Shown here: positions 1 through 41,205 of the stretch, one piece after another
How positions within the stretch are numbered: position 1 is the stretch's first letter
How the letters are laid out: every line of letters begins with the position of its first letter
From: a virus
Strand: one strand, 5' to 3'
Length of the DNA stretch: 41,205 nt
Virus record (IMG/VR): IMGVR_UViG_3300030110_002776
Span: 1-41,205 of that record
Translations under genes and position numbers: made by a program
Notes under the pieces: generated by a model
Databases searched by the model: none
What the model saw: the letters and a program-made list of their open reading frames with translations, nothing else
Told to the model about the DNA's origin: nothing

Positions 1-231
1 GTTATTTTCTCTAACTACTGAAAGTAATTTGCCTGCTACTGTTGTACCAGAATTATTAGAAACAAGTGTTTCTGTTGCAAATTTAAACGCTTCATCAGGC
101 TTTATATTAATTATTTTATTAATTAAATCCTTAACTCCATCTGTAAGAAACGTAGTTATTTCAGTAGTTGTTGGAGTAGTTCCTGTAGATATAGAAGTTA
201 TACCTTCTATTTGTGCTTGAAAAGTAGCCAT
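1..231 (-). CDS. N-terminal part of a probable virion protein (cut by window edge)
   Basis: An open frame of 77 codons starts at 231 and runs off the left edge without a stop, so only the N-terminus is present. It begins MATFQAQIEGITSI and is Thr/Ser-rich at first, then more helical. The ATG overlaps the TAA of the upstream gene (TAATG), which suggests translational coupling within the late structural operon. I do not recognise the family. Its place after the capsid and two small beta-rich virion genes makes a head, neck or tail protein likely, but this is inference from position. Confidence 0.7.
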   Translation of the reverse strand, partial: MATFQAQIEGITSISTGTTPTTTEITTFLTDGVKDLINKIINIKPDEAFKFATETLVSNNSGTTVAGKLLSVVRENN

Positions 232-707
232 TATTTACAAGCTACAAGTATTTCAATATCGCATGCTGCAGTATCTGCATAAGCAGTAACATTAACTAAA
301 TCAGCAAATGTATTTGCAGCTAAATCAGCTCCACCATCTTGAGCATCCATAGTGTCTACTACACCACCAGCTAAATCTCCATTGTAAATAAAAGATTGAC
401 CTTTGTCTAATTTTACTCCAAATTCATCATTATTTTCATTTTTAAATATTAATCCAACATGGTTGGTGTCATCTTTATTTGTAATTCTAATATACAAAAC
501 ATCGCTTTCAATAAATGTTCCAGTTGTAACAGCTGTGCTAAAAGCTAATATTTCTACTTCTGAATTAGGTACACTAACTATCCTTTTATATATTTCATCT
601 ATATTAGAAATAGATAACGTATTAGTTGCTCCTTGTTGAGAACCATTTAAGCTTACACTTTCTGTTAAAGTAACAGTCATTGTTGCATTACTTATTGTTG
701 TTGTCAT
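231..707 (-). CDS. Small beta-rich virion protein, unknown
   Basis: 158-aa protein beginning MTTTISNATMTVTLTESVSL. It is rich in Thr, Val, Asp and Asn, almost free of Lys/Arg at its ends, and has the alternating pattern of a beta-sandwich. An AAGGAG site at 718-723 lies 10 nt before the ATG. It follows the capsid and another 158-aa beta-rich gene and precedes the partial gene at 231 with a TAATG overlap. A decoration, fibre-base or head-tail joining protein would fit, but no family is recognised. Confidence 0.75.
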   Translation of the reverse strand: MTTTISNATMTVTLTESVSLNGSQQGATNTLSISNIDEIYKRIVSVPNSEVEILAFSTAVTTGTFIESDVLYIRITNKDDTNHVGLIFKNENNDEFGVKLDKGQSFIYNGDLAGGVVDTMDAQDGGADLAANTFADLVNVTAYADTAACDIEILVACK

Positions 708-729
708 TTAATTTAAACTCCTTAATTAG

Positions 730-777
730 GAGCCTACCTCTCTTTTTGGAGAAACAACCAAGAAGAAAGGCAGACTC
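730..777 (-). other. Leader hairpin of the 231-707 gene
   Basis: Bases 730-744 pair with 763-777, and after one mismatch 746-749 pair with 758-761, leaving an 8-nt loop. In RNA of the minus strand three of the positions are G-U wobbles; in plus-strand RNA the same positions would be C-A or A-C mismatches. The structure is therefore better formed in the late transcript. It ends 7 nt before the AAGGAG of the next gene and has no U-run, so it looks like an mRNA stability or processing hairpin rather than a terminator. Confidence 0.6.
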
Positions 778-799
778 ATTATTTATTTACGGTATTCTA

Positions 800-1276
800 T
801 TAGCCACTAAATGGTGTTGCCGCTGTTCCGTTTGTGCCAGATACACTGCCCCAAACAACCCAACCTACACCAACGACTGCTCTGCAATTAACCTCAGAAC
901 CTAATAATCCACCAGTAGTTGTACCATTCATAGTAATGATATTATTACTAGTACCATTAGCTGCAAAACCATCATCAGCATCTATTTGATGTACTGCTAA
1001 AGTTCCTTGATAATAATTACCAGAAGAATCATTAGAAGTAATAGTTATATCAGCACCAGCATCAACTGCCATAATGAATTTATATTCTAAACCATTAAGC
1101 TCGTCTGTAATAGCAGGAAGTACTATTGCACATGCATCTGCATCTGCTATATGTATTACTCCACCTTCAGAACCGTCTAAAGTAACGCCAGCAGCGATTT
1201 TCAAATATCCTTTACTTTGAACTACACCACCTAAAACATTACCATCTTTTTCTTGTCCATACATTGGAATTGCCAT
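800..1276 (-). CDS. Probable head decoration or small virion protein
   Basis: 158-aa protein starting MAIPMYGQEKDGNVLGGVV, Gly/Ala/Thr-rich with short beta-strand patterns and acidic loops (ADADACAIVLPAI), ending in a Gly-rich tail. The AAGGAGG site lies in the stop region of the capsid gene, 11 nt upstream, so expression is probably coupled to that of the capsid. Small beta-rich proteins encoded just after a major capsid gene are often capsid-stabilising proteins. Sequence alone does not identify this one. Confidence 0.7.
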   Translation of the reverse strand: MAIPMYGQEKDGNVLGGVVQSKGYLKIAAGVTLDGSEGGVIHIADADACAIVLPAITDELNGLEYKFIMAVDAGADITITSNDSSGNYYQGTLAVHQIDADDGFAANGTSNNIITMNGTTTGGLLGSEVNCRAVVGVGWVVWGSVSGTNGTAATPFSG

Positions 1277-1287
1277 AATTAACCTCC

Positions 1288-2898
1288 TTATGTCCAGATA
1301 GCATGAGATTCAGCCATTGACCACTCCATGCCACCTTCAGTTAGAATTAAATCTACTCTACGGTCAACCCCTGAGTTCTCTAAAGTTTGAACTCCTACGT
1401 AGACTGAAGTGTCTCTGTTAATGCCATTACCTACTAATGGTCTATATGCACAGTTTTTCATATTAATACCAAGCATTTTAACTTGAGTACCGTCTAAGTG
1501 AATATTTCTTGCAACATTCATATCACCATAAGGTGTTGAGAATGTAGTAATATCTACTCCAAAGACTTTCTTTTTGCCAGTTAAAGCAAAATCAGCTGTG
1601 TACATAGCACCTCTATTATCAGTAGCATTACCTAATGATAAATTGTTATGCATGTATCCACCTAATTTGTGCATCCAGTTATAAACTGCTGTACTAACAA
1701 AAAATACTGTAGCAGCACTATTGTTATATCTTGGGTCAACATAGTTAGACATATCATCTAAAAAGCTATCAGCTGTTTTACTAGCTGTATCTAAACTAAA
1801 TGCATTACCATATTGAGTGATATAATCAAGAGCACCTTGAGTATAGTTTATTCCATTAGTTGAATCTTCGTATTGAGACCCAAATAATAATGATGTTTCA
1901 ATATCATACTTATGTTCTACTAACTTTTCTCTCCAGACTCTAGCCCATTCATTAGCATCATATTTTAATGAAGTTGCTCTAGCTGTGTTAGTCATAGCAC
2001 ATGAAGTTTTCCATATTTGAGTTACACCATGATTGCTTGAGTAAGGTTGGTCTACCCATGTTTCAGGATATCCACTTCCTTCTTTAAAAGCACTGCCAAC
2101 AACATATGTTCTAGCTTGCTCTAGGTTACCAGTTGCGTCAGTTCCGATAGATTTATCAGCAACTACTTCATCATCGTCAGCATTACCTGGACTAAAAGCA
2201 TCTGTCCACCAACCAGCGTAATCAACATAAGATGAATCTGATGCTTTAACAACTTCGCAAGTTACAAGAGCAGGATATTTAGAATCGATAGCTGCACCAC
2301 CTTGTGGCGAAGTATCAACTTCTTTTATTCTGCATAACATATAACTTTTACCCCATGTAGCACCAGAATTTTGGTCTGCTTGCATAGTAGGTATTTTTAT
2401 TACTTGACCAGGAAGAAAAAATTGTGGTGTAGTACCACTAACACCTACATCAATTTTCGAACTAGTATTTCCGTACACGTTTTGTACATTTCCCTGGTAA
2501 TTATAATCACTCGCCATATATAATTTTAGAGTATCACCAGCTACTACATTTGTCCCTGTTCCGCCATCATTATATGCTTCTAAAATAGCATTACCAAAAT
2601 CGTCAGCACCATCGCTTCCGATATATCCCATTACATAAGCATATCTTTTATGGAAAGAACTTCTCTTTTCAGTAAATTTGAACTGAGGGTCATCAGTAGG
2701 TTTTTTTGCCACTTTACTTACAAAGCGGAAAAAAGGGTCTTGTGCAATTGATAATTCTGATACTCTGTCACCAAAATTGTACTTTCTTCTTACATCACCT
2801 GTAGCAAGATTAGTACTGGTTCCAGGACCACGACCATCAAAAGCAGAAACAGTTAAGTCTGTATTAGGCGTAATAACGCTTAAATAATCTTTAGCCAT
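1288..2898 (-). CDS. Major capsid protein (probable)
   Basis: 536-aa protein immediately downstream of a scaffold-like gene and two genes after the portal, the usual place of the HK97-fold capsid protein. It starts MAKDYLSVITPNTDLTVSAFDG and has an N-terminal region with RKYNFGDRVSELSIAQDPFF and a basic KRSSFHKRYAYVMGY stretch. The C-terminal half has the features of a capsid P/A domain, including GVDITTFSTPYGDMNV and NCAYRPLVGN. AAGGAG precedes the ATG. Its size and gene order fit well. The HK97 fold is inferred from gene order and general character, not from a search. Confidence 0.8.
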   Translation of the reverse strand: MAKDYLSVITPNTDLTVSAFDGRGPGTSTNLATGDVRRKYNFGDRVSELSIAQDPFFRFVSKVAKKPTDDPQFKFTEKRSSFHKRYAYVMGYIGSDGADDFGNAILEAYNDGGTGTNVVAGDTLKLYMASDYNYQGNVQNVYGNTSSKIDVGVSGTTPQFFLPGQVIKIPTMQADQNSGATWGKSYMLCRIKEVDTSPQGGAAIDSKYPALVTCEVVKASDSSYVDYAGWWTDAFSPGNADDDEVVADKSIGTDATGNLEQARTYVVGSAFKEGSGYPETWVDQPYSSNHGVTQIWKTSCAMTNTARATSLKYDANEWARVWREKLVEHKYDIETSLLFGSQYEDSTNGINYTQGALDYITQYGNAFSLDTASKTADSFLDDMSNYVDPRYNNSAATVFFVSTAVYNWMHKLGGYMHNNLSLGNATDNRGAMYTADFALTGKKKVFGVDITTFSTPYGDMNVARNIHLDGTQVKMLGINMKNCAYRPLVGNGINRDTSVYVGVQTLENSGVDRRVDLILTEGGMEWSMAESHAIWT

Positions 2899-2998
2899 TA
2901 GACCGTCTCCTTCTAATTAACTCTCTATCAGCTGTGCCTAAGCACCTTCAAGTAGAGTATATTAATTTGGAATAAGTCTATTACCGATGAATAGATTC

Positions 2999-3898
2999 TT
3001 ATCCAAACATGTCATCTAGGCCACCATCAAGTCCTTTTAAAGCATCGAAGATGTCATCATCTCCATTAGATACTTGACCTTGACTGTTGGCACCACTTTG
3101 GCTTACTGGAATATCACGAACATTCTTCATCTGATTAAGCATATCTTCTTTTGTTGCATTAGCAACATTTTGGTTAACCTTTCCTTTATTAACAATCATG
3201 TACATATCGTCAAATGTCATTCCTTCTGTTTGAAACTTGTGTTGAGCTTCTTGAACAAAATTCTTAAACTCTTGAGCAGTTAGTCCATTTCTTTGCATAA
3301 ATTCAGCAGCATTACTTTGCAATCCAGCTTTATAATCAGCCTGTGCTTTTGCTCTTTCTTGAACAGCAACAGTTTCATTAACCCTTCTTGCAGCAACACC
3401 ATCAACCATTTGATGAAATGCTTTAGCAGAATCAGAGTCAGGTTTATTTACAACATCATCCATATCAAATTCAAAGTTATCATCTAACTTTAATTGTTCT
3501 TTGATATTTTTTGGGACAGAGCCCCCATCTTGTAAGTAATCTCTAACGTGATTTACTAAGCCGCTATCTTTTTTCATCGCTTCTAACACAGGAACGTAAG
3601 GTTGCAACTCATTGAGTTGGGCTCGCATTCTTTGAGCTTCACGACTGGAATCACTATAGCGTTTCTTTAATGTGTCTAATTCAGACATTTCAGAACCTTG
3701 TGATACCTGTTGCCCAGCATGTTCTACTTTATTAGGGCTCTGCTGAACAGAGGTTGCCTCATTTTGAACATTTTGTGCATTATCATCTTGAATACCGCTA
3801 TTAACGTTATTTTCAAGAGATGTGAAGAAGTCATCACTATCGGAGCCGAATACAGTATCTTCTACTGAATTTGGGTTACCTTGAGTATTTTCTTCCAT
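2999..3898 (-). CDS. Scaffolding protein (probable)
   Basis: 299-aa highly charged, Gln/Asn/Asp-rich protein. The first 70 residues look disordered (EENTQGNPNSVEDTVFGSD), followed by helical, coiled-coil-like stretches (LDTLKKRYSDSSREAQRMRAQ; VAARRVNETVAVQERAKAQ) and a short acidic C-terminal tail (GDDDIFDALKGLDGGLDDMFG is the last 21 residues, partly Gly-rich). It sits between portal and major capsid genes, the standard slot for an internal scaffold that leaves or is degraded during head maturation. AAGGAGA precedes the ATG. No protease domain is visible in it. Confidence 0.75.
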   Translation of the reverse strand: MEENTQGNPNSVEDTVFGSDSDDFFTSLENNVNSGIQDDNAQNVQNEATSVQQSPNKVEHAGQQVSQGSEMSELDTLKKRYSDSSREAQRMRAQLNELQPYVPVLEAMKKDSGLVNHVRDYLQDGGSVPKNIKEQLKLDDNFEFDMDDVVNKPDSDSAKAFHQMVDGVAARRVNETVAVQERAKAQADYKAGLQSNAAEFMQRNGLTAQEFKNFVQEAQHKFQTEGMTFDDMYMIVNKGKVNQNVANATKEDMLNQMKNVRDIPVSQSGANSQGQVSNGDDDIFDALKGLDGGLDDMFG

Positions 3899-3934
3899 AT
3901 TTATTTCTCCTTAATTTAAATATTTAATTTAATT

Positions 3935-6220
3935 CTAAAAATTTCTATTTTGCAAATCATTATTTTCTTTTTGCATTTTTTCTTTTTCTTGAACTGCAGG
4001 TTTGTTTTCAGTATCTAAAACCTTTCTCAAATGTTTCATTTGTGCTTTAGTTTCAAGTTCTTCTTTTACAATATTGCTTCTTGAGTCATGTGTCTGCTTA
4101 CTAATTTCAACAGATTGTTGCATAACTTTGTTTTTAATACCAGCTTGTACTAGCTGTCTTTGCAATGTTTCTACAGTTCCAGATAAATCTTTTATTTGGT
4201 CTTCTTGAGATTGTAATTGAGATTGTTGCTGTGCTACTACAGATTTACGTTGAGCAATACTTTCTTTATTTCTTACATCTGTTTCAGCAAGAACAGCTAT
4301 GTCATCTACAACTCCTAATCTCATTAATTCTTTTAATTCTGATAAATAAGCCCATCTATTAACAGGCAATGTAGAACCTGATACTATTCTAACATCAAAT
4401 TTAGCAGATTCATAGTCTCTCCATTTTCCTATAACTCTTCCCAAGTCATTATACATTGGAACATTTATTTCGATATTTTTTTCTTCTTGCAATGCATTTG
4501 GCTGCACTATTCTAAATACTTTATGTGCTGTATACACACCTTGTGAATATTGTTTTATTATTTCTCCTAATTGTTTTAATCCAGGTTCAATACAATGTTT
4601 TAACCAATATTTAACTCTTCTAGTTCCATATTCATCCATAGCTAACATACCTTTATAAGGCATTTCTCTTGTAGCTCCTGTATCTCCTTGCATAGAAGAA
4701 TATATACCAGCTAAGTATTCCATATCTTGTTTACCAGTTTGAGTTAAACTAAAAAATGCATTATTTAACTGAAATGGTTGTACTGGAGTAGGAGGTGTAT
4801 ATCCTTGCCTCATAGGTAATAAAGCCCCAGGTGCTGATGAATATTTTTCCCAATAGTCTGTATCAATACTACCTTCTTCATACATCCATCTTAATGATGA
4901 ACCAAGAGAAGCATTATGTATCATAAGTTGATGTGCTTTATTCATTTCTCTTTGTTTTCCAATTAAAGGAGAAACTGCACTCATAGGAAAAGGTGTACCT
5001 GTCCATTTATAATGAAACGGAACTATAGGATAATCTTCTATTGGTAGATATTTTTCATATAACATTTTATCTCCAACTACACAACATAGCTTTATAACAG
5101 TTTTATGAAATTTTATATTATCTACAAGATTTTTTTCAAATGTTTTATCCTTTAATAATAAATTAAATTCTTTTTCCGAAACAACTGTATTATCCATTTT
5201 AGAATATTCTTCTTGCAATCTATGTTCTATTTCTACAGCATATGATTGTAATTGATTAGCCATCATATCTTCTTCTTTAGTCATTTCTAATTGCATTCTT
5301 TCTGGTAACATTTCTCCAGCTTCAACAGCCTGTTCCATTTGTAATGATTTTTCTTTTAAAGAAACTTCCATTTCAATTCTCATTTTTTCAACTTCCATTG
5401 CAGCCATATTTTTTATTTCTTGAATTTTAGCTTCATCTGGTGGAATTTTATAAAATACATTCATATAAGCTACTTTTTCTTTTTCATAAAGTTCGTAAAA
5501 TTCTACTAACTCATTTTCTTTCTGACTATATATAGAATTATTAGAATCCATATCTTTATAATGAAAATCAGCTTGCTCATTGTCTATAGTTTTTTCTGAA
5601 TAATTATCATAAGATTCTTGATTAGAAGATGCTGCCATGATTTTTCTCTTGCTATCAGGGAACAATTGGACTAGGTGTCCTTTGGGAAGTATTTTGCGGA
5701 TGAGTACGTAGGCAGCATCTCTAAATAAAATATCTCTTGATTTATTATCAACATAAATATCAAATGGGTCTGGTTGTTGTATAGATATTTCTCCCATGCC
5801 TCTATCAGCATCAGGGTCTACAGTAACAAGCAAATAACCTAAAGATTTAGTAACAGCATCATTAACAGCATTTGAAAGCAACGTATCTCCATTAGAATAG
5901 TTCCATATATAATCTGCTATATCTGAAAATACAGCTGCTACATCAGTATCATCTCCAGTTATTCCAACAGCTTGCCATCTTGGTTTATTTGCTGTAGCAT
6001 AAAAATTTAACATTTCTACAACAGGTGTTATTCTATTAATTGTAAATGTAGGCATTCCTTGTTCTTGCAAAGAAACTTTTTCTTCATGACTTAATTGATT
6101 ATCATTTGCAAAATCAAATCCTTTTTGATTTATATATTCCCATTGAACTCTATTATCAGTTTTAGAAAACTCATATATTTGTTTTACTTTTTCTGCAACT
6201 TTATCTTTTCTTTTAGCCAA
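3935..6220 (-). CDS. Portal protein
   Basis: 761-aa protein in the position and size range of large podovirus-type portals, the dodecameric DNA gate at one head vertex. The core contains PFHYKWTGTPFPMSAVSPLIG followed by helices and YLAGIYSSMQGDTGATREMPY, features seen in P22-type portals. A long Glu/Lys/Met-rich coiled coil lies near the middle, and the last 110 residues are Gln-rich helical, consistent with a C-terminal barrel or crown. The first codon is TTG (6220-6218), with GGAG 8 nt upstream and no better ATG. It is preceded by a tiny basic gene and followed by the scaffold. Confidence 0.85.
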   Translation of the reverse strand: MAKRKDKVAEKVKQIYEFSKTDNRVQWEYINQKGFDFANDNQLSHEEKVSLQEQGMPTFTINRITPVVEMLNFYATANKPRWQAVGITGDDTDVAAVFSDIADYIWNYSNGDTLLSNAVNDAVTKSLGYLLVTVDPDADRGMGEISIQQPDPFDIYVDNKSRDILFRDAAYVLIRKILPKGHLVQLFPDSKRKIMAASSNQESYDNYSEKTIDNEQADFHYKDMDSNNSIYSQKENELVEFYELYEKEKVAYMNVFYKIPPDEAKIQEIKNMAAMEVEKMRIEMEVSLKEKSLQMEQAVEAGEMLPERMQLEMTKEEDMMANQLQSYAVEIEHRLQEEYSKMDNTVVSEKEFNLLLKDKTFEKNLVDNIKFHKTVIKLCCVVGDKMLYEKYLPIEDYPIVPFHYKWTGTPFPMSAVSPLIGKQREMNKAHQLMIHNASLGSSLRWMYEEGSIDTDYWEKYSSAPGALLPMRQGYTPPTPVQPFQLNNAFFSLTQTGKQDMEYLAGIYSSMQGDTGATREMPYKGMLAMDEYGTRRVKYWLKHCIEPGLKQLGEIIKQYSQGVYTAHKVFRIVQPNALQEEKNIEINVPMYNDLGRVIGKWRDYESAKFDVRIVSGSTLPVNRWAYLSELKELMRLGVVDDIAVLAETDVRNKESIAQRKSVVAQQQSQLQSQEDQIKDLSGTVETLQRQLVQAGIKNKVMQQSVEISKQTHDSRSNIVKEELETKAQMKHLRKVLDTENKPAVQEKEKMQKENNDLQNRNF

Positions 6221-6222
6221 GT

Positions 6223-6372
6223 TTAAACTCCTGCTTTGTATTTATTATTTGCTTTTTTAATATTATTAGATTTTTTTATTTTTTTAGAATATTTTCTTCT
6301 AACATTTCCTGTAGATAACGAACTATTATCTTTAACACTTAAATCTTTTGTTGTTATAACTGATTTACTCAC
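6223..6372 (-). CDS. Tiny basic protein between the 354-aa gene and the portal
   Basis: 49-codon frame starting with GTG at 6372, which overlaps the TAG of the upstream gene (TAGTG). It ends with TAA three nt before the portal TTG. The product is Lys/Arg-rich in its second half (VRRKYSKKIKKSNNIKKAN). It fills what would otherwise be a 150-nt gap in a tightly packed operon, and a GAAGAG stretch just upstream could act as a weak ribosome site. The same stop/start geometry is used by the large terminase. A nucleic-acid-binding or virion-internal role is possible; the family is unknown. Confidence 0.5.
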   Translation of the reverse strand: MSKSVITTKDLSVKDNSSLSTGNVRRKYSKKIKKSNNIKKANNKYKAGV

Positions 6373-7436
6373 TACTCTTCTAACTTTTCTAATTCAGGCA
6401 TATTGCCATATGTATTTTGAAATGTTTCTTCAAATCCTTCATTCATATACTGTTGTTTAAACTCTTCATCAGTTAAATGTAAAGGAGGAAGTTGATTTGT
6501 TACAGGGTCTTGAGCAGCCATCTTAGAAGCTAATTTTTCAGAACCCATCTCGATAGCGTTGCCTACAGTTTCTCCAAATTTACTAACCATTTCTATTGCA
6601 GGTTTTACAACTCTTCTATATCCTACACTTTCACCAAATATATCTCCAACTCTTTTCATTTGTTTTAAATTAGTCATAACAATATTATCTAATATTTCTA
6701 AAGATTCATCATAAAGAGATTCTCCTAAAGGTCTATCATTGTTAGCCATATCTTTTACTGCATCAATAACAGCGTTACCACTATTTAATCCTGTAAAATT
6801 TAAATTACTTTTTGAAGCATCATGTAGTTTTTCTAAATAACTACTATCAATACTTGCAAATTCATGATTTAAATCCTTTAAAAGATTTGCAGATGATTCA
6901 GAATCAAAGGTTGCATTAGAATTATATTTTTCAAAATTGTCAGCAATTTGTTGAGTTTTTAAAGCTTGGTCTGCTGTAAAAGCTTGAAAGTCACTTACAG
7001 ATTTTGAACTCATATCTATATCTGTACTTGAAGGAAGCTCTATTGTTCTAGCAAAATTCATAGCTCTGCTACCATCAACATTTTTCATACCACTAACAGC
7101 TCCTCTTTCAGAAGCTAAATCTACCATTGCTTTTTGATATAAAGATTGTTCAGGATTGCTATAATCTATATTAACTTCACCTGAATCATTTAGTTGTGCT
7201 TCACTATCTGGCCAGCCGCTAGTAGTTTTAAAATTTCCAGTAATAAATTTTGCAATTTCCTGATTAGATATTTGATTAATAGGTTTACCTAATATTCTTT
7301 CCATATCATTTGGTGTTAATTGTCTTTTATTTAATAAATAATCATTTAATTCTTCAGGTTTTAATTCTCTCATATTTCTACTAGCAGGATTTACTGAAAA
7401 ATAACTCCCATCTTGTTCCATTACTTGATTAGCCAT
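6372..7436 (-). CDS. Unknown virion-operon protein (354 aa)
   Basis: 354-aa protein between large terminase and portal, starting MANQVMEQDGSYFSVNPAS. It is mostly helical and acidic, with an Asp/Ser-rich middle and a C-terminal helical region (AIEMVSKFGETVGNAIEMGS) that looks amphipathic. There are no Cys clusters or enzymatic motifs. AAAGGAG lies 5 nt before the ATG. The position suggests a head-assembly or internal head protein. I do not recognise the family. Confidence 0.7.
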   Translation of the reverse strand: MANQVMEQDGSYFSVNPASRNMRELKPEELNDYLLNKRQLTPNDMERILGKPINQISNQEIAKFITGNFKTTSGWPDSEAQLNDSGEVNIDYSNPEQSLYQKAMVDLASERGAVSGMKNVDGSRAMNFARTIELPSSTDIDMSSKSVSDFQAFTADQALKTQQIADNFEKYNSNATFDSESSANLLKDLNHEFASIDSSYLEKLHDASKSNLNFTGLNSGNAVIDAVKDMANNDRPLGESLYDESLEILDNIVMTNLKQMKRVGDIFGESVGYRRVVKPAIEMVSKFGETVGNAIEMGSEKLASKMAAQDPVTNQLPPLHLTDEEFKQQYMNEGFEETFQNTYGNMPELEKLEE

Positions 7437-7446
7437 AATTACTCCT

Positions 7447-9000
7447 TTAAGCTATAACCCAAGATTTAACTTGAGGCTTTTTTTTATAAAATCTTCCCTT
7501 CTTTTCTTCTTTGATTCCAATCGGTGGATTAGCATACTTACATGCATAAGCTAAAGCATCTATTGCATCATCATGTCCCATACGAGGGCCGAAGGTTATT
7601 ATTTCGTGCTCTAAGTCATACTGTTCTTTTTTAAGATGTATCTGACCTATTGCAAATCTTTGTGCTAGTATCTCTTGTATTCTATCTCTTTTACTCATTC
7701 GAGTTCCAGGTTTCTCTTCTTTAAATCTAACACTAAAATCGTTTCTCCTTCTAGTTTCTGCTCTAAGAGCCTGAAATACAGGTTTAGACATTGTCGTATC
7801 TTCTACTACAAATAAACTGGGATGGTATATTGAAGAATAATCAAACATGTAATCTACTATGCCTTTATTCCTCTCTCCTGGTATTCCTAAAACAGGTATA
7901 CCTCTTTTTCTCAGATAGTCTAAAACGTATATGTTATTATCTGCATCCACCCCAATTGCAAGTAACACACTATAGTCAGCATCTCTTCTTTGACTATCTG
8001 TCGCTGGGTCGACTCCAACAAAAACATTTATAGGCTTTAATTCTCCATCTATGTTTACAAAACATAAATCTGATTCTTCTTCATAGCTAAATAAGCCTTC
8101 CCAGTATTTTATATGATTTCTTGTAAATATTGAATCATCAGCACTTTGAACTTCCATCATATATTCTTGGTAAAATTTATATGGCTGTCCAGAATCAGCA
8201 TAAAACTTTTTCTTTCTTTCCATTTCTTTTTTACCAAACCAACTATTCCATAACATAGTTCCGTCTGACAATATTGCTTTTTTAAGGACTACATCCCAAG
8301 AAAATTCTTTACTCTCTTTAACAGATTTTTCATAGTTGACGATGAGATTATTGATGAAACTATCATAATGCACAGGTGTACCGTTAATACGAAGCCTGCC
8401 AGTACCAGGCTCAAGAGCTGGGAAAACCACCGCAGTAATAAGGTTGCTGTTCTTAGCTCTCGCTTCAGGGGTAATTGTGTTATTTTCATCTTCAAAATCA
8501 TCCAGTATTATTAAATCATATCTTTTATGTAGTTTAGCACCGCCTCTTATTCCTGAAATATTAGACTTGGAAATCAACTTACAATTGTTTTTAGTTTCAA
8601 CATCTGTTTCTGTCCATTTTGTGCCTTTAAGACTACCAAAATAATACAAAATTCTTTCATTAAATTCCAAATGATATTTTATATAATCCATATTTCCTGT
8701 CGCAAGTTTAGCAGTTGCAGACACCCAGCCATAGAACAAAGGTTCTTTTGTAAAACAAAAAGATTGCAATATATCGCATTTAGTTAGTACAGTCTTACCA
8801 TGACCCCTAGGCAATATAATAGCTGTTTGTCTTTTTTCTTTATCTGTAATAGTATCGGCAATCTCATAATGAAATGGAGGAGTTTCAGAACGCATAAAAT
8901 CGTCTTGAAGAAATAGTTTACCAAATGCAATTAAATCTTTACTTGCTAATAATAAAGCTTCCTCCTCCTTAGATACATTATGAAAATTGACGTTAGCCAC
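7447..9000 (-). CDS. terL: Terminase large subunit
   Basis: 517-aa DNA-packaging motor with both expected domains. The ATPase domain has a Walker A motif LPRGHGKT (about residues 63-70) and a Walker B IILDDFEDE (about 164-171). The C-terminal RNase H-like nuclease has acidic residues in VGVDPATD (D331), FVVED (E400-D401) and GHDDAIDALAY (D477/D478). The first codon is GTG at 9000, overlapping the TAG of the preceding 41-aa gene. There is no strong ribosome site of its own, so translation is probably coupled. The small terminase lies three genes upstream. The family is certain from the motifs. Confidence 0.95.
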   Translation of the reverse strand: MANVNFHNVSKEEEALLLASKDLIAFGKLFLQDDFMRSETPPFHYEIADTITDKEKRQTAIILPRGHGKTVLTKCDILQSFCFTKEPLFYGWVSATAKLATGNMDYIKYHLEFNERILYYFGSLKGTKWTETDVETKNNCKLISKSNISGIRGGAKLHKRYDLIILDDFEDENNTITPEARAKNSNLITAVVFPALEPGTGRLRINGTPVHYDSFINNLIVNYEKSVKESKEFSWDVVLKKAILSDGTMLWNSWFGKKEMERKKKFYADSGQPYKFYQEYMMEVQSADDSIFTRNHIKYWEGLFSYEEESDLCFVNIDGELKPINVFVGVDPATDSQRRDADYSVLLAIGVDADNNIYVLDYLRKRGIPVLGIPGERNKGIVDYMFDYSSIYHPSLFVVEDTTMSKPVFQALRAETRRRNDFSVRFKEEKPGTRMSKRDRIQEILAQRFAIGQIHLKKEQYDLEHEIITFGPRMGHDDAIDALAYACKYANPPIGIKEEKKGRFYKKKPQVKSWVIA

Positions 9001-9125
9001 TAGTATTTCTTTTTAGTGCTTTTAGTTTTTTTAGTCATTTTCTTACCAGTTCTTTTAGCGTACTTCTTAGCAGCAGCTTTACCTTTCTTTGTATAAGAAA
9101 ACTTTTTACCTCCAACTTTTGGCAT
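9000..9125 (-). CDS. Tiny Lys-rich protein next to terminase (41 aa)
   Basis: 41-aa protein beginning MPKVGGKKFSYTKKGKAAAK; nearly half its residues are Lys/Arg. A strong AGGAGG site lies just upstream of its ATG at 9125, and its TAG overlaps the GTG of the large terminase. Very similar short basic ORFs next to terminase genes are a recurrent feature of marine phage genomes as I know them. The function is unknown; binding DNA in the head or aiding packaging is plausible. Confidence 0.8.
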   Translation of the reverse strand: MPKVGGKKFSYTKKGKAAAKKYAKRTGKKMTKKTKSTKKKY

Positions 9126-9134
9126 AATCACCTC

Positions 9135-9269
9135 CTATTTTTTTTTCTTTTTACTTTTTTTCCAGCCTTGCTTCATATTAGCATAAGCTTTTTTAGATAT
9201 AGTTGTATTCTTTTTAGAACGACTAATACCTTTTTTCTTTCTTCTATTTATATTTTTTACTAAAGACAT
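9135..9269 (-). CDS. Tiny Lys/Arg-rich protein (44 aa)
   Basis: 44-aa frame beginning MSLVKNINRRKKKGISRSKK and ending in KKSKKKKK. An AAGGAGA site lies 6 nt before the ATG. The gene overlaps the 3' end of the Cys-rich gene at 9244 by 26 nt in another frame, and its stop runs into the ribosome site of the 41-aa gene. The two tiny basic genes plus the one at 6223 form a group of short cationic proteins around terL. Role unknown. Confidence 0.75.
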   Translation of the reverse strand: MSLVKNINRRKKKGISRSKKNTTISKKAYANMKQGWKKSKKKKK

Positions 9270-9474
9270 TATATCTCCTTATAACTATTTCACCATCAAA
9301 TCTATCTATTATTAACTGCATATAATCATCTCTCCAAAATTTACAACCTTTATTAATTATATTGTTAGGAACTTTTTTAGGAGCATCCCACCAATTGCAT
9401 AAATTATTTTTATAAAGAGCACAATCTAAACAATTATTCTGACTCAATTTCTTTAGGCCTTTCAGCTTCTTCAA
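9244..9474 (-). CDS. Small four-Cys protein, probable metal binder
   Basis: Up to 76 aa, with cysteines in NNCLDCALYKNNLCNWW and INKGCKFW, giving C-x2-C-x6-C and one distant Cys, as in a short zinc-binding module. The frame is open from a TTG at 9474. A TTG at 9447, 10 nt after an AAAGG, is the more likely start and gives a 67-aa product. It overlaps the end of the small terminase gene and the start of the 44-aa gene. No family is recognised. Confidence 0.6.
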   Translation of the reverse strand: MKKLKGLKKLSQNNCLDCALYKNNLCNWWDAPKKVPNNIINKGCKFWRDDYMQLIIDRFDGEIVIRRYNVFSKKYK

Positions 9475-10159
9475 TCATTTTATCAGTTAGTCCTTGAAAT
9501 GCAATACCTGTTACTTGTTGTACTTTAGCAGATGTTTTATCTTCAAGGTCCATAATATCAGATAGTTTAAATAAAGCTTTTAATCTAGTATCATCTTTCT
9601 CACTAGTTTGAGCTACTATTTTAATATTTTCTAATACAAACTTTTCATCAATATCAAGTTCTTCTAATATAGGTTTTAGTTCTTCTTTCACAGCAGTTTT
9701 TACCCTCTCTGTTTTAATTAAATTTACAGCTTTCATTCTAGCATATCTTTTATTATTTGTAGGAAAGGCTTTAACATAAGCATTTTCTGGAGATAAGCCT
9801 TGAGAGATATATTGAACAAATAACTCTTCATTAGCAGTCATATCTCTTCTATTTTCTACAACCTGTTCAGGCGTAGCATTTCCACTAAAGGAATAAATAT
9901 TAATTCTTTTACTTGTATCCATTTTAATATTATCAGATACAGGAAATGTGCCTGTGCATGTTCCTACATATAATTGCTTACCATTCTTTCTAAGCATACT
10001 ACCTTTTCTAAGTATTTGAATAATGCATTCATCATCACTTAACACCCAATCTCCTACATTAGCTTTACGCCAATTATCTAAAACTTTAATGTCAGGATGT
10101 ACTTCTTGTATAGTATCATAAACTATATGCTTTATATTTTTTACTTTATAATTTCTCAT
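9434..10159 (-). CDS. terS: Terminase small subunit (probable), with an extra N-terminal domain
   Basis: 241-aa protein. Residues about 108-190 match the pattern of small-terminase DNA-binding domains: ANEELFVQYISQGLSPENAY, then KAFPTN, a tyrosine/arginine-rich helix and LIKTERVKTAVKEELKPIL, followed by a helical oligomerisation-like region. The first 105 residues (MRNYKVKNIKHIVYDTIQEV and on) are an added beta-rich domain I do not recognise; it includes GDWVLSDDECIIQILRKGS. The start overlaps the upstream gene as ATGA. Placement four genes before terL supports the call. Confidence 0.75.
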   Translation of the reverse strand: MRNYKVKNIKHIVYDTIQEVHPDIKVLDNWRKANVGDWVLSDDECIIQILRKGSMLRKNGKQLYVGTCTGTFPVSDNIKMDTSKRINIYSFSGNATPEQVVENRRDMTANEELFVQYISQGLSPENAYVKAFPTNNKRYARMKAVNLIKTERVKTAVKEELKPILEELDIDEKFVLENIKIVAQTSEKDDTRLKALFKLSDIMDLEDKTSAKVQQVTGIAFQGLTDKMIEEAERPKEIESE

Positions 10160-10392
10160 GATTCAGCAACTTCATATAAACAATCAAATAGTTTTAAAGT
10201 TTCTTCATCCCAGTATTCTTCTATATAATCAAAGTTAGTATTTATAGGTCCAGCGTTTGAATCTTTTACTATAGACTCTGATATATACTCAATAACACCA
10301 TTGTCTTCATTATAAGCAATTTCAAGTTTATATATATAAAGTTTATCGTCAGAAACTTTTTTTTCTTTATCTGATTTCTTTTTATTAGCCAT
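10156..10392 (-). CDS. First gene of the leftward operon, unknown (78 aa)
   Basis: 78-aa protein, basic for 15 residues (ANKKKSDKEKKVSDDK) and then strongly acidic, ending ETLKLFDCLYEVAES. No ribosome site precedes the ATG: the leader is A/T only, with a TATATT box whose expected start point falls at the ATG. The mRNA may therefore be leaderless. It overlaps the small terminase by ATGA. Unknown function; possibly a packaging or late-regulatory accessory protein. Confidence 0.7.
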   Translation of the reverse strand: MANKKKSDKEKKVSDDKLYIYKLEIAYNEDNGVIEYISESIVKDSNAGPINTNFDYIEEYWDEETLKLFDCLYEVAES

Positions 10393-10397
10393 GATTA

Positions 10398-10440
10398 AAT
10401 ATAATTAATTGTGAACAAATTCCCAAATAAATTTGTGAAC
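10398..10440 (-). promoter_or_regulatory. Candidate leftward promoter with flanking operator repeats
   Basis: On the minus strand TATATT (10403-10398) lies just before the first leftward ATG. Beside it are two direct copies of TTGTGAAC (10409-10416 and 10433-10440, 24 bp apart) and an inverted pair ACAAATT/AATTTGT (10415-10421 and 10430-10436). This is the arrangement of an operator overlapping the -35 region. No consensus -35 hexamer is evident. Confidence 0.4.
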
Positions 10441-10481
10441 TACCTAAATAAAAGCTACATGCAAATCAGTGAGTACGCAAT

Positions 10482-10494
10482 GTTGACTGTCAAC
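10482..10494. promoter_or_regulatory. Perfect dyad GTTGAC-T-GTCAAC
   Basis: A 6-bp inverted repeat with a single-base centre in the divergent intergenic region, flanked by partly symmetric GCA/TGC bases. It could be a repressor half-site pair or, in single strands, a tight hairpin. No -10 box lies at the right distance on either strand for its TTGAC to be a normal -35. Confidence 0.4.
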
Positions 10495-10686
10495 GTGCAT
10501 CATAACTTCCATTTAGATAGACTCCTCCCCCTGTGTCTAAAAACTTTAATTTTAAATTTCTCTAAGGCCAGTACTCTAAGGACCCATACCTAAGTTTATA
10601 TTAAAACAATTTGTGGAACTATTGGGGACAAACTCTTAACCCTATATGGAGAGCAACCCAACTTCTGAACCTTAAAGCAGAACGAT

Positions 10687-10715
10687 TTGCACGTGTACTT
10701 AAAGGCTGATATATT
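10687..10715 (+). promoter_or_regulatory. Candidate rightward sigma-70-like promoter
   Basis: TTGCAC (10687-10692), a 17-nt spacer and TATATT (10710-10715), upstream of the early rightward genes. The -10 matches the consensus in five of six positions, the -35 in three. It would give a leader of about 180 nt containing the nested hairpin before the gene at 10901. Confidence 0.35.
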
Positions 10716-10766
10716 ATAAAATTTCTAACATGTTCCGTAAATAACTTACTGTAGCTTAATTCCAAA

Positions 10767-10862
10767 TGCAAGAAAAAAAGGTTAACTTTCAAAAATTATA
10801 GGATTTTAGTGGAGACCCTATAATTGTAAGGGGGACCCTATGAAAACCTTTTTCTATATGCA
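10767..10862 (+). other. Nested hairpin and 20-bp-period repeat in the early leader
   Basis: Outer arms: 10771-10783 (AG, A-run, GGTT) pair with 10845-10855 (AACC, T-run, CT) with a 2-nt bulge, and TGCA flanks both ends (10767-10770, 10859-10862). Inner perfect 9-bp stem: 10794-10802 with 10817-10825, 14-nt loop. Within it GGRGACCCTAT occurs twice exactly 20 bp apart (10811-10821, 10831-10841). The element ends 38 nt before the first early ATG and could be an attenuator or a protein-binding leader. The rest of 10393-10900 shows nothing I can call. Confidence 0.5.
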
Positions 10863-10900
10863 GAATTAGGTTATTTTTCAATTCAAATAGGTATCAAAAA

Positions 10901-11293
10901 ATGGAAACAAACATTCAAATATTCAAATGCTACTTCAAACTTATCACGTGGAACAATGGCACCGAGTCTTGCTACGCTTATACTACAACGCCTAGCTACT
11001 CTTGCACATTCAAGCTGAACGGAGAAACACATACTTCAAACATCAGCGTCAGAATGCCCAATGCTGAGAAGAACAAGAACGCACCTCAGATTACCAAATG
11101 GCTGAGTGATGAGCAAGGCAAAGCTTATCCCAAAGACATAGCTGATTTACATAGACAGGAATATGGCGACATAGCTTATTTCAAATATGATACTGAGCAA
11201 ATGCGTTTTGAGCTTATCAACCAAGGAGAGTACGATGCTCTTACGGCTGAACAACAAGCTACTCTTGGCTCTAGCACACACGCTTTCGTCTAG
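10901..11293 (+). CDS. Unknown early protein (130 aa), atypical composition
   Basis: 130-aa protein starting METNIQIFKCYFKLITWNNG, beta-rich at first, then helical and charged, ending AEQQATLGSSTHAFV. Codon choice is unlike the neighbours: many C- and G-ending codons and clearly higher GC than the 14-23 kb genes. There is only a weak AGG before the ATG. The composition suggests recent acquisition. No family is recognised; the position as first rightward gene suggests an early host-interaction protein, which is inference. Confidence 0.6.
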   Translation: METNIQIFKCYFKLITWNNGTESCYAYTTTPSYSCTFKLNGETHTSNISVRMPNAEKNKNAPQITKWLSDEQGKAYPKDIADLHRQEYGDIAYFKYDTEQMRFELINQGEYDALTAEQQATLGSSTHAFV

Positions 11294-11308
11294 TATCGGC
11301 AACTTTCA

Positions 11309-11340
11309 AGGCATAGTTATCTTCGCAGGTAGCTATGCTT
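11309..11340 (+). other. Hairpin after the 130-aa gene
   Basis: AGGCATAG (11309-11316) pairs with CTATGCTT (11333-11340), 8 bp including one G-U pair that exists only in plus-strand RNA. It lies 16 nt after the stop at 11293. There is no U-run, so it is not a standard terminator. Confidence 0.4.
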
Positions 11341-11415
11341 TGCAACGTTCCATTACTATAAAACAGACACACATTATATAAATAAACAGCACCTAAACAA
11401 TTAAAGGAGATTTCT

Positions 11416-11553
11416 ATGTTCATTAAAGAATTCAAATCATTGTATAAGCTCTATACTGATATCATTTTACACGTAATATTTATGGCCTGTGTAATATGTA
11501 TAGTCATACTTTCTTTCAAGGTAATTAACTATATTTATTTCATAGCTCTATAA
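11416..11553 (+). CDS. Small membrane protein (45 aa)
   Basis: 45-aa frame MFIKEFKSLYKLYTDIILHV, continuing into a hydrophobic stretch (VIFMACVICIVILSFKVI) that forms one clear transmembrane helix, with the positive charges at the N-terminus. AAAGGAG lies 8 nt before the ATG. Single-span early phage proteins often modify the host envelope or exclude rivals, but the sequence does not show which. A holin is unlikely given its early position. Confidence 0.6.
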   Translation: MFIKEFKSLYKLYTDIILHVIFMACVICIVILSFKVINYIYFIAL

Positions 11554-11606
11554 CAAACAATTAAGGCTTATATCTCATAAGGATAACAAAACTATGGAGA
11601 TATTAA

Positions 11607-11756
11607 ATGAAACGTTTTAATGTTTCTGCTGTCATTAGTTATGGCAAACATAACACTACTGCTGAAGTAATAGTAAGCAATAGGACTAAGCATCTACGTT
11701 TAGTTAATGGCAAGTGGAAATGTAACAATGGACACATTTATATTCTACCTCAGTAG
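11607..11756 (+). CDS. Small basic beta-rich protein (49 aa)
   Basis: 49-aa product beginning MKRFNVSAVISYGKHNTTAE, with two beta-like halves and a basic C-terminus. GGAG lies 8 nt upstream of the ATG. It follows the small membrane protein gene after 53 nt. Its composition resembles that of the 10901 gene. Unknown function. Confidence 0.55.
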   Translation: MKRFNVSAVISYGKHNTTAEVIVSNRTKHLRLVNGKWKCNNGHIYILPQ

Positions 11757-11773
11757 GGTATAAGCCAGGGGGT

Positions 11774-11803
11774 TTGCATACACCTTCTCACCCAAGTATG
11801 CAA
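11774..11803 (+). other. Hairpin TTGCATAC/GTATGCAA
   Basis: Perfect 8-bp stem (11774-11781 with 11796-11803) and a 14-nt loop, 18 nt after the 49-aa gene. It is the only structure I see in the gap 11757-11902, apart from two CCTAG copies near 11863 and 11877. There is no U-run. Confidence 0.45.
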
Positions 11804-11902
11804 CAAATTTAGAATTAAACTTGACTATATACACAACATAACAAAAACCCATTGGTTGCGGGCCTAGCGTCAAACCTAGTGATGATGTAAAAGGAATAAG
11901 TA

Positions 11903-11962
11903 ATGGCGATTATTTATTCTCCTATCCAAACCTACAGGCATCTTGAAAGATATTTTGTGTAA
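11903..11962 (+). CDS. Possible 19-codon leader ORF
   Basis: MAIIYSPIQTYRHLERYFV, with AAGGA 7 nt before its ATG, ends just before the 11975-12037 hairpin and the 12051-12170 structured RNA. A short ORF ahead of structured RNA could be a leader peptide. At this length it may equally be chance. Confidence 0.25.
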   Translation: MAIIYSPIQTYRHLERYFV

Positions 11963-11974
11963 TGTTAGTCACGA

Positions 11975-12037
11975 GAGTAAGATAACGAGGAACTAGGAGA
12001 GGAGGTGTCTCAATGGAGACGTGTAGTTATCTTATTC
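11975..12037 (+). ncRNA. Stem-loop RNA with inner tetraloop hairpin
   Basis: TAAGATAAC (11978-11986) pairs perfectly with GTTATCTTA (12026-12034). The stem extends to 12 bp with a G-U pair (11977/12035) that forms only in plus-strand RNA. Inside, GTCTC (12007-12011) and GAGAC (12016-12020) close an AATG tetraloop. The region between contains a purine-rich GAGGAACTAGGAGAGGAGG. No protein frame crosses it. It is followed within 15 nt by the 12051 element. Confidence 0.6.
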
Positions 12038-12050
12038 GTTTAATATAATT

Positions 12051-12170
12051 TGGGAGTTGAGAGAAGATACCGTAAGGTCTTACGAGGGTCTAGCTGTCTT
12101 ATATGCAGCTAATAGACATATCACGCTGCCTTAGCATTTATGTCTCCTTTTGCCCTGTTTGAGACTCCCA
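12051..12170 (+). ncRNA. Structured RNA element A: closing stem plus three hairpins
   Basis: A 7-bp perfect closing stem TGGGAGT/ACTCCCA (12051-12057 with 12164-12170) encloses three hairpins: CGTAA-GGTC-TTACG (12071-12084), TAGCTG/CAGCTA (12091-12096 with 12106-12111) and AGACATA/TATGTCT (12114-12120 with 12139-12145). TATAAT sits directly in front (12044-12049). A zinc-ribbon gene with a GGAGGTGA ribosome site begins 27 nt after it. The layout is that of a multi-branch junction such as a riboswitch aptamer or small ncRNA. It is not a tRNA: there is no T-arm next to the closing stem. No known class is recognised. Confidence 0.65.
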
Positions 12171-12196
12171 TTAATTTAAAATAACGGAGGTGAAGT

Positions 12197-12313
12197 ATGA
12201 AAAACGATATAACTATATCATCTAACCCTGATTGTACTTACTGTGGTGGTGATGATGTAATAATAGATGTAGAACCTTGTCCTCTATGTTTACCTGAATA
12301 TAAGGTGACATAG
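12197..12313 (+). CDS. Tiny zinc-ribbon protein (38 aa)
   Basis: 38 aa with two Cys pairs, CTYCGGDD and CPLC, in the spacing of a minimal zinc ribbon; begins MKNDITISSNPD. It has one of the strongest ribosome sites here, GGAGGTGA 6 nt before ATG. It stands alone between two structured RNA segments, so element A upstream may control it. Small zinc ribbons in early phage regions often bind host transcription or nucleic acids, but this is not shown. Confidence 0.65.
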   Translation: MKNDITISSNPDCTYCGGDDVIIDVEPCPLCLPEYKVT

Positions 12314-12367
12314 ATAGTTAACAATGTCTTAAATGTATTGGTTCAGAATAATACTGCCTATTGGGTG

Positions 12368-12420
12368 GGTAGTTAGTCTTTTAGAATCCGAGGCTAGCTA
12401 CCTTCCTAAACATTTATATA
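12368..12420 (+). promoter_or_regulatory. Hairpin followed by TTTATATA before the 44-aa gene
   Basis: An 11-bp stem pairs 12368-12378 with 12392-12402. Two of its pairs are G-U in plus-strand RNA and would be A-C mismatches on the other strand. TTTATATA (about 12413-12420) and an AAAGGAG ribosome site follow. The same order of hairpin, TTTATATA and ribosome site recurs at 12594 and 13970. It may be a processed leader, a weak terminator or a phage-specific promoter. Confidence 0.5.
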
Positions 12421-12442
12421 CTAAATAAAAGGAGCGTTCCAT

Positions 12443-12577
12443 ATGCAAGAAGAAATAGATGCGTATTTACAATCACTACTAGATATTACTGGTAACAATT
12501 ATGCTCAAGCTGCATACATAGTATGTCAAGAGATAGAGGTTAAAAGTAATAGACCCACAACACAATACAACAATTGA
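12443..12577 (+). CDS. Small helical protein (44 aa), unknown
   Basis: 44 aa starting MQEEIDAYLQSLLDITGNNY; an amphipathic helix with a short polar tail. AAAGGAG lies 9 nt before ATG 12443. It is flanked on both sides by strong hairpins, so it may be a separately transcribed or processed unit. No family is recognised. Confidence 0.6.
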   Translation: MQEEIDAYLQSLLDITGNNYAQAAYIVCQEIEVKSNRPTTQYNN

Positions 12578-12593
12578 TTGCAAAACGCATGGC

Positions 12594-12636
12594 AAAGGGG
12601 AGGGAGTAGAATCATCTTCCTCCTTCCCTTTATATA
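12594..12636 (+). terminator. Terminator-like hairpin with TTTATATA
   Basis: AAAGGGGAGGG (12594-12604) pairs with TCCTTCCCTTT (12621-12631), 11 bp with two G-U pairs, 16-nt loop, 16 nt after the stop at 12577. TTTATATA follows directly, a weak U-tract. The ribosome site of the next gene follows at about 12650, so termination may be partial. Confidence 0.5.
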
Positions 12637-12661
12637 AAAATTTAATAATAAGGAGATAAAA

Positions 12662-12976
12662 ATGTCTGATAAAACGTCTAAAGAAAGAGAAATATGTTCA
12701 TGGCCAAAGCATAGTATGCCAACACAACTATCATTTCAAGAAGATTTATGTAATTGGTGGATAGGTTATGCTTGTAGAGAAGAAGACTATAAAACAGTAA
12801 ACGATGTAATAAATGCTGCAACGAGATTAAGTGATTATGTAATACATGACCCTGAAGATGGTTATGGATTTACTAAAGAATTAACTCCAGAAAGCAGATA
12901 TGAAATAATTAGTGAAGTTCTTAGAAAGATAGTAAATAGTTTAATTGAAATAGAAAGAAAAAAGGAGAGAATATAA
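12662..12976 (+). CDS. Unknown early protein (104 aa)
   Basis: 104 aa starting MSDKTSKEREICSWPKHSMP, mostly helical, with NWWIGYACREEDYKTVNDVI and a charged C-terminus ending ERKKERI. AAGGAG is placed well before the ATG. The stop overlaps the next start as TAATG, so the two are co-translated. AT-rich codon use returns here, unlike the genes at 10.9-11.8 kb. No family is recognised. Confidence 0.75.
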   Translation: MSDKTSKEREICSWPKHSMPTQLSFQEDLCNWWIGYACREEDYKTVNDVINAATRLSDYVIHDPEDGYGFTKELTPESRYEIISEVLRKIVNSLIEIERKKERI

Positions 12977-13170
12977 TGTATTTAGATGAAACAATATTGC
13001 AAAGTAGAACAGCTGTAAAACTGGTTAGAGTACTAGATGAAGTTTTTAATTGGGTTGAGCCAGTAGATGAGGAAGAATTTGGCAGCGAAGAATATGAAAA
13101 ATTAAAAAAAGATGTAGAATTAATAAAGCATCTATCTGCTAAAGCAGTAAGAAAAAGAAGTTTTAAATAA
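12976..13170 (+). CDS. Unknown acidic/basic helical protein (64 aa)
   Basis: 64 aa starting MYLDETILQSRTAVKLVRVL, acidic in the middle (EPVDEEEFGSEEYEKL) and basic at the end (KAVRKRSFK). It is coupled to the preceding gene by TAATG, with AAGGAG upstream. It is the last protein gene before the long non-coding stretch 13171-14057. Confidence 0.7.
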   Translation: MYLDETILQSRTAVKLVRVLDEVFNWVEPVDEEEFGSEEYEKLKKDVELIKHLSAKAVRKRSFK

Positions 13171-13519
13171 TTGAGTGTGATTAGCGTCACATAAAATAGT
13201 TATTGGGTGGACAAATTACTCACGTAGATAAACGTTGGCTGTCCTAGGCGGCCATAGAGCTCTTCTCAGGTCAATGCCACAAGTCCTAATAACAGGATGA
13301 ACTTACTATATCAGCTTATTTATAAGCGAGAACACTGGTAAGCAGTCTTTAAGCCTAGATATAGGCAAACCACAGTTGATTCCTTCTTAGACTGGCTGTG
13401 GACTAGAATTATATATGCCCTGTGAGTCTCACGTGAGTATGAGCAAAGTAGTAAAGACTGCAGAAAACTTAATGCTACTAACGCAACACAACTACCGAGC
13501 AAGGGCTTAAATAAGCCGA

Positions 13520-13572
13520 GGGAGTGGGTGTTATATGCTTGAATAACATAAAAAGGTCACTCCCCAGTTTTA
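13520..13572 (+). terminator. Probable Rho-independent terminator inside the non-coding region
   Basis: GGGAGTG (13520-13526) pairs with CACTCCC (13558-13564), and TGTTAT (13529-13534) pairs with ATAACA (13543-13548) above a small internal loop. The stem is followed by CAG and TTTTAT. The GC-rich base and T-run fit a terminator for plus-strand transcripts, but readthrough to 14058 cannot be excluded. Confidence 0.5.
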
Positions 13573-13597
13573 TATAATTACAAGTATGTAACTAGTT

Positions 13598-13674
13598 TAG
13601 TAGCAGTCCTGAGAAGTTACACTAAGTTTATTCCAGGAACTCATAATTGTTCGCACAAGGTATGAGCACTACTA
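13598..13674 (+). ncRNA. Branched RNA sub-element
   Basis: TAGTAG (13598-13603) pairs with CTACTA (13669-13674). Inside are GTCCTG (from 13606) pairing with CAGGA-AC (to 13640) across one bulge, and CTCATA/TATGAG (13640-13645 with 13661-13666) capped by TTGT-TCGC-ACAA. It carries an AGTCCT motif (13605-13610) shared with elements B and C. Confidence 0.5.
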
Positions 13675-13700
13675 TTAAACGAAAAAAAAGCTTGTATAAT

Positions 13701-13830
13701 TGAGAGCCAATAACTGGTCCTATAAGTCCTATTCGAGGGAAAGTAGTGCGGATAGAGAGAACTTAGGTTCTGCGAGGGAATGGTGCAAATCCATCGTGTA
13801 GACTAGGCAAAGGAATATGTGAGGCTCTCA
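13701..13830 (+). ncRNA. Structured RNA element B
   Basis: An 8-bp perfect closing stem TGAGAGCC/GGCTCTCA (13701-13708 with 13823-13830) encloses a hairpin AGAAC-TTAG-GTTCT (13758-13771) and a stem ATGG/CCAT (13780-13783, 13791-13794). The latter has a 7-nt TGCAAAT loop of the T-loop type. Its 5' third (GAGAGCCAATAACTGGTCCT and on) is clearly similar to element C at 17432. CGAGGGA occurs twice (13734, 13773) and GTCCT twice (13717, 13726). TATAAT stands immediately before it (13695-13700). Probably a regulatory or trans-acting RNA of unknown class. Confidence 0.65.
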
Positions 13831-13969
13831 TAATTTTAAATTTACAGGTTATTAATGTAATATACTCTAGACCCTGTAATCGTGGCGACTTCGTGTAGTC
13901 GTAATTAGAAATCAATTAGTCGGATAATGGATTACTAATGTCAATCTATAAACTGAGGAGATGGAGGGA

Positions 13970-14036
13970 GATATTATCCTTAGCAATAGCTAGGTATGAA
14001 TAATAATATCGAGGAAAAAGTGTAGGTTTATATAAT
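13970..14036 (+). promoter_or_regulatory. Hairpin plus TTTATATAAT before the main early operon
   Basis: GATATTAT (13970-13977) pairs with ATAATATC (14003-14010). Above it CCT-AGC (13978-13984, one bulged T) pairs with GCTAGG (13989-13994) with an AATA loop. GAGGAAAAAG, then TTTATATAAT (14027-14036) and an AAGGAG ribosome site follow. The TATAAT has no -35 at the right distance, so if this is a promoter it is not a standard sigma-70 one. Confidence 0.5.
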
Positions 14037-14057
14037 ATAATTAAATAAGGAGAAGTT

Positions 14058-14243
14058 ATGTTAGAAGATATGGATAAAATAAAAGATGTAGTATTATTAT
14101 TTGACCAAGTATGGGCTAATGAAGATAGAATAGGTGAAAAAGATTTTATTAGATTTATAAAAAGATTGAATAGAGATTTAACATCAGAACAAAGATTTGT
14201 AGTATTAACAATAACAATAAATGCTTTAAGGGGGAATAAATAA
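14058..14243 (+). CDS. Unknown small helical protein (61 aa)
   Basis: 61 aa starting MLEDMDKIKDVVLLFDQVWA; alpha-helical and charged, ending ITINALRGNK. It has a good AAGGAGAAGTT leader and is the first gene of a dense rightward operon that runs to 23383. It overlaps the next gene as TAATG. Family not recognised. Confidence 0.75.
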   Translation: MLEDMDKIKDVVLLFDQVWANEDRIGEKDFIRFIKRLNRDLTSEQRFVVLTITINALRGNK

Positions 14244-14476
14244 TGCAAGATAAAAAAGTGTTTTGGTTAGACGGATTTAATGGTGCCGCTAAAGGTGGTG
14301 CTATGTATAGAAGTAGAATACATCTTGATATAGATGAGTTTGAATCTAAATTTAAAGAAAAAGTAGTAGCAATAAGTTTAAAGCATGATGAAGGCAAACC
14401 TTCTTGGACTATTGAATTTATAACAGACGCTACTGATGAATTAGAACAGATGAAAGGATTATCAAATGTTGAGTAA
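14243..14476 (+). CDS. Unknown protein (77 aa)
   Basis: 77 aa starting MQDKKVFWLDGFNGAAKGGA, likely a small alpha/beta domain with one beta hairpin region (KVVAISLKHDEGKPSWTIEF) and an acidic C-terminal helix. TAATG coupling to the preceding gene; AAGGGGG upstream. Overlaps the next gene by 11 nt. Unknown function. Confidence 0.75.
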   Translation: MQDKKVFWLDGFNGAAKGGAMYRSRIHLDIDEFESKFKEKVVAISLKHDEGKPSWTIEFITDATDELEQMKGLSNVE

Positions 14477-14615
14477 TTGTTGTGAAGCTCCTCCATTAGA
14501 CGAAACATTTAGTGGAGGGGATGTCACATTAGGAAGATGTAGTGAGTGTAAAGAAGGTGCAGTATTTAAAGGAGAAAATAATGAGTCAAAAATATATATT
14601 AGGAAAATTAAATAA
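14466..14615 (+). CDS. Small zinc-ribbon protein (49 aa)
   Basis: 49-aa frame MLSNCCEAPPLDETFSGGDV followed by GRCSECKEGA. The Cys-Cys pair and C-x2-C knuckle 19 residues apart match a common small phage zinc-ribbon type (NCC.AP...C..C). It overlaps the end of the 14243 gene by 11 nt and the start of the 14581 gene by 35 nt, and contains the latter's AAAGGAG. Its own ribosome site is weak (AAAGGATTATCAA). Function unknown. Confidence 0.6.
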   Translation: MLSNCCEAPPLDETFSGGDVTLGRCSECKEGAVFKGENNESKIYIRKIK

Positions 14616-14772
14616 AGATAAAAGTTCTTATAATTTAAAAGATTGGGAAGAAGTACCTGATGAAGATTTATGGCAAGATGGTGAAATAAAATATCCTGAA
14701 ATAAAAGATATTATATATCATCAAGTAATTAAACAAGGTGTTTGGAAAATAATAAGGAGAAAAGATGGTTAA
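14581..14772 (+). CDS. Unknown protein (63 aa)
   Basis: 63 aa starting MSQKYILGKLNKDKSSYNLK, acidic middle (EEVPDEDLWQDGEIKYPE) and basic end (KIIRRKDG). The frame is open further upstream from a GTG at 14542. The ATG at 14581 is chosen because AAAGGAG lies 9 nt ahead of it. It overlaps the next start by 8 nt. No family is recognised. Confidence 0.7.
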   Translation: MSQKYILGKLNKDKSSYNLKDWEEVPDEDLWQDGEIKYPEIKDIIYHQVIKQGVWKIIRRKDG

Positions 14773-15061
14773 AGTAAATGGTAAAGAATATGATTTAAGT
14801 AATGAAAAACAACAAACTGAATACTGGAATGAAATAGCTAAAAATACTTTACTTGGCAGAAGAATATTAAAAGTAGAGTATATGTCTAATAAAGAATGTA
14901 ATAATTACGATTGGTATAAAAGACCTATTACTTTTATATTAGATAATGGAACAAGAGTTATAGCTATGCAAGATGATGAAGGTAATGACGGTGGTGTTTT
15001 AACTTGTCTAACAGAAAGCAAGGAAGAAGTATTACCTGTGTTAGGAGTTAAAAATGGGTAG
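14765..15061 (+). CDS. Unknown beta-rich protein (98 aa)
   Basis: 98 aa starting MVKVNGKEYDLSNEKQQTEY. It contains a beta-strand series around RRILKVEYMS, PITFILDNGTRVIAMQDDEG and GGVLTCLTES, as in a small barrel. AAGGAG precedes the ATG. It overlaps the following gene by 8 nt. The pattern of a conserved phage early protein is familiar, but I cannot assign a function. Confidence 0.75.
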   Translation: MVKVNGKEYDLSNEKQQTEYWNEIAKNTLLGRRILKVEYMSNKECNNYDWYKRPITFILDNGTRVIAMQDDEGNDGGVLTCLTESKEEVLPVLGVKNG

Positions 15062-15242
15062 AGTTAAAGCTTTCTTTGAAGATATTATAAAAGGTATGAG
15101 CTTTGATGAAGCAGAATATCACTTTCTTAATTCTAAAAAGAAAAAAAAGAAAAAAGTAATTTATAAAAATAAAGTTAAAGGAGAAAATAATGGGAATGGA
15201 CGTATCAGGAATAAATCCAAAAGTAAACGCATCAATAAATGA
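15054..15242 (+). CDS. Small Lys-rich protein (62 aa)
   Basis: 62 aa starting MGRVKAFFEDIIKGMSFDEA, then a run of seven lysines and a Lys/Asn/Arg-rich tail ending KSKSKRINK. TTAGGAG precedes the ATG. The last 53 nt overlap the 15190 gene in another frame, so the tail composition may be set partly by that gene. A nucleic-acid-binding role is possible. Confidence 0.6.
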   Translation: MGRVKAFFEDIIKGMSFDEAEYHFLNSKKKKKKKVIYKNKVKGENNGNGRIRNKSKSKRINK

Positions 15243-15705
15243 TTTTCCAACATTAAAGAAAATAAAAGAAATGAGAACAAGTGACGAAGGTTGGGAAAAA
15301 AGTATGAAATTACTTGAAAATGACAAATTTTCAGATAAATACTGGGCAGAAGATAAAGAATACAATGATATTAATTGTGGTGTGTATTTCCGTAATAATT
15401 GTTGGTGGTGGAGACCATTATGGAATTATTGTTATACAATAGCAGATGATATAATATCTGAAGATGTATGGGGTAGTGGACATTGTAATGATGGTGCAGG
15501 TCTCAATGCAAAAGATGCAAAGAAGTTAGGTAAAAGACTATTACAAAGTATAGAAGATGGTGAGTGTCTTAAATATCAAGCAGCTTATATACAAAATCAA
15601 GAAGATTCTGATGATGAATTTGCTAGTTCTTATCCATTTGATATAGATAATGTAAAAGAATTTGCAAAGTTTTGTATACAAAGTGGAGGATTTGAGATAT
15701 GGTAA
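15190..15705 (+). CDS. Conserved phage protein of unknown function (171 aa)
   Basis: 171 aa starting MGMDVSGINPKVNASINDFP. It carries GVYFRNNCWWWRPLWNYC, an aromatic motif I have seen in a phage and bacterial family that begins GMDV.G..P, and a conserved-looking DVWGSGHCNDGAGLNAKDA. No catalytic signature is clear. AAAGGAG lies 8 nt before the ATG, within the end of the previous gene. It ends overlapping a small gene at 15699. Confidence 0.75.
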   Translation: MGMDVSGINPKVNASINDFPTLKKIKEMRTSDEGWEKSMKLLENDKFSDKYWAEDKEYNDINCGVYFRNNCWWWRPLWNYCYTIADDIISEDVWGSGHCNDGAGLNAKDAKKLGKRLLQSIEDGECLKYQAAYIQNQEDSDDEFASSYPFDIDNVKEFAKFCIQSGGFEIW

Positions 15706-15854
15706 TGGGAATTGAAAAAAAGTTAGAACAGCTAGATAAAGACCAGTTGGAGACTATATTGCTTAAATTAATTTATACAAATAAAGAAATTAATGTAGGT
15801 AATAAGACAAGAAATGAAGTTAATAAAATATGGGAGAAAGAGTTATATGGCTAA
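15699..15854 (+). CDS. Small helical protein (51 aa)
   Basis: MVMGIEKKLEQLDKDQLETI and on; a single amphipathic helix followed by a basic region, ending KIWEKELYG. ATG 15699 is 9 nt after GGAGG; ATG 15705, overlapping the upstream TAA, is an alternative. It overlaps the next gene's ATG by 8 nt and carries that gene's GGGAG site. It would fit a small accessory regulator, not identified. Confidence 0.6.
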   Translation: MVMGIEKKLEQLDKDQLETILLKLIYTNKEINVGNKTRNEVNKIWEKELYG

Positions 15855-16074
15855 AAAACAAAGTAAACAAGAAAAAGTATTAATGTATCTTCAAAATTAT
15901 GGTTCTATAACACCAATGGATGCTTATGAAATGTTTCATTCTATGAGGCTAGGAGCTATAATTCATACATTAAGACATACTGAACCTTATTATAATATTG
16001 AATCAAAGAAAGAAGGTAAAGCAGGTTATGCAAGATATACTTTAAAACCAGGTATTTATCCTGATTATGAGTAA
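15847..16074 (+). CDS. Helix-turn-helix protein (75 aa)
   Basis: 75 aa; residues 5-50 match the pattern of the phage HTH family sometimes called HTH_39: KQEKVLMYLQNYGSITPMDA, MFHSMRLGAIIHTLR, then a beta hairpin wing. This is a small winged-helix-like DNA-binding protein, likely a regulator or recombination accessory. The frame is open from 15814, but ATG 15847 is preceded by GGGAGAAAGAG and is the natural start. It is followed by a 65-nt gap and the ATPase gene. Confidence 0.75.
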   Translation: MAKKQSKQEKVLMYLQNYGSITPMDAYEMFHSMRLGAIIHTLRHTEPYYNIESKKEGKAGYARYTLKPGIYPDYE

Positions 16075-16139
16075 TTTCTTGAATAATTGTTGGAGAAATT
16101 GTAAATTATAGTGCTATCAAATAAGGAGAAACAAAGATA

Positions 16140-16886
16140 ATGAAAACATTATTAATCGACTTAGAGAATGGCTATAAATCTATTGGGAGTAAAGAAACTA
16201 TTAAAGAAAAATTTGGGTTACCCTTATTAAACTTTAATGACTTTACTTCCTTTAGAAATTTTATAGGTCAAATCTGGTCACGTAAAAAAGTAGAAAAAGA
16301 AGTACAAGTAGGTGGTATATCTGTAAAACAATCAGGCTATGAAATAATAGCTAAAGAGGGTGCAGAGGTAGACTGTATGGTTATAGATACAGCTAGTGAA
16401 ATGTCTAAGAAATATGCAAGAGAATTAAAAGGCAAAGCTGAACAATTGCAATTAAAGCAATGGGGCAAACTTAAAGATACTCTTGATAATTTCTTTTCAT
16501 TTACTAATGCTATACCAGCTAATCTTATTGTTAATTGTCATTGTAAAATGCAAGAAGATAATGAGAATGGTGTAATGAGAGTTATGCCATATATCGAAGG
16601 GTCTACAAAAGTAGATGTTGGTAAATGGTTTGATTTTGTATTATATACTAAAGTTCGTAAAGCTAAAGATGGTACTCGTGAATATGTATGGGTAACATCA
16701 AGAGATGAACATTATTGTCATGCAAAAGATAGAACACAAGAATTACCTGCTGAAATACCACAAGATTATAGTATAATATTCGATGCTGTTAATAAAAAAG
16801 GATGGGATACTGCTAAAGTACTTGTGATAGGTGAGCCAGGTAGTGGTAAGACACTTAGTCTAAGAACGTTAACGAAAATAAACTAG
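16140..16886 (+). CDS. Circularly permuted P-loop ATPase, Sak4/AAA_24-like
   Basis: 248-aa RecA-type NTPase related to phage Sak4 recombination ATPases. In the usual order Walker A comes first. Here the protein begins MKTLLIDLENGYKSIGSKET, the strand that normally follows the P-loop helix. It continues through Walker B VDCMVIDTAS (77-86) and a sensor-like strand LIVNCHCK, then ends with the Walker A motif VIGEPGSGKTLSLRTL (229-244). Joining the C-terminus to the N-terminus would give the standard domain. Start (AAGGAG, 9 nt) and stop are clean. The SSB-like gene follows after 8 nt, as in other Sak4-SSB pairs, so strand annealing or exchange is the likely role. Confidence 0.8.
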   Translation: MKTLLIDLENGYKSIGSKETIKEKFGLPLLNFNDFTSFRNFIGQIWSRKKVEKEVQVGGISVKQSGYEIIAKEGAEVDCMVIDTASEMSKKYARELKGKAEQLQLKQWGKLKDTLDNFFSFTNAIPANLIVNCHCKMQEDNENGVMRVMPYIEGSTKVDVGKWFDFVLYTKVRKAKDGTREYVWVTSRDEHYCHAKDRTQELPAEIPQDYSIIFDAVNKKGWDTAKVLVIGEPGSGKTLSLRTLTKIN

Positions 16887-16894
16887 GAGAAACT

Positions 16895-17413
16895 ATGGGA
16901 ATAGTTGTAACTAAAAAAGAAGGTGGTGGATATGATGAAGGTTGGAAAACTGTAACTGTATCTAACGCTGTAAAGGGTGATTTCAATGGCTCTAAATATA
17001 TTGATTTACACTTTGAAGGATACCCTGAAACTGTAAAATGTCGTGTATGGGAAGCACGTAATAAAGACGGAGAAGAGTTCTCTGTATCTAATATGGTAAG
17101 ATATATTAATCCAACTGTACTAGAAGAAATGGATAAAGATGGCACTGCTGCTGCTAGTCTTGATGATTCGCCAAATGGTTTAAAAGGTAAATCATTACAA
17201 GTGTTATTTTATAAAAAAGCTAATGGCTATTCTGAAATATCACAAAAGGTAGCACCTGCTGTACCATTTGAAAATATAGTAGATAAATTTGACGACAATA
17301 GAATTGCTCGTATAAAAGAGTCTGCTGAAAAATACCAAGCTAGAAGAAATGAAGCTAATGGTGTTGTAAGTGAAACAAATACCGAGTCATCAAATGGTGA
17401 TGTTCCTTGGTAA
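16895..17413 (+). CDS. Single-stranded DNA-binding-like protein
   Basis: 172 aa. The beta-rich N-terminal two thirds contain TVTVSNAVKGDFNGSKYIDL and VLFYKKANGYSEI, consistent with an OB-type domain. A flexible polar linker leads to the C-terminal tip SSNGDVPW. An acidic tip with proline and a terminal aromatic is typical of SSB proteins, which use it to dock partners. It lies directly between the ATPase and the primase-helicase, supporting a replication/recombination role. AGGAG precedes the ATG. Not matched to a named family with certainty. Confidence 0.7.
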   Translation: MGIVVTKKEGGGYDEGWKTVTVSNAVKGDFNGSKYIDLHFEGYPETVKCRVWEARNKDGEEFSVSNMVRYINPTVLEEMDKDGTAAASLDDSPNGLKGKSLQVLFYKKANGYSEISQKVAPAVPFENIVDKFDDNRIARIKESAEKYQARRNEANGVVSETNTESSNGDVPW

Positions 17414-17431
17414 AATAGTATAAACAATAAC

Positions 17432-17526
17432 TAAAGAGAGTCATAACTCGTCCTGTATAAAAGTCCTAACTACGATAACCTTTTCAGGTGCCCTGTTAGG
17501 CAGAGGAACACGTATGGCTCTCTTTA
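17432..17526 (+). ncRNA. Structured RNA element C in the primase-helicase leader
   Basis: A perfect 9-bp closing stem TAAAGAGAG/CTCTCTTTA (17432-17440 with 17518-17526) encloses CCTAAC/GTTAGG (17465-17470 with 17495-17500), capped by ACCT-TTTC-AGGT (17478-17489). Its 5' part resembles element B: GAGAG, ATAACT, GTCCT, TA and AGTCCTA occur in the same order. It fills the only real gap in this part of the operon and ends 20 nt before the primase-helicase ATG, so cis-control of that gene is plausible. Confidence 0.65.
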
Positions 17527-17546
17527 TTAACATAAGGGGAAATAAT

Positions 17547-19292
17547 ATGATAAGAGAATTTGCTTTCGGATTATCAAATAGACATCACTTCTTCCCAAGT
17601 GATAATTCAGTAAAATGGGAAAACGTGGCTAAAGATACATTTCTATCCTTATATGGCTATGATGAAGAGGTAATAGAATACTTTAATGAAAAGAAAACAC
17701 TATCAGGCTATAATGGTATAATATATCTTCCAAGAGAATTTATGCTTGACGTTGATGGTAGTGAAATTGAAGAAGCTCAAGAAAAAACTATTAAATTAGT
17801 TTCTATGCTTAATAATATTGGCGTTCCTAGTAATATTTATTTTAGTGGCAGAGGGTTTCATGTTGGTATTCCAGACAAAGCATTTAAATGGAAACCAGAT
17901 ACAAATCTTCATTTAAAAGTTAAAGATGAGTTAGATAAAAAAGGTATATACAAATATGCTGATGTATCTGTTACTGATAAAACAAGAATAATACGTCTAA
18001 ACAACACATTAAATAGTAAATCTAAATTGTGGAAGATTTATATAACTAATGAAGAATTACTTGAACTAAATAGTTTAGGTATTAAAGCTTTAGCTAATAA
18101 ACCAAGACAAATAGAAATACCTGTATTACAATGTGAACCTGTATTTGATGTAACTGTTAGGGAAGTTAAAAAACAAACTATAAAATACAAAGAAACTGTA
18201 GGTAAAGAACCTGACCCTATGTTATATCCATGCATACAAACAATGTTAAAGGGTACATCTTATGGTGGTAGACATGCAACTGCTTTACGTCTTGCTGCTT
18301 GGTTAAGATGGCGTTATCCAGAAAATATTGTAAGACTTGTAATGGAAGACTGGCGTAAAAGAGTAACTACAAATGAAAATCCATTTAAACAAATAGAAAT
18401 GGACAGAATAGTTACTGATTGCTATAAAGGTCATAATGGTAGTGGCTATAGATATGGCTGTAATGATAAAATAATGGATAAACATTGTAATTCTACATGC
18501 ACATTATTTAAATCAAAGAAATCTCAAGGTATAATGTCTGCTAATGATATGGAAGAAAATTTAATTAGCTGGCTTAAAGGAGACGTAGTTCCTATAAATA
18601 TTGGTAAATTGTATAATGCAGACTTTCCTGTATATCCAGGCGAGTTAGTAGTAATACAAGCTCCACCAAAATCTATGAAAACTATGTTGCTTCAAAATTG
18701 GGTTAATTCATTTAAAAGACCTACATACTTTTTAGAGATGGAGATGTCACCAAGACAGATATGGCAACGTTTCATTCAGATAGAACAAGGATGGACTGAA
18801 GAACAACTTAAAGAACATTATGCTACTGGTCAGTATAAAATGGCTGATAAATTTAATTGGCTTAATGTTGACTATAATGCATGCTTTGCTATTGAACTAG
18901 AAAAGAAAATATCTATGTTACAAGAAAAGCCTGAGATTGTAGTAGTTGACCATATGGGCTTATTACTTTCTAAACATAGAGACTTAAATCTTAAAATGGA
19001 AGAAATAGCAGGTGCTTTAACTGAAGTAGCTGTTAAGCATAACATAGTTGTATTTGCTATATCTGAGATTACTAAATCTGCTATGGTAGAGGGTATGGGT
19101 GTTTCTTCTTCTAGAGGCTCATTTAGAATAGCATATAATGCAAGTAAAATATTATCACTTAAACCAGACAAAGGTTTAGATGGTAATGTTAAGTCATTAC
19201 TTGTTACTACAGAAGCTAACAGAGAAAGAGGTGCTTTAAATACATTAATTAAAGTAGATGGTGTTAAAATGTTAAGTGCAAATAGAGGTTAA
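17547..19292 (+). CDS. Primase-helicase fusion (AEP primase plus DnaB-like helicase)
   Basis: 581 aa from ATG 17547, which follows AAGGGG; an upstream in-frame ATG at 17514 lies inside element C and has no ribosome site. N-terminal archaeo-eukaryotic primase motifs: MLDVDG (D68, D70), SGRGFHV (100-106) and IIRLNNT (R150). Four cysteines (C229, C305, C314, C318) could bind Fe-S or zinc as in PriL-like domains. The C-terminal RecA-like helicase has a P-loop QAPPKSMKT in which the usual Gly before Lys is Met, Walker B IVVVDH (465-469), GSFRIAYNASKI and EANRERG. It would prime and unwind at the viral fork. No DNA polymerase is in the window. Confidence 0.85.
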   Translation: MIREFAFGLSNRHHFFPSDNSVKWENVAKDTFLSLYGYDEEVIEYFNEKKTLSGYNGIIYLPREFMLDVDGSEIEEAQEKTIKLVSMLNNIGVPSNIYFSGRGFHVGIPDKAFKWKPDTNLHLKVKDELDKKGIYKYADVSVTDKTRIIRLNNTLNSKSKLWKIYITNEELLELNSLGIKALANKPRQIEIPVLQCEPVFDVTVREVKKQTIKYKETVGKEPDPMLYPCIQTMLKGTSYGGRHATALRLAAWLRWRYPENIVRLVMEDWRKRVTTNENPFKQIEMDRIVTDCYKGHNGSGYRYGCNDKIMDKHCNSTCTLFKSKKSQGIMSANDMEENLISWLKGDVVPINIGKLYNADFPVYPGELVVIQAPPKSMKTMLLQNWVNSFKRPTYFLEMEMSPRQIWQRFIQIEQGWTEEQLKEHYATGQYKMADKFNWLNVDYNACFAIELEKKISMLQEKPEIVVVDHMGLLLSKHRDLNLKMEEIAGALTEVAVKHNIVVFAISEITKSAMVEGMGVSSSRGSFRIAYNASKILSLKPDKGLDGNVKSLLVTTEANRERGALNTLIKVDGVKMLSANRG

Positions 19293-19293
19293 T

Positions 19294-19782
19294 ATGAGTA
19301 AAAGAAGTCTAAATGAAATAAGTAGTGATATAATGTTAGTACAAAATAGTTTTGAATTAACTGAACAAGAAATTGATGAACAGTTAGATATACTGCATAC
19401 TGAACTACATAAAAAAGAAAATGGTGTTTACTGGTTTTATAAGAATATAGATAGTAAGATTGATTTAGCTAAAGAGTATAAAGAAAAAGCTGATATGGTT
19501 ATTAAAAAGCTTAAATATACTCAAGAAAGCTTAAAAAATCTTGTTATCGAAGCTTATGGAGCTAGTGGACAACTTCCAGCACATGATGATTTCAATCCAA
19601 TTAAAATAGGTGAAACAGGTAAAGTAGAAATAATAGATGAAAAAAAGATACCTGAAGAATACTATGTTGAAAAGATTGTATTAAAGCTGGATAAAAGAAG
19701 GCTACTTGAGGAATTAAAAGAGGGAAAAGATATTCCTGGAGTAGTATTACAAACAAACAAACACGTCAGGGGGTTAAAATGA
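19294..19782 (+). CDS. Gp157-like protein
   Basis: 162 aa. It fits the phage Gp157 family: an N-terminal helical region (LTEQEIDEQLDILHTEL), a coiled coil with KYTQESLKNLVIEAYGASGQ, then a short beta part with VEIIDEKKIPEEYYV and a C-terminal IPGVVLQTNKHVRGLK. ATG 19294 is preceded by AGAGG; the upstream in-frame start at 19276 would overlap the helicase gene further. It is found next to recombination genes in other phages; the biochemical role is not settled. Overlaps the DUF932 gene as ATGA. Confidence 0.75.
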   Translation: MSKRSLNEISSDIMLVQNSFELTEQEIDEQLDILHTELHKKENGVYWFYKNIDSKIDLAKEYKEKADMVIKKLKYTQESLKNLVIEAYGASGQLPAHDDFNPIKIGETGKVEIIDEKKIPEEYYVEKIVLKLDKRRLLEELKEGKDIPGVVLQTNKHVRGLK

Positions 19783-20579
19783 TAAATGCTTATGGAGAAA
19801 TAAGAAAGGTACCTTTAGATTATCAAGGTATTAAGTCTTCAGCTTATGCTGTACAAAGACAAGAAATGGATAAAAGAAGAGGTCTTGAATGGAAAGAATG
19901 TGGAGTAGTAGGTAGTAATTATCTGTTAGTTCCAAATGAAGAAGTAAGAGATATGGCTCTTGAAATAGCTACTAAATCTAAACTTGATTGGAGTGCAATG
20001 AAAACATTCTTTGATGGTAAAAGATACATTCATTTCATGCAATCAAAAACTAATACTACAGAAATAGCAGAAGGTGATGATGTTGCACTGGGTATGGGTT
20101 TTTGGAATAGTTATGATGGTTCAACAGCTCTACAATTTAGAACGTTCCTCGTAAGATTACTATGTACTAATGGTATGATTACTAAAGATTTTATGAATCT
20201 AATGAGGTTCAAGCATAATAAAACATCTGAAGGTTATGAAGATGAGATTATAAACGCTGCTAAAATAGTAGATAACTGTGGAGATGACGTACATGAAGTT
20301 ACTAGTAGAATGAGAAAAATGGTAGAAACACCAGTTGATTTAAATGAACTAGCTATTTTAAGAAATACTAGTTTAAGTGAATTGCCAGTAACATTATGGG
20401 GTAAGATTAGTTCACATTTCTTATGGAAAGAAAGAAATAAAATCTTAAATAATGATACAACATACTGGGATTTCTATAATGCTTGTACTGATGTACTATG
20501 GCATGATAAGAAACCAACAATGGCATCATTTGAACATAATCAAAAGATAACAGATAACCTTCTTCAAGTTTTTGCGTAA
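19779..20579 (+). CDS. DUF932 phage/plasmid protein
   Basis: 266 aa with the typical DUF932 order: N-terminal RKVPLDYQGIKSSAYAV, central MGFWNSYDGSTALQFRTFLV and RLLCTNGMI, and a C-terminal helical region near TYWDFYNACTDVLWH. The family occurs in many phages and plasmids near recombination genes and its activity is unknown. AGGGGG upstream, ATGA overlap with the Gp157-like gene. A strong hairpin follows its stop at 20601. Confidence 0.75.
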   Translation: MINAYGEIRKVPLDYQGIKSSAYAVQRQEMDKRRGLEWKECGVVGSNYLLVPNEEVRDMALEIATKSKLDWSAMKTFFDGKRYIHFMQSKTNTTEIAEGDDVALGMGFWNSYDGSTALQFRTFLVRLLCTNGMITKDFMNLMRFKHNKTSEGYEDEIINAAKIVDNCGDDVHEVTSRMRKMVETPVDLNELAILRNTSLSELPVTLWGKISSHFLWKERNKILNNDTTYWDFYNACTDVLWHDKKPTMASFEHNQKITDNLLQVFA

Positions 20580-20600
20580 TTTGGAGGAACGCTGAGAGCA

Positions 20601-20632
20601 GGGGAGAGTTAGGGCATATACTAGCTCTCCCC
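20601..20632 (+). terminator. Strong 12-bp hairpin between two early genes
   Basis: GGGGAGAGTTAG (20601-20612) pairs with CTAGCTCTCCCC (20621-20632), one G-U pair in plus-strand RNA, 8-nt loop. It lies in the only gap after the DUF932 gene. ATTAATTAGGGG follows, not a T-run, so it is a candidate processing or partial-termination site rather than a classic terminator. Confidence 0.5.
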
Positions 20633-20649
20633 ATTAATTAGGGGAAATA

Positions 20650-21501
20650 ATGAAATTTATACAAAGAAAAACAATGAAAATAAGACCATCTGGTCGTAGT
20701 AGTGATTTTATAACACCATCATTTGGCTTTGGATGTTTATATAAATGTGAGTATTGTTATATGAGAAGACATTTACCTAATGGTTTAAATATTGCTACAA
20801 ACACAGATGCTATAATTGACGAAATACATGCACATTTATGGTTATTACCATGGCCTAAAAAACCTAATCAAACACACGAAAAATATTATACATATGATTT
20901 TAGCTGTAATGAAGATTATATATTACATGCAAAGTATCATGAATGGGATTTATTATTTGATTACTTTAAAACAAATGATAAAGCTATGGGTACTGCAGCA
21001 ACTAAATACGTTAATAAAAAATTACTGGGGTATGATGCTAACAGAAAAATTCGCATAAGGTTTAGCATTATGCCTCAAGTAATATCAGATAAACTAGAAC
21101 CTAGCACATCTAAAATTATAGATAGAATAAAAGCTGTTAATGATTTTTATGAAGCTGGTTATGATGTTCACCTAAACTATTCGCCTATTGTAGTATATAA
21201 AGATTATATAAAAGATTATATAAAATTGTTTAAATTAGTAGACGAAATAGTGGATGAGAGTATTAAAAATAAAGTTAAAGCTGAGTGTATTTACTTAACA
21301 CATAATGAAAAAATGCATAGTATTAATAGTGAAGATGCAAAAGATTTATTATGGAAGCCAGAAATACAGGAGAAAAAAACTTCTAATTATGGTAATGTAA
21401 ATATTAGGTACAAATACAAATTAAAAAGAAAATATATAGAAAATTTTATACAAGCACATGATAATGCTTTACCATGGCAAGAAGTTAGATATATATTTTA
21501 G
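20650..21501 (+). CDS. Radical SAM protein, spore-photoproduct-lyase-like
   Basis: 283 aa. FGFGCLYKCEYCYMRR gives the C-x3-C-x2-C 4Fe-4S motif (C29, C33, C36) at the N-terminus, with SAM-barrel strands after it (KIRIRFSIMPQVIS, YDVHLNYSPIVVY). The ClyrCeYCY form, a basic R-P-S-G-R-S-S lead-in and the overall size resemble spore photoproduct lyase relatives. Repair of a DNA photolesion is therefore possible, but DNA or tRNA modification is equally open. AGGGG precedes the ATG. Followed by small coiled-coil genes. Confidence 0.75.
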   Translation: MKFIQRKTMKIRPSGRSSDFITPSFGFGCLYKCEYCYMRRHLPNGLNIATNTDAIIDEIHAHLWLLPWPKKPNQTHEKYYTYDFSCNEDYILHAKYHEWDLLFDYFKTNDKAMGTAATKYVNKKLLGYDANRKIRIRFSIMPQVISDKLEPSTSKIIDRIKAVNDFYEAGYDVHLNYSPIVVYKDYIKDYIKLFKLVDEIVDESIKNKVKAECIYLTHNEKMHSINSEDAKDLLWKPEIQEKKTSNYGNVNIRYKYKLKRKYIENFIQAHDNALPWQEVRYIF

Positions 21502-21509
21502 GAGGAATA

Positions 21510-21737
21510 ATGGCAAGTAAAAAACCAACAAATAAAGAGATAGTGGCAAAAGTAGAAGTTTTGACTAGGGTTAATAATACCCTAGTTGAAATGATAGAAA
21601 ATTTAAGTGACTCTTTAAAACAATATATAGAGTTTAAAGGTGATGTAGAAGATTTTCACGAGCATCAAAAAGAAATATTAGAAATAAGAAAAAGAATACA
21701 AGGAGAAACAAATGTCAAAGAAAAAATTATCAAATAA
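21510..21737 (+). CDS. Small coiled-coil protein, first of a paralogous pair
   Basis: 75 aa beginning MASKKPTNKEIVAKVEVLTR, helical throughout, with LKQYIEFKGDVEDFHEHQKE. The motif NKEI, about 35 residues, then Y-I-x-F-K-G-D and a downstream F..H recurs in the next gene, so the two arose by duplication. AGGAGG precedes the ATG. It overlaps the next gene by 26 nt. Function unknown. Confidence 0.75.
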   Translation: MASKKPTNKEIVAKVEVLTRVNNTLVEMIENLSDSLKQYIEFKGDVEDFHEHQKEILEIRKRIQGETNVKEKIIK

Positions 21738-21936
21738 AGAAATAACAGAACATCTTAATGCAGTAATACATGATTTGAAATTACTTATAAATCTTTCTCA
21801 AGGAACAGCTACAGCATTAACTAGATATATTCAGTTTAAAGGTGATGAGCCTAACTTTAAAAAACATTTAGAGAATTTAGAAAAAAATGATAAATTAAAG
21901 GAGAATGATGAAAAAACTGAAAAAAATAAGAAATGA
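21712..21936 (+). CDS. Small coiled-coil protein, second paralogue
   Basis: 74 aa beginning MSKKKLSNKEITEHLNAVIH, with LTRYIQFKGDEPNFKKHLEN aligning to the preceding protein, and a very charged tail (KNDKLKENDEKTEKNKK). AAGGAG precedes the ATG. It overlaps the following gene by 32 nt. Function unknown; a small oligomeric coiled-coil adaptor is plausible. Confidence 0.75.
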   Translation: MSKKKLSNKEITEHLNAVIHDLKLLINLSQGTATALTRYIQFKGDEPNFKKHLENLEKNDKLKENDEKTEKNKK

Positions 21937-22129
21937 TGATGTCGTTAATAAGTTAATAGCGTATCAAAGAAAATTATATGGAGGTAAATCTACTGTCAAA
22001 TTAGATGATATAAAGGTAGAATGTTCTAAATGCAAAGTTTATTTTTCTCCATCAGTTTATAGAGCTAAAAAACTTATGTCTGTATATGGAGTAATTAATA
22101 AATGCAGGGAGTGTGAAAATGATTTGTAG
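21905..22129 (+). CDS. Small zinc-ribbon protein (74 aa)
   Basis: 74 aa with VECSKCKVYFSP and INKCRECEND, two C-x2-C knuckles about 24 residues apart, after a basic helical N-terminus (MMKKLKKIRNDDVVNKLIAY). Probably binds zinc and nucleic acid. ATG 21905 or 21908 may be used; the AAAGGAG is very close to the first. It overlaps the next gene by 11 nt. Confidence 0.7.
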   Translation: MMKKLKKIRNDDVVNKLIAYQRKLYGGKSTVKLDDIKVECSKCKVYFSPSVYRAKKLMSVYGVINKCRECENDL

Positions 22130-22274
22130 TAACTGTAAATGTAAAATAGAGCAAAAAGAATCATTTGAAAAAATGGCAAATAGAGTTCTTAAAGCTACGA
22201 AAAAAAAACTAGAAAGGGAGTCTAATTTTGGCATCCCAGATACTAAGGAGAAACAATGGAAAAAAACAAAGTAA
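22119..22274 (+). CDS. Small Cys/Lys-rich protein (51 aa)
   Basis: 51 aa beginning MICSNCKCKIEQKESFEKMA, with CSNCKC at the N-terminus and a Lys-rich helix behind it. GGGAG lies 7 nt before the ATG. It overlaps both neighbours in other frames (11 and 19 nt). Possibly half of a zinc module, or it dimerises to complete a site. No family is recognised. Confidence 0.55.
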   Translation: MICSNCKCKIEQKESFEKMANRVLKATKKKLERESNFGIPDTKEKQWKKTK

Positions 22275-22438
22275 AAAAAACAGCTGCAGATAAGAAACCT
22301 GCAAAAAAAGAAATAAATGAGTTAATGGATTTGCAAAACATAGTTATAGGAATGCATAAGAAACTACAGTTAATTGAAACTAGGACAAGTAGTATAGAGT
22401 CTTGGGTTAAAAAAGTTAGAACAAGAATAGGAATATAA
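22256..22438 (+). CDS. Small basic coiled-coil protein (60 aa)
   Basis: 60 aa beginning MEKNKVKKTAADKKPAKKEI, then a helix with LQNIVIGMHKKLQLIETRTS. The KKEINELM stretch resembles the NKEI segment of the 21510/21712 pair, so it may be a diverged relative. AAGGAG precedes the ATG; the stop overlaps the next start as TAATG. Confidence 0.65.
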   Translation: MEKNKVKKTAADKKPAKKEINELMDLQNIVIGMHKKLQLIETRTSSIESWVKKVRTRIGI

Positions 22439-22641
22439 TGCATCTATCTAGAAAATATATTAGAAAAGCTTTTACAGAAATCGGCATTCAATTAAGTGAG
22501 AATGCTTTAGATAAATTATCTGAAAAATTGAAAATCGATATAGGTAAATACGCACTTAATGCTAAAGATTTAGGCATTAAACGAATAACAGAAGAAAAAG
22601 TTCCAATAATAATAGGAGACTTTAAAGATGGCTTCAATTAG
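22438..22641 (+). CDS. Histone-fold-like protein (67 aa)
   Basis: 67 aa, the size of an archaeal histone. The order fits a histone fold: helix 1 (RKYIRKAFTEIG), loop 1 with QLSENA where histones have RVSDDA, a long middle helix (LDKLSEKLKIDIGKYALNAKD), loop 2 with IKRITEEKV where histones have GRKTIKAEDI, and a short helix 3. Basic residues flank loop 2, but the DNA-contact pattern is weaker than in HMfB. It could compact viral DNA or mimic a host histone. TAATG coupled; the next gene overlaps its end. Assignment is by eye. Confidence 0.55.
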   Translation: MHLSRKYIRKAFTEIGIQLSENALDKLSEKLKIDIGKYALNAKDLGIKRITEEKVPIIIGDFKDGFN

Positions 22642-22855
22642 AGACAAAGCAAAAAACCTTGTTGAGTTTGCTAAGTACACAAATGATAATGAACTTGACT
22701 CTGTGGTAAAAGAGATTGTAAATTTAGTACAGGAACAAAGACTAGAATTATTAACAGAAGTTTTATCACTAATTAAAAGAGGTGCAAGTGAAACCATCAT
22801 CCAGGAAAGGAAAAGGCAGGAGGCTGCAAAACTTTCTAAGAGACAAACTTTATAA
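22628..22855 (+). CDS. Unknown helical protein (75 aa)
   Basis: 75 aa beginning MASIRDKAKNLVEFAKYTND, two or three helices with an acidic middle and a basic C-terminus (ERKRQEAAKLSKRQTL). AGGAG lies upstream, inside the end of the histone-fold gene. The last 68 nt are shared with the nuclease gene in another frame. No family is recognised. Confidence 0.7.
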   Translation: MASIRDKAKNLVEFAKYTNDNELDSVVKEIVNLVQEQRLELLTEVLSLIKRGASETIIQERKRQEAAKLSKRQTL

Positions 22856-23135
22856 TTATTTCCCTACCCTCAGAGAGGGTGACGTTAAGACAGCTGTAAT
22901 GGGAGAGTCTGGTGAAGATATCATTCTTTCCCCTGCAGCAAGGGATTTAATACCGTTTAGCTTTGAATGTAAAAATCAAGAAAGGTTAAACATATGGGAA
23001 TCTTTGTCTCAAGCCGAAGATAATTGCAAAGAATATATACCTGCAGTAGTATTTAAAAGAAACAGAACCAAGACATATATAACTCTTGAATTAGAAGAGT
23101 TTTTAAAAATAATAGGAGAAACAAATGAACGATAA
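22788..23135 (+). CDS. PD-(D/E)XK nuclease, Holliday-junction-resolvase-like
   Basis: 115 aa from GTG 22788 (AGAGG just upstream; GTG 22782 is an alternative). It begins KPSSRKGKGRRLQNFLRDKL, then GESGEDIILSPAARDLIPFS and FECKNQERLNIWESLSQAED. The D...E-x-K pattern (D in GEDI, FECK) and the conserved SPAAR and CKNQE stretches match a widespread family of small phage nucleases. It would cut branched DNA before packaging or act in recombination. It overlaps the previous gene by 68 nt and the next by 11. Confidence 0.75.
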   Translation: MKPSSRKGKGRRLQNFLRDKLYNYFPTLREGDVKTAVMGESGEDIILSPAARDLIPFSFECKNQERLNIWESLSQAEDNCKEYIPAVVFKRNRTKTYITLELEEFLKIIGETNER

Positions 23136-23316
23136 AGACTGGGAAGAAATTCAAAAAGATAGAGAATTAATACAAGAAGCTAGGTCTGCATTATGTGTAG
23201 ATTTAATATCTAAGACAATAAAAAAAGGATGGGAAAATTTAGAAAATTCAGAGAAACTTAGTTTATTTTATACTATATCTGAATTACAATCATTAAAATA
23301 TAAGTTTGTAAGCTAA
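23125..23316 (+). CDS. Small acidic helical protein (63 aa)
   Basis: 63 aa beginning MNDKDWEEIQKDRELIQEAR; helical and acidic at first, ending LQSLKYKFVS. AGGAG lies 8 nt before the ATG within the nuclease gene. It is the last clear gene of the rightward operon. Function unknown. Confidence 0.7.
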   Translation: MNDKDWEEIQKDRELIQEARSALCVDLISKTIKKGWENLENSEKLSLFYTISELQSLKYKFVS

Positions 23317-23317
23317 T

Positions 23318-23383
23318 ATGGAACTAATAATTATTTTATTTGTTGGAGCTATTTTAGTTAGTTATTTTTCTTTAATGTTTTAA
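23318..23383 (+). CDS. Possible 21-aa membrane peptide
   Basis: MELIIILFVGAILVSYFSLM and one more residue: a single hydrophobic helix with an acidic start. There is no ribosome site, and its TAA overlaps by 4 nt the stop of the convergent 1172-aa gene. It could be a real micropeptide or chance in an AT-rich gap. Confidence 0.3.
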   Translation: MELIIILFVGAILVSYFSLMF

Positions 23384-26300
23384 TCATCAGATAACAAGTC
23401 TTCAATTTTAGTAGCAGCACCTGTTATTAAATCTCCAATAACCGTACCACCTCCAATAAATGGTCTAGCAAAGTTTACTATATTCTGCTTTGCTTTTTTT
23501 TCTTCGTCTCTAAGACTGTTTAAAATTGCCCACATAGATTCTTGTCCCCAACTAGCTGTATACCCTAAATTAGGTAGCTTTCTTAAAAAATATTGCATCC
23601 ATCTGTCCCAATCTTCGTTATCTTCATCATCAGGATGTAATACCATCTGAGCCATTATTAATGTAGGTAAAATAAATAAAGAAAGTAAATCTGATGTAAA
23701 CCCTCTTAGTTCTTTTCCTCCAAATGCAAACATAAAGCTTCTAATACCCCAGCCTATTGGACCTGATGCAATTGTAGCTATATCCATAACAGCAGTTATT
23801 GTGCCTTGTATTCTAATAAAGTCTACAAATGATGCAGCTGCAGCGTTTTTTTGTCTTAATTTTTCAGTATTCAATGGAGATGTAGCTACTGCTTTTAACA
23901 TTTTTAAACTAGGTTTATTTAACATTGTTCTATAGCCTTTTTTTCTGTTTCTATAAGAATAATGAGCGTTTATAAACTTTCTAACATCACTACCAAATTT
24001 TTGAGAGCTCCAGTTTTTAAATGTTCCCCATAACTTACCTATTTCTCCATAAAAAGCTTGCCCTGCTCCTTGAGTAGATAATGCAAAGTTTGTTTTTATA
24101 TTTCTTTCTCTACCAAATTGAATTATAGTATTTAAATCTTGCACTTCTAATAACCTTTCTTTATCATTCAATGGTCTTTTAGTAACCTTTCTTTTGCCTT
24201 CAACATAAGTAACAACTGTTTTTTCTCTGTTTAAATCTAAATCAAACCAATCTATTTCAGCATGTAGCATTCCTATATCTTGAGCCATTTGAGCTCCTAT
24301 AATAAAAGAAACAGTACGTATATGCTTTTCAGTTTCATCCATAGTAAATTCAGATGTTACTAGAAAATTATTCCATACTTCTAAGCCTTTACCTCCCCAT
24401 TGTAATGGTTTTTGATATAAAGTTTTTGCCCATTGTTTTCTAGCACTTTTATCTTTAAGTATAGGTGCTATAACGTATTCATGTCTAATTGCATGCTGCA
24501 CTAATCTATTTACTCTTGTAGTAATTCTTCTTTGTTTATTATTATACTTAGCTGCTTCAGTTAAATCTTTATCTAAAATAACAAATTCTTCTGCTGTAGT
24601 AAAAGCTGTAGATTGCTCTAAATAGCCTCTTATATTATCTTCAAATTCTTGTCTAGCTTTAGAAGCTTTTATTCCTTGTTTAATTTTATAATGATAATCA
24701 ACCATTTCCTTTATAATAGCTGCTGAAACTTGTTCTTCTAATTGTACACCAGAAATTCCACTAACCATAGCTTGACTAAAAAAGTCACTAAAGTCTAATA
24801 TACCTGATAGCTCAATAATCTTTTCAATTTTATTTTTTGTATTTTTATTCTTCATTAAATCAACAGCTTTAGAATATTTATTAAAACCACTATCTTGTAT
24901 ATTTCTAAATACATCTATTTTATTTTGAATAGTTGTACCTAAACCTCCTAAATGTAAACCAGTAATAGCTCCTTTAATATTATTTAAAGTATTCTGTGTT
25001 TGTTCTGGAGTTTTATTTCTAAATGGTCTTATAGAATTTAACGTATCATTTAATCTTTCTGTTGTCCCAATTAAATGTTTTAAAGGTCCTCTACTAAATG
25101 CACCTTCTACTGTAGGGTCATTAAATATTACTTTGTATAAATTAATAGATGCATTTGAAACAGCTTTATGCATTTCAGAACTATTCTTTTTTCTAGATAA
25201 AACTATAGAGTTTACTAATTGTGCAGCTAAAATATTTTTTTGTATAGAAGTCATTGAAGATTTTACGTAATCATAAAAAACACTTTCATCTACTCTCATT
25301 TGTCTTACATCAAAAGCATTAGAAACACTTTTAAAATACTTATTATCTGACACATAGCCTGTTAATAATTGACTATTATTTGCATTATCAACCTTTAATC
25401 CAAAAACTCTTTTTCTTACTATTTTTAAATGTTCTAATTTAGATAACTGGTCTTTTAATACTTTACTAGCAACTTTTATTTTATCATCACTAACTTCTTC
25501 TCCATTTGAAAGTTTTCCTTCTTCAACAATTGCTGCTAACTCAGCTACTTTAGCTTCTGCTTTTACTATAGCTGTGCTAAGTATATCAGGAAATCTACTT
25601 TGATTATATAAAATAGGCCAATATCTTTGTTTAAATAAAATATCTTCACTTAATGCGTCCATAGTAAAACCTTTACCACCATTTGCTATTACAAAATCAT
25701 CATTAATGCTATATGAAAATATATCCTTTAATTGATTATATAATTCTAAATCTTTACTAGAAAAATCTCCTAATAAATCAATTTCTCCTCCTGTTAAAGT
25801 TTCTATTTTAGTTTTCCCTTTAAAAAATATCATTCTTAATCTTTCTACATCAATCCTTCCTTCAAAAGCATCTACTAATGCATCAAGTAATCCTTCAGTA
25901 CTAATTGACATTTCATCTTTCATATATTTAAAAAGTTTATCTGTAATTTTCTTTGCTTCTTTAGCTAATCCTAAAAATTCGTTTAATTGACTTTCGCTTA
26001 ACTTAATATCAAAAAAACCTTTCTTTTTATTAGGAGGTGTGTAATCTTTTAATTTAACAGGATTATACCATTTATATTCACCAGTTGGATTACTTTCTTC
26101 ATCATATTCTTTAAGATAATCTTTATATATCATAAACTCATTATCTTTATTTAAGTAAATAAATCCATTCATATACCTGCTAAATAAACCCATCATTTTA
26201 TCTTTTCCGTTAGCTATATCTACATTATTTCCTATTTTTAAAATTTCATACACAACTTTATTCATACCTGTAGATTCATCATTTACAAATTCTGAAGTAA

Positions 26301-26898
26301 ACTGACTAATTCTTTTAGCTACATCTTCAACATATTTTTCTGTCATTCTAGCCATTTGAGAAAAGCCACCTGAAGGCTCTCTAAGTGCTCTTCTTCTTGG
26401 AGTCATTTTTCTTGCAAAATATCCATCAAAATAAACTACAGTATCCTTACCCCAAATATTTTTTTTATTTTCCCAATACTTAGGTTGTAATGCAAAGTTA
26501 TATATTGTATTAAGATTTTCAATAGATAATGCATTAATATTCATAGCCTTTTTACCTTTATAAGTAATGCCAATTTTTACTCCAGATTCACCAGCTATTT
26601 CTCTAATAAACTGATAAACCTCTCCTGAAAATGCTGGATAAGCTTCAATTATTCCAGATATTTTAGCTGCTAATAATTCTCTTTCAGAGTCTTTTCCATA
26701 TTGTTTAATAAATTTCTCATCAATAAAATCCATATTAACAACATCACCAATTTTATATTCTCCTTGTAAAAGAGCTACTATTTTTCTAGTAGTATCATTT
26801 ACCTGCTCAGTCTGTAATAAATTTTCTACTTCATCTTTTGCTAAATCAGCCTTCATTACATCATTTAATATTTCTTTATTTATACTACAATTACTCAT
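23380..26898 (-). CDS. Large virion-associated protein (1172 aa), unknown
   Basis: 1172 aa, mostly helical and charged. Residues about 1025-1095 include a long hydrophobic stretch (FVDFIRIQGTITAVMDIATI and SLFILPTLIMAQMVL) that could enter or cross a membrane; the end is acidic. It directly follows the 3716-aa gene (2 nt gap), with GAGGTG as ribosome site inside that gene's end. Large proteins with a membrane-active C-terminus next to a virion polymerase are likely ejection proteins that form the DNA path through the envelope. No enzyme motif was seen. It ends convergent with the early operon. Confidence 0.7.
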   Translation of the reverse strand: MSNCSINKEILNDVMKADLAKDEVENLLQTEQVNDTTRKIVALLQGEYKIGDVVNMDFIDEKFIKQYGKDSERELLAAKISGIIEAYPAFSGEVYQFIREIAGESGVKIGITYKGKKAMNINALSIENLNTIYNFALQPKYWENKKNIWGKDTVVYFDGYFARKMTPRRRALREPSGGFSQMARMTEKYVEDVAKRISQFTSEFVNDESTGMNKVVYEILKIGNNVDIANGKDKMMGLFSRYMNGFIYLNKDNEFMIYKDYLKEYDEESNPTGEYKWYNPVKLKDYTPPNKKKGFFDIKLSESQLNEFLGLAKEAKKITDKLFKYMKDEMSISTEGLLDALVDAFEGRIDVERLRMIFFKGKTKIETLTGGEIDLLGDFSSKDLELYNQLKDIFSYSINDDFVIANGGKGFTMDALSEDILFKQRYWPILYNQSRFPDILSTAIVKAEAKVAELAAIVEEGKLSNGEEVSDDKIKVASKVLKDQLSKLEHLKIVRKRVFGLKVDNANNSQLLTGYVSDNKYFKSVSNAFDVRQMRVDESVFYDYVKSSMTSIQKNILAAQLVNSIVLSRKKNSSEMHKAVSNASINLYKVIFNDPTVEGAFSRGPLKHLIGTTERLNDTLNSIRPFRNKTPEQTQNTLNNIKGAITGLHLGGLGTTIQNKIDVFRNIQDSGFNKYSKAVDLMKNKNTKNKIEKIIELSGILDFSDFFSQAMVSGISGVQLEEQVSAAIIKEMVDYHYKIKQGIKASKARQEFEDNIRGYLEQSTAFTTAEEFVILDKDLTEAAKYNNKQRRITTRVNRLVQHAIRHEYVIAPILKDKSARKQWAKTLYQKPLQWGGKGLEVWNNFLVTSEFTMDETEKHIRTVSFIIGAQMAQDIGMLHAEIDWFDLDLNREKTVVTYVEGKRKVTKRPLNDKERLLEVQDLNTIIQFGRERNIKTNFALSTQGAGQAFYGEIGKLWGTFKNWSSQKFGSDVRKFINAHYSYRNRKKGYRTMLNKPSLKMLKAVATSPLNTEKLRQKNAAAASFVDFIRIQGTITAVMDIATIASGPIGWGIRSFMFAFGGKELRGFTSDLLSLFILPTLIMAQMVLHPDDEDNEDWDRWMQYFLRKLPNLGYTASWGQESMWAILNSLRDEEKKAKQNIVNFARPFIGGGTVIGDLITGAATKIEDLLSDD

Positions 26899-26900
26899 AT

Positions 26901-29900
26901 TTATACACCTCTACAAGCATCTCTTATTATAATCTCTATTGCTTGTCCACCTTTCATTTCTCTAACTTTGTCTACTTTAATTCTACTTTCATTATTCACG
27001 ATATCATTGTATTCTTTAAAATAAGCCTTAATAATAGAAGCGTCAAGTAAGTTTAAATTCTTAGGATTAACACTTACTGGAGGTATAGATATTGGATATC
27101 TATTTTTACCAGTTACTGAATTATTCTGAAGACTCATTAAACCTCTCAAAAAATATAATGTTGCTGCAGATTTAGCTGTCTCACTTAAAGCTCTAAATTT
27201 AAGGTCATGTTTTTCAATCCAATTAATAAGTTCAGTATTAAAATTCATAATATCAGAACCTTTAACAATAATATTTTTTAATAAAGATAAATATTCTTTA
27301 CTCATATTCTCTGCATATATTCTACCTTCTCTATCTTGAGATTTAGCCCATGTGTCATTAGTTCCTTTAAAGTTCCCAAGTTTTTTATCTTTTTCAACTT
27401 TAGATTCAAATATTTCAAGCCCTAATCTATTAATATATTCTACACTTTCAATGTGAGCATTTTTATGCACATCATTTGATATATAATAAGGTGAGCCTTC
27501 ATATCCAAAATAATTCCAATTTTTTTCTAATTTGTTCCAAATTTTATAAGGTAATATAGCTAAACTTTCTAAAGCAGTTAAAGAACTATTTTTAATATCT
27601 ACTTCGTATTGATTATCTAGTATAAGAGCTTCTCTATATATATTTCCAGCTTCTAAATTTGTATTATCATCTAATCCCATAATAATTTGTAATTCTTTAC
27701 TATTTTTTATCATATCTCTTAAACCATATTTTTTAAATGAATCTAAGCCTTTTCTTACATTGTTTACTCTTGTAAAAAGATTTAAATGAGCTACTATTGC
27801 ATCTAAATGCATATTTTTAGCTGTTTCATTTTGAATATTTATATCTAATAAACTTTTTAATAATCCATTCTTACTGTAATTCCATTCTTCCAAAAGACTA
27901 AATTCGTTATTGTCAGCAGCAGCTTGTAACCATATTCTTAAATATTCATCAACAGTTCCTGACCAGCCACCTTTTTTACCTAAGTAAGTTGCTTCAGGAA
28001 ACTTAATTATTTCATCAGGTTGTCTGACTCTTATTTTTATATTAGTATTTTTAATATTAAATCCGTTATAAACTTGACTTATAATACCGTATATTAATGC
28101 CACATTAGAAACTTCAGATATAGCATTCTGTCCAGCCATTAAATTATTCATAGTTTCAAATCTAGATTTTTGAGTTAGTGGATTCTTAACAATACCTGAA
28201 GCAAATTTATTTAAATCAACTCCTTTTACTTTTAAACTATCTAAATAAGGTTTGTAAACAGCTTCTGTTTCAGGACTTAGTAATTCTATATGAACTTCAT
28301 CTCCATCATAATCTCCTTCAAGCTTAACAAATACATCTCTCCAATTTAATTCTGCTAAGTGACTTCTTTCATGTAAGTTTTTTACTCTAGCCATAAAAGC
28401 TCCACCTTTATGAACTACTGGACTTCTTGTTATCATAACATTGATTTCGTGTTTTTCAAGCAATTCATTTAATCTTGATACTGATAATTTTTTACCACCT
28501 GCAGAATTTTGTCTTGGAATACCTTCTAAATCATGCAGTCTGTCTATAACCATTTGTGAATTTTGTACAGCTAAAGATACTTCTGATGTATTGCTATCAG
28601 GACTTAGTGAAGATTTCAAACTACCAGTAAAATCAGGAGATAAATCATATATAGAACCAGGAGAGTCTCCCATATTAATAATAGTATCAACTATTTGAGT
28701 TTGAACTAATTTATCTACTTTTATTTGTAAGGATGGATGCAGACCTGCACCAAGTTTTGCAAGTTCAAGTGCAATGTCATCAAATCCTTCTATATTTTTA
28801 CCTTTTAATTTATCAAAGAATTGAGCAATACTATTCTGTGCTGCAACTCCACTTTTTGTATTTGGAACAAACCTTCCTTTATCATCCATTTTACTACTAA
28901 AAGATAAATAAAAAGCTCTAGATAATTTCTTTTCTACTTCAGGAACCATTACATTTACAAAATGATTAATTACATTTTCATCATAAACATAGTTATACCA
29001 TTGCATTATATGTTTAATTGTTTTTTTATGAGATTCTGCAAACTTAATAACACCTAAAGATTCTCCTGGAATTGTTATTCCTGTATTACTTGGAAGACCA
29101 AAGCTGTCATCAATAAATCCAGAACTAAATGCTTTATTAGTTTCCATTTTTATTTCATCTTCAGTAGAAAGCATATCAACATATATTCTAATTTCATTTC
29201 CTTCATTGTCAGTATCAATAGCTTGTATATTTCTATTGTCGTCAACTATCCATAAGACTTTTTTTGTTTTTTTATCTATTACTTTAAACCCTTTTTTAGG
29301 TAAAATGTGGTTATGTTTTACAGCTAACATTGAACCTAATTTATTATTAGCATATATAACAGTTTTTAATTTTGCTTGATTAGGTGCTAAACCAAAACTA
29401 TCTTCAACTTTTTTAAATAAATCTTTAGAAGTTAAACTGCCACCATCTCCTATATATTTATTAGTTATTCCACTACCACTTCTTACAGGATTAAACTTTT
29501 TACCATCTATATATTGAAATTCAACATCTTTAGGGTCAAATTTAGCAATTGTAAAATCAGACATTTCTTTACTTCCAGTGATAGGGGTAAATGGTATTTT
29601 AATTCTTTTAAATAAATTAGATGCACCTTTTGGATTTGCTAAGTAGTTAGGAAATATTTTATTCATTTCATAATAAACAGCTATATCTTTTGCTATATTT
29701 GCAATTGGTTGATTTAAATGTTCTTTTATAAATTGTTTTTTAATTTTAATATCTTCAGCATTAGAGTCATCTTTTGGTAATTCATTATTCCAAAAATTAT
29801 TTAACTTTTCTTTATTTGAAGCAATATCTAAAATAGAATCACCATATTCTTTTTGAAATTCTAAATTATCTGTATAATTAAAAAGACCTAATTTCTTAGA

Positions 29901-32900
29901 ATCTCCTCTAATAAAAGCTATTGTTAAACCTAATTTATTTACTTCTTTTTCTAACATCTCTAATTCTTTTGTATTAAAAAATGTATATGATTTACCCCAA
30001 TCTTTAAATTTAACTTGATTTCCAGTTTGAGGATTTGTTGTATATATTTGGTTTCCATTTTCATCAAATTGATTAACTAATCCAAGTACATCTCCTCCAC
30101 TAATAAAGGATATATTTTTATTACCCATAATAGATTCATATAATGTTTGTTTTTCATATTGATTATTTTGATTTCCTGTTACTACATTTATAGGCCCTTT
30201 AAGCTCAACTTCTATTTTTGTAGTTTCAAAACTATTAGTTTCTTGATTAAATTGTTGATGCTTTTTAATAACATAATTATCTCTTTGATTTAATGCAGCT
30301 ACTGGTTTACCGTTAATTAATTCTATATTTCCATTAGTTTTTAAAGAATACATAACTCTGTTATAATATTTATGCAATGCATTATCTTGTCTTTTTGTTA
30401 AAAACTTAGCACTACGTTTAAAATAGTTAGGCATAACAAAATTTTTCCAAGAATTATAATCTGCATAATCTCCTATTTTAACACTTGCTGTAATCTTTTT
30501 TATATCAGATTTTTTTAATGTAATATTTAATTCACGTATAGTTTGTAAATCAGCTTTACTAACATCTCTTTCATTTGTACCTGCTTGTTCTGATATATTA
30601 GCTAAACCTTCGTCTAATTCATCTACAATATCAATAACAACTTCGTTCATATCATCAGTATTAATCCAATGGTATTTAGATTTATTATCTAATTTTCTAA
30701 CATATTTTTTATCATTTCTCTTATCAGCAAACTTTTTATTAAACCATTTTTCAAAGCTATCTTGTACAGGGTCTAATCCAGATAAAGCATCTAACATCAT
30801 ATCTCTATATTCAAATATATCAGCCATTTCAGTAACTTTACTTATAAAATTTATATAATTAGTTTTTCTTAAATTATTAACTTCTTTCCATGCAGTTTCA
30901 AACATATCTTCTGCTATCTTAGTATCATATAATCCTAGTATAGGTTTATTAAGATTCTCGATATCAATCTTTCTTTTAATTTTTGTTTTAATCTGCGTTT
31001 GATTTTGAGGTTTAGTTTTATTATTTATATTATTTTTTAATACTTTCTTGTATCTATAAGGCAATAACTTATCAGGGTTTTTAACATCAACTGTCCAAAG
31101 AGGATATTGAGCCCAATCAGGAAAAGCTAGTCTTAAATTTAAATTATATTTTTTACTTGTTTTTTCTAACTCTTTAGTAAATATACCTTTACTTATTGGA
31201 ATTATCTTTAAATCAAAACCTGCTTTTTTCATTTGTTCTTCTAACATTTTATAGTCATCACTTCTTTCTAAAGTAAAATCTACTTTTTGAGAATATTTAT
31301 CTCCTTTTATTTTATATTTAGTTATATATTCAAATTCTCCTTCTTTAATATATGCAGGTGTATCTTTATCAAACTTTATTTTATTTTTAGAAAGAGCTTT
31401 AAATATATCAGAGTATTTAGAATCGTTTATCATAAAATCAAAAAAATCTTTATAAATACGATAACTTTCTTTTAAACTTAAATCACCTATTTTTTTTCCA
31501 TATGGAGCTAACTTTTGGAAAAGATTATCATAAGCAACTACTAGCATATTGTTTGCTGTAAAAGAACCAAGTTTTTCTGTTACCTCTGCAATAAAATCAT
31601 CAGCAGGAATATTGCTTATAAATCTATCAATATTATCCCATTGAGCTTCTTCTTGAGTATTATATACACTTTTAGCCATAGCATTGCCTTCTATTAAAGT
31701 AATTACTTCTCCAGTATTTAAATAAATAGGTTTATTTGGATTTGTTAAATAAGCATGTCTAATAGAATGTAATATATTAATATTAAACCAATTTTTAGAT
31801 AATGACACAACTTCTTGCATTCTTTTAATTTCTAAACTAGAGTCAATTTCATCTTTAAAGCTTACTTGAAAATCTTCACCTTCTGGAGATAAAGATTCTA
31901 CAGCTTGTTTTTGAACAACGTCATAAGCTGTTAACAAAGATATGCCCATTTTTAATTGCTTATGTATATAATTTTTAGTAATATTTTTTAATAATAAATC
32001 AAATGTTTTATCTGTTGTTCCTTCTTCTTCTAAAATATTTTTAACCCATTCCATTTTTTGAAGAGTAGTTTTATGAGTTTCATAATCTCTCTTATAATTA
32101 CGATATTTATTTCTTATAAGGTTCCACTTTTTTAACTCTGCCCATTGTAATTTTCCAGTTTTAGATAATTTAAATTTTCTATTTCCATTACGAGAAATAA
32201 GGTCTGACATTTTAAACACACCTTCATCCATCATTATCATGTCTTCTATATACACAAAAGCTCTTCCTATAGAAGTATTAGAATTATATGTTCCAAATTT
32301 ATTTGTATCATAATCACTTTGCTCGTTATGCAATTTTAATAAATATTTATAAAAACTATTTTCTGGGTTTCTAATATTTCTACCCTTATCCATTAAAGTA
32401 CCTTTTGGAAATTGTAAATATCCATCATAACCATAATCGTCATCTTGCCACCATTCCCAAAATTCATATAAATCTTTTCTATCTTGTTTTGTATAAGGGC
32501 TATCTTCTCCGTAACTAAATAAAACATTTGAAATTTGCTTTGCTATTCTTAAATCAGGAAATTCATCATATTTTTTATTTTTAAGACTATTTAATTGAAT
32601 ACTAAATTCACTATTCTCATTTAATATATCTGCTGGTGTTATATTATAACTAGTTTCTACAAAAAAGTATTTATCATCTAAAAAATCATTTGATATAATT
32701 TCAAACATTTCATCTAATATTTGATTAGTAGTAGGAACATACCCTTCTAAATTATTAGGATTTAATCTTTTTTGAGCTCCAAAATAAATATCATTTAAAA
32801 TTTTGTCTGCTATTTTAGTATTAATTATATTTATTGATAAATTCCAATTTATTTTTATATCATTTATACTTCTCTTATTTGCTAAATTAACAACAGAAAT

Positions 32901-35900
32901 ACGACCTTTTTGTTCTGGAGAATTAATATCTATATCTTTACCTAATACGAGTAAAAGACTCTTTAATCCATTCATTTCTATTTCTTTGTTTAATCTATCA
33001 TAAACTGAAAACGCAGGTCTATTTGCATATTTTCCTACTGAAATACTTGATATTGCTTTATTTAAAATAATAGGAACATTTCCATAACTAGTTTGAGTAT
33101 AGCCACCTTTTTCAATTAATTTTTCTACAGATGGCATTGATTTAATATCATCTTTAGTTAAAACTAAGTCTTTCAACTTGTTAGCATTTTTCATAATGTT
33201 AATAAATTCCATTAAAACATCTGATTGAAATTCAAATAATAGTTTTCCTCCATCACGAGTAGGAGAAACTCCATACCATCCAACTCCTGTACCACCATCT
33301 AATTCAGGAAAACCATGCATTATTGCACCTGTCCAAGAATTGTTCATATGAGCTACCATTCTATAAATGCTATTATTGTCTCCGTAAGCAAGAAAGTCTT
33401 TTGATACACCAGTTGCAAGTGAAATTCCATCCTGTAAATATTCTGAAAATGCAGTAGTCCCTATGTAGTTTAATCCACTTTGTGCATTTGAATAATTTAA
33501 ATATAATTCTGCTAATACAGAACGTTTCATAGACTTTGTTTTAGGGTTTTCTTTTTTAAATTGATTTACAAAACTTTTTATGTTTTCCTGCTCATTTTTT
33601 CTTATTCCAGGCATTTTAAGCATATCATCTATATTGTATAAAGCATCTGGATTACTTAATAATATATCTACAGGTTTATAAATAAATTCTACTTTTTGAT
33701 TTAATGCTACCATTGCAGTTGCAGCATCAAACAATTTATCTTGAAACTTTTTAGTATCAACATTAATTACTGAATATGCACCTATAAGATTTCTTATTTT
33801 ATTCTGTATTTCACTTTTAGCTTTAATTACAGCATCTTGATTTTGTAAATGCCATTTTCCTCCAAATTTTCTTCTAGTTATTTTATAAGTTTTTTCAATA
33901 GATTGAGTCCATTTTTCAGTAAGAGATATAATATCTATTTCTTTTTTTCTAGAAATAATACTAGTAAGCATATTTTCAATATTTTTTTCTTCTGAATACA
34001 TAATAGAGTTAGTAACATTTTCAATTATTTCTTCAGGTGAATTATTTACTGGAAGATTGTCATTGCTTATTTCATTTATAGTTTCAAAAATATTTTCATC
34101 TAAATTGATTTCATACCTATTTTCAAAATTTGTTATTATATTAACAAGGTCTCTTAAACTAGTATTCGGACTTAACATTTCAGCTTCAGAACCAAATATA
34201 TTTACTTTTGTTTTTAATCCAAGTTTTTCAAAAAGCCAATTAAAGAAATTTTGAACAGCTTGAACTAATTTATTTTTAGAATTATATCTATAAATATTTC
34301 CTTTACCAGCTTCTTCTATAGCACGAACAACTATTTCTTCTTGAATATCTACCTCTGTTTCATCTGCATATTCTAATCTTATTCTATCAATATCTAATCT
34401 TTCTGAATTAATAACTTCATCATATATCTTTTTAAATAATTTAGGGTCAGACATTCTAAGCATAGAAACAATAGGATGAGATAGTTCATGCAATACTGTT
34501 CCTATATCTACTTTAGCTTTATTAACAACTATAGTTTTGCCTTGTATATATCCAGAGTCTTCTTCAGGATTATCAATAAACTCTAATTTGAATTTGCCTT
34601 TTTTTAATTTAACATTTGATATAAGTTTATTAAATATATCTTTAGTATTTTGTTCAAATTTATCTTTTCTGTCTTGTTCTATTTCTTGTTTAGTAGGAGC
34701 AATATCTACTTTCTTTTTCTTTTTATCTAAACCTTCATCTATTTTTTTTTGTCTTGCATCTTCTGCAATCTTAGCTGCTTCTTCTCCATAATTATCTTTT
34801 ATTAATTCAACTAATTTTGACCCTGTATGACTTAATGCTTTAGCTGGGGTTAAACTTTCAAATTTTTCTATTATTTGTGTTGAACTTATATCATTTCGAG
34901 TTTTATCTTTTATAGGTTTGAATACTTTTTCTTCAACTTCAGGAAGTTCTTCTTTTTTAGTTCTATCTAATTTTTCTTTTTCATATAAGTCTAAAGTTTT
35001 TTCTGCTATTGTTTTATTAAAACCTGTCGATACATTTATAGCAATCTTTTGTTTTTCTATAGCAGAGTCTAATTCTTTATCTGACATTTCTTGAGCTGTT
35101 TTACCTCTTCCTGCAGGAGCTCCTTGAGGTCTTTGTGCCCCTGTATCAACTTGTTCAGTAGGAGCTTCTTGTGTAGGGCCTGTTTCAATTGGAGGACCTG
35201 TTTCAAATTCAGGGCCTGTTTCTGGTCCTGCTTCAGGTATTATACTTGTTGGAGTATCTTGAATAACGCCTGTAGGTTTAGGGCTTACAACAGGAGTAGG
35301 AGTATCTTTAGTGTCTACTTCTTTTTCAAGTCTTGTTGTAGTTGGTTTAGTATTTGTACGTTTTGCATCATTTATAAATATATCTTCAAGAGTTTTTCTT
35401 TTTTGTTTATAATCAGCATCTTCATCAAAAGCCATATCAAATCTTTTAAATATTTTCTCTTCTCTTTTACGAACAAAGTCTTTAAGATTTTCATCTTGAC
35501 TTGTTAATATCATATTTACAGAATCTATTATAATACTAGAATCTTCATCAATACCAGCACTTTCAGCGTCTTCTTTTATTTTAACTATTTCTTCATTCTC
35601 ATTACTTAAATCTTCTAGAACAAAAGCTCTTATACCTATCTTTAATTTATTTAATTTTTGAAAATCACTTTGAACATTTGAAGGAGTGTTTTTAACTTCT
35701 CCCTCATTTAAATTTGAAAAATCTTTATGCAATTTAATAGCATCATCATTTTCTAATCCTTCTAAGCCACCAAATTTATCAAATGTTCTTTTTACTTTAA
35801 ATAAAAAGTCATTATTTTCTTTTGCAACTCTTTGAGCATTACCTTTCTTTTTAAAAGTATCTTTGCCTTTTTCAAATATATCTCCATTATTATCATATAT

Positions 35901-38051
35901 ATTTACAACCCACTCACCAGCTTCATTTTTTTCTGCTCTAGCTTCACCATCTTTAACATCTTTTAAATTATATGCTTGTATTTTATTATTAGCTTCTTGT
36001 GTAGATAAATTAAACAAGTTAGCCATATGTGCTGCATCACCTCTACTGTTATAAGATACTGGTATTTGCTCTCCTGTTTCAGGATTTAAAACATCTTCTT
36101 TATTTAATTTAGAAACTGTTCTTTCAATAGTTACATTACCGTCACTATCTTTTACTTCATCGCTTACAATGTTAATAAGGTCATATGACCTAGTATCTTT
36201 ATTCCATTCAAATGCATAAAATATTCCACTTTTATCTTTAGATAATTCAATAATCTGTTTATTCTGTTTTGATAAAACTGAGCCTGTAAGTCTATTTGTT
36301 ATAGCCTGAACACCAAACATAGAGCCTAAAAAGCCACCAAAAAACTCATCTCTTACTTGTTTAAGGCCTCCATGCATCTCATTAAAAGAAGGGCTGTAAA
36401 ACTCTCTTTTATAATGTCCTAATCCAATTGGTCCATGAGCAGCAATAGCAGCTTGTTCATAACCTTGTGCAACTTCTTCAAGACCTTCCATAAAACTTCT
36501 ACCAGCTATTGGCAAACTATTTACAGTAAGCCATCTTCTTGTTCTATTGCCTATACCAGTTCCAACCATTTTTCTTGCTCTTGCTTCTAATTTATCTTGA
36601 GCTCTTCTAAGTATATTTAAACCTGTAGCATCTCCTACATTATATATAAACTTTTCAAATCCTGGGAAAGTAGTTTTTAATAACTTACCACCAACTAAAC
36701 TTAAATTTTCAGTAGCACCAGCTACTCCTATATAAGCTAATGTATTTAATTCTGTAACATCTGCAGCTTCAGGAGCACTTAATCCTATTTTAATAAATCT
36801 TCCATCTTTTTCGAAAATATTAGATTTATTCCACATATCCATATATTCTGAAGTTGATATAGGTCTACCGAATTGCTTTCCTATTATATCTTTTATCCCA
36901 TCTTTATTTTGTATATATTCATTTCTTTCTTGTTCAAAAAGTCTTTGAGCTCCTTCAGCTGTTATTTCCATAGGTTTAGTTAATCTTTCCATTTCTGATA
37001 TAGAATATTCACCACCATTTAATGTTCCTCCAGCAAGTGATGAAGCAGTTATATAACCTACTCCAGTTCCTCCAGGACCAAAAAAAGAACCTACAAGACC
37101 ACCTAGAAATCCAAAACCTTCTGTTAATAATTGTGAAGATAAAGAATTACCTAATGAATTAGTAGCATATTTTAAAAACCCTGTTAGCCCTTCACCAAAT
37201 GGTCCAGCATCTCTTTCCCATTCTCTAACAGCCATAGCTTGTGGATTTTCTAATAAATACTTTGCTTCATATTCAGTTGCTTCTTTCATTTTTGTATCAC
37301 GCCATAAATCTATATTACTAGCATGTTGTTTTGTTGATGCCCATTCAAAACTAATTAAATCTTCTGATGGTCTTTCACCACTAATCATACTATATCTTTC
37401 TACAAATTCATCTCTATAAAATTGCTCTGTAAGTAAATCAAATTGTTGTTTTTCTTCTTGATTAAGTGATGTTAAATTTTCTGTATAATGGTCTGCTAAA
37501 TATCTGTCTGAGTTAATATTTCCTGGAGATTTAACTAATGGAAGAGATTTATATTCATTTATTTTTTGATGAGGTGGAATAAAACCACTAGCTAATATTC
37601 CTGTAGCAGGTGTGCCTCCAGTACCAATAAATGCATCTACTGCATTATTAGCACCAATTTGGTAGTCATATAAGAATGATTTTTTAATTCTGAAAAATGC
37701 ATCACTAGCAATGTCTCCAAATGTAGGTTCTCCAAGCATCCTATCAGTTAATGGATGATTTTCTGAAATAGCTTTTTGTACTAATTCATTATCATCATAA
37801 TCATTATATACTTCTGGGTTTGTTTTGTAGCTTTCTAATCTTAATACTGCAGCAGCATCTTCATTAGTTAGCATTTTAGGATTGCCTTGTGAATCAGTTT
37901 GATTTAAAATTTGTTCTTGAGATTTACTTATATCATCTATATAAGTAGCTTCTTCTTGGAGTGCTAGTTCTAGCTCTTCTTGTTTTTTCTTATACTCATC
38001 TTCAGTTAAAAAATACCCTGAATAAATAGAGTTTCCTTCTTTGTATGCCAT
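26901..38051 (-). CDS. Giant polyvalent virion protein with metallopeptidase and two-barrel RNA polymerase
   Basis: 3716 aa in one frame. In order: helical N-terminus; Gly-rich hydrophobic segment (about 285-345) possibly membrane-active; Pro/Thr/Glu linker with ETGP repeats (about 905-985); zincin motif HELSH (1188-1192) with EEIVVRAIEE about 50 residues on; a long middle region; and a polymerase-like C-terminal part. The last has DGGSLTSKDL (from 2869) followed by candidate lysines near 2912, as in one barrel, and RSPVVHKGG (3209-3217) then EGDYDGDEVHIE (3245-3256), the Mg-binding DxDGD of the other barrel. This resembles the virion RNA polymerase of phage phi14:2 and RNAi-type polymerases. 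It is in the late operon, so it is probably packaged, ejected and used for early transcription. AAAGGA precedes the ATG. Confidence 0.8.
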   Translation of the reverse strand: MAYKEGNSIYSGYFLTEDEYKKKQEELELALQEEATYIDDISKSQEQILNQTDSQGNPKMLTNEDAAAVLRLESYKTNPEVYNDYDDNELVQKAISENHPLTDRMLGEPTFGDIASDAFFRIKKSFLYDYQIGANNAVDAFIGTGGTPATGILASGFIPPHQKINEYKSLPLVKSPGNINSDRYLADHYTENLTSLNQEEKQQFDLLTEQFYRDEFVERYSMISGERPSEDLISFEWASTKQHASNIDLWRDTKMKEATEYEAKYLLENPQAMAVREWERDAGPFGEGLTGFLKYATNSLGNSLSSQLLTEGFGFLGGLVGSFFGPGGTGVGYITASSLAGGTLNGGEYSISEMERLTKPMEITAEGAQRLFEQERNEYIQNKDGIKDIIGKQFGRPISTSEYMDMWNKSNIFEKDGRFIKIGLSAPEAADVTELNTLAYIGVAGATENLSLVGGKLLKTTFPGFEKFIYNVGDATGLNILRRAQDKLEARARKMVGTGIGNRTRRWLTVNSLPIAGRSFMEGLEEVAQGYEQAAIAAHGPIGLGHYKREFYSPSFNEMHGGLKQVRDEFFGGFLGSMFGVQAITNRLTGSVLSKQNKQIIELSKDKSGIFYAFEWNKDTRSYDLINIVSDEVKDSDGNVTIERTVSKLNKEDVLNPETGEQIPVSYNSRGDAAHMANLFNLSTQEANNKIQAYNLKDVKDGEARAEKNEAGEWVVNIYDNNGDIFEKGKDTFKKKGNAQRVAKENNDFLFKVKRTFDKFGGLEGLENDDAIKLHKDFSNLNEGEVKNTPSNVQSDFQKLNKLKIGIRAFVLEDLSNENEEIVKIKEDAESAGIDEDSSIIIDSVNMILTSQDENLKDFVRKREEKIFKRFDMAFDEDADYKQKRKTLEDIFINDAKRTNTKPTTTRLEKEVDTKDTPTPVVSPKPTGVIQDTPTSIIPEAGPETGPEFETGPPIETGPTQEAPTEQVDTGAQRPQGAPAGRGKTAQEMSDKELDSAIEKQKIAINVSTGFNKTIAEKTLDLYEKEKLDRTKKEELPEVEEKVFKPIKDKTRNDISSTQIIEKFESLTPAKALSHTGSKLVELIKDNYGEEAAKIAEDARQKKIDEGLDKKKKKVDIAPTKQEIEQDRKDKFEQNTKDIFNKLISNVKLKKGKFKLEFIDNPEEDSGYIQGKTIVVNKAKVDIGTVLHELSHPIVSMLRMSDPKLFKKIYDEVINSERLDIDRIRLEYADETEVDIQEEIVVRAIEEAGKGNIYRYNSKNKLVQAVQNFFNWLFEKLGLKTKVNIFGSEAEMLSPNTSLRDLVNIITNFENRYEINLDENIFETINEISNDNLPVNNSPEEIIENVTNSIMYSEEKNIENMLTSIISRKKEIDIISLTEKWTQSIEKTYKITRRKFGGKWHLQNQDAVIKAKSEIQNKIRNLIGAYSVINVDTKKFQDKLFDAATAMVALNQKVEFIYKPVDILLSNPDALYNIDDMLKMPGIRKNEQENIKSFVNQFKKENPKTKSMKRSVLAELYLNYSNAQSGLNYIGTTAFSEYLQDGISLATGVSKDFLAYGDNNSIYRMVAHMNNSWTGAIMHGFPELDGGTGVGWYGVSPTRDGGKLLFEFQSDVLMEFINIMKNANKLKDLVLTKDDIKSMPSVEKLIEKGGYTQTSYGNVPIILNKAISSISVGKYANRPAFSVYDRLNKEIEMNGLKSLLLVLGKDIDINSPEQKGRISVVNLANKRSINDIKINWNLSINIINTKIADKILNDIYFGAQKRLNPNNLEGYVPTTNQILDEMFEIISNDFLDDKYFFVETSYNITPADILNENSEFSIQLNSLKNKKYDEFPDLRIAKQISNVLFSYGEDSPYTKQDRKDLYEFWEWWQDDDYGYDGYLQFPKGTLMDKGRNIRNPENSFYKYLLKLHNEQSDYDTNKFGTYNSNTSIGRAFVYIEDMIMMDEGVFKMSDLISRNGNRKFKLSKTGKLQWAELKKWNLIRNKYRNYKRDYETHKTTLQKMEWVKNILEEEGTTDKTFDLLLKNITKNYIHKQLKMGISLLTAYDVVQKQAVESLSPEGEDFQVSFKDEIDSSLEIKRMQEVVSLSKNWFNINILHSIRHAYLTNPNKPIYLNTGEVITLIEGNAMAKSVYNTQEEAQWDNIDRFISNIPADDFIAEVTEKLGSFTANNMLVVAYDNLFQKLAPYGKKIGDLSLKESYRIYKDFFDFMINDSKYSDIFKALSKNKIKFDKDTPAYIKEGEFEYITKYKIKGDKYSQKVDFTLERSDDYKMLEEQMKKAGFDLKIIPISKGIFTKELEKTSKKYNLNLRLAFPDWAQYPLWTVDVKNPDKLLPYRYKKVLKNNINNKTKPQNQTQIKTKIKRKIDIENLNKPILGLYDTKIAEDMFETAWKEVNNLRKTNYINFISKVTEMADIFEYRDMMLDALSGLDPVQDSFEKWFNKKFADKRNDKKYVRKLDNKSKYHWINTDDMNEVVIDIVDELDEGLANISEQAGTNERDVSKADLQTIRELNITLKKSDIKKITASVKIGDYADYNSWKNFVMPNYFKRSAKFLTKRQDNALHKYYNRVMYSLKTNGNIELINGKPVAALNQRDNYVIKKHQQFNQETNSFETTKIEVELKGPINVVTGNQNNQYEKQTLYESIMGNKNISFISGGDVLGLVNQFDENGNQIYTTNPQTGNQVKFKDWGKSYTFFNTKELEMLEKEVNKLGLTIAFIRGDSKKLGLFNYTDNLEFQKEYGDSILDIASNKEKLNNFWNNELPKDDSNAEDIKIKKQFIKEHLNQPIANIAKDIAVYYEMNKIFPNYLANPKGASNLFKRIKIPFTPITGSKEMSDFTIAKFDPKDVEFQYIDGKKFNPVRSGSGITNKYIGDGGSLTSKDLFKKVEDSFGLAPNQAKLKTVIYANNKLGSMLAVKHNHILPKKGFKVIDKKTKKVLWIVDDNRNIQAIDTDNEGNEIRIYVDMLSTEDEIKMETNKAFSSGFIDDSFGLPSNTGITIPGESLGVIKFAESHKKTIKHIMQWYNYVYDENVINHFVNVMVPEVEKKLSRAFYLSFSSKMDDKGRFVPNTKSGVAAQNSIAQFFDKLKGKNIEGFDDIALELAKLGAGLHPSLQIKVDKLVQTQIVDTIINMGDSPGSIYDLSPDFTGSLKSSLSPDSNTSEVSLAVQNSQMVIDRLHDLEGIPRQNSAGGKKLSVSRLNELLEKHEINVMITRSPVVHKGGAFMARVKNLHERSHLAELNWRDVFVKLEGDYDGDEVHIELLSPETEAVYKPYLDSLKVKGVDLNKFASGIVKNPLTQKSRFETMNNLMAGQNAISEVSNVALIYGIISQVYNGFNIKNTNIKIRVRQPDEIIKFPEATYLGKKGGWSGTVDEYLRIWLQAAADNNEFSLLEEWNYSKNGLLKSLLDINIQNETAKNMHLDAIVAHLNLFTRVNNVRKGLDSFKKYGLRDMIKNSKELQIIMGLDDNTNLEAGNIYREALILDNQYEVDIKNSSLTALESLAILPYKIWNKLEKNWNYFGYEGSPYYISNDVHKNAHIESVEYINRLGLEIFESKVEKDKKLGNFKGTNDTWAKSQDREGRIYAENMSKEYLSLLKNIIVKGSDIMNFNTELINWIEKHDLKFRALSETAKSAATLYFLRGLMSLQNNSVTGKNRYPISIPPVSVNPKNLNLLDASIIKAYFKEYNDIVNNESRIKVDKVREMKGGQAIEIIIRDACRGV

Positions 38052-38062
38052 TTATATCCTTT

Positions 38063-38081
38063 AAAGTAACCTGATTACTTT
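38063..38081 (-). other. Hairpin between the 635-aa and giant genes
   Basis: AAAGTAA (38063-38069) pairs with TTACTTT (38075-38081), 5-nt loop, in the 29-nt spacer just before the AAAGGA of the giant gene. No U-run follows in the transcribed direction; it may tune translation of the giant gene. Confidence 0.4.
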
Positions 38082-39988
38082 TATTTTAATTTATCTTTTA
38101 AAAGACTTATTTTATCCTCTTTAATTCTAAACATTTTTTTACCATCTATTGTTGCAGATTCTAAATATTTATCTGGAATACCTCTTGCTTTTCCAAATTG
38201 AACTGATTGCCAAAATTCTGCATCTTGATAGCTTCTTTCTATAATTCCACTATTAAAACCTAAGCCTAAATCATAACCTAACATAGGAATATTTCCTCCA
38301 CTATCTAAATTTACTTGAAAATATCTTCTTCCTTGACCTAAATCTTTAGGAAAGGTATATTTCATATTATGCAATATATCATTAACATTATCATCATAAT
38401 GCTGAAATGCTTTATCTATCTTTCCATAATGCTCAAACCAAGAAGAAATAACATCTATATTTTCTTTCTTTCCTTTTCCAATATATGTTGGAAAAAATCC
38501 TTTTTTAAAATCTAATTGGTCTAAATAACCTTCTTTATACATGCCTTCACTAGATTGCTTTTCACTACTAGATGGCACAATAATATCATGCATTATTTTT
38601 AATATAGCATTTTTTTCATCTTGAGTTTGAGATTCATCAAAAGCTCCGACTAAATCTCCTAAAGTTGTATACTTTCCTTCTAATCCACTTCCTACTAAAT
38701 CTAATTTTATATTCTTAGTTCTAAAATCTTTGTCTGAATATTCTTTTAATGCTCCAATAATTTTATCACCTATTAATGCTTTTTGAACCTCATAGTTATT
38801 TGGAGTAACTATTTTTTCTAATTTCTCTAAACCTTTTCCAAAATCTTTAATAATTGTTAAATCTTTATATTGTGAACTTTCATATTGACTTACTACTATT
38901 TTATCTCTAGATGCTGTTAATTGTTGTACAGTATCTACATTTTCAGGTTTCTTTTCCCAAAGCAAATTAGCGATTCTTTTAGCTTCATCATTTTCTAATT
39001 TTTTTATAGAATTTCTTTCAGATATTATTCTATTTTCTAATCTTGTTTCTTTGTCAAATAAACTTTCAGGTAATACTTTACCACCTTCATTTAAAATATC
39101 TTTTTCCCATAGCTTGCTTCTAATATCATCTACCTTATCTTCTGTAACTCCATATGGGTCAAATAACACATTGTCTGCAAATGCTTCTTTTCTAGCAGTT
39201 GAGTTTTTCCAAAAACTTCTAATTTCATTTTCTGATTGTATGTCTCCAGAATTTATAGCTTCTATTAATTGACTTTTCTTTATAGTTTGACCATCACTAA
39301 CTTGAAATTCATCAGGCCAATTATTTACATCATCTACATTATATCCATCAATATTTTGTTCAGGATGATAAGGACTATATTTACTTATAAATTTTCTTAA
39401 ATCTGATTTATCATATATATCTTGATATTCAGGAATATATTCAGGAGGAGTCCCTTCAGGGTAACCTTCCTTTGTTATAAAATCTTGCTGAAAAAAGTTT
39501 ATATCATCATGTAGTATTGATAATCTATTTTTAATGTCATCTATATAAGCATCACCAATTAGATTTGCTTTTTCTATATTTCCAATATTTTCTTGAACAG
39601 TTTTTCCAACATCATATCTTACATTAAACCCATCTATATAGCTATTTTTTAATCCTGTAAGCACTTCATCTCCTCCTTGAGTTTTATGCTTGTCAGCTAA
39701 ATCTATAAAGTCAGATTCAACTAATCCAAGATTTTTTACATCATTTCTTATATTCTGTAATTCTCTATTATTCTGATTAAATATTTGCATCAAAGATTCT
39801 TCTTGAGCATTTAAGTTTTGTTTATGATTATTGTAATCAACTAAATGCTGATTATTTATTTTTTGTATTTCTTTTCTAGATTCTATTTCAGCATTTGCAA
39901 GTTGTTTATTTTGAAACGTACTATACATATTAGAAATAGTATCTAATACTGCTAAAGCCATTCTATTATTATCTCTATCTCTGCTCAT
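38081..39988 (-). CDS. Probable internal virion protein (635 aa)
   Basis: 635 aa beginning MSRDRDNNRMALAVLDTISN. The first 170 residues are Gln/Asn-rich coiled coil (NAEIESRKEIQKINNQHLVD). The rest is acidic and mixed, with no enzymatic signature; the end is Lys-rich (EDKISLLKDKLK). AAGGAG overlaps the stop of the upstream gene. Its place upstream of the giant polymerase gene suggests an internal head or ejection protein. Family not recognised. Confidence 0.7.
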   Translation of the reverse strand: MSRDRDNNRMALAVLDTISNMYSTFQNKQLANAEIESRKEIQKINNQHLVDYNNHKQNLNAQEESLMQIFNQNNRELQNIRNDVKNLGLVESDFIDLADKHKTQGGDEVLTGLKNSYIDGFNVRYDVGKTVQENIGNIEKANLIGDAYIDDIKNRLSILHDDINFFQQDFITKEGYPEGTPPEYIPEYQDIYDKSDLRKFISKYSPYHPEQNIDGYNVDDVNNWPDEFQVSDGQTIKKSQLIEAINSGDIQSENEIRSFWKNSTARKEAFADNVLFDPYGVTEDKVDDIRSKLWEKDILNEGGKVLPESLFDKETRLENRIISERNSIKKLENDEAKRIANLLWEKKPENVDTVQQLTASRDKIVVSQYESSQYKDLTIIKDFGKGLEKLEKIVTPNNYEVQKALIGDKIIGALKEYSDKDFRTKNIKLDLVGSGLEGKYTTLGDLVGAFDESQTQDEKNAILKIMHDIIVPSSSEKQSSEGMYKEGYLDQLDFKKGFFPTYIGKGKKENIDVISSWFEHYGKIDKAFQHYDDNVNDILHNMKYTFPKDLGQGRRYFQVNLDSGGNIPMLGYDLGLGFNSGIIERSYQDAEFWQSVQFGKARGIPDKYLESATIDGKKMFRIKEDKISLLKDKLK

Positions 39989-39999
39989 TTATAATCTCC

Positions 40000-41205
40000 T
40001 TATGGCATATAATCAGGGTCTACTTCTGGATTAGCACTTAATCCTGAAATCTTACCTATAGCTTGTTGAACCATTTGGTCAGCAAATTCTGCAGCTCTAA
40101 CAGGCTGTTGTTGAAATTCTGTAACAGGTGCATAACCACCAAGTTGACCTTCAGTAAATGCTGTATAACCAGTAACTCCCATGCCTGTTAACTCAGTTCC
40201 TTGCAAACCTTTCCCTGAACCAAAATCAGACCATGCATTTAATAAATCTTCTCCAGCCATACCTACTTCGTCAGCACTAGTTCTAGCACTTTCAAATATA
40301 TCTTGTATATTTTCCCAATAATTTTGTACAGCACCACCTGCTCCTGAGAATTGTCTTTGAGCTTCTCTAGCTTTTTCTTGTTCAGCAGCAACATCACCTT
40401 CATAAGCTTTTTCTAAATTTCTTTTTTCTTTAGCTATTTGGCCCATTTTACCCATTTGCTCTGTTTCTCCGTATTGTATTGCTCTTTCAAGAGGACCTGA
40501 ATATGCTAATCCAGTAGCTGCTCTTTGAGCTTGAGCTCTTTCCATTCTTGGTAATCTTTCTCTTGCAACTCCAAGTCTTTGACCTTTTAATTCATCTAAA
40601 GCTAACTGTCTATCCATTTCTAATTTATCAAGACTTCCTCTAACATCACCTCCACCATAAACACTTTGCAATTGTGATTCAAGAGTTTTTTCAGCTCCTG
40701 TTAATTGACCAGTTAATGAAGCAAATTGACCTGCAGCTGATTTAACTACAGGAGAACTCATATCTAAATCTGATGTATCTAACCCATACTCTGACTCAGT
40801 TGAAAGAGGCATTCCTATATCACTTGCTGCTCTAAAATTTTCTGCATCTGAACCTACAGCACCCATACGAGATAATTGCTGTTCAAGACCTACATATCTA
40901 GCTGGTTCATACCAACCTTCAGCCCATGAAGGATATCCATATCCACCTGTATTGTATACACCTTCCCAATGTTCATTACCATCTTTTAAAGTTTGGTAAA
41001 CGCTTTTACCTCCAAATCCTTCAGCACCTTCTTTAAGTTGCCCACCTTCATCAAATTGACTTTGAGAATACCATTTGCCGCCTTGAATACCAGCAAGTCC
41101 CATAACACCACCTTCTTCTTCAGGTCTAAAAGACGATAAACCACCACCTTTAGTAATTGCTTGCCATTGTTCTTCACTTAATCCAGAATCTTGGTCATAT
41201 CCAGG
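40000..41205 (-). CDS. Probable virion protein, 5' end outside window
   Basis: The frame stays open to the right edge, giving at least 401 codons. An ATG at 41103 would give 367 aa, but coding-like sequence (PGYDQDSGLSEEQWQAITKG) continues upstream of it and there is no clear ribosome site, so the true start is probably beyond the window. It is Gly- and Gln-rich, with a long charged helix (MERAQAQRAATGLAYSGPLE, then AKEKRNLEKAYEGDVAAEQE) and a Gly-rich C-terminal part. The composition fits a tail, adaptor or ejection protein; family unknown. Confidence 0.65.
   Translation of the reverse strand, partial: PGYDQDSGLSEEQWQAITKGGGLSSFRPEEEGGVMGLAGIQGGKWYSQSQFDEGGQLKEGAEGFGGKSVYQTLKDGNEHWEGVYNTGGYGYPSWAEGWYEPARYVGLEQQLSRMGAVGSDAENFRAASDIGMPLSTESEYGLDTSDLDMSSPVVKSAAGQFASLTGQLTGAEKTLESQLQSVYGGGDVRGSLDKLEMDRQLALDELKGQRLGVARERLPRMERAQAQRAATGLAYSGPLERAIQYGETEQMGKMGQIAKEKRNLEKAYEGDVAAEQEKAREAQRQFSGAGGAVQNYWENIQDIFESARTSADEVGMAGEDLLNAWSDFGSGKGLQGTELTGMGVTGYTAFTEGQLGGYAPVTEFQQQPVRAAEFADQMVQQAIGKISGLSANPEVDPDYMP

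Follow-up and report, generated by a model that had tools for sequence, protein, structure and literature searches.

Does a phage ATPase gene whose P-loop stands at the far end of the chain encode one domain in rearranged order, and what would such a protein do? The question is raised by an open reading frame in a 41,205-nucleotide stretch of viral DNA (IMG/VR record IMGVR_UViG_3300030110_002776; hereafter the window). The protein, here called cpSak4, is very probably a circularly permuted Sak4 with a single RecA/Rad51-core ATPase domain, for which an intramolecular fold and annealing in partnership with a single-stranded DNA-binding protein (SSB) are probable. The gene and its parts are as follows.

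16140-16886 (including the stop codon), + strand: cpSak4, circularly permuted Sak4/RecA-core ATPase, 248 aa, an ATG...TAG open reading frame
16123-16128, + strand: Shine-Dalgarno-like box AAGGAG, from the sequence
16140-16799, + strand: body, residues 1-220, from the rotation scan and the alignment to residues 49-258 of the Sak4 of Staphylococcus phage 52A
16149-16172, + strand: LLIDLENG, residues 4-11, with E9 invariant in permuted and unpermuted Sak4
16377-16400, + strand: Walker B-like MVIDTASE, residues 80-87, with D83 and E87 invariant
16722-16733, + strand: AKDR, residues 195-198, with K196/R198 aligning with K229/R231 of Sak4 52A
16800-16814, + strand: join GWDTA, residues 221-225, linking the former C-terminus to the former N-terminus, from the rotation scan
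16815-16829, + strand: P-loop strand KVLVI, residues 226-230, from the AlphaFold2 model
16830-16853, + strand: Walker A GEPGSGKT, residues 231-238, relocated C-terminally, from the sequence and the order conserved in relatives
16854-16877, + strand: helix after the P-loop, residues 239-246, the final element of the chain, from the AlphaFold2 model

The body runs from the strand next after the P-loop helix in ordinary Sak4 to the point where ordinary Sak4 chains end, and the β1-P-loop-α1 segment (residues ~224-248) is C-terminal instead of N-terminal. An earlier note on this DNA had read the order as LLIDLENG, Walker B, sensor and a C-terminal Walker A; the order of the three main motifs held, but the sensor did not stand as a separate motif, and 10 residues, not 11, follow GEPGSGKT. 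The remaining conserved motif is AKDR followed by S or T (195-199). Residues E9, G11, D83, E87, P150, D165, K196, D197 and R198 are invariant in all 101 permuted and unpermuted sequences, and E9 is proposed as the equivalent of the RecA catalytic glutamate. GGAG/AGGA-type boxes precede nearly all homologues (25 loci checked), and no second P-loop lies upstream of the start in 25 loci, where the in-frame upstream stretch spans 0-13 codons.

Profile searches find one domain in two pieces. The AAA_24 match to the protein is split in two, with the main piece aligning residues 2-199 to profile positions 24-195; on the DNA, profile positions 23-195 fall at 16140-16736 and positions 3-24 at 16812-16877, so that the two pieces add up to exactly one complete domain with its parts interchanged. 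The Sak4-like family phrog_124 also matches the native protein in two pieces, and both profiles score above their cut-offs. No further AAA_24 domain was found in a profile search of the DNA of the record, and the Pfam matches of cpSak4 included no GTPase family up to E 1 and no PF04404 (ERF) match. When the C-terminal 26 residues were placed in front in silico (de-permutation), each profile gave a single continuous match, with phrog_124 rising from 94.8 to 112.6 bits (E 1.4e-26 to 5.2e-32) and AAA_24 from 63 to 77 bits, which largely supports the proposal that joining the C-terminus to the N-terminus restores the AAA_24/Sak4 order. Matches with at least 80% coverage in a tblastn search of isolated phages were obtained in 0 records with the native protein vs 29 with the de-permuted one, many of the latter carrying a Sak4-like or RecA-like annotation.

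The position of the cut was located with an HMM built from 8 unpermuted phage Sak4s, against which all 248 cut points of cpSak4 were scored. The scan peaked at cut 222 (111.9 bits; native order, 92.2; worst sampled cut, 47.6). All 55 non-redundant permuted proteins gained 14.7-23.7 bits with the optimal cut just ahead of the P-loop, vs a mean gain of 0.65 bits in 46 unpermuted viral Sak4s and ~0 in the 8 phage Sak4s. In a sequence search of the PDB, a profile from de-permuted and ordinary sequences matched the solved Sak4 of phage 52A (8rc5) at 1e-5, while the native-order profile had no Sak4 match. The permutation, its conservation, its single origin, the predicted core fold and the gene slot were all established computationally.

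The predicted structure agrees with this assignment. AlphaFold2, run with an input alignment of 101 rows (55 permuted and 46 unpermuted sequences), gave a confident model (mean pLDDT, 93.1; pTM, 0.89) in which residues 226-230, the P-loop and residues 239-246 are confidently placed; a shallow run with 21 close permuted sequences only had given a poor model (pLDDT 56) and was replaced. The best solved match is 8rc5 (Z 13.1; rmsd 3.0; 166 residues); RAD51 paralogues come next at Z ~10, and cpSak4 is predicted to have the RecA/Rad51 core fold but to lack the C-terminal domain of RecA. The structural alignment pairs model residues 1-220 with chain residues 49-258 of 8rc5, ending where a permutation predicts, and the Walker A of Sak4 52A (K41/T42; 8rc5 paper) lies just ahead of the aligned range, the signature of permutation in a sequential alignment. 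A Foldseek search of the model against the PDB returned no match at E <= 0.001, which is expected of a permuted chain and is not proof of one. In the HMM alignment the conserved lysine K196 falls on chain index 249 of 8rc5, which is residue 229 after subtraction of a 20-residue tag; the 8rc5 paper places K229, R231 and H232 of the adjacent protomer at the ATP-gamma-S of Sak4 52A.

The genes around cpSak4 point to a recombination and replication module.

15814-16074, + strand: HTH_39 winged-helix protein, syntenic neighbour upstream of cpSak4, from a profile match
16895-17413, + strand: SSB-like candidate partner, 172 aa, with an acidic/aromatic tail GDVPW, from a weak phrog_378 match, the tail and the slot census
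17547-19292, + strand: primase-helicase (DnaB_C), replication neighbour, from profile matches, with its start from alignment
19276-19782, + strand: Gp157/Mu Gam-like protein, syntenic neighbour, from profile matches
22782-23135, + strand: RusA-like Holliday junction resolvase, recombination module, from a profile match and the loci of relatives

The gene order is winged-helix, cpSak4, SSB-like, primase-helicase, Gp157-like, DUF932 and RusA-type. Wherever both genes are resolved, cpSak4 is immediately followed by the SSB-like gene (127 loci, some from the same contig). The best phrog_378 SSB match among the SSB-like proteins reaches only 0.0099, and most of the aligned proteins end in an acidic tail with a DxPF-type tip (DxPF in the relatives), which together hint that the partner is an SSB. 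In 14 loci of sister phages the cpSak4 slot holds an ERF annealase (PF04404 E 5e-21 to 2e-24 in the five proteins tested), and cpSak4 and ERF never occur together; no ordinary-order Sak4 was found in the slot among the loci surveyed, the other occupant being ERF. The phages with ERF instead of the permuted Sak4 include L087, L092, L095, L096, L101, L107, L110 and L131, several of which carry a ThiF-like gene just upstream (PF00899 in L095; L101, L110 and L131 look alike). Elsewhere in the window are a spore photoproduct lyase-like radical SAM protein (20650-21501, + strand; PF20903, 4e-22), the placement of which varies in relatives, and a 3716-aa open reading frame (26901-38051, - strand) that occupies about one fifth of the 53.6-kb record.

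Annealing by the Sak4 of phage HK620 depends on ATP and is stimulated by the cognate SSB, the last six residues of which are needed, and an SSB gene is adjacent to up to 80% of sak4 genes (PMC5928155). Based on the analogy to HK620 Sak4, the SSB-like gene downstream and the presence of ERF in the same slot, the most likely role of cpSak4 is ATP-dependent annealing of single strands in concert with its SSB, and we infer ATP use, filament formation, annealing and stimulation by SSB. It remains unlikely that the permuted core folds correctly and does not anneal, acting instead as a mediator resembling the Rad51 paralogues or as an SSB-loading or regulatory ATPase; such a role would fit the RAD51 paralogues as next solved neighbours after Sak4, but cpSak4 shares its slot with ERF annealases, adjoins the SSB-like gene and stands alongside ERF in none of the resolved loci.

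In this reading, β1-P-loop-α1 has moved from the N-terminus to the C-terminus of cpSak4, with the old termini joined by ~5 residues and the new termini opened between α1 and β2. The chain is predicted to fold intramolecularly into an ordinary Sak4 core: the C-terminal P-loop would meet E9 and D83 of its own chain, and in a filament K196/R198 would reach the ATP bound by the adjacent subunit. The protein would probably bind single-stranded DNA in an ATP-dependent manner and probably anneal complementary strands covered with the product of the SSB-like gene just downstream, and this annealing would serve phage recombination and replication. There is a small chance that the permutation has changed the mechanism of the recombinase: the P-loop arm would be a free C-terminal element at the subunit interface, and the assembly of filaments, the turnover of ATP or the recognition of partners would be unlike those of ordinary Sak4, for example through arm swapping between neighbours or through C-terminal extensions that gate the ATP site.

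A domain swap, in which the C-terminal β1-P-loop-α1 arm inserts into the neighbouring subunit to give an interlocked filament, so that each active site is made of two or three chains, appears quite improbable. The permuted chain ends at the ATP site, and in Sak4 52A that site sits at the protomer interface; the join, moreover, is just ~5 residues long. Against this, in the AlphaFold2 monomer the arm is confidently packed onto the body of its own chain (pLDDT 96 for residues 221-230 and 94 for 231-240), and a short join favours intramolecular packing as well.

The permuted order is conserved across a large group of relatives. Scans of viral contigs with widening queries yielded 25, 31 and 167 relatives (80 kept of the 167), further relatives were obtained from a viral-contig scan with the neighbouring primase-helicase, and after duplicates were dropped by contig name the same permutation was present in 89 distinct viral contigs, at 43-98% identity to the window protein. 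The P-loop lies at the C-terminal end in all intact members, on account of which cpSak4 is classed as a permuted relative of the Sak4 family and not as one of its ordinary members. Most members have ~10 residues after the P-loop and some have more, with L129, L130 and L177 carrying ~55-80 residues, rich in charged and polar residues, beyond the P-loop helix. Among the contigs one gene is frameshifted (L024/L053/L161) and one is cut at its start. The dN/dS ratio against close relatives (0.10-0.15) indicates purifying selection, and in the last 28 codons most differences between close relatives are synonymous.

These data also bear on the reading, now very improbable, that the C-terminal P-loop is a truncated second ATPase domain or a vestigial repeat beside an independent N-terminal part. 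The two-piece raw profile match fits it, and nothing more does: six P-loop residues (G231, P233, G234, G236, K237 and T238) are invariant in the 55-row permuted alignment, where only positions 232 and 235 of the motif vary, the changes in the tail are mostly synonymous, and the AAA_24 pieces (3-24 and 23-195) sum to one domain. The second truncated domain that the earlier note had named as an alternative is thus not what was found, the body having no other P-loop, ~10 residues trailing the C-terminal one and a single AAA_24 domain being present. That the order is an artefact of assembly, sequencing or gene calling is scarcely credible: the record is an IMG/VR contig and the relative L024/L053/L161 is frameshifted, but the identical order and gene context recur in 89 independent contigs, and the clean start and stop described earlier, with no assembly break, are borne out by the ATG...TAG frame and its AAGGAG box.

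In a tree built from de-permuted and unpermuted proteins, a single branch (SH-aLRT 99) separates all permuted members from the rest, and one change of order accounts for the tree; with long outgroup branches, its reading is limited to the permuted/unpermuted split. Identity to the closest unpermuted homologues is only 22-28%. A tandem duplication that then lost its outer parts would yield the order of cpSak4; no direct trace of one was seen, and no duplicated form with a P-loop at both ends was found among the relatives searched. One candidate for such a form, L230, was rejected as an ordinary N-terminal P-loop plus a chance pattern match. No bacterial or prophage copy of cpSak4 was detected in two scans of genome contigs, nor was a plasmid copy found.

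Compared with known systems, the Sak4s of HK620 and 52A share with cpSak4 a RecA-core-only ATPase with the conserved glutamate, Walker B and KxR motifs, and in HK620 also the adjacent SSB gene, but their P-loop is N-terminal (K41/T42 in 52A) whereas that of cpSak4 occupies residues 231-238 of 248. All regions of the phrog_124 and AAA_24 (PF13479) profiles are present in cpSak4, but in circularly permuted order. ERF (PF04404), which takes the slot of cpSak4 upstream of the SSB-like gene, is an unrelated sequence family, and ERF annealases are not ATPases. The likeness to YjeQ drawn earlier is apt in that the GTPases RsgA/YjeQ and YlqF are likewise permuted P-loop NTPases, but cpSak4 is a RecA-core ATPase and its cut differs in position. 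The permuted GTPases have the order G4-G5-G1-G2-G3, in which β1-P-loop-α1-β2 is contiguous; the cut in cpSak4 lies between α1 and β2, inside that unit.

A UniProt protein of 248 aa, A0A516LUR7 (BFVD model; 88% identity to cpSak4; TM 0.95), was already deposited and, matching cpSak4 over the whole chain, must share the permuted order; no description of its permutation was found. In line with the earlier claim of novelty, the literature searched contained no permuted Sak4 or RecA core, with subscription papers and preprints thinly covered, such that this absence is not proof; papers on permutation near RecA and P-loop topics concerned methylases or Rossmann folds, not Sak4 or RecA cores. To our knowledge no permuted RecA/Rad51-type recombinase has been published.

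One proposal casts the β1-P-loop-α1-β2 unit as the ancestral seed from which P-loop NTPases arose (PMC7758060). In a phage lineage that is widespread, this unit is divided between the two ends of the chain with its residues retained, and therefore the need for contiguity in folding or function becomes directly testable. Many ocean phages would carry a rearranged RecA/Rad51-type annealing enzyme that searches in native order miss or see as a partial AAA_24 match, and surveys of marine-phage recombinases therefore probably under-count.

The window also contains two copies of a conserved structured RNA (13694-13839 and about 17431-17527, + strand), an element that is strongly covarying and unrelated to cpSak4. 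A covarying outer stem is formed around CAAYAACTGGTCCTRTAAGTCC ... AGGCAAAGGAATATGTGAG, and the inner hairpin is variable. Across 29 copies, 97.2% of cells pair and 10 of the 20 pairs change on both sides, a covariation equalled in none of 500 shuffles. The element had no Rfam match even at E <= 1, and its core motif occurs in at least 119 viral stretches. Longer copies (L007, L015, L017, L020, L024 and L095) have an extra arm between GGTCCT and AAGTCCT, and the element is therefore modular. The mechanical start of the primase-helicase reading frame, 17514, falls within the element (window 17514-17547); the alignment and an ATG after AAGGGGAAATAAT both favour a start at 17547. In L051 and L079, another repeat-flanked and possibly structured element, ATATCCCTG...GGGGATAT, lies between the SSB-like and primase-helicase genes, the same intergenic place as the RNA element.

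Follow-up and report, generated by a model that had tools for sequence, protein, structure and literature searches.

A candidate class of structured phage RNA with a conserved core and exchangeable hairpin tips in early regions

Results

The window, by which we mean the whole 41,205-nt stretch of viral DNA analysed here (IMG/VR record IMGVR_UViG_3300030110_002776), carries two related candidate RNA elements on its plus strand, B and C. An earlier note on this DNA had correctly placed B before the early operon and C just before the primase-helicase gene. Element B (13698-13833) belongs to what we call scaffold class 1, has a long variable hairpin and is located inside an early leader of roughly 0.9 kb. 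Element C (17432-17526), a divergent subtype of the same class, sits between an SSB-like gene and the primase-helicase gene. The upstream gene (16895-17413, plus strand, 172 aa) is SSB-like by its position and its acidic C-terminal tip; it has no PHROG or Pfam match of its own, and a single-strand DNA-binding protein PHROG is matched by 7 of 93 upstream neighbours of the elements in relatives. The downstream gene (17547-19292, plus strand) encodes a primase plus DnaB-like helicase. Its start was re-assigned to the ATG at 17547, 21 nt past C, from the open reading frame listed, which extends to 17514 and thus into C. Further along, the window encodes a DUF932 protein (19779-20579), a spore photoproduct lyase-like protein (20650-21501) and, on the minus strand, a 3716-aa protein with no Pfam match (26901-38051).

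B and C have a common series of short motifs, running from GAGAG to AGTCCTA in the same order, as the earlier note had observed: GAGAGCCA-ATAACT-GGTCCT-ATA-AGTCCTA in B and GAGAGTC-ATAACT-CGTCCT-GTATAAA-AGTCCTA in C. Two things had escaped that note: the 3′ half is likewise conserved (GGCAAAGGAATATGTGAG in B, GGCAGAGGAACACGTATG in C), and the variable hairpin is exchanged, which is the most striking feature of all. In B, the 5′ arm of a closing stem, P1 (13701-13708), pairs with its 3′ arm (13823-13830) over 8 bp, a pairing that covaries in relatives. Enclosed by P1 are the conserved 5′ core AATAACTGGTCCT plus ATAAGTCC (13709-13729, with the 5′ arm of a second stem, P2, at 13718-13721), an exchangeable hairpin cassette delimited by sequence comparison (13730-13805), part of which has a relative in a different context in contig L011, and the conserved 3′ core GGCAAAGGAATATGTGA (13806-13822, with the 3′ arm of P2 at 13811-13814). 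The corresponding parts of C, assigned from the sequence and the covariance model R1 described below, are the P1 arms at 17432-17442 and 17516-17526 (11 bp including one U-G), the 5′ core ATAACTCGTCCT plus GTATAAAAGTCC (17443-17466) and the 3′ core GGCAGAGGAACACGTAT (17499-17515); its cassette (17467-17498) was defined by module clustering and belongs to a family of 6 elements in 5 unrelated flank groups.

Both closing stems had been described as perfect, 8-9 bp long and different in sequence. The stem of B has 8 bp; that of C is longer and contains the U-G pair. The stems do differ in part, at one inner pair (C-G in B, U-G in C) and at outer A-T pairs, but they are not strongly different, GAGAG/CTCTC being present in both. 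Since so few pairs differ, the sequences of B and C by themselves are weak evidence of covariation, for which the evidence comes from relatives. The likeness of the two elements is not reproduced by shuffled sequence: 1 of 2000 dinucleotide shuffles of C aligned to B equally well, and across the whole window C is the best-scoring stretch for B. The fold z-score is -5.2 for C, in the consensus shape, and -2.1 for B.

Relatives were gathered from viral contigs by a primase-helicase search and then by patterns for the two halves of the core, which gave at least 161 elements and at least 121 distinct inserts among the matches listed. The covariance model R1 was built from 27 compact elements of other phages out of 52 candidates, with B and C excluded. 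R1 found both of them, B scoring 68.1 bits (E = 3e-14 in a 53,637-base record) and C 42.1 bits (E = 5e-8), and no third copy in that record. Loss from close relatives had been another concern; the elements are kept in the closest ones, L001 and L002, and absent from more distant relatives. Collecting relatives by near-exact core patterns inflates the apparent invariance of the core, and the fair figure is therefore the count for the half on which a site was not selected. Among 121 listed sites found with the 3′ pattern, the 5′ core is perfect in 67, carries one mismatch in 24, is weak in 6 and is missing in 24, these last being chance matches, broken-off contigs or divergent copies. At 53 listed sites found with the 5′ pattern only, the 3′ core is perfect in 40, has one mismatch in 10 and two in 1, and is missing in 2. 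By these counts, the core half left out of the search is conserved as well, and we are almost certain that the conserved RNA element of which B and C are members is real.

No family of Rfam 15 matches the element. At the gathering threshold, the scan gave no match in the window and a single tRNA in 14 relatives; permissive scans of B, C and a compact element from L131 returned sub-threshold matches only, and these, Ocean-V among them, were judged to be chance. No description of the element was found in the open-licence literature of PubMed Central. In a phage isolate collection, positions 12400-20000 of the window had no DNA match; the primase matched 3 records, all below 60% identity and none useful, the portal gave two weak matches only, and the terminase matched 462 records, again all below 60% identity (24-28% in the 25 matches listed). 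As all isolate matches are distant, we know of neither a close isolate nor a laboratory host. Two pattern matches came from a genome collection. One of them, L150, is a chance match in high-GC coding sequence lacking the 3′ half; the other, L151 (PCBP01000024.1), is a real class 1 element. Its contig belongs to the bin of a Flavobacteriales MAG, which gives the sole, and weak, pointer to a host.

The consensus of the element reads P1, CAAYAACUGG, the 5′ arm of P2 (UCCU), RUAAGNCC, the hairpin, GGCAA, the 3′ arm of P2 (AGGA), AUAUGUGA and P1′; the scaffold thus consists of a covarying P1, a conserved internal loop, a four-pair P2, a conserved junction and a hypervariable hairpin. Compensatory changes occur at 10 of the 11 pairs of P1, and the structure as a whole has a covariation score of 0.444, as compared to 0.141 in shuffles and at most 0.130 when the structure is slid. 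P2 and the two inner pairs of P3 are invariant in the R1 alignment and, as they never vary, draw their support from position and fold. Among 64 distinct P1 stems, G-U pairs outnumber A-C mismatches 26 to 2 on the coding strand, a bias which argues that the element acts as RNA. The covariation of P1, this bias and the sense orientation of shared cassettes reported below bear out the earlier reading that B and C are related as RNA structures and are not a DNA repeat. The scaffold also tolerates variation. An optional second stem, which provides a second cassette slot, can stand between GGUCCU and NRAAUAAG (GGTCCT and NRAATAAGTCC in the DNA); of the 121 distinct inserts, 97 are compact, and the NRAAUAAG linker is present in 21 of the other 24. 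In L010 and L032 there is no junction and P2 runs directly into the hairpin, and in L131 and L138 the tip is nearly empty, with an 8-nt cassette, TGGAGCTA, which indicates that a large cassette is not essential there. A switch in which the 3′ side of P1 pairs with the downstream ribosome-binding site was considered and dropped, such pairing not being conserved by eye.

According to heuristic gene calls, 84 of 133 distinct elements are flanked on both sides by co-directional genes at most 120 nt away, whereas 39 have such a gene on one side and 10 have none. By the same gene calls, the median distance is 12 nt from the stop codon before the element and 19 nt to the start codon after it. The junction differs among phages, the neighbours being co-directional early genes. 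The 80 downstream genes represent 27 PHROG families, of which primase/DnaB-like genes are the best represented (18 of 80); others are Sak4-like, exonuclease or sigma-factor-like, and some have no assignment. The junction between the SSB-like and primase genes holds only a short spacer in L006, L008, L009, L010 and L012 and a different structured element in L005. Several HNH endonuclease families, with 2 members each among the 93 upstream neighbours, are found just upstream of class 1 elements in relatives, and a link of these genes to cassette exchange is possible.

Thirty-two large records, picked mostly for holding the element, all encode the terminase (32-100% identity); 31 of them contain 37 class 1 matches, one or two each and usually one, and all 37 lie on the strand opposite the terminase. 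A fair prevalence is given by the 20 records of at least 40 kb among 80 terminase-selected loci listed, of which 9 have a class 1 match and 11 do not, so that the element is not essential to the phage group. Terminators are not enriched in 10000-23900 of the window (3 found, 4.5 expected from shuffles), and the best 60 of 70 promoter-like sites include none in the 100 nt before B or C on the plus strand.

When the inserts were split into modules, 150 modules fell into 102 clusters. Repeated modules stand mostly in unrelated flanks, the commonest occurring in 8 copies, 8 flank groups and both slots. Same-junction pairs, defined by downstream flanks at least 85% and upstream flanks at least 75% identical, numbered 26; the hairpins are unrelated (module identity below 0.6) in 22 of these and are the same module in 3. 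The flanks of L031 and L112 are 100% and 99% identical and those of L068 and L092 99-100% identical, with unrelated inserts in both pairs. Over the leader at 13150-14100, the window and L002 agree at 741 positions, with 14 mismatches and 2 gaps (98% identity), outside three intervals, and these three replaced intervals are the hairpin tips of the B scaffold and of two further scaffolds, class 2 and class 6. The next 11 kb aligns to L001 in one piece at 96.2%, and the tip of C is unchanged there. Metagenome assembly chimeras are possible for single pairs, but the three simultaneous swaps between the window and L002, in scaffolds without shared cores, are hard to explain in this way. As judged from these alignments, the turnover of cassettes is far faster than sequence change in their flanks.

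The modules are hairpins by prediction: three or more basal pairs are present in 43% of 92 modules, versus 17% with random partners, and the fold energies of the cassettes are lower than those of shuffles, with a mean z of -0.89 (n = 82; 46% below -1 and 2% above +1). Moreover, 21 of 119 class 1 cassettes of at least 20 nt recur outside class 1, counting at least 24 nt matched at 85% or more in non-class 1 places, while shuffled cassettes gave 3, 1 and 1; the orientation is sense in 21 of the 21 places where it is defined. A looser cross-scaffold test (18 nt, 80%) returned 6 of 32 inserts versus 1-3 in shuffles, and we rely on the stricter one. Complementary ends were not enriched among 1730 segments shared with unrelated flanks (3.65 versus 3.58), in a test that is blunt since these segments include scaffold halves, and the unit of exchange is therefore not cleanly defined.

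The early leader of the window contains further scaffolds on the plus strand. Class 2 (13413-13510; RTGAGNCTCACGTSAGTATGA...CTACCGAGCA) has a short covarying closing stem and also occurs in L002, L005, L010, L051, L106, L107, L138 and L190. Directly before B lies the pseudoknot-like class 6 (13577-13699), which has a variable tip and whose apparent pseudoknot is formed by GTAAC/GTTAC in the window and by GCTAAC/GTTAGC in L051 and L018. Class 4 (13947-14033), before the first early gene, combines an ATAAACC...GGTTTAT stem with GAGGAGATGGNGGGAGATAT and ATATCGAGGAAAAAGTGTAGG. A pattern scan did not find class 3 (TGACAGGCGAGT...ACTAACGAGGGTCAA, with a variable tip) in the window; it is present in L154 (5050), L177 (4954, minus strand), L018 (1850) and others. 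Classes 2, 3, 4 and 6 share one plan of stem, conserved core and variable tip, and gave 12, 15, 13 and 17 regex matches, respectively, before duplicate removal. By simple patterns, 6 of 45 records contain class 6, 9 contain class 3 and 5 contain class 4, always with the terminase on the other strand. One class 4 tip, that of L292, is identical to a class 1 stem of L070 at 34 of 34 bases, and a class 3 tip of L177 is identical to a class 1 tip of L204 at 31 of 31.

Several other features of the early regions were recorded. Two stem-closed intergenic stretches between small early genes at 11940-12180 of the window (AAGATAAC...GTTATCTT and GGGAGT...ACTCCC) look like further structured RNAs. A tRNA gene lies at 1647-1717 of L011, in the same early leader as a class 1 element and about 460 nt before it. 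The candidate motif TTATGGGAAGATGG ('c5') was set aside as a coding repeat; at the level of this DNA pattern, a EEVPDEDLWEDGE-like motif recurs in a small early gene family, near 14668 in the window and at many other loci.

Discussion

Our comparative analysis of sequence and predicted fold shows B and C as copies of a conserved, sense-stranded structured RNA in predicted early transcripts. P1 clamps the element, its internal loop, P2 and junction hardly vary, and the tip carries an interchangeable hairpin cassette. By the same comparisons, such cassettes are common to other scaffolds in the same early regions.

As to the role of the element, we tentatively favour an early display of exchangeable hairpins under diversifying selection, in conflict with the host or with rival phages, and the mechanism taken as a whole is open to considerable doubt. 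The scaffold would serve as a platform that folds co-transcriptionally between cistrons, with P1 isolating it from the neighbouring mRNA, and the cassette would be displayed to something in the host cell or in a competing phage. In such an arms race, the cassettes may be decoys for, or escape variants from, RNA-recognising factors of the host or a rival phage. We infer that the identity of the tip matters; the early location, the speed of turnover and the sharing between scaffolds favour diversifying selection, and early expression together with very fast cassette turnover makes an arms race the most economical reason. Speaking against display are the almost empty tips in L131 and L138, the 11 of 20 terminase-selected large records that do without class 1 and the lack of enriched complementary ends in exchanged segments; furthermore, neutral cassettes combined with high recombination could give a similar pattern. 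A wider version, which we consider possible and yet more doubtful, is a combinatorial system in which at least classes 1, 2, 3, 4 and 6 would be sockets for a shared and very large pool of hairpins, swapped in sense orientation between scaffolds and phages so that each phage would show a different early RNA display. Such a display could plausibly help to evade or block RNA-recognising defences of the host or of rival phages.

Two other readings explain the conserved core well and leave the tips unexplained. The put RNAs of phage HK022 (putL and putR) are about 70 nt long and consist of two stem-loops; each genome has two of them, near the early promoters, and their action extends over 10 kb or more (PMC9378689). 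A similar processive antitermination, in which the scaffold would bind host RNA polymerase so that terminators are ignored and the tips would be neutral, is fairly unlikely here. It would fit a copy number of one or two per record, the constant location on the early strand, the flexible positions from a few to about 17 kb from the terminase and an unpaired core that is conserved even though terminases are down to 32% identical; against it, terminators are not enriched in the early region, the element often stands mid-operon and not just after a promoter, it is a single P1-closed, multi-part element rather than two stem-loops, it is missing from 11 of the 20 records sampled, and the exchange of cassettes is left unexplained. 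Somewhat less likely still is a self-cleaving or nuclease-processed intercistronic element that would separate and protect early mRNAs, its cassettes being mobile or tolerated at a permissive tip. The tight spacing between stop and start codons fits an intercistronic processing signal, the optional extra stem and the tiny tips would reflect tolerance, and some junctions are empty in relatives; however, B, C and the L131 element match no Rfam ribozyme even at permissive thresholds, and the sharing of cassettes in sense orientation only speaks against simple DNA mobility.

The earlier note had also suggested that B and C mediate common regulation, and this was not upheld: junctions vary, primase/DnaB-like genes follow in 18 of 80 cases, there is usually one copy per record and more than half of the terminase-selected records have none. 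A cis-regulator, either a riboswitch or a protein-bound leader, that controls the primase-helicase together with the early operon would agree with C abutting the primase-helicase ribosome-binding site and with B lying in the early-operon leader. We consider it quite improbable, as the 27 downstream PHROG families leave no constant gene association, the primase junction is empty in five relatives, P1 is stable and no alternative pairing of the ribosome-binding site was seen by eye. A site acting in DNA, for instance an origin of replication or a recombination site resembling integron attC, would suit the usual single copy per record and the cassette-acceptor behaviour. Yet the ratio of G-U to A-C, the strict sense orientation and the records without the element argue against it, and the R-box pair that marks the ends of integron attC sites is not at the element ends on inspection; we hold such a site to be very improbable indeed.

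Exchange of cassettes is known for DNA systems, and we are not aware of any reported family of RNA scaffolds whose hairpins are interchangeable with those of other scaffolds. As far as Rfam and the open-licence part of PubMed Central go, a class 1 RNA with swappable tips is new. In the available sections of the sources, known systems resemble it in part. The put RNAs are likewise cis-acting RNAs of phage early operons with two copies per genome and a conserved fold, and no exchangeable hairpins are described for them there (PMC9378689); class 1, in contrast, is a P1-closed nested element of variable length found mostly between co-directional genes. The PeSLs (promoter early stem-loops) of T4-type phages are also intergenic structured elements, mobile regulatory cassettes linked to genome shuffling (PMC4503421). 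However, a PeSL comprises an early promoter and a stem-loop, whereas the gap before class 1 elements (median 12 nt) leaves no room for a promoter and the hairpin exchanged lies inside a conserved core. GOLLD and ROOL, as far as the source sections go, are large structured phage RNAs without assigned function, GOLLD having a conserved and a less conserved region and often lying near tRNAs (PMC12286853); in contrast to these, class 1 has no Rfam match, is dispersed between genes, is much shorter and has its tip exchanged. Mobile hairpins of mitochondrial DNA (double-hairpin or repetitive hairpin elements) also occur in many intergenic contexts and are, in the portions of the reports at hand, described as DNA repeats, whereas the class 1 hairpins are borne in sense orientation only by conserved RNA scaffolds.

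Overall, our analysis points to a structured RNA class in more than 100 phage contigs that is absent from Rfam and evolves in an unusual way, with its fold and core fixed and the entire tip hairpin swapped for another, even where two phages share about 98% identity over that region. If the cassettes are neutral, they would provide a clear measure of the speed of phage recombination at the scale of a single hairpin. If, as we tentatively favour, the displayed cassettes are functional, they would form a natural library of swappable RNA parts working in the same frame, and may serve as a test bed for RNA-based conflict between phage and host and as a source of modules for RNA engineering. If the combinatorial reading is true, the phages would have an RNA counterpart of cassette-based diversification.

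Follow-up and report, generated by a model that had tools for sequence, protein, structure and literature searches.

A small tailed-phage protein with a predicted short-α2 histone fold, encoded beside replication and recombination genes

A gene at positions 22438..22641 (+ strand) of the virus record IMGVR_UViG_3300030110_002776 encodes a 67-aa protein with a predicted histone fold, an assignment that draws on the open reading frame (ORF), AF2 modeling, Foldseek and VIA-align comparisons, residue conservation and dN/dS. The record is a tailed phage contig of 53,637 bases, and the window analyzed here comprises its first 41,205 nucleotides. The protein is probably a phage-encoded, single-domain histone-fold protein with a short α2 helix (bacterial or α3-like), which would act as a dimeric DNA-bending protein on replicating or recombining phage DNA. 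There is little record of histones in tailed phages, and the sole published class that we found has an extra tetramerization helix. If phages widely share a bare histone that has the proportions of bacterial ones and a different DNA edge (Q in L1, KR in L2), this would widen the histone universe. Such a family also bears on how the short bacterial histones arose, and it offers a small protein for testing what a minimum histone does to DNA.

The gene and its family

Translation confirmed the ORF of the original prediction, with an ATG at 22438, a stop codon ending at 22641 (+ strand) and a product of 67 aa. Both loop signatures named there are present exactly, QLSENA as residues 18-23 and IKRITEEKV as residues 47-55. 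Relatives were gathered via the protein itself (4 loci), the neighboring primase-helicase, the terminase, and sub-family scans. A profile search located the family on 30 distinct contigs, the window counted in; contig 3300030207_002800, which carries only an end-cut piece of the family gene, was excluded from this number. The family members are 64-74 aa long and the predicted histone fold fills them. The net charge, calculated for eight of them, is modest at -0.5 to +5.6 (+2.6 for the window protein). The gene is real and under purifying selection, with dN/dS values of 0.04-0.31 for the window gene versus seven relatives (NG86; the set of eight sequences gave values for 25 of the 28 pairs, dS being saturated in three).

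In related phages the gene is accessory. The family profile matched 11 of 32 long related contigs, and the remaining 21 were all still negative with a wider profile; among 14 further records, the family was matched in five. In the related contig L015, members of both flanking gene families directly adjoin each other, with no histone gene in between. The family extends beyond the phage group of the window, as judged from contig L150, in which a divergent member (2992-3189, + strand) with 23% identity to the window protein is placed in a different gene neighborhood.

UniProt entry A0A516LUS5 (BFVD model, 64 aa), which shares 77% identity over 62 columns and has a TMq of 0.88, is a direct homologue deposited earlier without a name. 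Further unnamed viral protein models were matched with probabilities of 0.84-0.99 and E-values of 0.14-0.57. When 50,697 named phage records were searched with three family members as queries, no homologue was retrieved (scattered matches only, E 0.4 or worse), and the Bdellovibrio histone HBb, used as a query against the same records, likewise found none. The PHROG family phrog_7935, which has no assigned function, weakly matches 10 of the 16 members (best 7e-5) in their α1-α2 part (22450-22554 in the window) and may be a longer relative.

Predicted fold and structural matches

The AF2 prediction, made with 16 sequences, yielded five models of similar confidence (mean pLDDT 86.3-87.9, best 87.9), with a pLDDT of at least 90 in 54 of the 67 residues and block means of 92-97 across residues 11-60. 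The model follows the α1-L1-long α2-L2-α3 order of the histone-fold superfamily. Predicted helix α1 (residues 5-13; 22450..22476, + strand) is basic and includes the invariant I8 and F12, α2 spans residues 21-44 (22498..22569, + strand), both being placed by AF2 and the alignment, and α3, placed by AF2, spans residues 52-59 (22591..22614, + strand). In the best model α2 is a single unbroken helix of 24 residues.

A Foldseek search against the PDB gave 899 matches at E≤10, and every one of the best 50 is a histone, NF-Y, MHF, or a chain from a nucleosome or SAGA complex (the table gives complex names only, and we take the SAGA chains to be TAF-type histone-fold subunits). The first-ranked match was the Leptospira histone HLp (probability 0.99, rmsd 2.2) and the fifth was Bdellovibrio HBb, while archaeal HMfB (5t5k) was matched with a TMq of 0.71. 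The E-values against histones were 0.14 and above, which we attribute to the shortness of the chain. VIA-align produced Z scores of up to 6.1, including 5.9 for HMfB (rmsd 2.3 over 62 residues) and 5.5 for HLp (rmsd 2.0 over 55 residues). Since Z values of this size can reflect a common arrangement, the weight rests on the uniformity of the structure-match list. The downstream 75-aa helical protein (22628..22855) served as a fold control: its AF2 model is a long hairpin with a pLDDT of 78, and the Foldseek search with it gave 32 matches, with a top probability of 0.18 and no histones. The short-long-short model, the Foldseek and VIA-align histone matches and the negative neighbor control together bear out the predicted histone fold, and the modeled monomer is the three-helix unit expected of a handshake dimer.

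Weak Pfam signals point in another direction, namely to a small EF-hand-like or helix-turn-helix protein misfolded by AF2. EF-hand models matched 7 of the 16 members (best E 0.05; one EF-hand_8 match at 0.00098), and HTH_3 matched one of the 16. This explanation is very improbable, given that the acidic loop of an EF-hand is absent from the sequence, the five AF2 models are alike in confidence with α2 unbroken in the best of them, the structure-match rows are filled by histones, and the profile matches are in register.

Sequence relation to histones

The original prediction proposed a profile search with the histone-fold model PF00808, and this search left the window protein and all 16 family members unmatched. 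A 20-member family profile gave 21 matches up to E 10 among PDB sequences. H2A.Z or H2A.V account for 18 of them (E 0.09-0.55), but represent one family, and hence not 18 independent matches. The H2A.Z/H2A.V alignments that were printed are in register across α2-L2-α3, with KRIT or KR[IVL]T in common. An earlier, narrower profile built from 16 members gave 19 PDB matches, with CENP-X (MHF2) in five of them, and the CENP-X model PF09415 matched one of the 16 members. Both PDB lists point towards histone folds at the predicted register, although neither is significant alone.

In hhalign comparisons, the family scored 20.8 (probability 19.6) against the two solved short-α2 histones, HBb and 9f2c, versus 11.8 (probability 0.5) against four archaeal nucleosomal histones. 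The controls, consisting of two neighbor families and alignments with one side reversed, scored 7-16 with probabilities of at most 2.0. A reversed-versus-reversed pair gave a probability of 11.8, and this equals the same pair read backwards. All of these scores are low in absolute terms, and the P of 0.0012 covers one comparison. A class-preserving shuffle test gave p values of 0.013 and 0.021 versus HBb and 9f2c, respectively; its archaeal rows, for which the place of the deletion was picked post hoc, are not evidence. No single sequence or fold E-value versus a histone was significant (0.14 with Foldseek, 0.09 with the PDB profile).

Helix proportions and conserved residues

The spacing between S20 at the start of α2 and the L2 hydrophobic residue I50 is 30 residues in all 17 members compared, as it is in HBb and 9f2c, versus 34 in the four archaeal histones. 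Helix α2 is about one turn shorter than its archaeal counterpart, resembling that of bacterial histones. An α2 shortened by one turn is given as diagnostic of bacterial singlets in the relevant passages of PMC10627809, and a shortened α2 also as a feature of the α3 histone family in those of PMC11390915. The α3 (truncated) histones are defined there by an α2 that is 4-5 residues below nucleosomal length, and the spacing of the phage family agrees with this. The α3 helix of the phage protein has 8 residues (52-59, as assigned by DSSP in the AF2 model, where the helix end is uncertain) rather than the 3-4 of α3 histones, and we therefore do not claim full membership of that family.

Five residues are invariant in all 17 members: I8, F12, Q18, K48 and R49. 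Gln18 (22489..22491, + strand) is in L1, at the position of the sprocket arginine. K48 and R49 belong to the L2 motif IKRITEEKV (22576..22602, + strand), which is in register with KRIT of H2A.Z. In the alignment, K48 takes the place of the L2 lysine and R49 that of the threonine of RKT; the arginine at the place equivalent to R49 in H2A contacts DNA. The L2 signature of the family is KR[I/V/L]T...[K/R], and the RKTxxxD motif by which bacterial dimer histones are recognized is absent from it. The RD-clamp pair is replaced, position 47 being hydrophobic and position 54 being K, R or L (mostly K or R). Judged from the alignment, the conserved residues occupy positions that form the DNA-binding edge of histone dimers (the N-terminus of α1, Q18 in L1, and K48-R49 in L2), and the invariant polar ones map to the edge that holds DNA in known histone dimers.

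The original prediction had drawn a parallel with archaeal histones. This parallel did not stand: PF00808 is unmatched, the spacing is 30 instead of 34, and both the sprocket arginine and RKTxxxD are missing. An archaeal-type histone was rejected on the grounds of spacing, motifs and the missing PF00808 match.

By analogy with HBb, two copies of the protein would pair by the handshake, and L1 of one copy together with L2 of the other would form two L1L2 sites. Such sites may hold the DNA backbone like a clamp and, as in HBb, put a bend into a short segment.

Genomic context

The families of the terminase large subunit, portal and major head protein are encoded on the - strand, and the large ORFs in the remainder of the record are on the same strand and also look structural. 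The + strand carries a block of replication, recombination and repair genes at 16140..21501, identified with Pfam and PHROG as Sak4-like, primase-DnaB helicase, Gam-like, DUF932 and SPL-like. Replication and recombination genes accompany that of the histone-fold protein. Its ORF shares 1 base with the upstream ORF and 14 bases with the downstream one, all three being on the same strand.

This position suggests that the protein is made alongside the replication and recombination proteins, and that it may be a nucleoid-associated protein of the phage, which coats or bends replicating, concatemeric phage DNA in the cell, and not a late packaging protein. Tailed phages pump naked DNA through the portal, and the gene is located in the + strand replication block, apart from the identified structural genes on the - strand. 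Both points speak against a virion packaging protein that condenses capsid DNA in the manner of the doublet histones of Marseilleviridae. Giant viruses provide a precedent for such a role in the part of PMC11390915 used here, but for the present protein we consider it highly unlikely.

The upstream gene (22256..22438, + strand) encodes a 60-aa, Lys-rich helical or coiled-coil protein with the C-terminal motif R-[ILM]-G-[ILM] and a weak UvsY-like PHROG match (E 0.015). Its homologues adjoin the histone gene in 22 of the 30 contigs and in both orders, mostly upstream, and downstream in a divergent clade. In L015, two copies of the coiled-coil gene were seen by eye (11125-11289 and 11781-11960). 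This adjacency, the modest net charge and the absence of the DNA-binding clamp motif would also fit a histone fold that serves protein-protein contact only, with, for example, the coiled-coil protein, a host polymerase or a host nucleoid protein as partner and altered transcription as the outcome. However, the invariant Q18, K48 and R49 are on the L1L2 DNA edge and not on the outer α2/α3 faces, and the coiled-coil family is also found without the histone gene (L015), so that we regard a purely protein-binding role as distinctly improbable.

Downstream, the gene of the 75-aa helical protein used as the fold control (22628..22855, + strand) overlaps the 3' end of the histone gene and adjoins it in 15 of the 30 contigs. 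The idea that its product is a second histone, with which a heterodimer could form, was rejected, the AF2 model of this product being the long hairpin without a histone match. No second histone-fold ORF was recognized, 22628-22855 being the only other small ORF that was folded.

The next gene (22782..23135, + strand) encodes a RusA-like/PDDEXK Holliday-junction resolvase-like nuclease (phrog_244, 1.7e-17; PF24608, 3.4e-6). In 23 of the 30 contigs, the histone gene is followed at a distance of at most 170 bp by a resolvase-like gene of the same strand, with an overlap in eight of these, and phrog_244 also lies a few genes downstream in the divergent members L124 and L125, which were missed by the 30-contig profile. 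Combined with the CENP-X matches described above and the presence of the MHF complex among the Foldseek matches listed, this arrangement raises the possibility of an MHF-like cofactor, i.e. a histone-fold dimer or tetramer that recognizes branched DNA and directs the downstream nuclease or stimulates it, instead of being a general DNA organizer. Several observations make this reading rather unlikely. Many unrelated genes are brought together in the replication operons of phages, the resolvase-like gene is present and the histone gene absent in L015, L018 and L034, and L150 has the histone gene with no resolvase detected. Furthermore, MHF works as a CENP-S/CENP-X heterodimer, whereas no second histone-fold gene was seen here. 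The phage family and CENP-X/MHF2 have the histone fold, the profile match, the MHF entry in the Foldseek list and the link to recombination in common, but the α2 region of CENP-X is four residues longer (16-member profile alignment). It is a still more speculative suggestion, and an unlikely one, that the recombination operon of the phage encodes a minimal histone dimer of the MHF type, which marks or shapes branched DNA for the phage's own Holliday-junction resolvase. If true, the histone fold would serve phages of bacteria as a cofactor of junction recognition, in a family that is outside PF00808 and would be missed by classifications using existing domain models.

The host question

The original prediction also raised a histone-bearing host, and this was not upheld. 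The single hint of a host is L126, the only cellular-genome contig with a close terminase (85% identity), which belongs to a Flavobacteriales metagenome-assembled genome (MAG) and is a phage fragment. The MAG was unmatched by the A1 profile of the histone-fold family, and PF00808 was found in 0 of 198 genomes of its phylum. The A1 profile, run over 296 genomes of the same phylum, gave one partial, doubtful match (29 of 67 positions, E 0.004). The inference of a histone-bearing host was rejected, as L126 is itself phage and the MAG has no A1 match. A tRNA for host matching was sought in the record and none was found. We presume a marine origin, taking TMED in the name of the MAG to denote a marine series and considering the contig series as well. 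The family phrog_7935 matched 0 of the 198 genomes of this phylum; a match was also noted in the control genome of Bacteroides ihuae.

Comparison with known histones

The closest resemblance in proportions is to the bacterial histones HBb (Bd0055, Bdellovibrio) and HLp (Leptospira perolatii), which are likewise single-domain proteins of similar length and helix order. They also have the α2 shortened by one turn, and HBb shows the spacing of 30 that characterizes the phage members. In HBb and HLp, however, α3 is one turn long, compared to the 8 residues predicted for the phage family; moreover, the family is phage-encoded and has KR[IVL]T...[KR] in place of RKTxxxD. Archaeal nucleosomal histones, exemplified by HMfB, have the same three-helix fold, but they differ in the spacing of 34, the sprocket arginine, the RD clamp and the match to PF00808, none of which is found in the phage family. 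Eukaryotic H2A.Z shares the L2 KRIT motif in register, while the similarity over the whole protein is not significant (E 0.09) and the phage protein has no tails.

Phage histones are an already published class, and the bare form without a tetramerization helix would be a new variation. As described in the passages of Schwab et al. (2024) drawn on here, phage histones combine an N-terminal α3 fold with a C-terminal helical tetramerization domain, and they lack RxTxxxD but conserve the L2 lysine (PMC11390915). To the extent of that description, these proteins (type A0A2E7QIQ9) resemble the present family in their tailed-phage origin, the absence of RxTxxxD, and the L2 lysine at nucleosomal K63 (K48 here). 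They differ in their C-terminal tetramerization domain, for which the present family, ending soon after α3, has no room. A close relation between the two is possible. The histone H1-like protein of large phages is assigned to PF07432, an H1-type model and not a histone fold, in the pertinent part of PMC12619734. In the main texts of openly licensed PMC papers, searches turned up no account of a phage histone that is bare in this way.

Phages of bacteria may thus carry minimal histones of their own. The survey in PMC11390915 began from the InterPro histone superfamily, according to the section cited. More such histones may hide in phage dark matter, because the present family matches no Pfam histone model.

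Other observations

Three further ORFs were noted in the window and a related phage. The ORF at 26901-38051 (- strand) encodes 3716 aa without Pfam or PHROG matches and contains a DYDGD string, which we presume to be reminiscent of the DxDGD motifs of two-barrel RNA polymerases, and a metallopeptidase-like HELSH string. In L018, a related phage without the histone gene, an ORF at 8362-9387 (+ strand), which we take to be DNA methyltransferase-like from its SPPYWGLR motif, is located shortly upstream of the resolvase-like gene. Finally, 20650-21501 (+ strand) encodes a spore photoproduct lyase-like radical SAM protein (PF20903, 4.1e-22), and L001 and L003 have a close relative of it in the corresponding position.

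What the first reader, a model, noticed from the sequence alone, without database searches (positions are those of the whole stretch)
26901..38051. 3716-aa virion protein joining a zinc metallopeptidase to a two-barrel RNA polymerase
One frame holds HELSH (1188-1192) and, about 2000 residues later, DGGSLTS (2869 on) plus DYDGD (3247-3251) with an upstream RSPVVHKGG that mirrors the RAPTLHR-type segment before NADFDGD in cellular beta-prime subunits. Known: crAss-like phage phi14:2 packages a single-chain polymerase related to RNAi-type enzymes, and polyvalent phage proteins often contain zincins. Inferred: this virus ejects its own transcriptase with a protease that could free it from the giant chain. 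The size and the fusion are unusual, and the surrounding genome does not look like a Bacteroidetes-infecting crAss phage, given its strong Shine-Dalgarno sites.
Basis: partly seen in the sequence, partly recalled or inferred. Interest (0 to 1): 0.92.

Follow-up and report, generated by a model that had tools for sequence, protein, structure and literature searches.

The report
Giant phage protein: protease plus transcriptase
This uncultured bacterial virus encodes a 3716-residue protein that combines a zinc-protease domain with a very divergent RNA-making enzyme of the kind used by crAss phages and fungal RNA interference, probably carried in the virus particle so that transcription can start as soon as the DNA enters the cell.

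Summary
The 3716-aa ORF is real, on the minus strand, with every motif at the stated residue. Ordinary searches (Pfam, PHROGs, PDB by sequence) find nothing. I collected 37 related ORFs from IMG/VR. All carry the catalytic DxDxD motif, and among the 32 representative cores aligned (window included) the three Asp, both DPBB-A Lys, DG (2869-2870), R3209, P3211 and QA-x-x-D (3376-3380) are invariant. AlphaFold2 of residues 2560-3716 on 34 sequences gave pLDDT 82 and pTM 0.81. Its best solved matches are QDE-1 (E 3e-10) and the crAss phi14:2 virion RNA polymerase (6e-10), so the C-terminus is a single-chain two-barrel RNA polymerase. HELSH belongs to a zincin: HExxH is conserved 23/23 where present and Glu1239 20/20. 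23 of the 31 ORFs with enough upstream sequence carry HExxH in the same chain. Packaging in the virion and any proteolysis remain inferred. The fusion has precedents: N4 (different polymerase fold), P23-45, and two Suoliviridae crAss giants (HExxH plus DxDxD) seen here. What is new is a large, very divergent polymerase lineage in phages with an SU10-type capsid protein, not detectably Crassvirales, with swappable helicase, GHKL or FtsK-gamma modules.

The parts
26901..38051 (-). 3716-aa giant ORF (stop codon included)
   Evidence: full-length relatives at 31-33% identity over the chain and a partial one at 92%
34872..38051 (-). N-terminal region, residues 1-1060, variable, with Gly-rich hydrophobic stretches (about 290-345 and 570-595); candidate envelope-spanning ejection part
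   Evidence: assignment by analogy with the N4 and P23-45 membrane segments
34182..34604 (-). zincin-like metallopeptidase domain, residues about 1150-1290
   Evidence: relative L023 hits Pfam WLM at its HExxH (E 0.003)
34476..34490 (-). HELSH, residues 1188-1192
   Evidence: HExxH 23/23
34335..34337 (-). Glu1239, likely third zinc ligand
   Evidence: 20/20
30375..34154 (-). about 1,260-residue stretch (1300-2559), about 1,000 aa longer than in other clades; invariant H-x-F-x-E-L ... GWY ... EFQSDV (1579-1612)
   Evidence: function unknown
26904..30374 (-). single-chain two-barrel RNA polymerase, residues 2560-3716
   Evidence: AF2 pLDDT 82.3, pTM 0.81; Foldseek QDE-1 2.9e-10, phi14:2 6.3e-10
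29127..29534 (-). putative DPBB-A (residues about 2840-2975)
   Evidence: YonO profile aligns here (E 0.094)
29427..29447 (-). DGGSLTS 2869-2875 (DG-x4-S)
29364..29366 (-). Lys2896, invariant
   Evidence: 32/32
29316..29318 (-). Lys2912, invariant
   Evidence: 32/32
28401..28427 (-). RSPVVHKGG 3209-3217, counterpart of the RAPTLHR segment of beta-prime
28299..28313 (-). DYDGD 3247-3251, Mg-binding catalytic triad of DPBB-B
27909..27926 (-). QAAADN 3376-3381 (QA-x-x-D invariant), counterpart of VDNAK in phi14:2 and IDFAK in YonO downstream of the triad
23380..26898 (-). 1172-aa downstream ORF, co-oriented, conserved next to the polymerase in three relatives
   Evidence: no family match
38081..39988 (-). 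635-aa upstream ORF in the same late/virion block

Best explanation
The ORF encodes a giant polyvalent ejection protein of a tailed, probably short-tailed, phage. From N to C it has a variable region with Gly-rich hydrophobic stretches, a zincin metallopeptidase domain (about 1150-1290), a clade-specific module of unknown role (1300-2560), and a complete single-chain two-barrel DNA-dependent RNA polymerase (2560-3716). The polymerase is of the QDE-1/crAss phi14:2 kind, with DPBB-A lysines 2896 and 2912 and the DPBB-B triad D3247/D3249/D3251. Most likely the protein is packaged in the capsid, passes through the tail partly unfolded ahead of or with the DNA, and starts rifampicin-resistant transcription of the early block without new protein synthesis, as N4 gp50 and phi14:2 vRNAP do. 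SHOWN by computation: the ORF, the polymerase fold and catalytic residues, the zincin signature, conservation across many viruses. INFERRED: packaging, ejection, early promoters, and any self-cleavage or host-protein cleavage by the zincin.
For: AF2 of 2560-3716 with 34 sequences: pLDDT 82.3, pTM 0.81. PDB Foldseek: QDE-1 2.9e-10, phi14:2 vRNAP 6vr4 6.3e-10, P23-45-group RNAPs 1.7e-4 to 1e-3, then archaeal and bacterial large RNAP subunits; every hit at E <= 0.001 is an RNA polymerase or RNAP complex. In the viral library, crAss RNAP proteins also match. 32/32 conservation of D2869, G2870, K2896, K2912, E2966, K2968, R3209, P3211, D3247, D3249, D3251, Q3376, A3377, D3380. Independent sequence links: the DPBB-B profile finds beta-prime of AR9 and Thermus at the exact site as 4 of its 5 best PDB hits (weak, E 0.13-0.19); hhalign places DPBB-B on the crAss profile (E 0.014) and DPBB-A on YonO (E 0.094), reversed controls 0.63-0.65 and off site. 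Zincin: HExxH 23/23, Glu 20/20, hhalign to phi14:2 gp076 zincin E 0.0017. Same gene order beside tail/virion genes and a 1.1-1.2 kaa partner in relatives.
Against: No proteomics, so packaging is not shown. TM-scores to known RNAPs are moderate (0.35-0.40 by query, up to 0.48 by target), so this is fold-level similarity with much divergence. No early promoter motif was recognised: repeats in the early block look like chance or ribosome-binding sites, and sigma-70-like sites equal the shuffle mean. HExxH is absent from 8 of 31 relatives with enough upstream sequence, so the zincin is not essential to the polymerase.
Confidence: 0.8

Rival explanations
1. The polymerase is real, but the zincin does not free it: the chain is packaged and ejected intact, and the zincin serves encapsidation, channel assembly or cleavage of a host protein, as proposed among the options for N4.
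For: N4 vRNAP is packaged unprocessed although its zincin region is required for encapsidation (PMC5512222); in phi14:2 the zincin sits in a separate adjacent structural protein, so cleavage from the polymerase is not needed.
Against: Zincin ligands are strictly conserved where present, so catalysis is likely selected; P1 DdrB is cited as a self-cleaving polyvalent protein.
Confidence: 0.5
2. The enzyme is made late and acts in the infected cell (non-virion RNAP) and is not packaged.
For: Some phage two-barrel RNAPs are non-virion, e.g. P23-45 gp64 and YonO-type enzymes; packaging was not shown here.
Against: Its gene lies in the virion block next to very large tail-type genes, on the same strand, in four relatives; non-virion forms such as YonO (839 aa) and P23-45 gp64 (about 590 aa solved chain) are small and not fused to ejection-type regions.
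Confidence: 0.12
3. The barrels are a degenerate polymerase kept for a structural or DNA-binding role.
For: Extreme sequence divergence; three relatives have GDxDHD instead of GDxDGD.
Against: All three Asp, both Lys and the QA-x-x-D motif are invariant in 32/32 divergent sequences.
Confidence: 0.04
4. It copies RNA rather than DNA (an RNA-dependent enzyme like cellular QDE-1).
For: The best structural match is QDE-1.
Against: QDE-1 itself has a solved DNA-template complex (7y7s); the phi14:2 relative transcribes DNA in vivo (PMC10136315); the phage has a DNA genome.
Confidence: 0.03

Closest known systems
[quoted passage not shown] PDB 6vr4)
   Same: Single chain, two barrels, DxDxD, VDN motif downstream; giant virion protein; neighbouring structural protein gp076 has an HEIMH zincin that aligns with this one.
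   Different: About 10% identity, no direct sequence hit; the zincin is in the next gene there and in the same chain here; the rest of the genome is not detectably crAss-like.
Giant ORFs of Suoliviridae crAss phages cr55_1 (4551 aa) and cr10_1 (4460 aa)
   Same: HExxH and, about 1,450 residues later, DFDVD/DFDID in one chain, in the same order as here.
   Different: No detectable full-length similarity; the HExxH there was tested only by motif and a weak profile match.
N4-like (Schitoviridae) virion RNAP gp50
   Same: About 3,500-aa ejected RNAP with an HExxH/zincin domain and a membrane-associated N-terminus (PMC12633501, PMC5512222).
   Different: The polymerase is of the T7 fold, not two-barrel; the zincin follows the polymerase there and precedes it here.
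Thermus phage P23-45 gp96 (tape-measure-fused virion RNAP)
   Same: Two-barrel virion RNAP in a giant chain that also has a metallopeptidase and membrane segments (PMC10770324).
   Different: The polymerase is N-terminal in a 5,002-aa tape measure protein of a long-tailed phage; here it is C-terminal.
Neurospora QDE-1 and phage YonO
   Same: Single-chain two-barrel fold; DG and K motifs and DxDGD.
   Different: Not fused to ejection or zincin regions.
Polyvalent proteins of phages and plasmids (Iyer et al. 2017)
   Same: Injected multidomain chains with the zincin as hub; relatives here swap in SF1 helicase, GHKL ATPase or FtsK-gamma.
   Different: The RNAP reported in that survey was the N4/T7 type.

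Membership tests
Single-chain two-barrel RNA polymerases | Two double-psi barrels in one chain forming the catalytic core | tested here: met
   Confident AF2 model, top Foldseek matches are all such enzymes; individual barrels not inspected atom by atom
Single-chain two-barrel RNA polymerases | DxDxD Mg-binding triad in DPBB-B | tested here: met
   Invariant
Single-chain two-barrel RNA polymerases | Two conserved Lys in DPBB-A | tested here: met
   K2896 and K2912 in 32/32; identity with the QDE-1 Lys pair inferred from position
Single-chain two-barrel RNA polymerases | Triad and lysines cluster in one active site | not testable with these tools
   Model coordinates not available
Single-chain two-barrel RNA polymerases | RNA synthesis activity | not testable with these tools
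   Needs biochemistry
Zincin-like metallopeptidases | HExxH plus downstream Glu | tested here: met
   23/23 and 20/20; WLM hit in L023; profile match to phi14:2 gp076
Zincin-like metallopeptidases | Zn binding and proteolysis | not testable with these tools
   Needs biochemistry; the domain was not modelled
Crassvirales (crAss-like phages) | Crassvirales head/packaging genes | tested here: not met
   SU10-type MCP, P22-type portal; listed best TerL and portal matches are other podovirus-like phages; no marker-gene tree was made
Crassvirales (crAss-like phages) | RNAP sequence detectably related to a crAss RNAP | tested here: inconclusive
   tblastn of the C-terminal 999 aa finds nothing in 50,697 phage records; profile match E 0.014 and fold match
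Schitoviridae (N4-like) vRNAP | T7-type polymerase domain | tested here: not met
   The fold search returns two-barrel enzymes only at E <= 0.001
P23-45 type TMP-fused vRNAP | N-terminal RNAP in a tape measure protein | tested here: not met
   RNAP is C-terminal
Polyvalent proteins | Several exchangeable effector domains in one injected chain | tested here: inconclusive
   Domain swaps upstream of the zincin in relatives are met; injection not shown
Virion-packaged RNAP | Present in purified particles | not testable with these tools
   Needs proteomics

The most novel reading that the evidence does not exclude
Outside Crassvirales, a large group of uncultured phages with an SU10-type capsid protein carries its own deep branch of QDE-1/crAss-type RNA polymerase as the C-terminal end of a modular, ejected start-up protein: membrane-active N-terminus, exchangeable helicase, GHKL or FtsK-gamma module, zincin, then polymerase. 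The zincin-polymerase pair, fused here and in Suoliviridae and split in Steigviridae, would be an ancient unit, and the DNA-handling modules would act on the incoming genome together with the transcriptase.
Probability: 0.4. Interest if true: 0.75.

Novelty: new variant of a known kind. Interest (0 to 1): 0.6.

Why it matters
It extends crAss/QDE-1-type single-chain RNA polymerases to a diverse group of phages outside Crassvirales that sequence searches do not recognise, and gives invariant residues that make this group searchable. It also suggests that a giant injected chain joining a zincin to a transcriptase is a recurrent solution built with unrelated polymerase folds (N4, crAss, P23-45, this group), which makes the role of the zincin a directly testable question.

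Tried and rejected
Pfam, PHROGs and PDB sequence searches with the single protein found nothing. A first AF2 run with 6 relatives was uninterpretable (pLDDT 44.8) and was replaced by one with 34 sequences. hhalign with a single phi14:2 sequence gave no usable match; profiles were needed. A genome-contig scan found no relative in 84,980 prokaryote genomes, so no prophage or host link. Early-promoter search by repeats and by sigma-70 consensus gave nothing above chance. The whole-core profile against the PDB gave only unrelated weak hits, as did the DPBB-A profile; only the DPBB-B profile hit RNAP. Considered and rejected: the second HExxH-like string HERSH at 3227 as a protease site (not conserved, lies in DPBB-B); membership in N4-like phages (wrong polymerase fold); membership in Crassvirales (capsid, portal and terminase do not match).

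Full report
OBSERVATION. The window is bases 1-41205 of a 53,637-base virus record. The ORF at 26901-38051 runs on the minus strand and encodes 3716 aa. By composition one expects 0.035 HExxH and 0.07 DxDGD in the chain.

NO HOMOLOGUE BY ORDINARY SEARCH. Pfam, PHROGs and a PDB sequence search gave only chance-level matches. tblastn of the C-terminal 999 aa found nothing in 50,697 phage records, and no GTDB species genome carries a relative findable by the tool.

THE FAMILY. IMG/VR scans gave one 92% partial relative and four full-length ones at 31-33% identity, then, using the conserved DxDGD and QAAVDN regions, more distant members. Counting the window, 38 ORFs were collected, most complete ones 2143-3807 aa; all have a DxDxD catalytic motif. 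On an alignment of 32 representative cores the following are invariant: D2869, G2870, K2896, K2912, E2966, K2968, N3195, L3198, R3209, P3211, D3247, D3249, D3251, L3280, Q3376, A3377, D3380. G3250 is present in 29/32; three viruses have GDxDHD. This is the expected set for a two-barrel polymerase: two lysines in the first barrel, a metal-binding Asp triad in the second, and a motif resembling VDNAK of phi14:2 and IDFAK of YonO some 80-250 residues downstream.

SEQUENCE LINKS TO KNOWN ENZYMES are weak one by one but fall on the right sites. The DPBB-B profile searched against 177,635 PDB sequences has RNAP beta-prime (phage AR9; Thermus) as 4 of its 5 best hits, aligned DxDGD to DxDGD and R-x-P to R-x-P, E 0.13-0.19. 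hhalign of the family core against a crAss RNAP profile lands on the same segment (E 0.014) and against a YonO profile on the first-barrel DG/K segment (E 0.094); reversed controls give 0.63-0.65 at unrelated places. These are single-comparison E-values.

STRUCTURE. With six sequences AF2 failed (pLDDT 44.8). With 34 diverse sequences residues 2560-3716 gave pLDDT 82.3 and pTM 0.81. Foldseek against the PDB: QDE-1 2.9e-10, phi14:2 vRNAP 6.3e-10, several further QDE-1 entries, the P23-45-group RNAPs (8f72, 8f5m) 1.7e-4 to 1e-3, then archaeal, bacterial and eukaryotic large RNAP subunits. TM-scores are moderate (0.35-0.40 by query, up to 0.48 by target), as expected for a divergent enzyme. The viral library adds two unnamed proteins at 28-30% identity with TM 0.81-0.88, then crAss RNAPs. 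I could not read coordinates, so distances in the active site were not measured.

ZINCIN. HELSH is followed by Glu1239; across 23 family members HExxH is 23/23 and the Glu 20/20 where aligned (members were chosen for having HExxH, so the Glu is the informative count). One member hits the Pfam WLM metallopeptidase domain over its HExxH (E 0.003). The profile aligns with the HEIMH region of the phi14:2 neighbouring virion protein gp076 (E 0.0017) and with the HEAYH region of the crAss cr10_1 giant (E 0.0063). Of 31 ORFs with at least 1000 aa before the catalytic motif, 23 have HExxH, against 0.03 expected per 2000 aa. The usual gap from HExxH to DxDGD is 820-1150 residues; the window's own clade has an extra 1,000 (2004-2130), a module of unknown role.

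MODULARITY. Upstream of the zincin, relatives carry an SF1 RecD/Pif1-like helicase (L017, L031, L066), a GHKL ATPase (L023) or an FtsK-gamma DNA-binding domain (L007, E 5.5e-25). The N-terminal part contains Gly-rich hydrophobic stretches in the window protein and most relatives checked. This is the make-up of polyvalent ejected proteins (PMC5512222).

GENOME. SU10-type major capsid protein, P22-type portal and TerL point to a short-tail-like phage; listed TerL best hits are cobaviruses, ICP2-like and other podovirus-like phages, not Crassvirales. Replication genes (primase-helicase, Sak4-like, Gam-like, RusA-like) lie on the opposite strand. The giant gene sits in the tail/virion block with a conserved 1.1-1.2 kaa partner downstream.

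MECHANISM. Best reading: a packaged, ejected transcriptase. In N4 and phi14:2 such enzymes start early transcription without host RNAP (PMC12633501, PMC10136315). Packaging, ejection, promoters and proteolysis are inferred here. The zincin may act on the chain itself, on channel assembly or on a host target; N4 vRNAP is packaged intact, so 'frees the polymerase' is only one option.

NOVELTY. The combination is not unique: N4 (T7-type fold) and P23-45 (two-barrel) have it by publication, and two deposited Suoliviridae giants have it by motif (I found no mention of a peptidase in the two Crassvirales papers searched). The new part is the lineage: a broad, unannotated group outside Crassvirales with its own branch of the QDE-1/crAss-type enzyme and exchangeable ATPase or DNA-binding modules. 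I score interest 0.6.

Noticed in passing
window 20650-21501 (+); also L005 16441-17292, L006 25247-26098: A spore-photoproduct-lyase-like radical-SAM protein (PF20903, E 4e-22) in the early block, with similar ORFs in relatives; odd for a phage and perhaps for UV damage repair.
   Followed up: no
L076, L077, L079, L080: A subclade has GDxDHD in place of GDxDGD and lacks HExxH; a natural variant of the RNAP active site.
   Followed up: partly
L017, L031, L066, L023, L007: Relatives carry an SF1 helicase, a GHKL ATPase or an FtsK-gamma domain upstream of the zincin in the same chain.
   Followed up: partly
L102 (cr55_1) and L103 (cr10_1), whole ORFs: Deposited Suoliviridae crAss giant proteins carry HExxH about 1,450 residues before DxDxD in a single chain, annotated as hypothetical.
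   Followed up: partly
window 30375-34154 (residues 1300-2559): A clade-specific 1,000-residue insertion with invariant H-x-F-x-E-L, GWY and EFQSDV; no family match.
   Followed up: no
L002 2001-3602 (record about 40000-41602): A run of undetermined bases (XXXX in the translation) flanked by a duplicated stretch (PGYDQDSGLSEEQW...): probably a scaffolding artefact.
   Followed up: no
L004, L006, L007 next to the giant ORF: The chain of very large tail/virion genes (600-1200 aa) leading to the giant ORF is largely unrecognised by PHROGs; several recur at the same place in relatives.
   Followed up: partly
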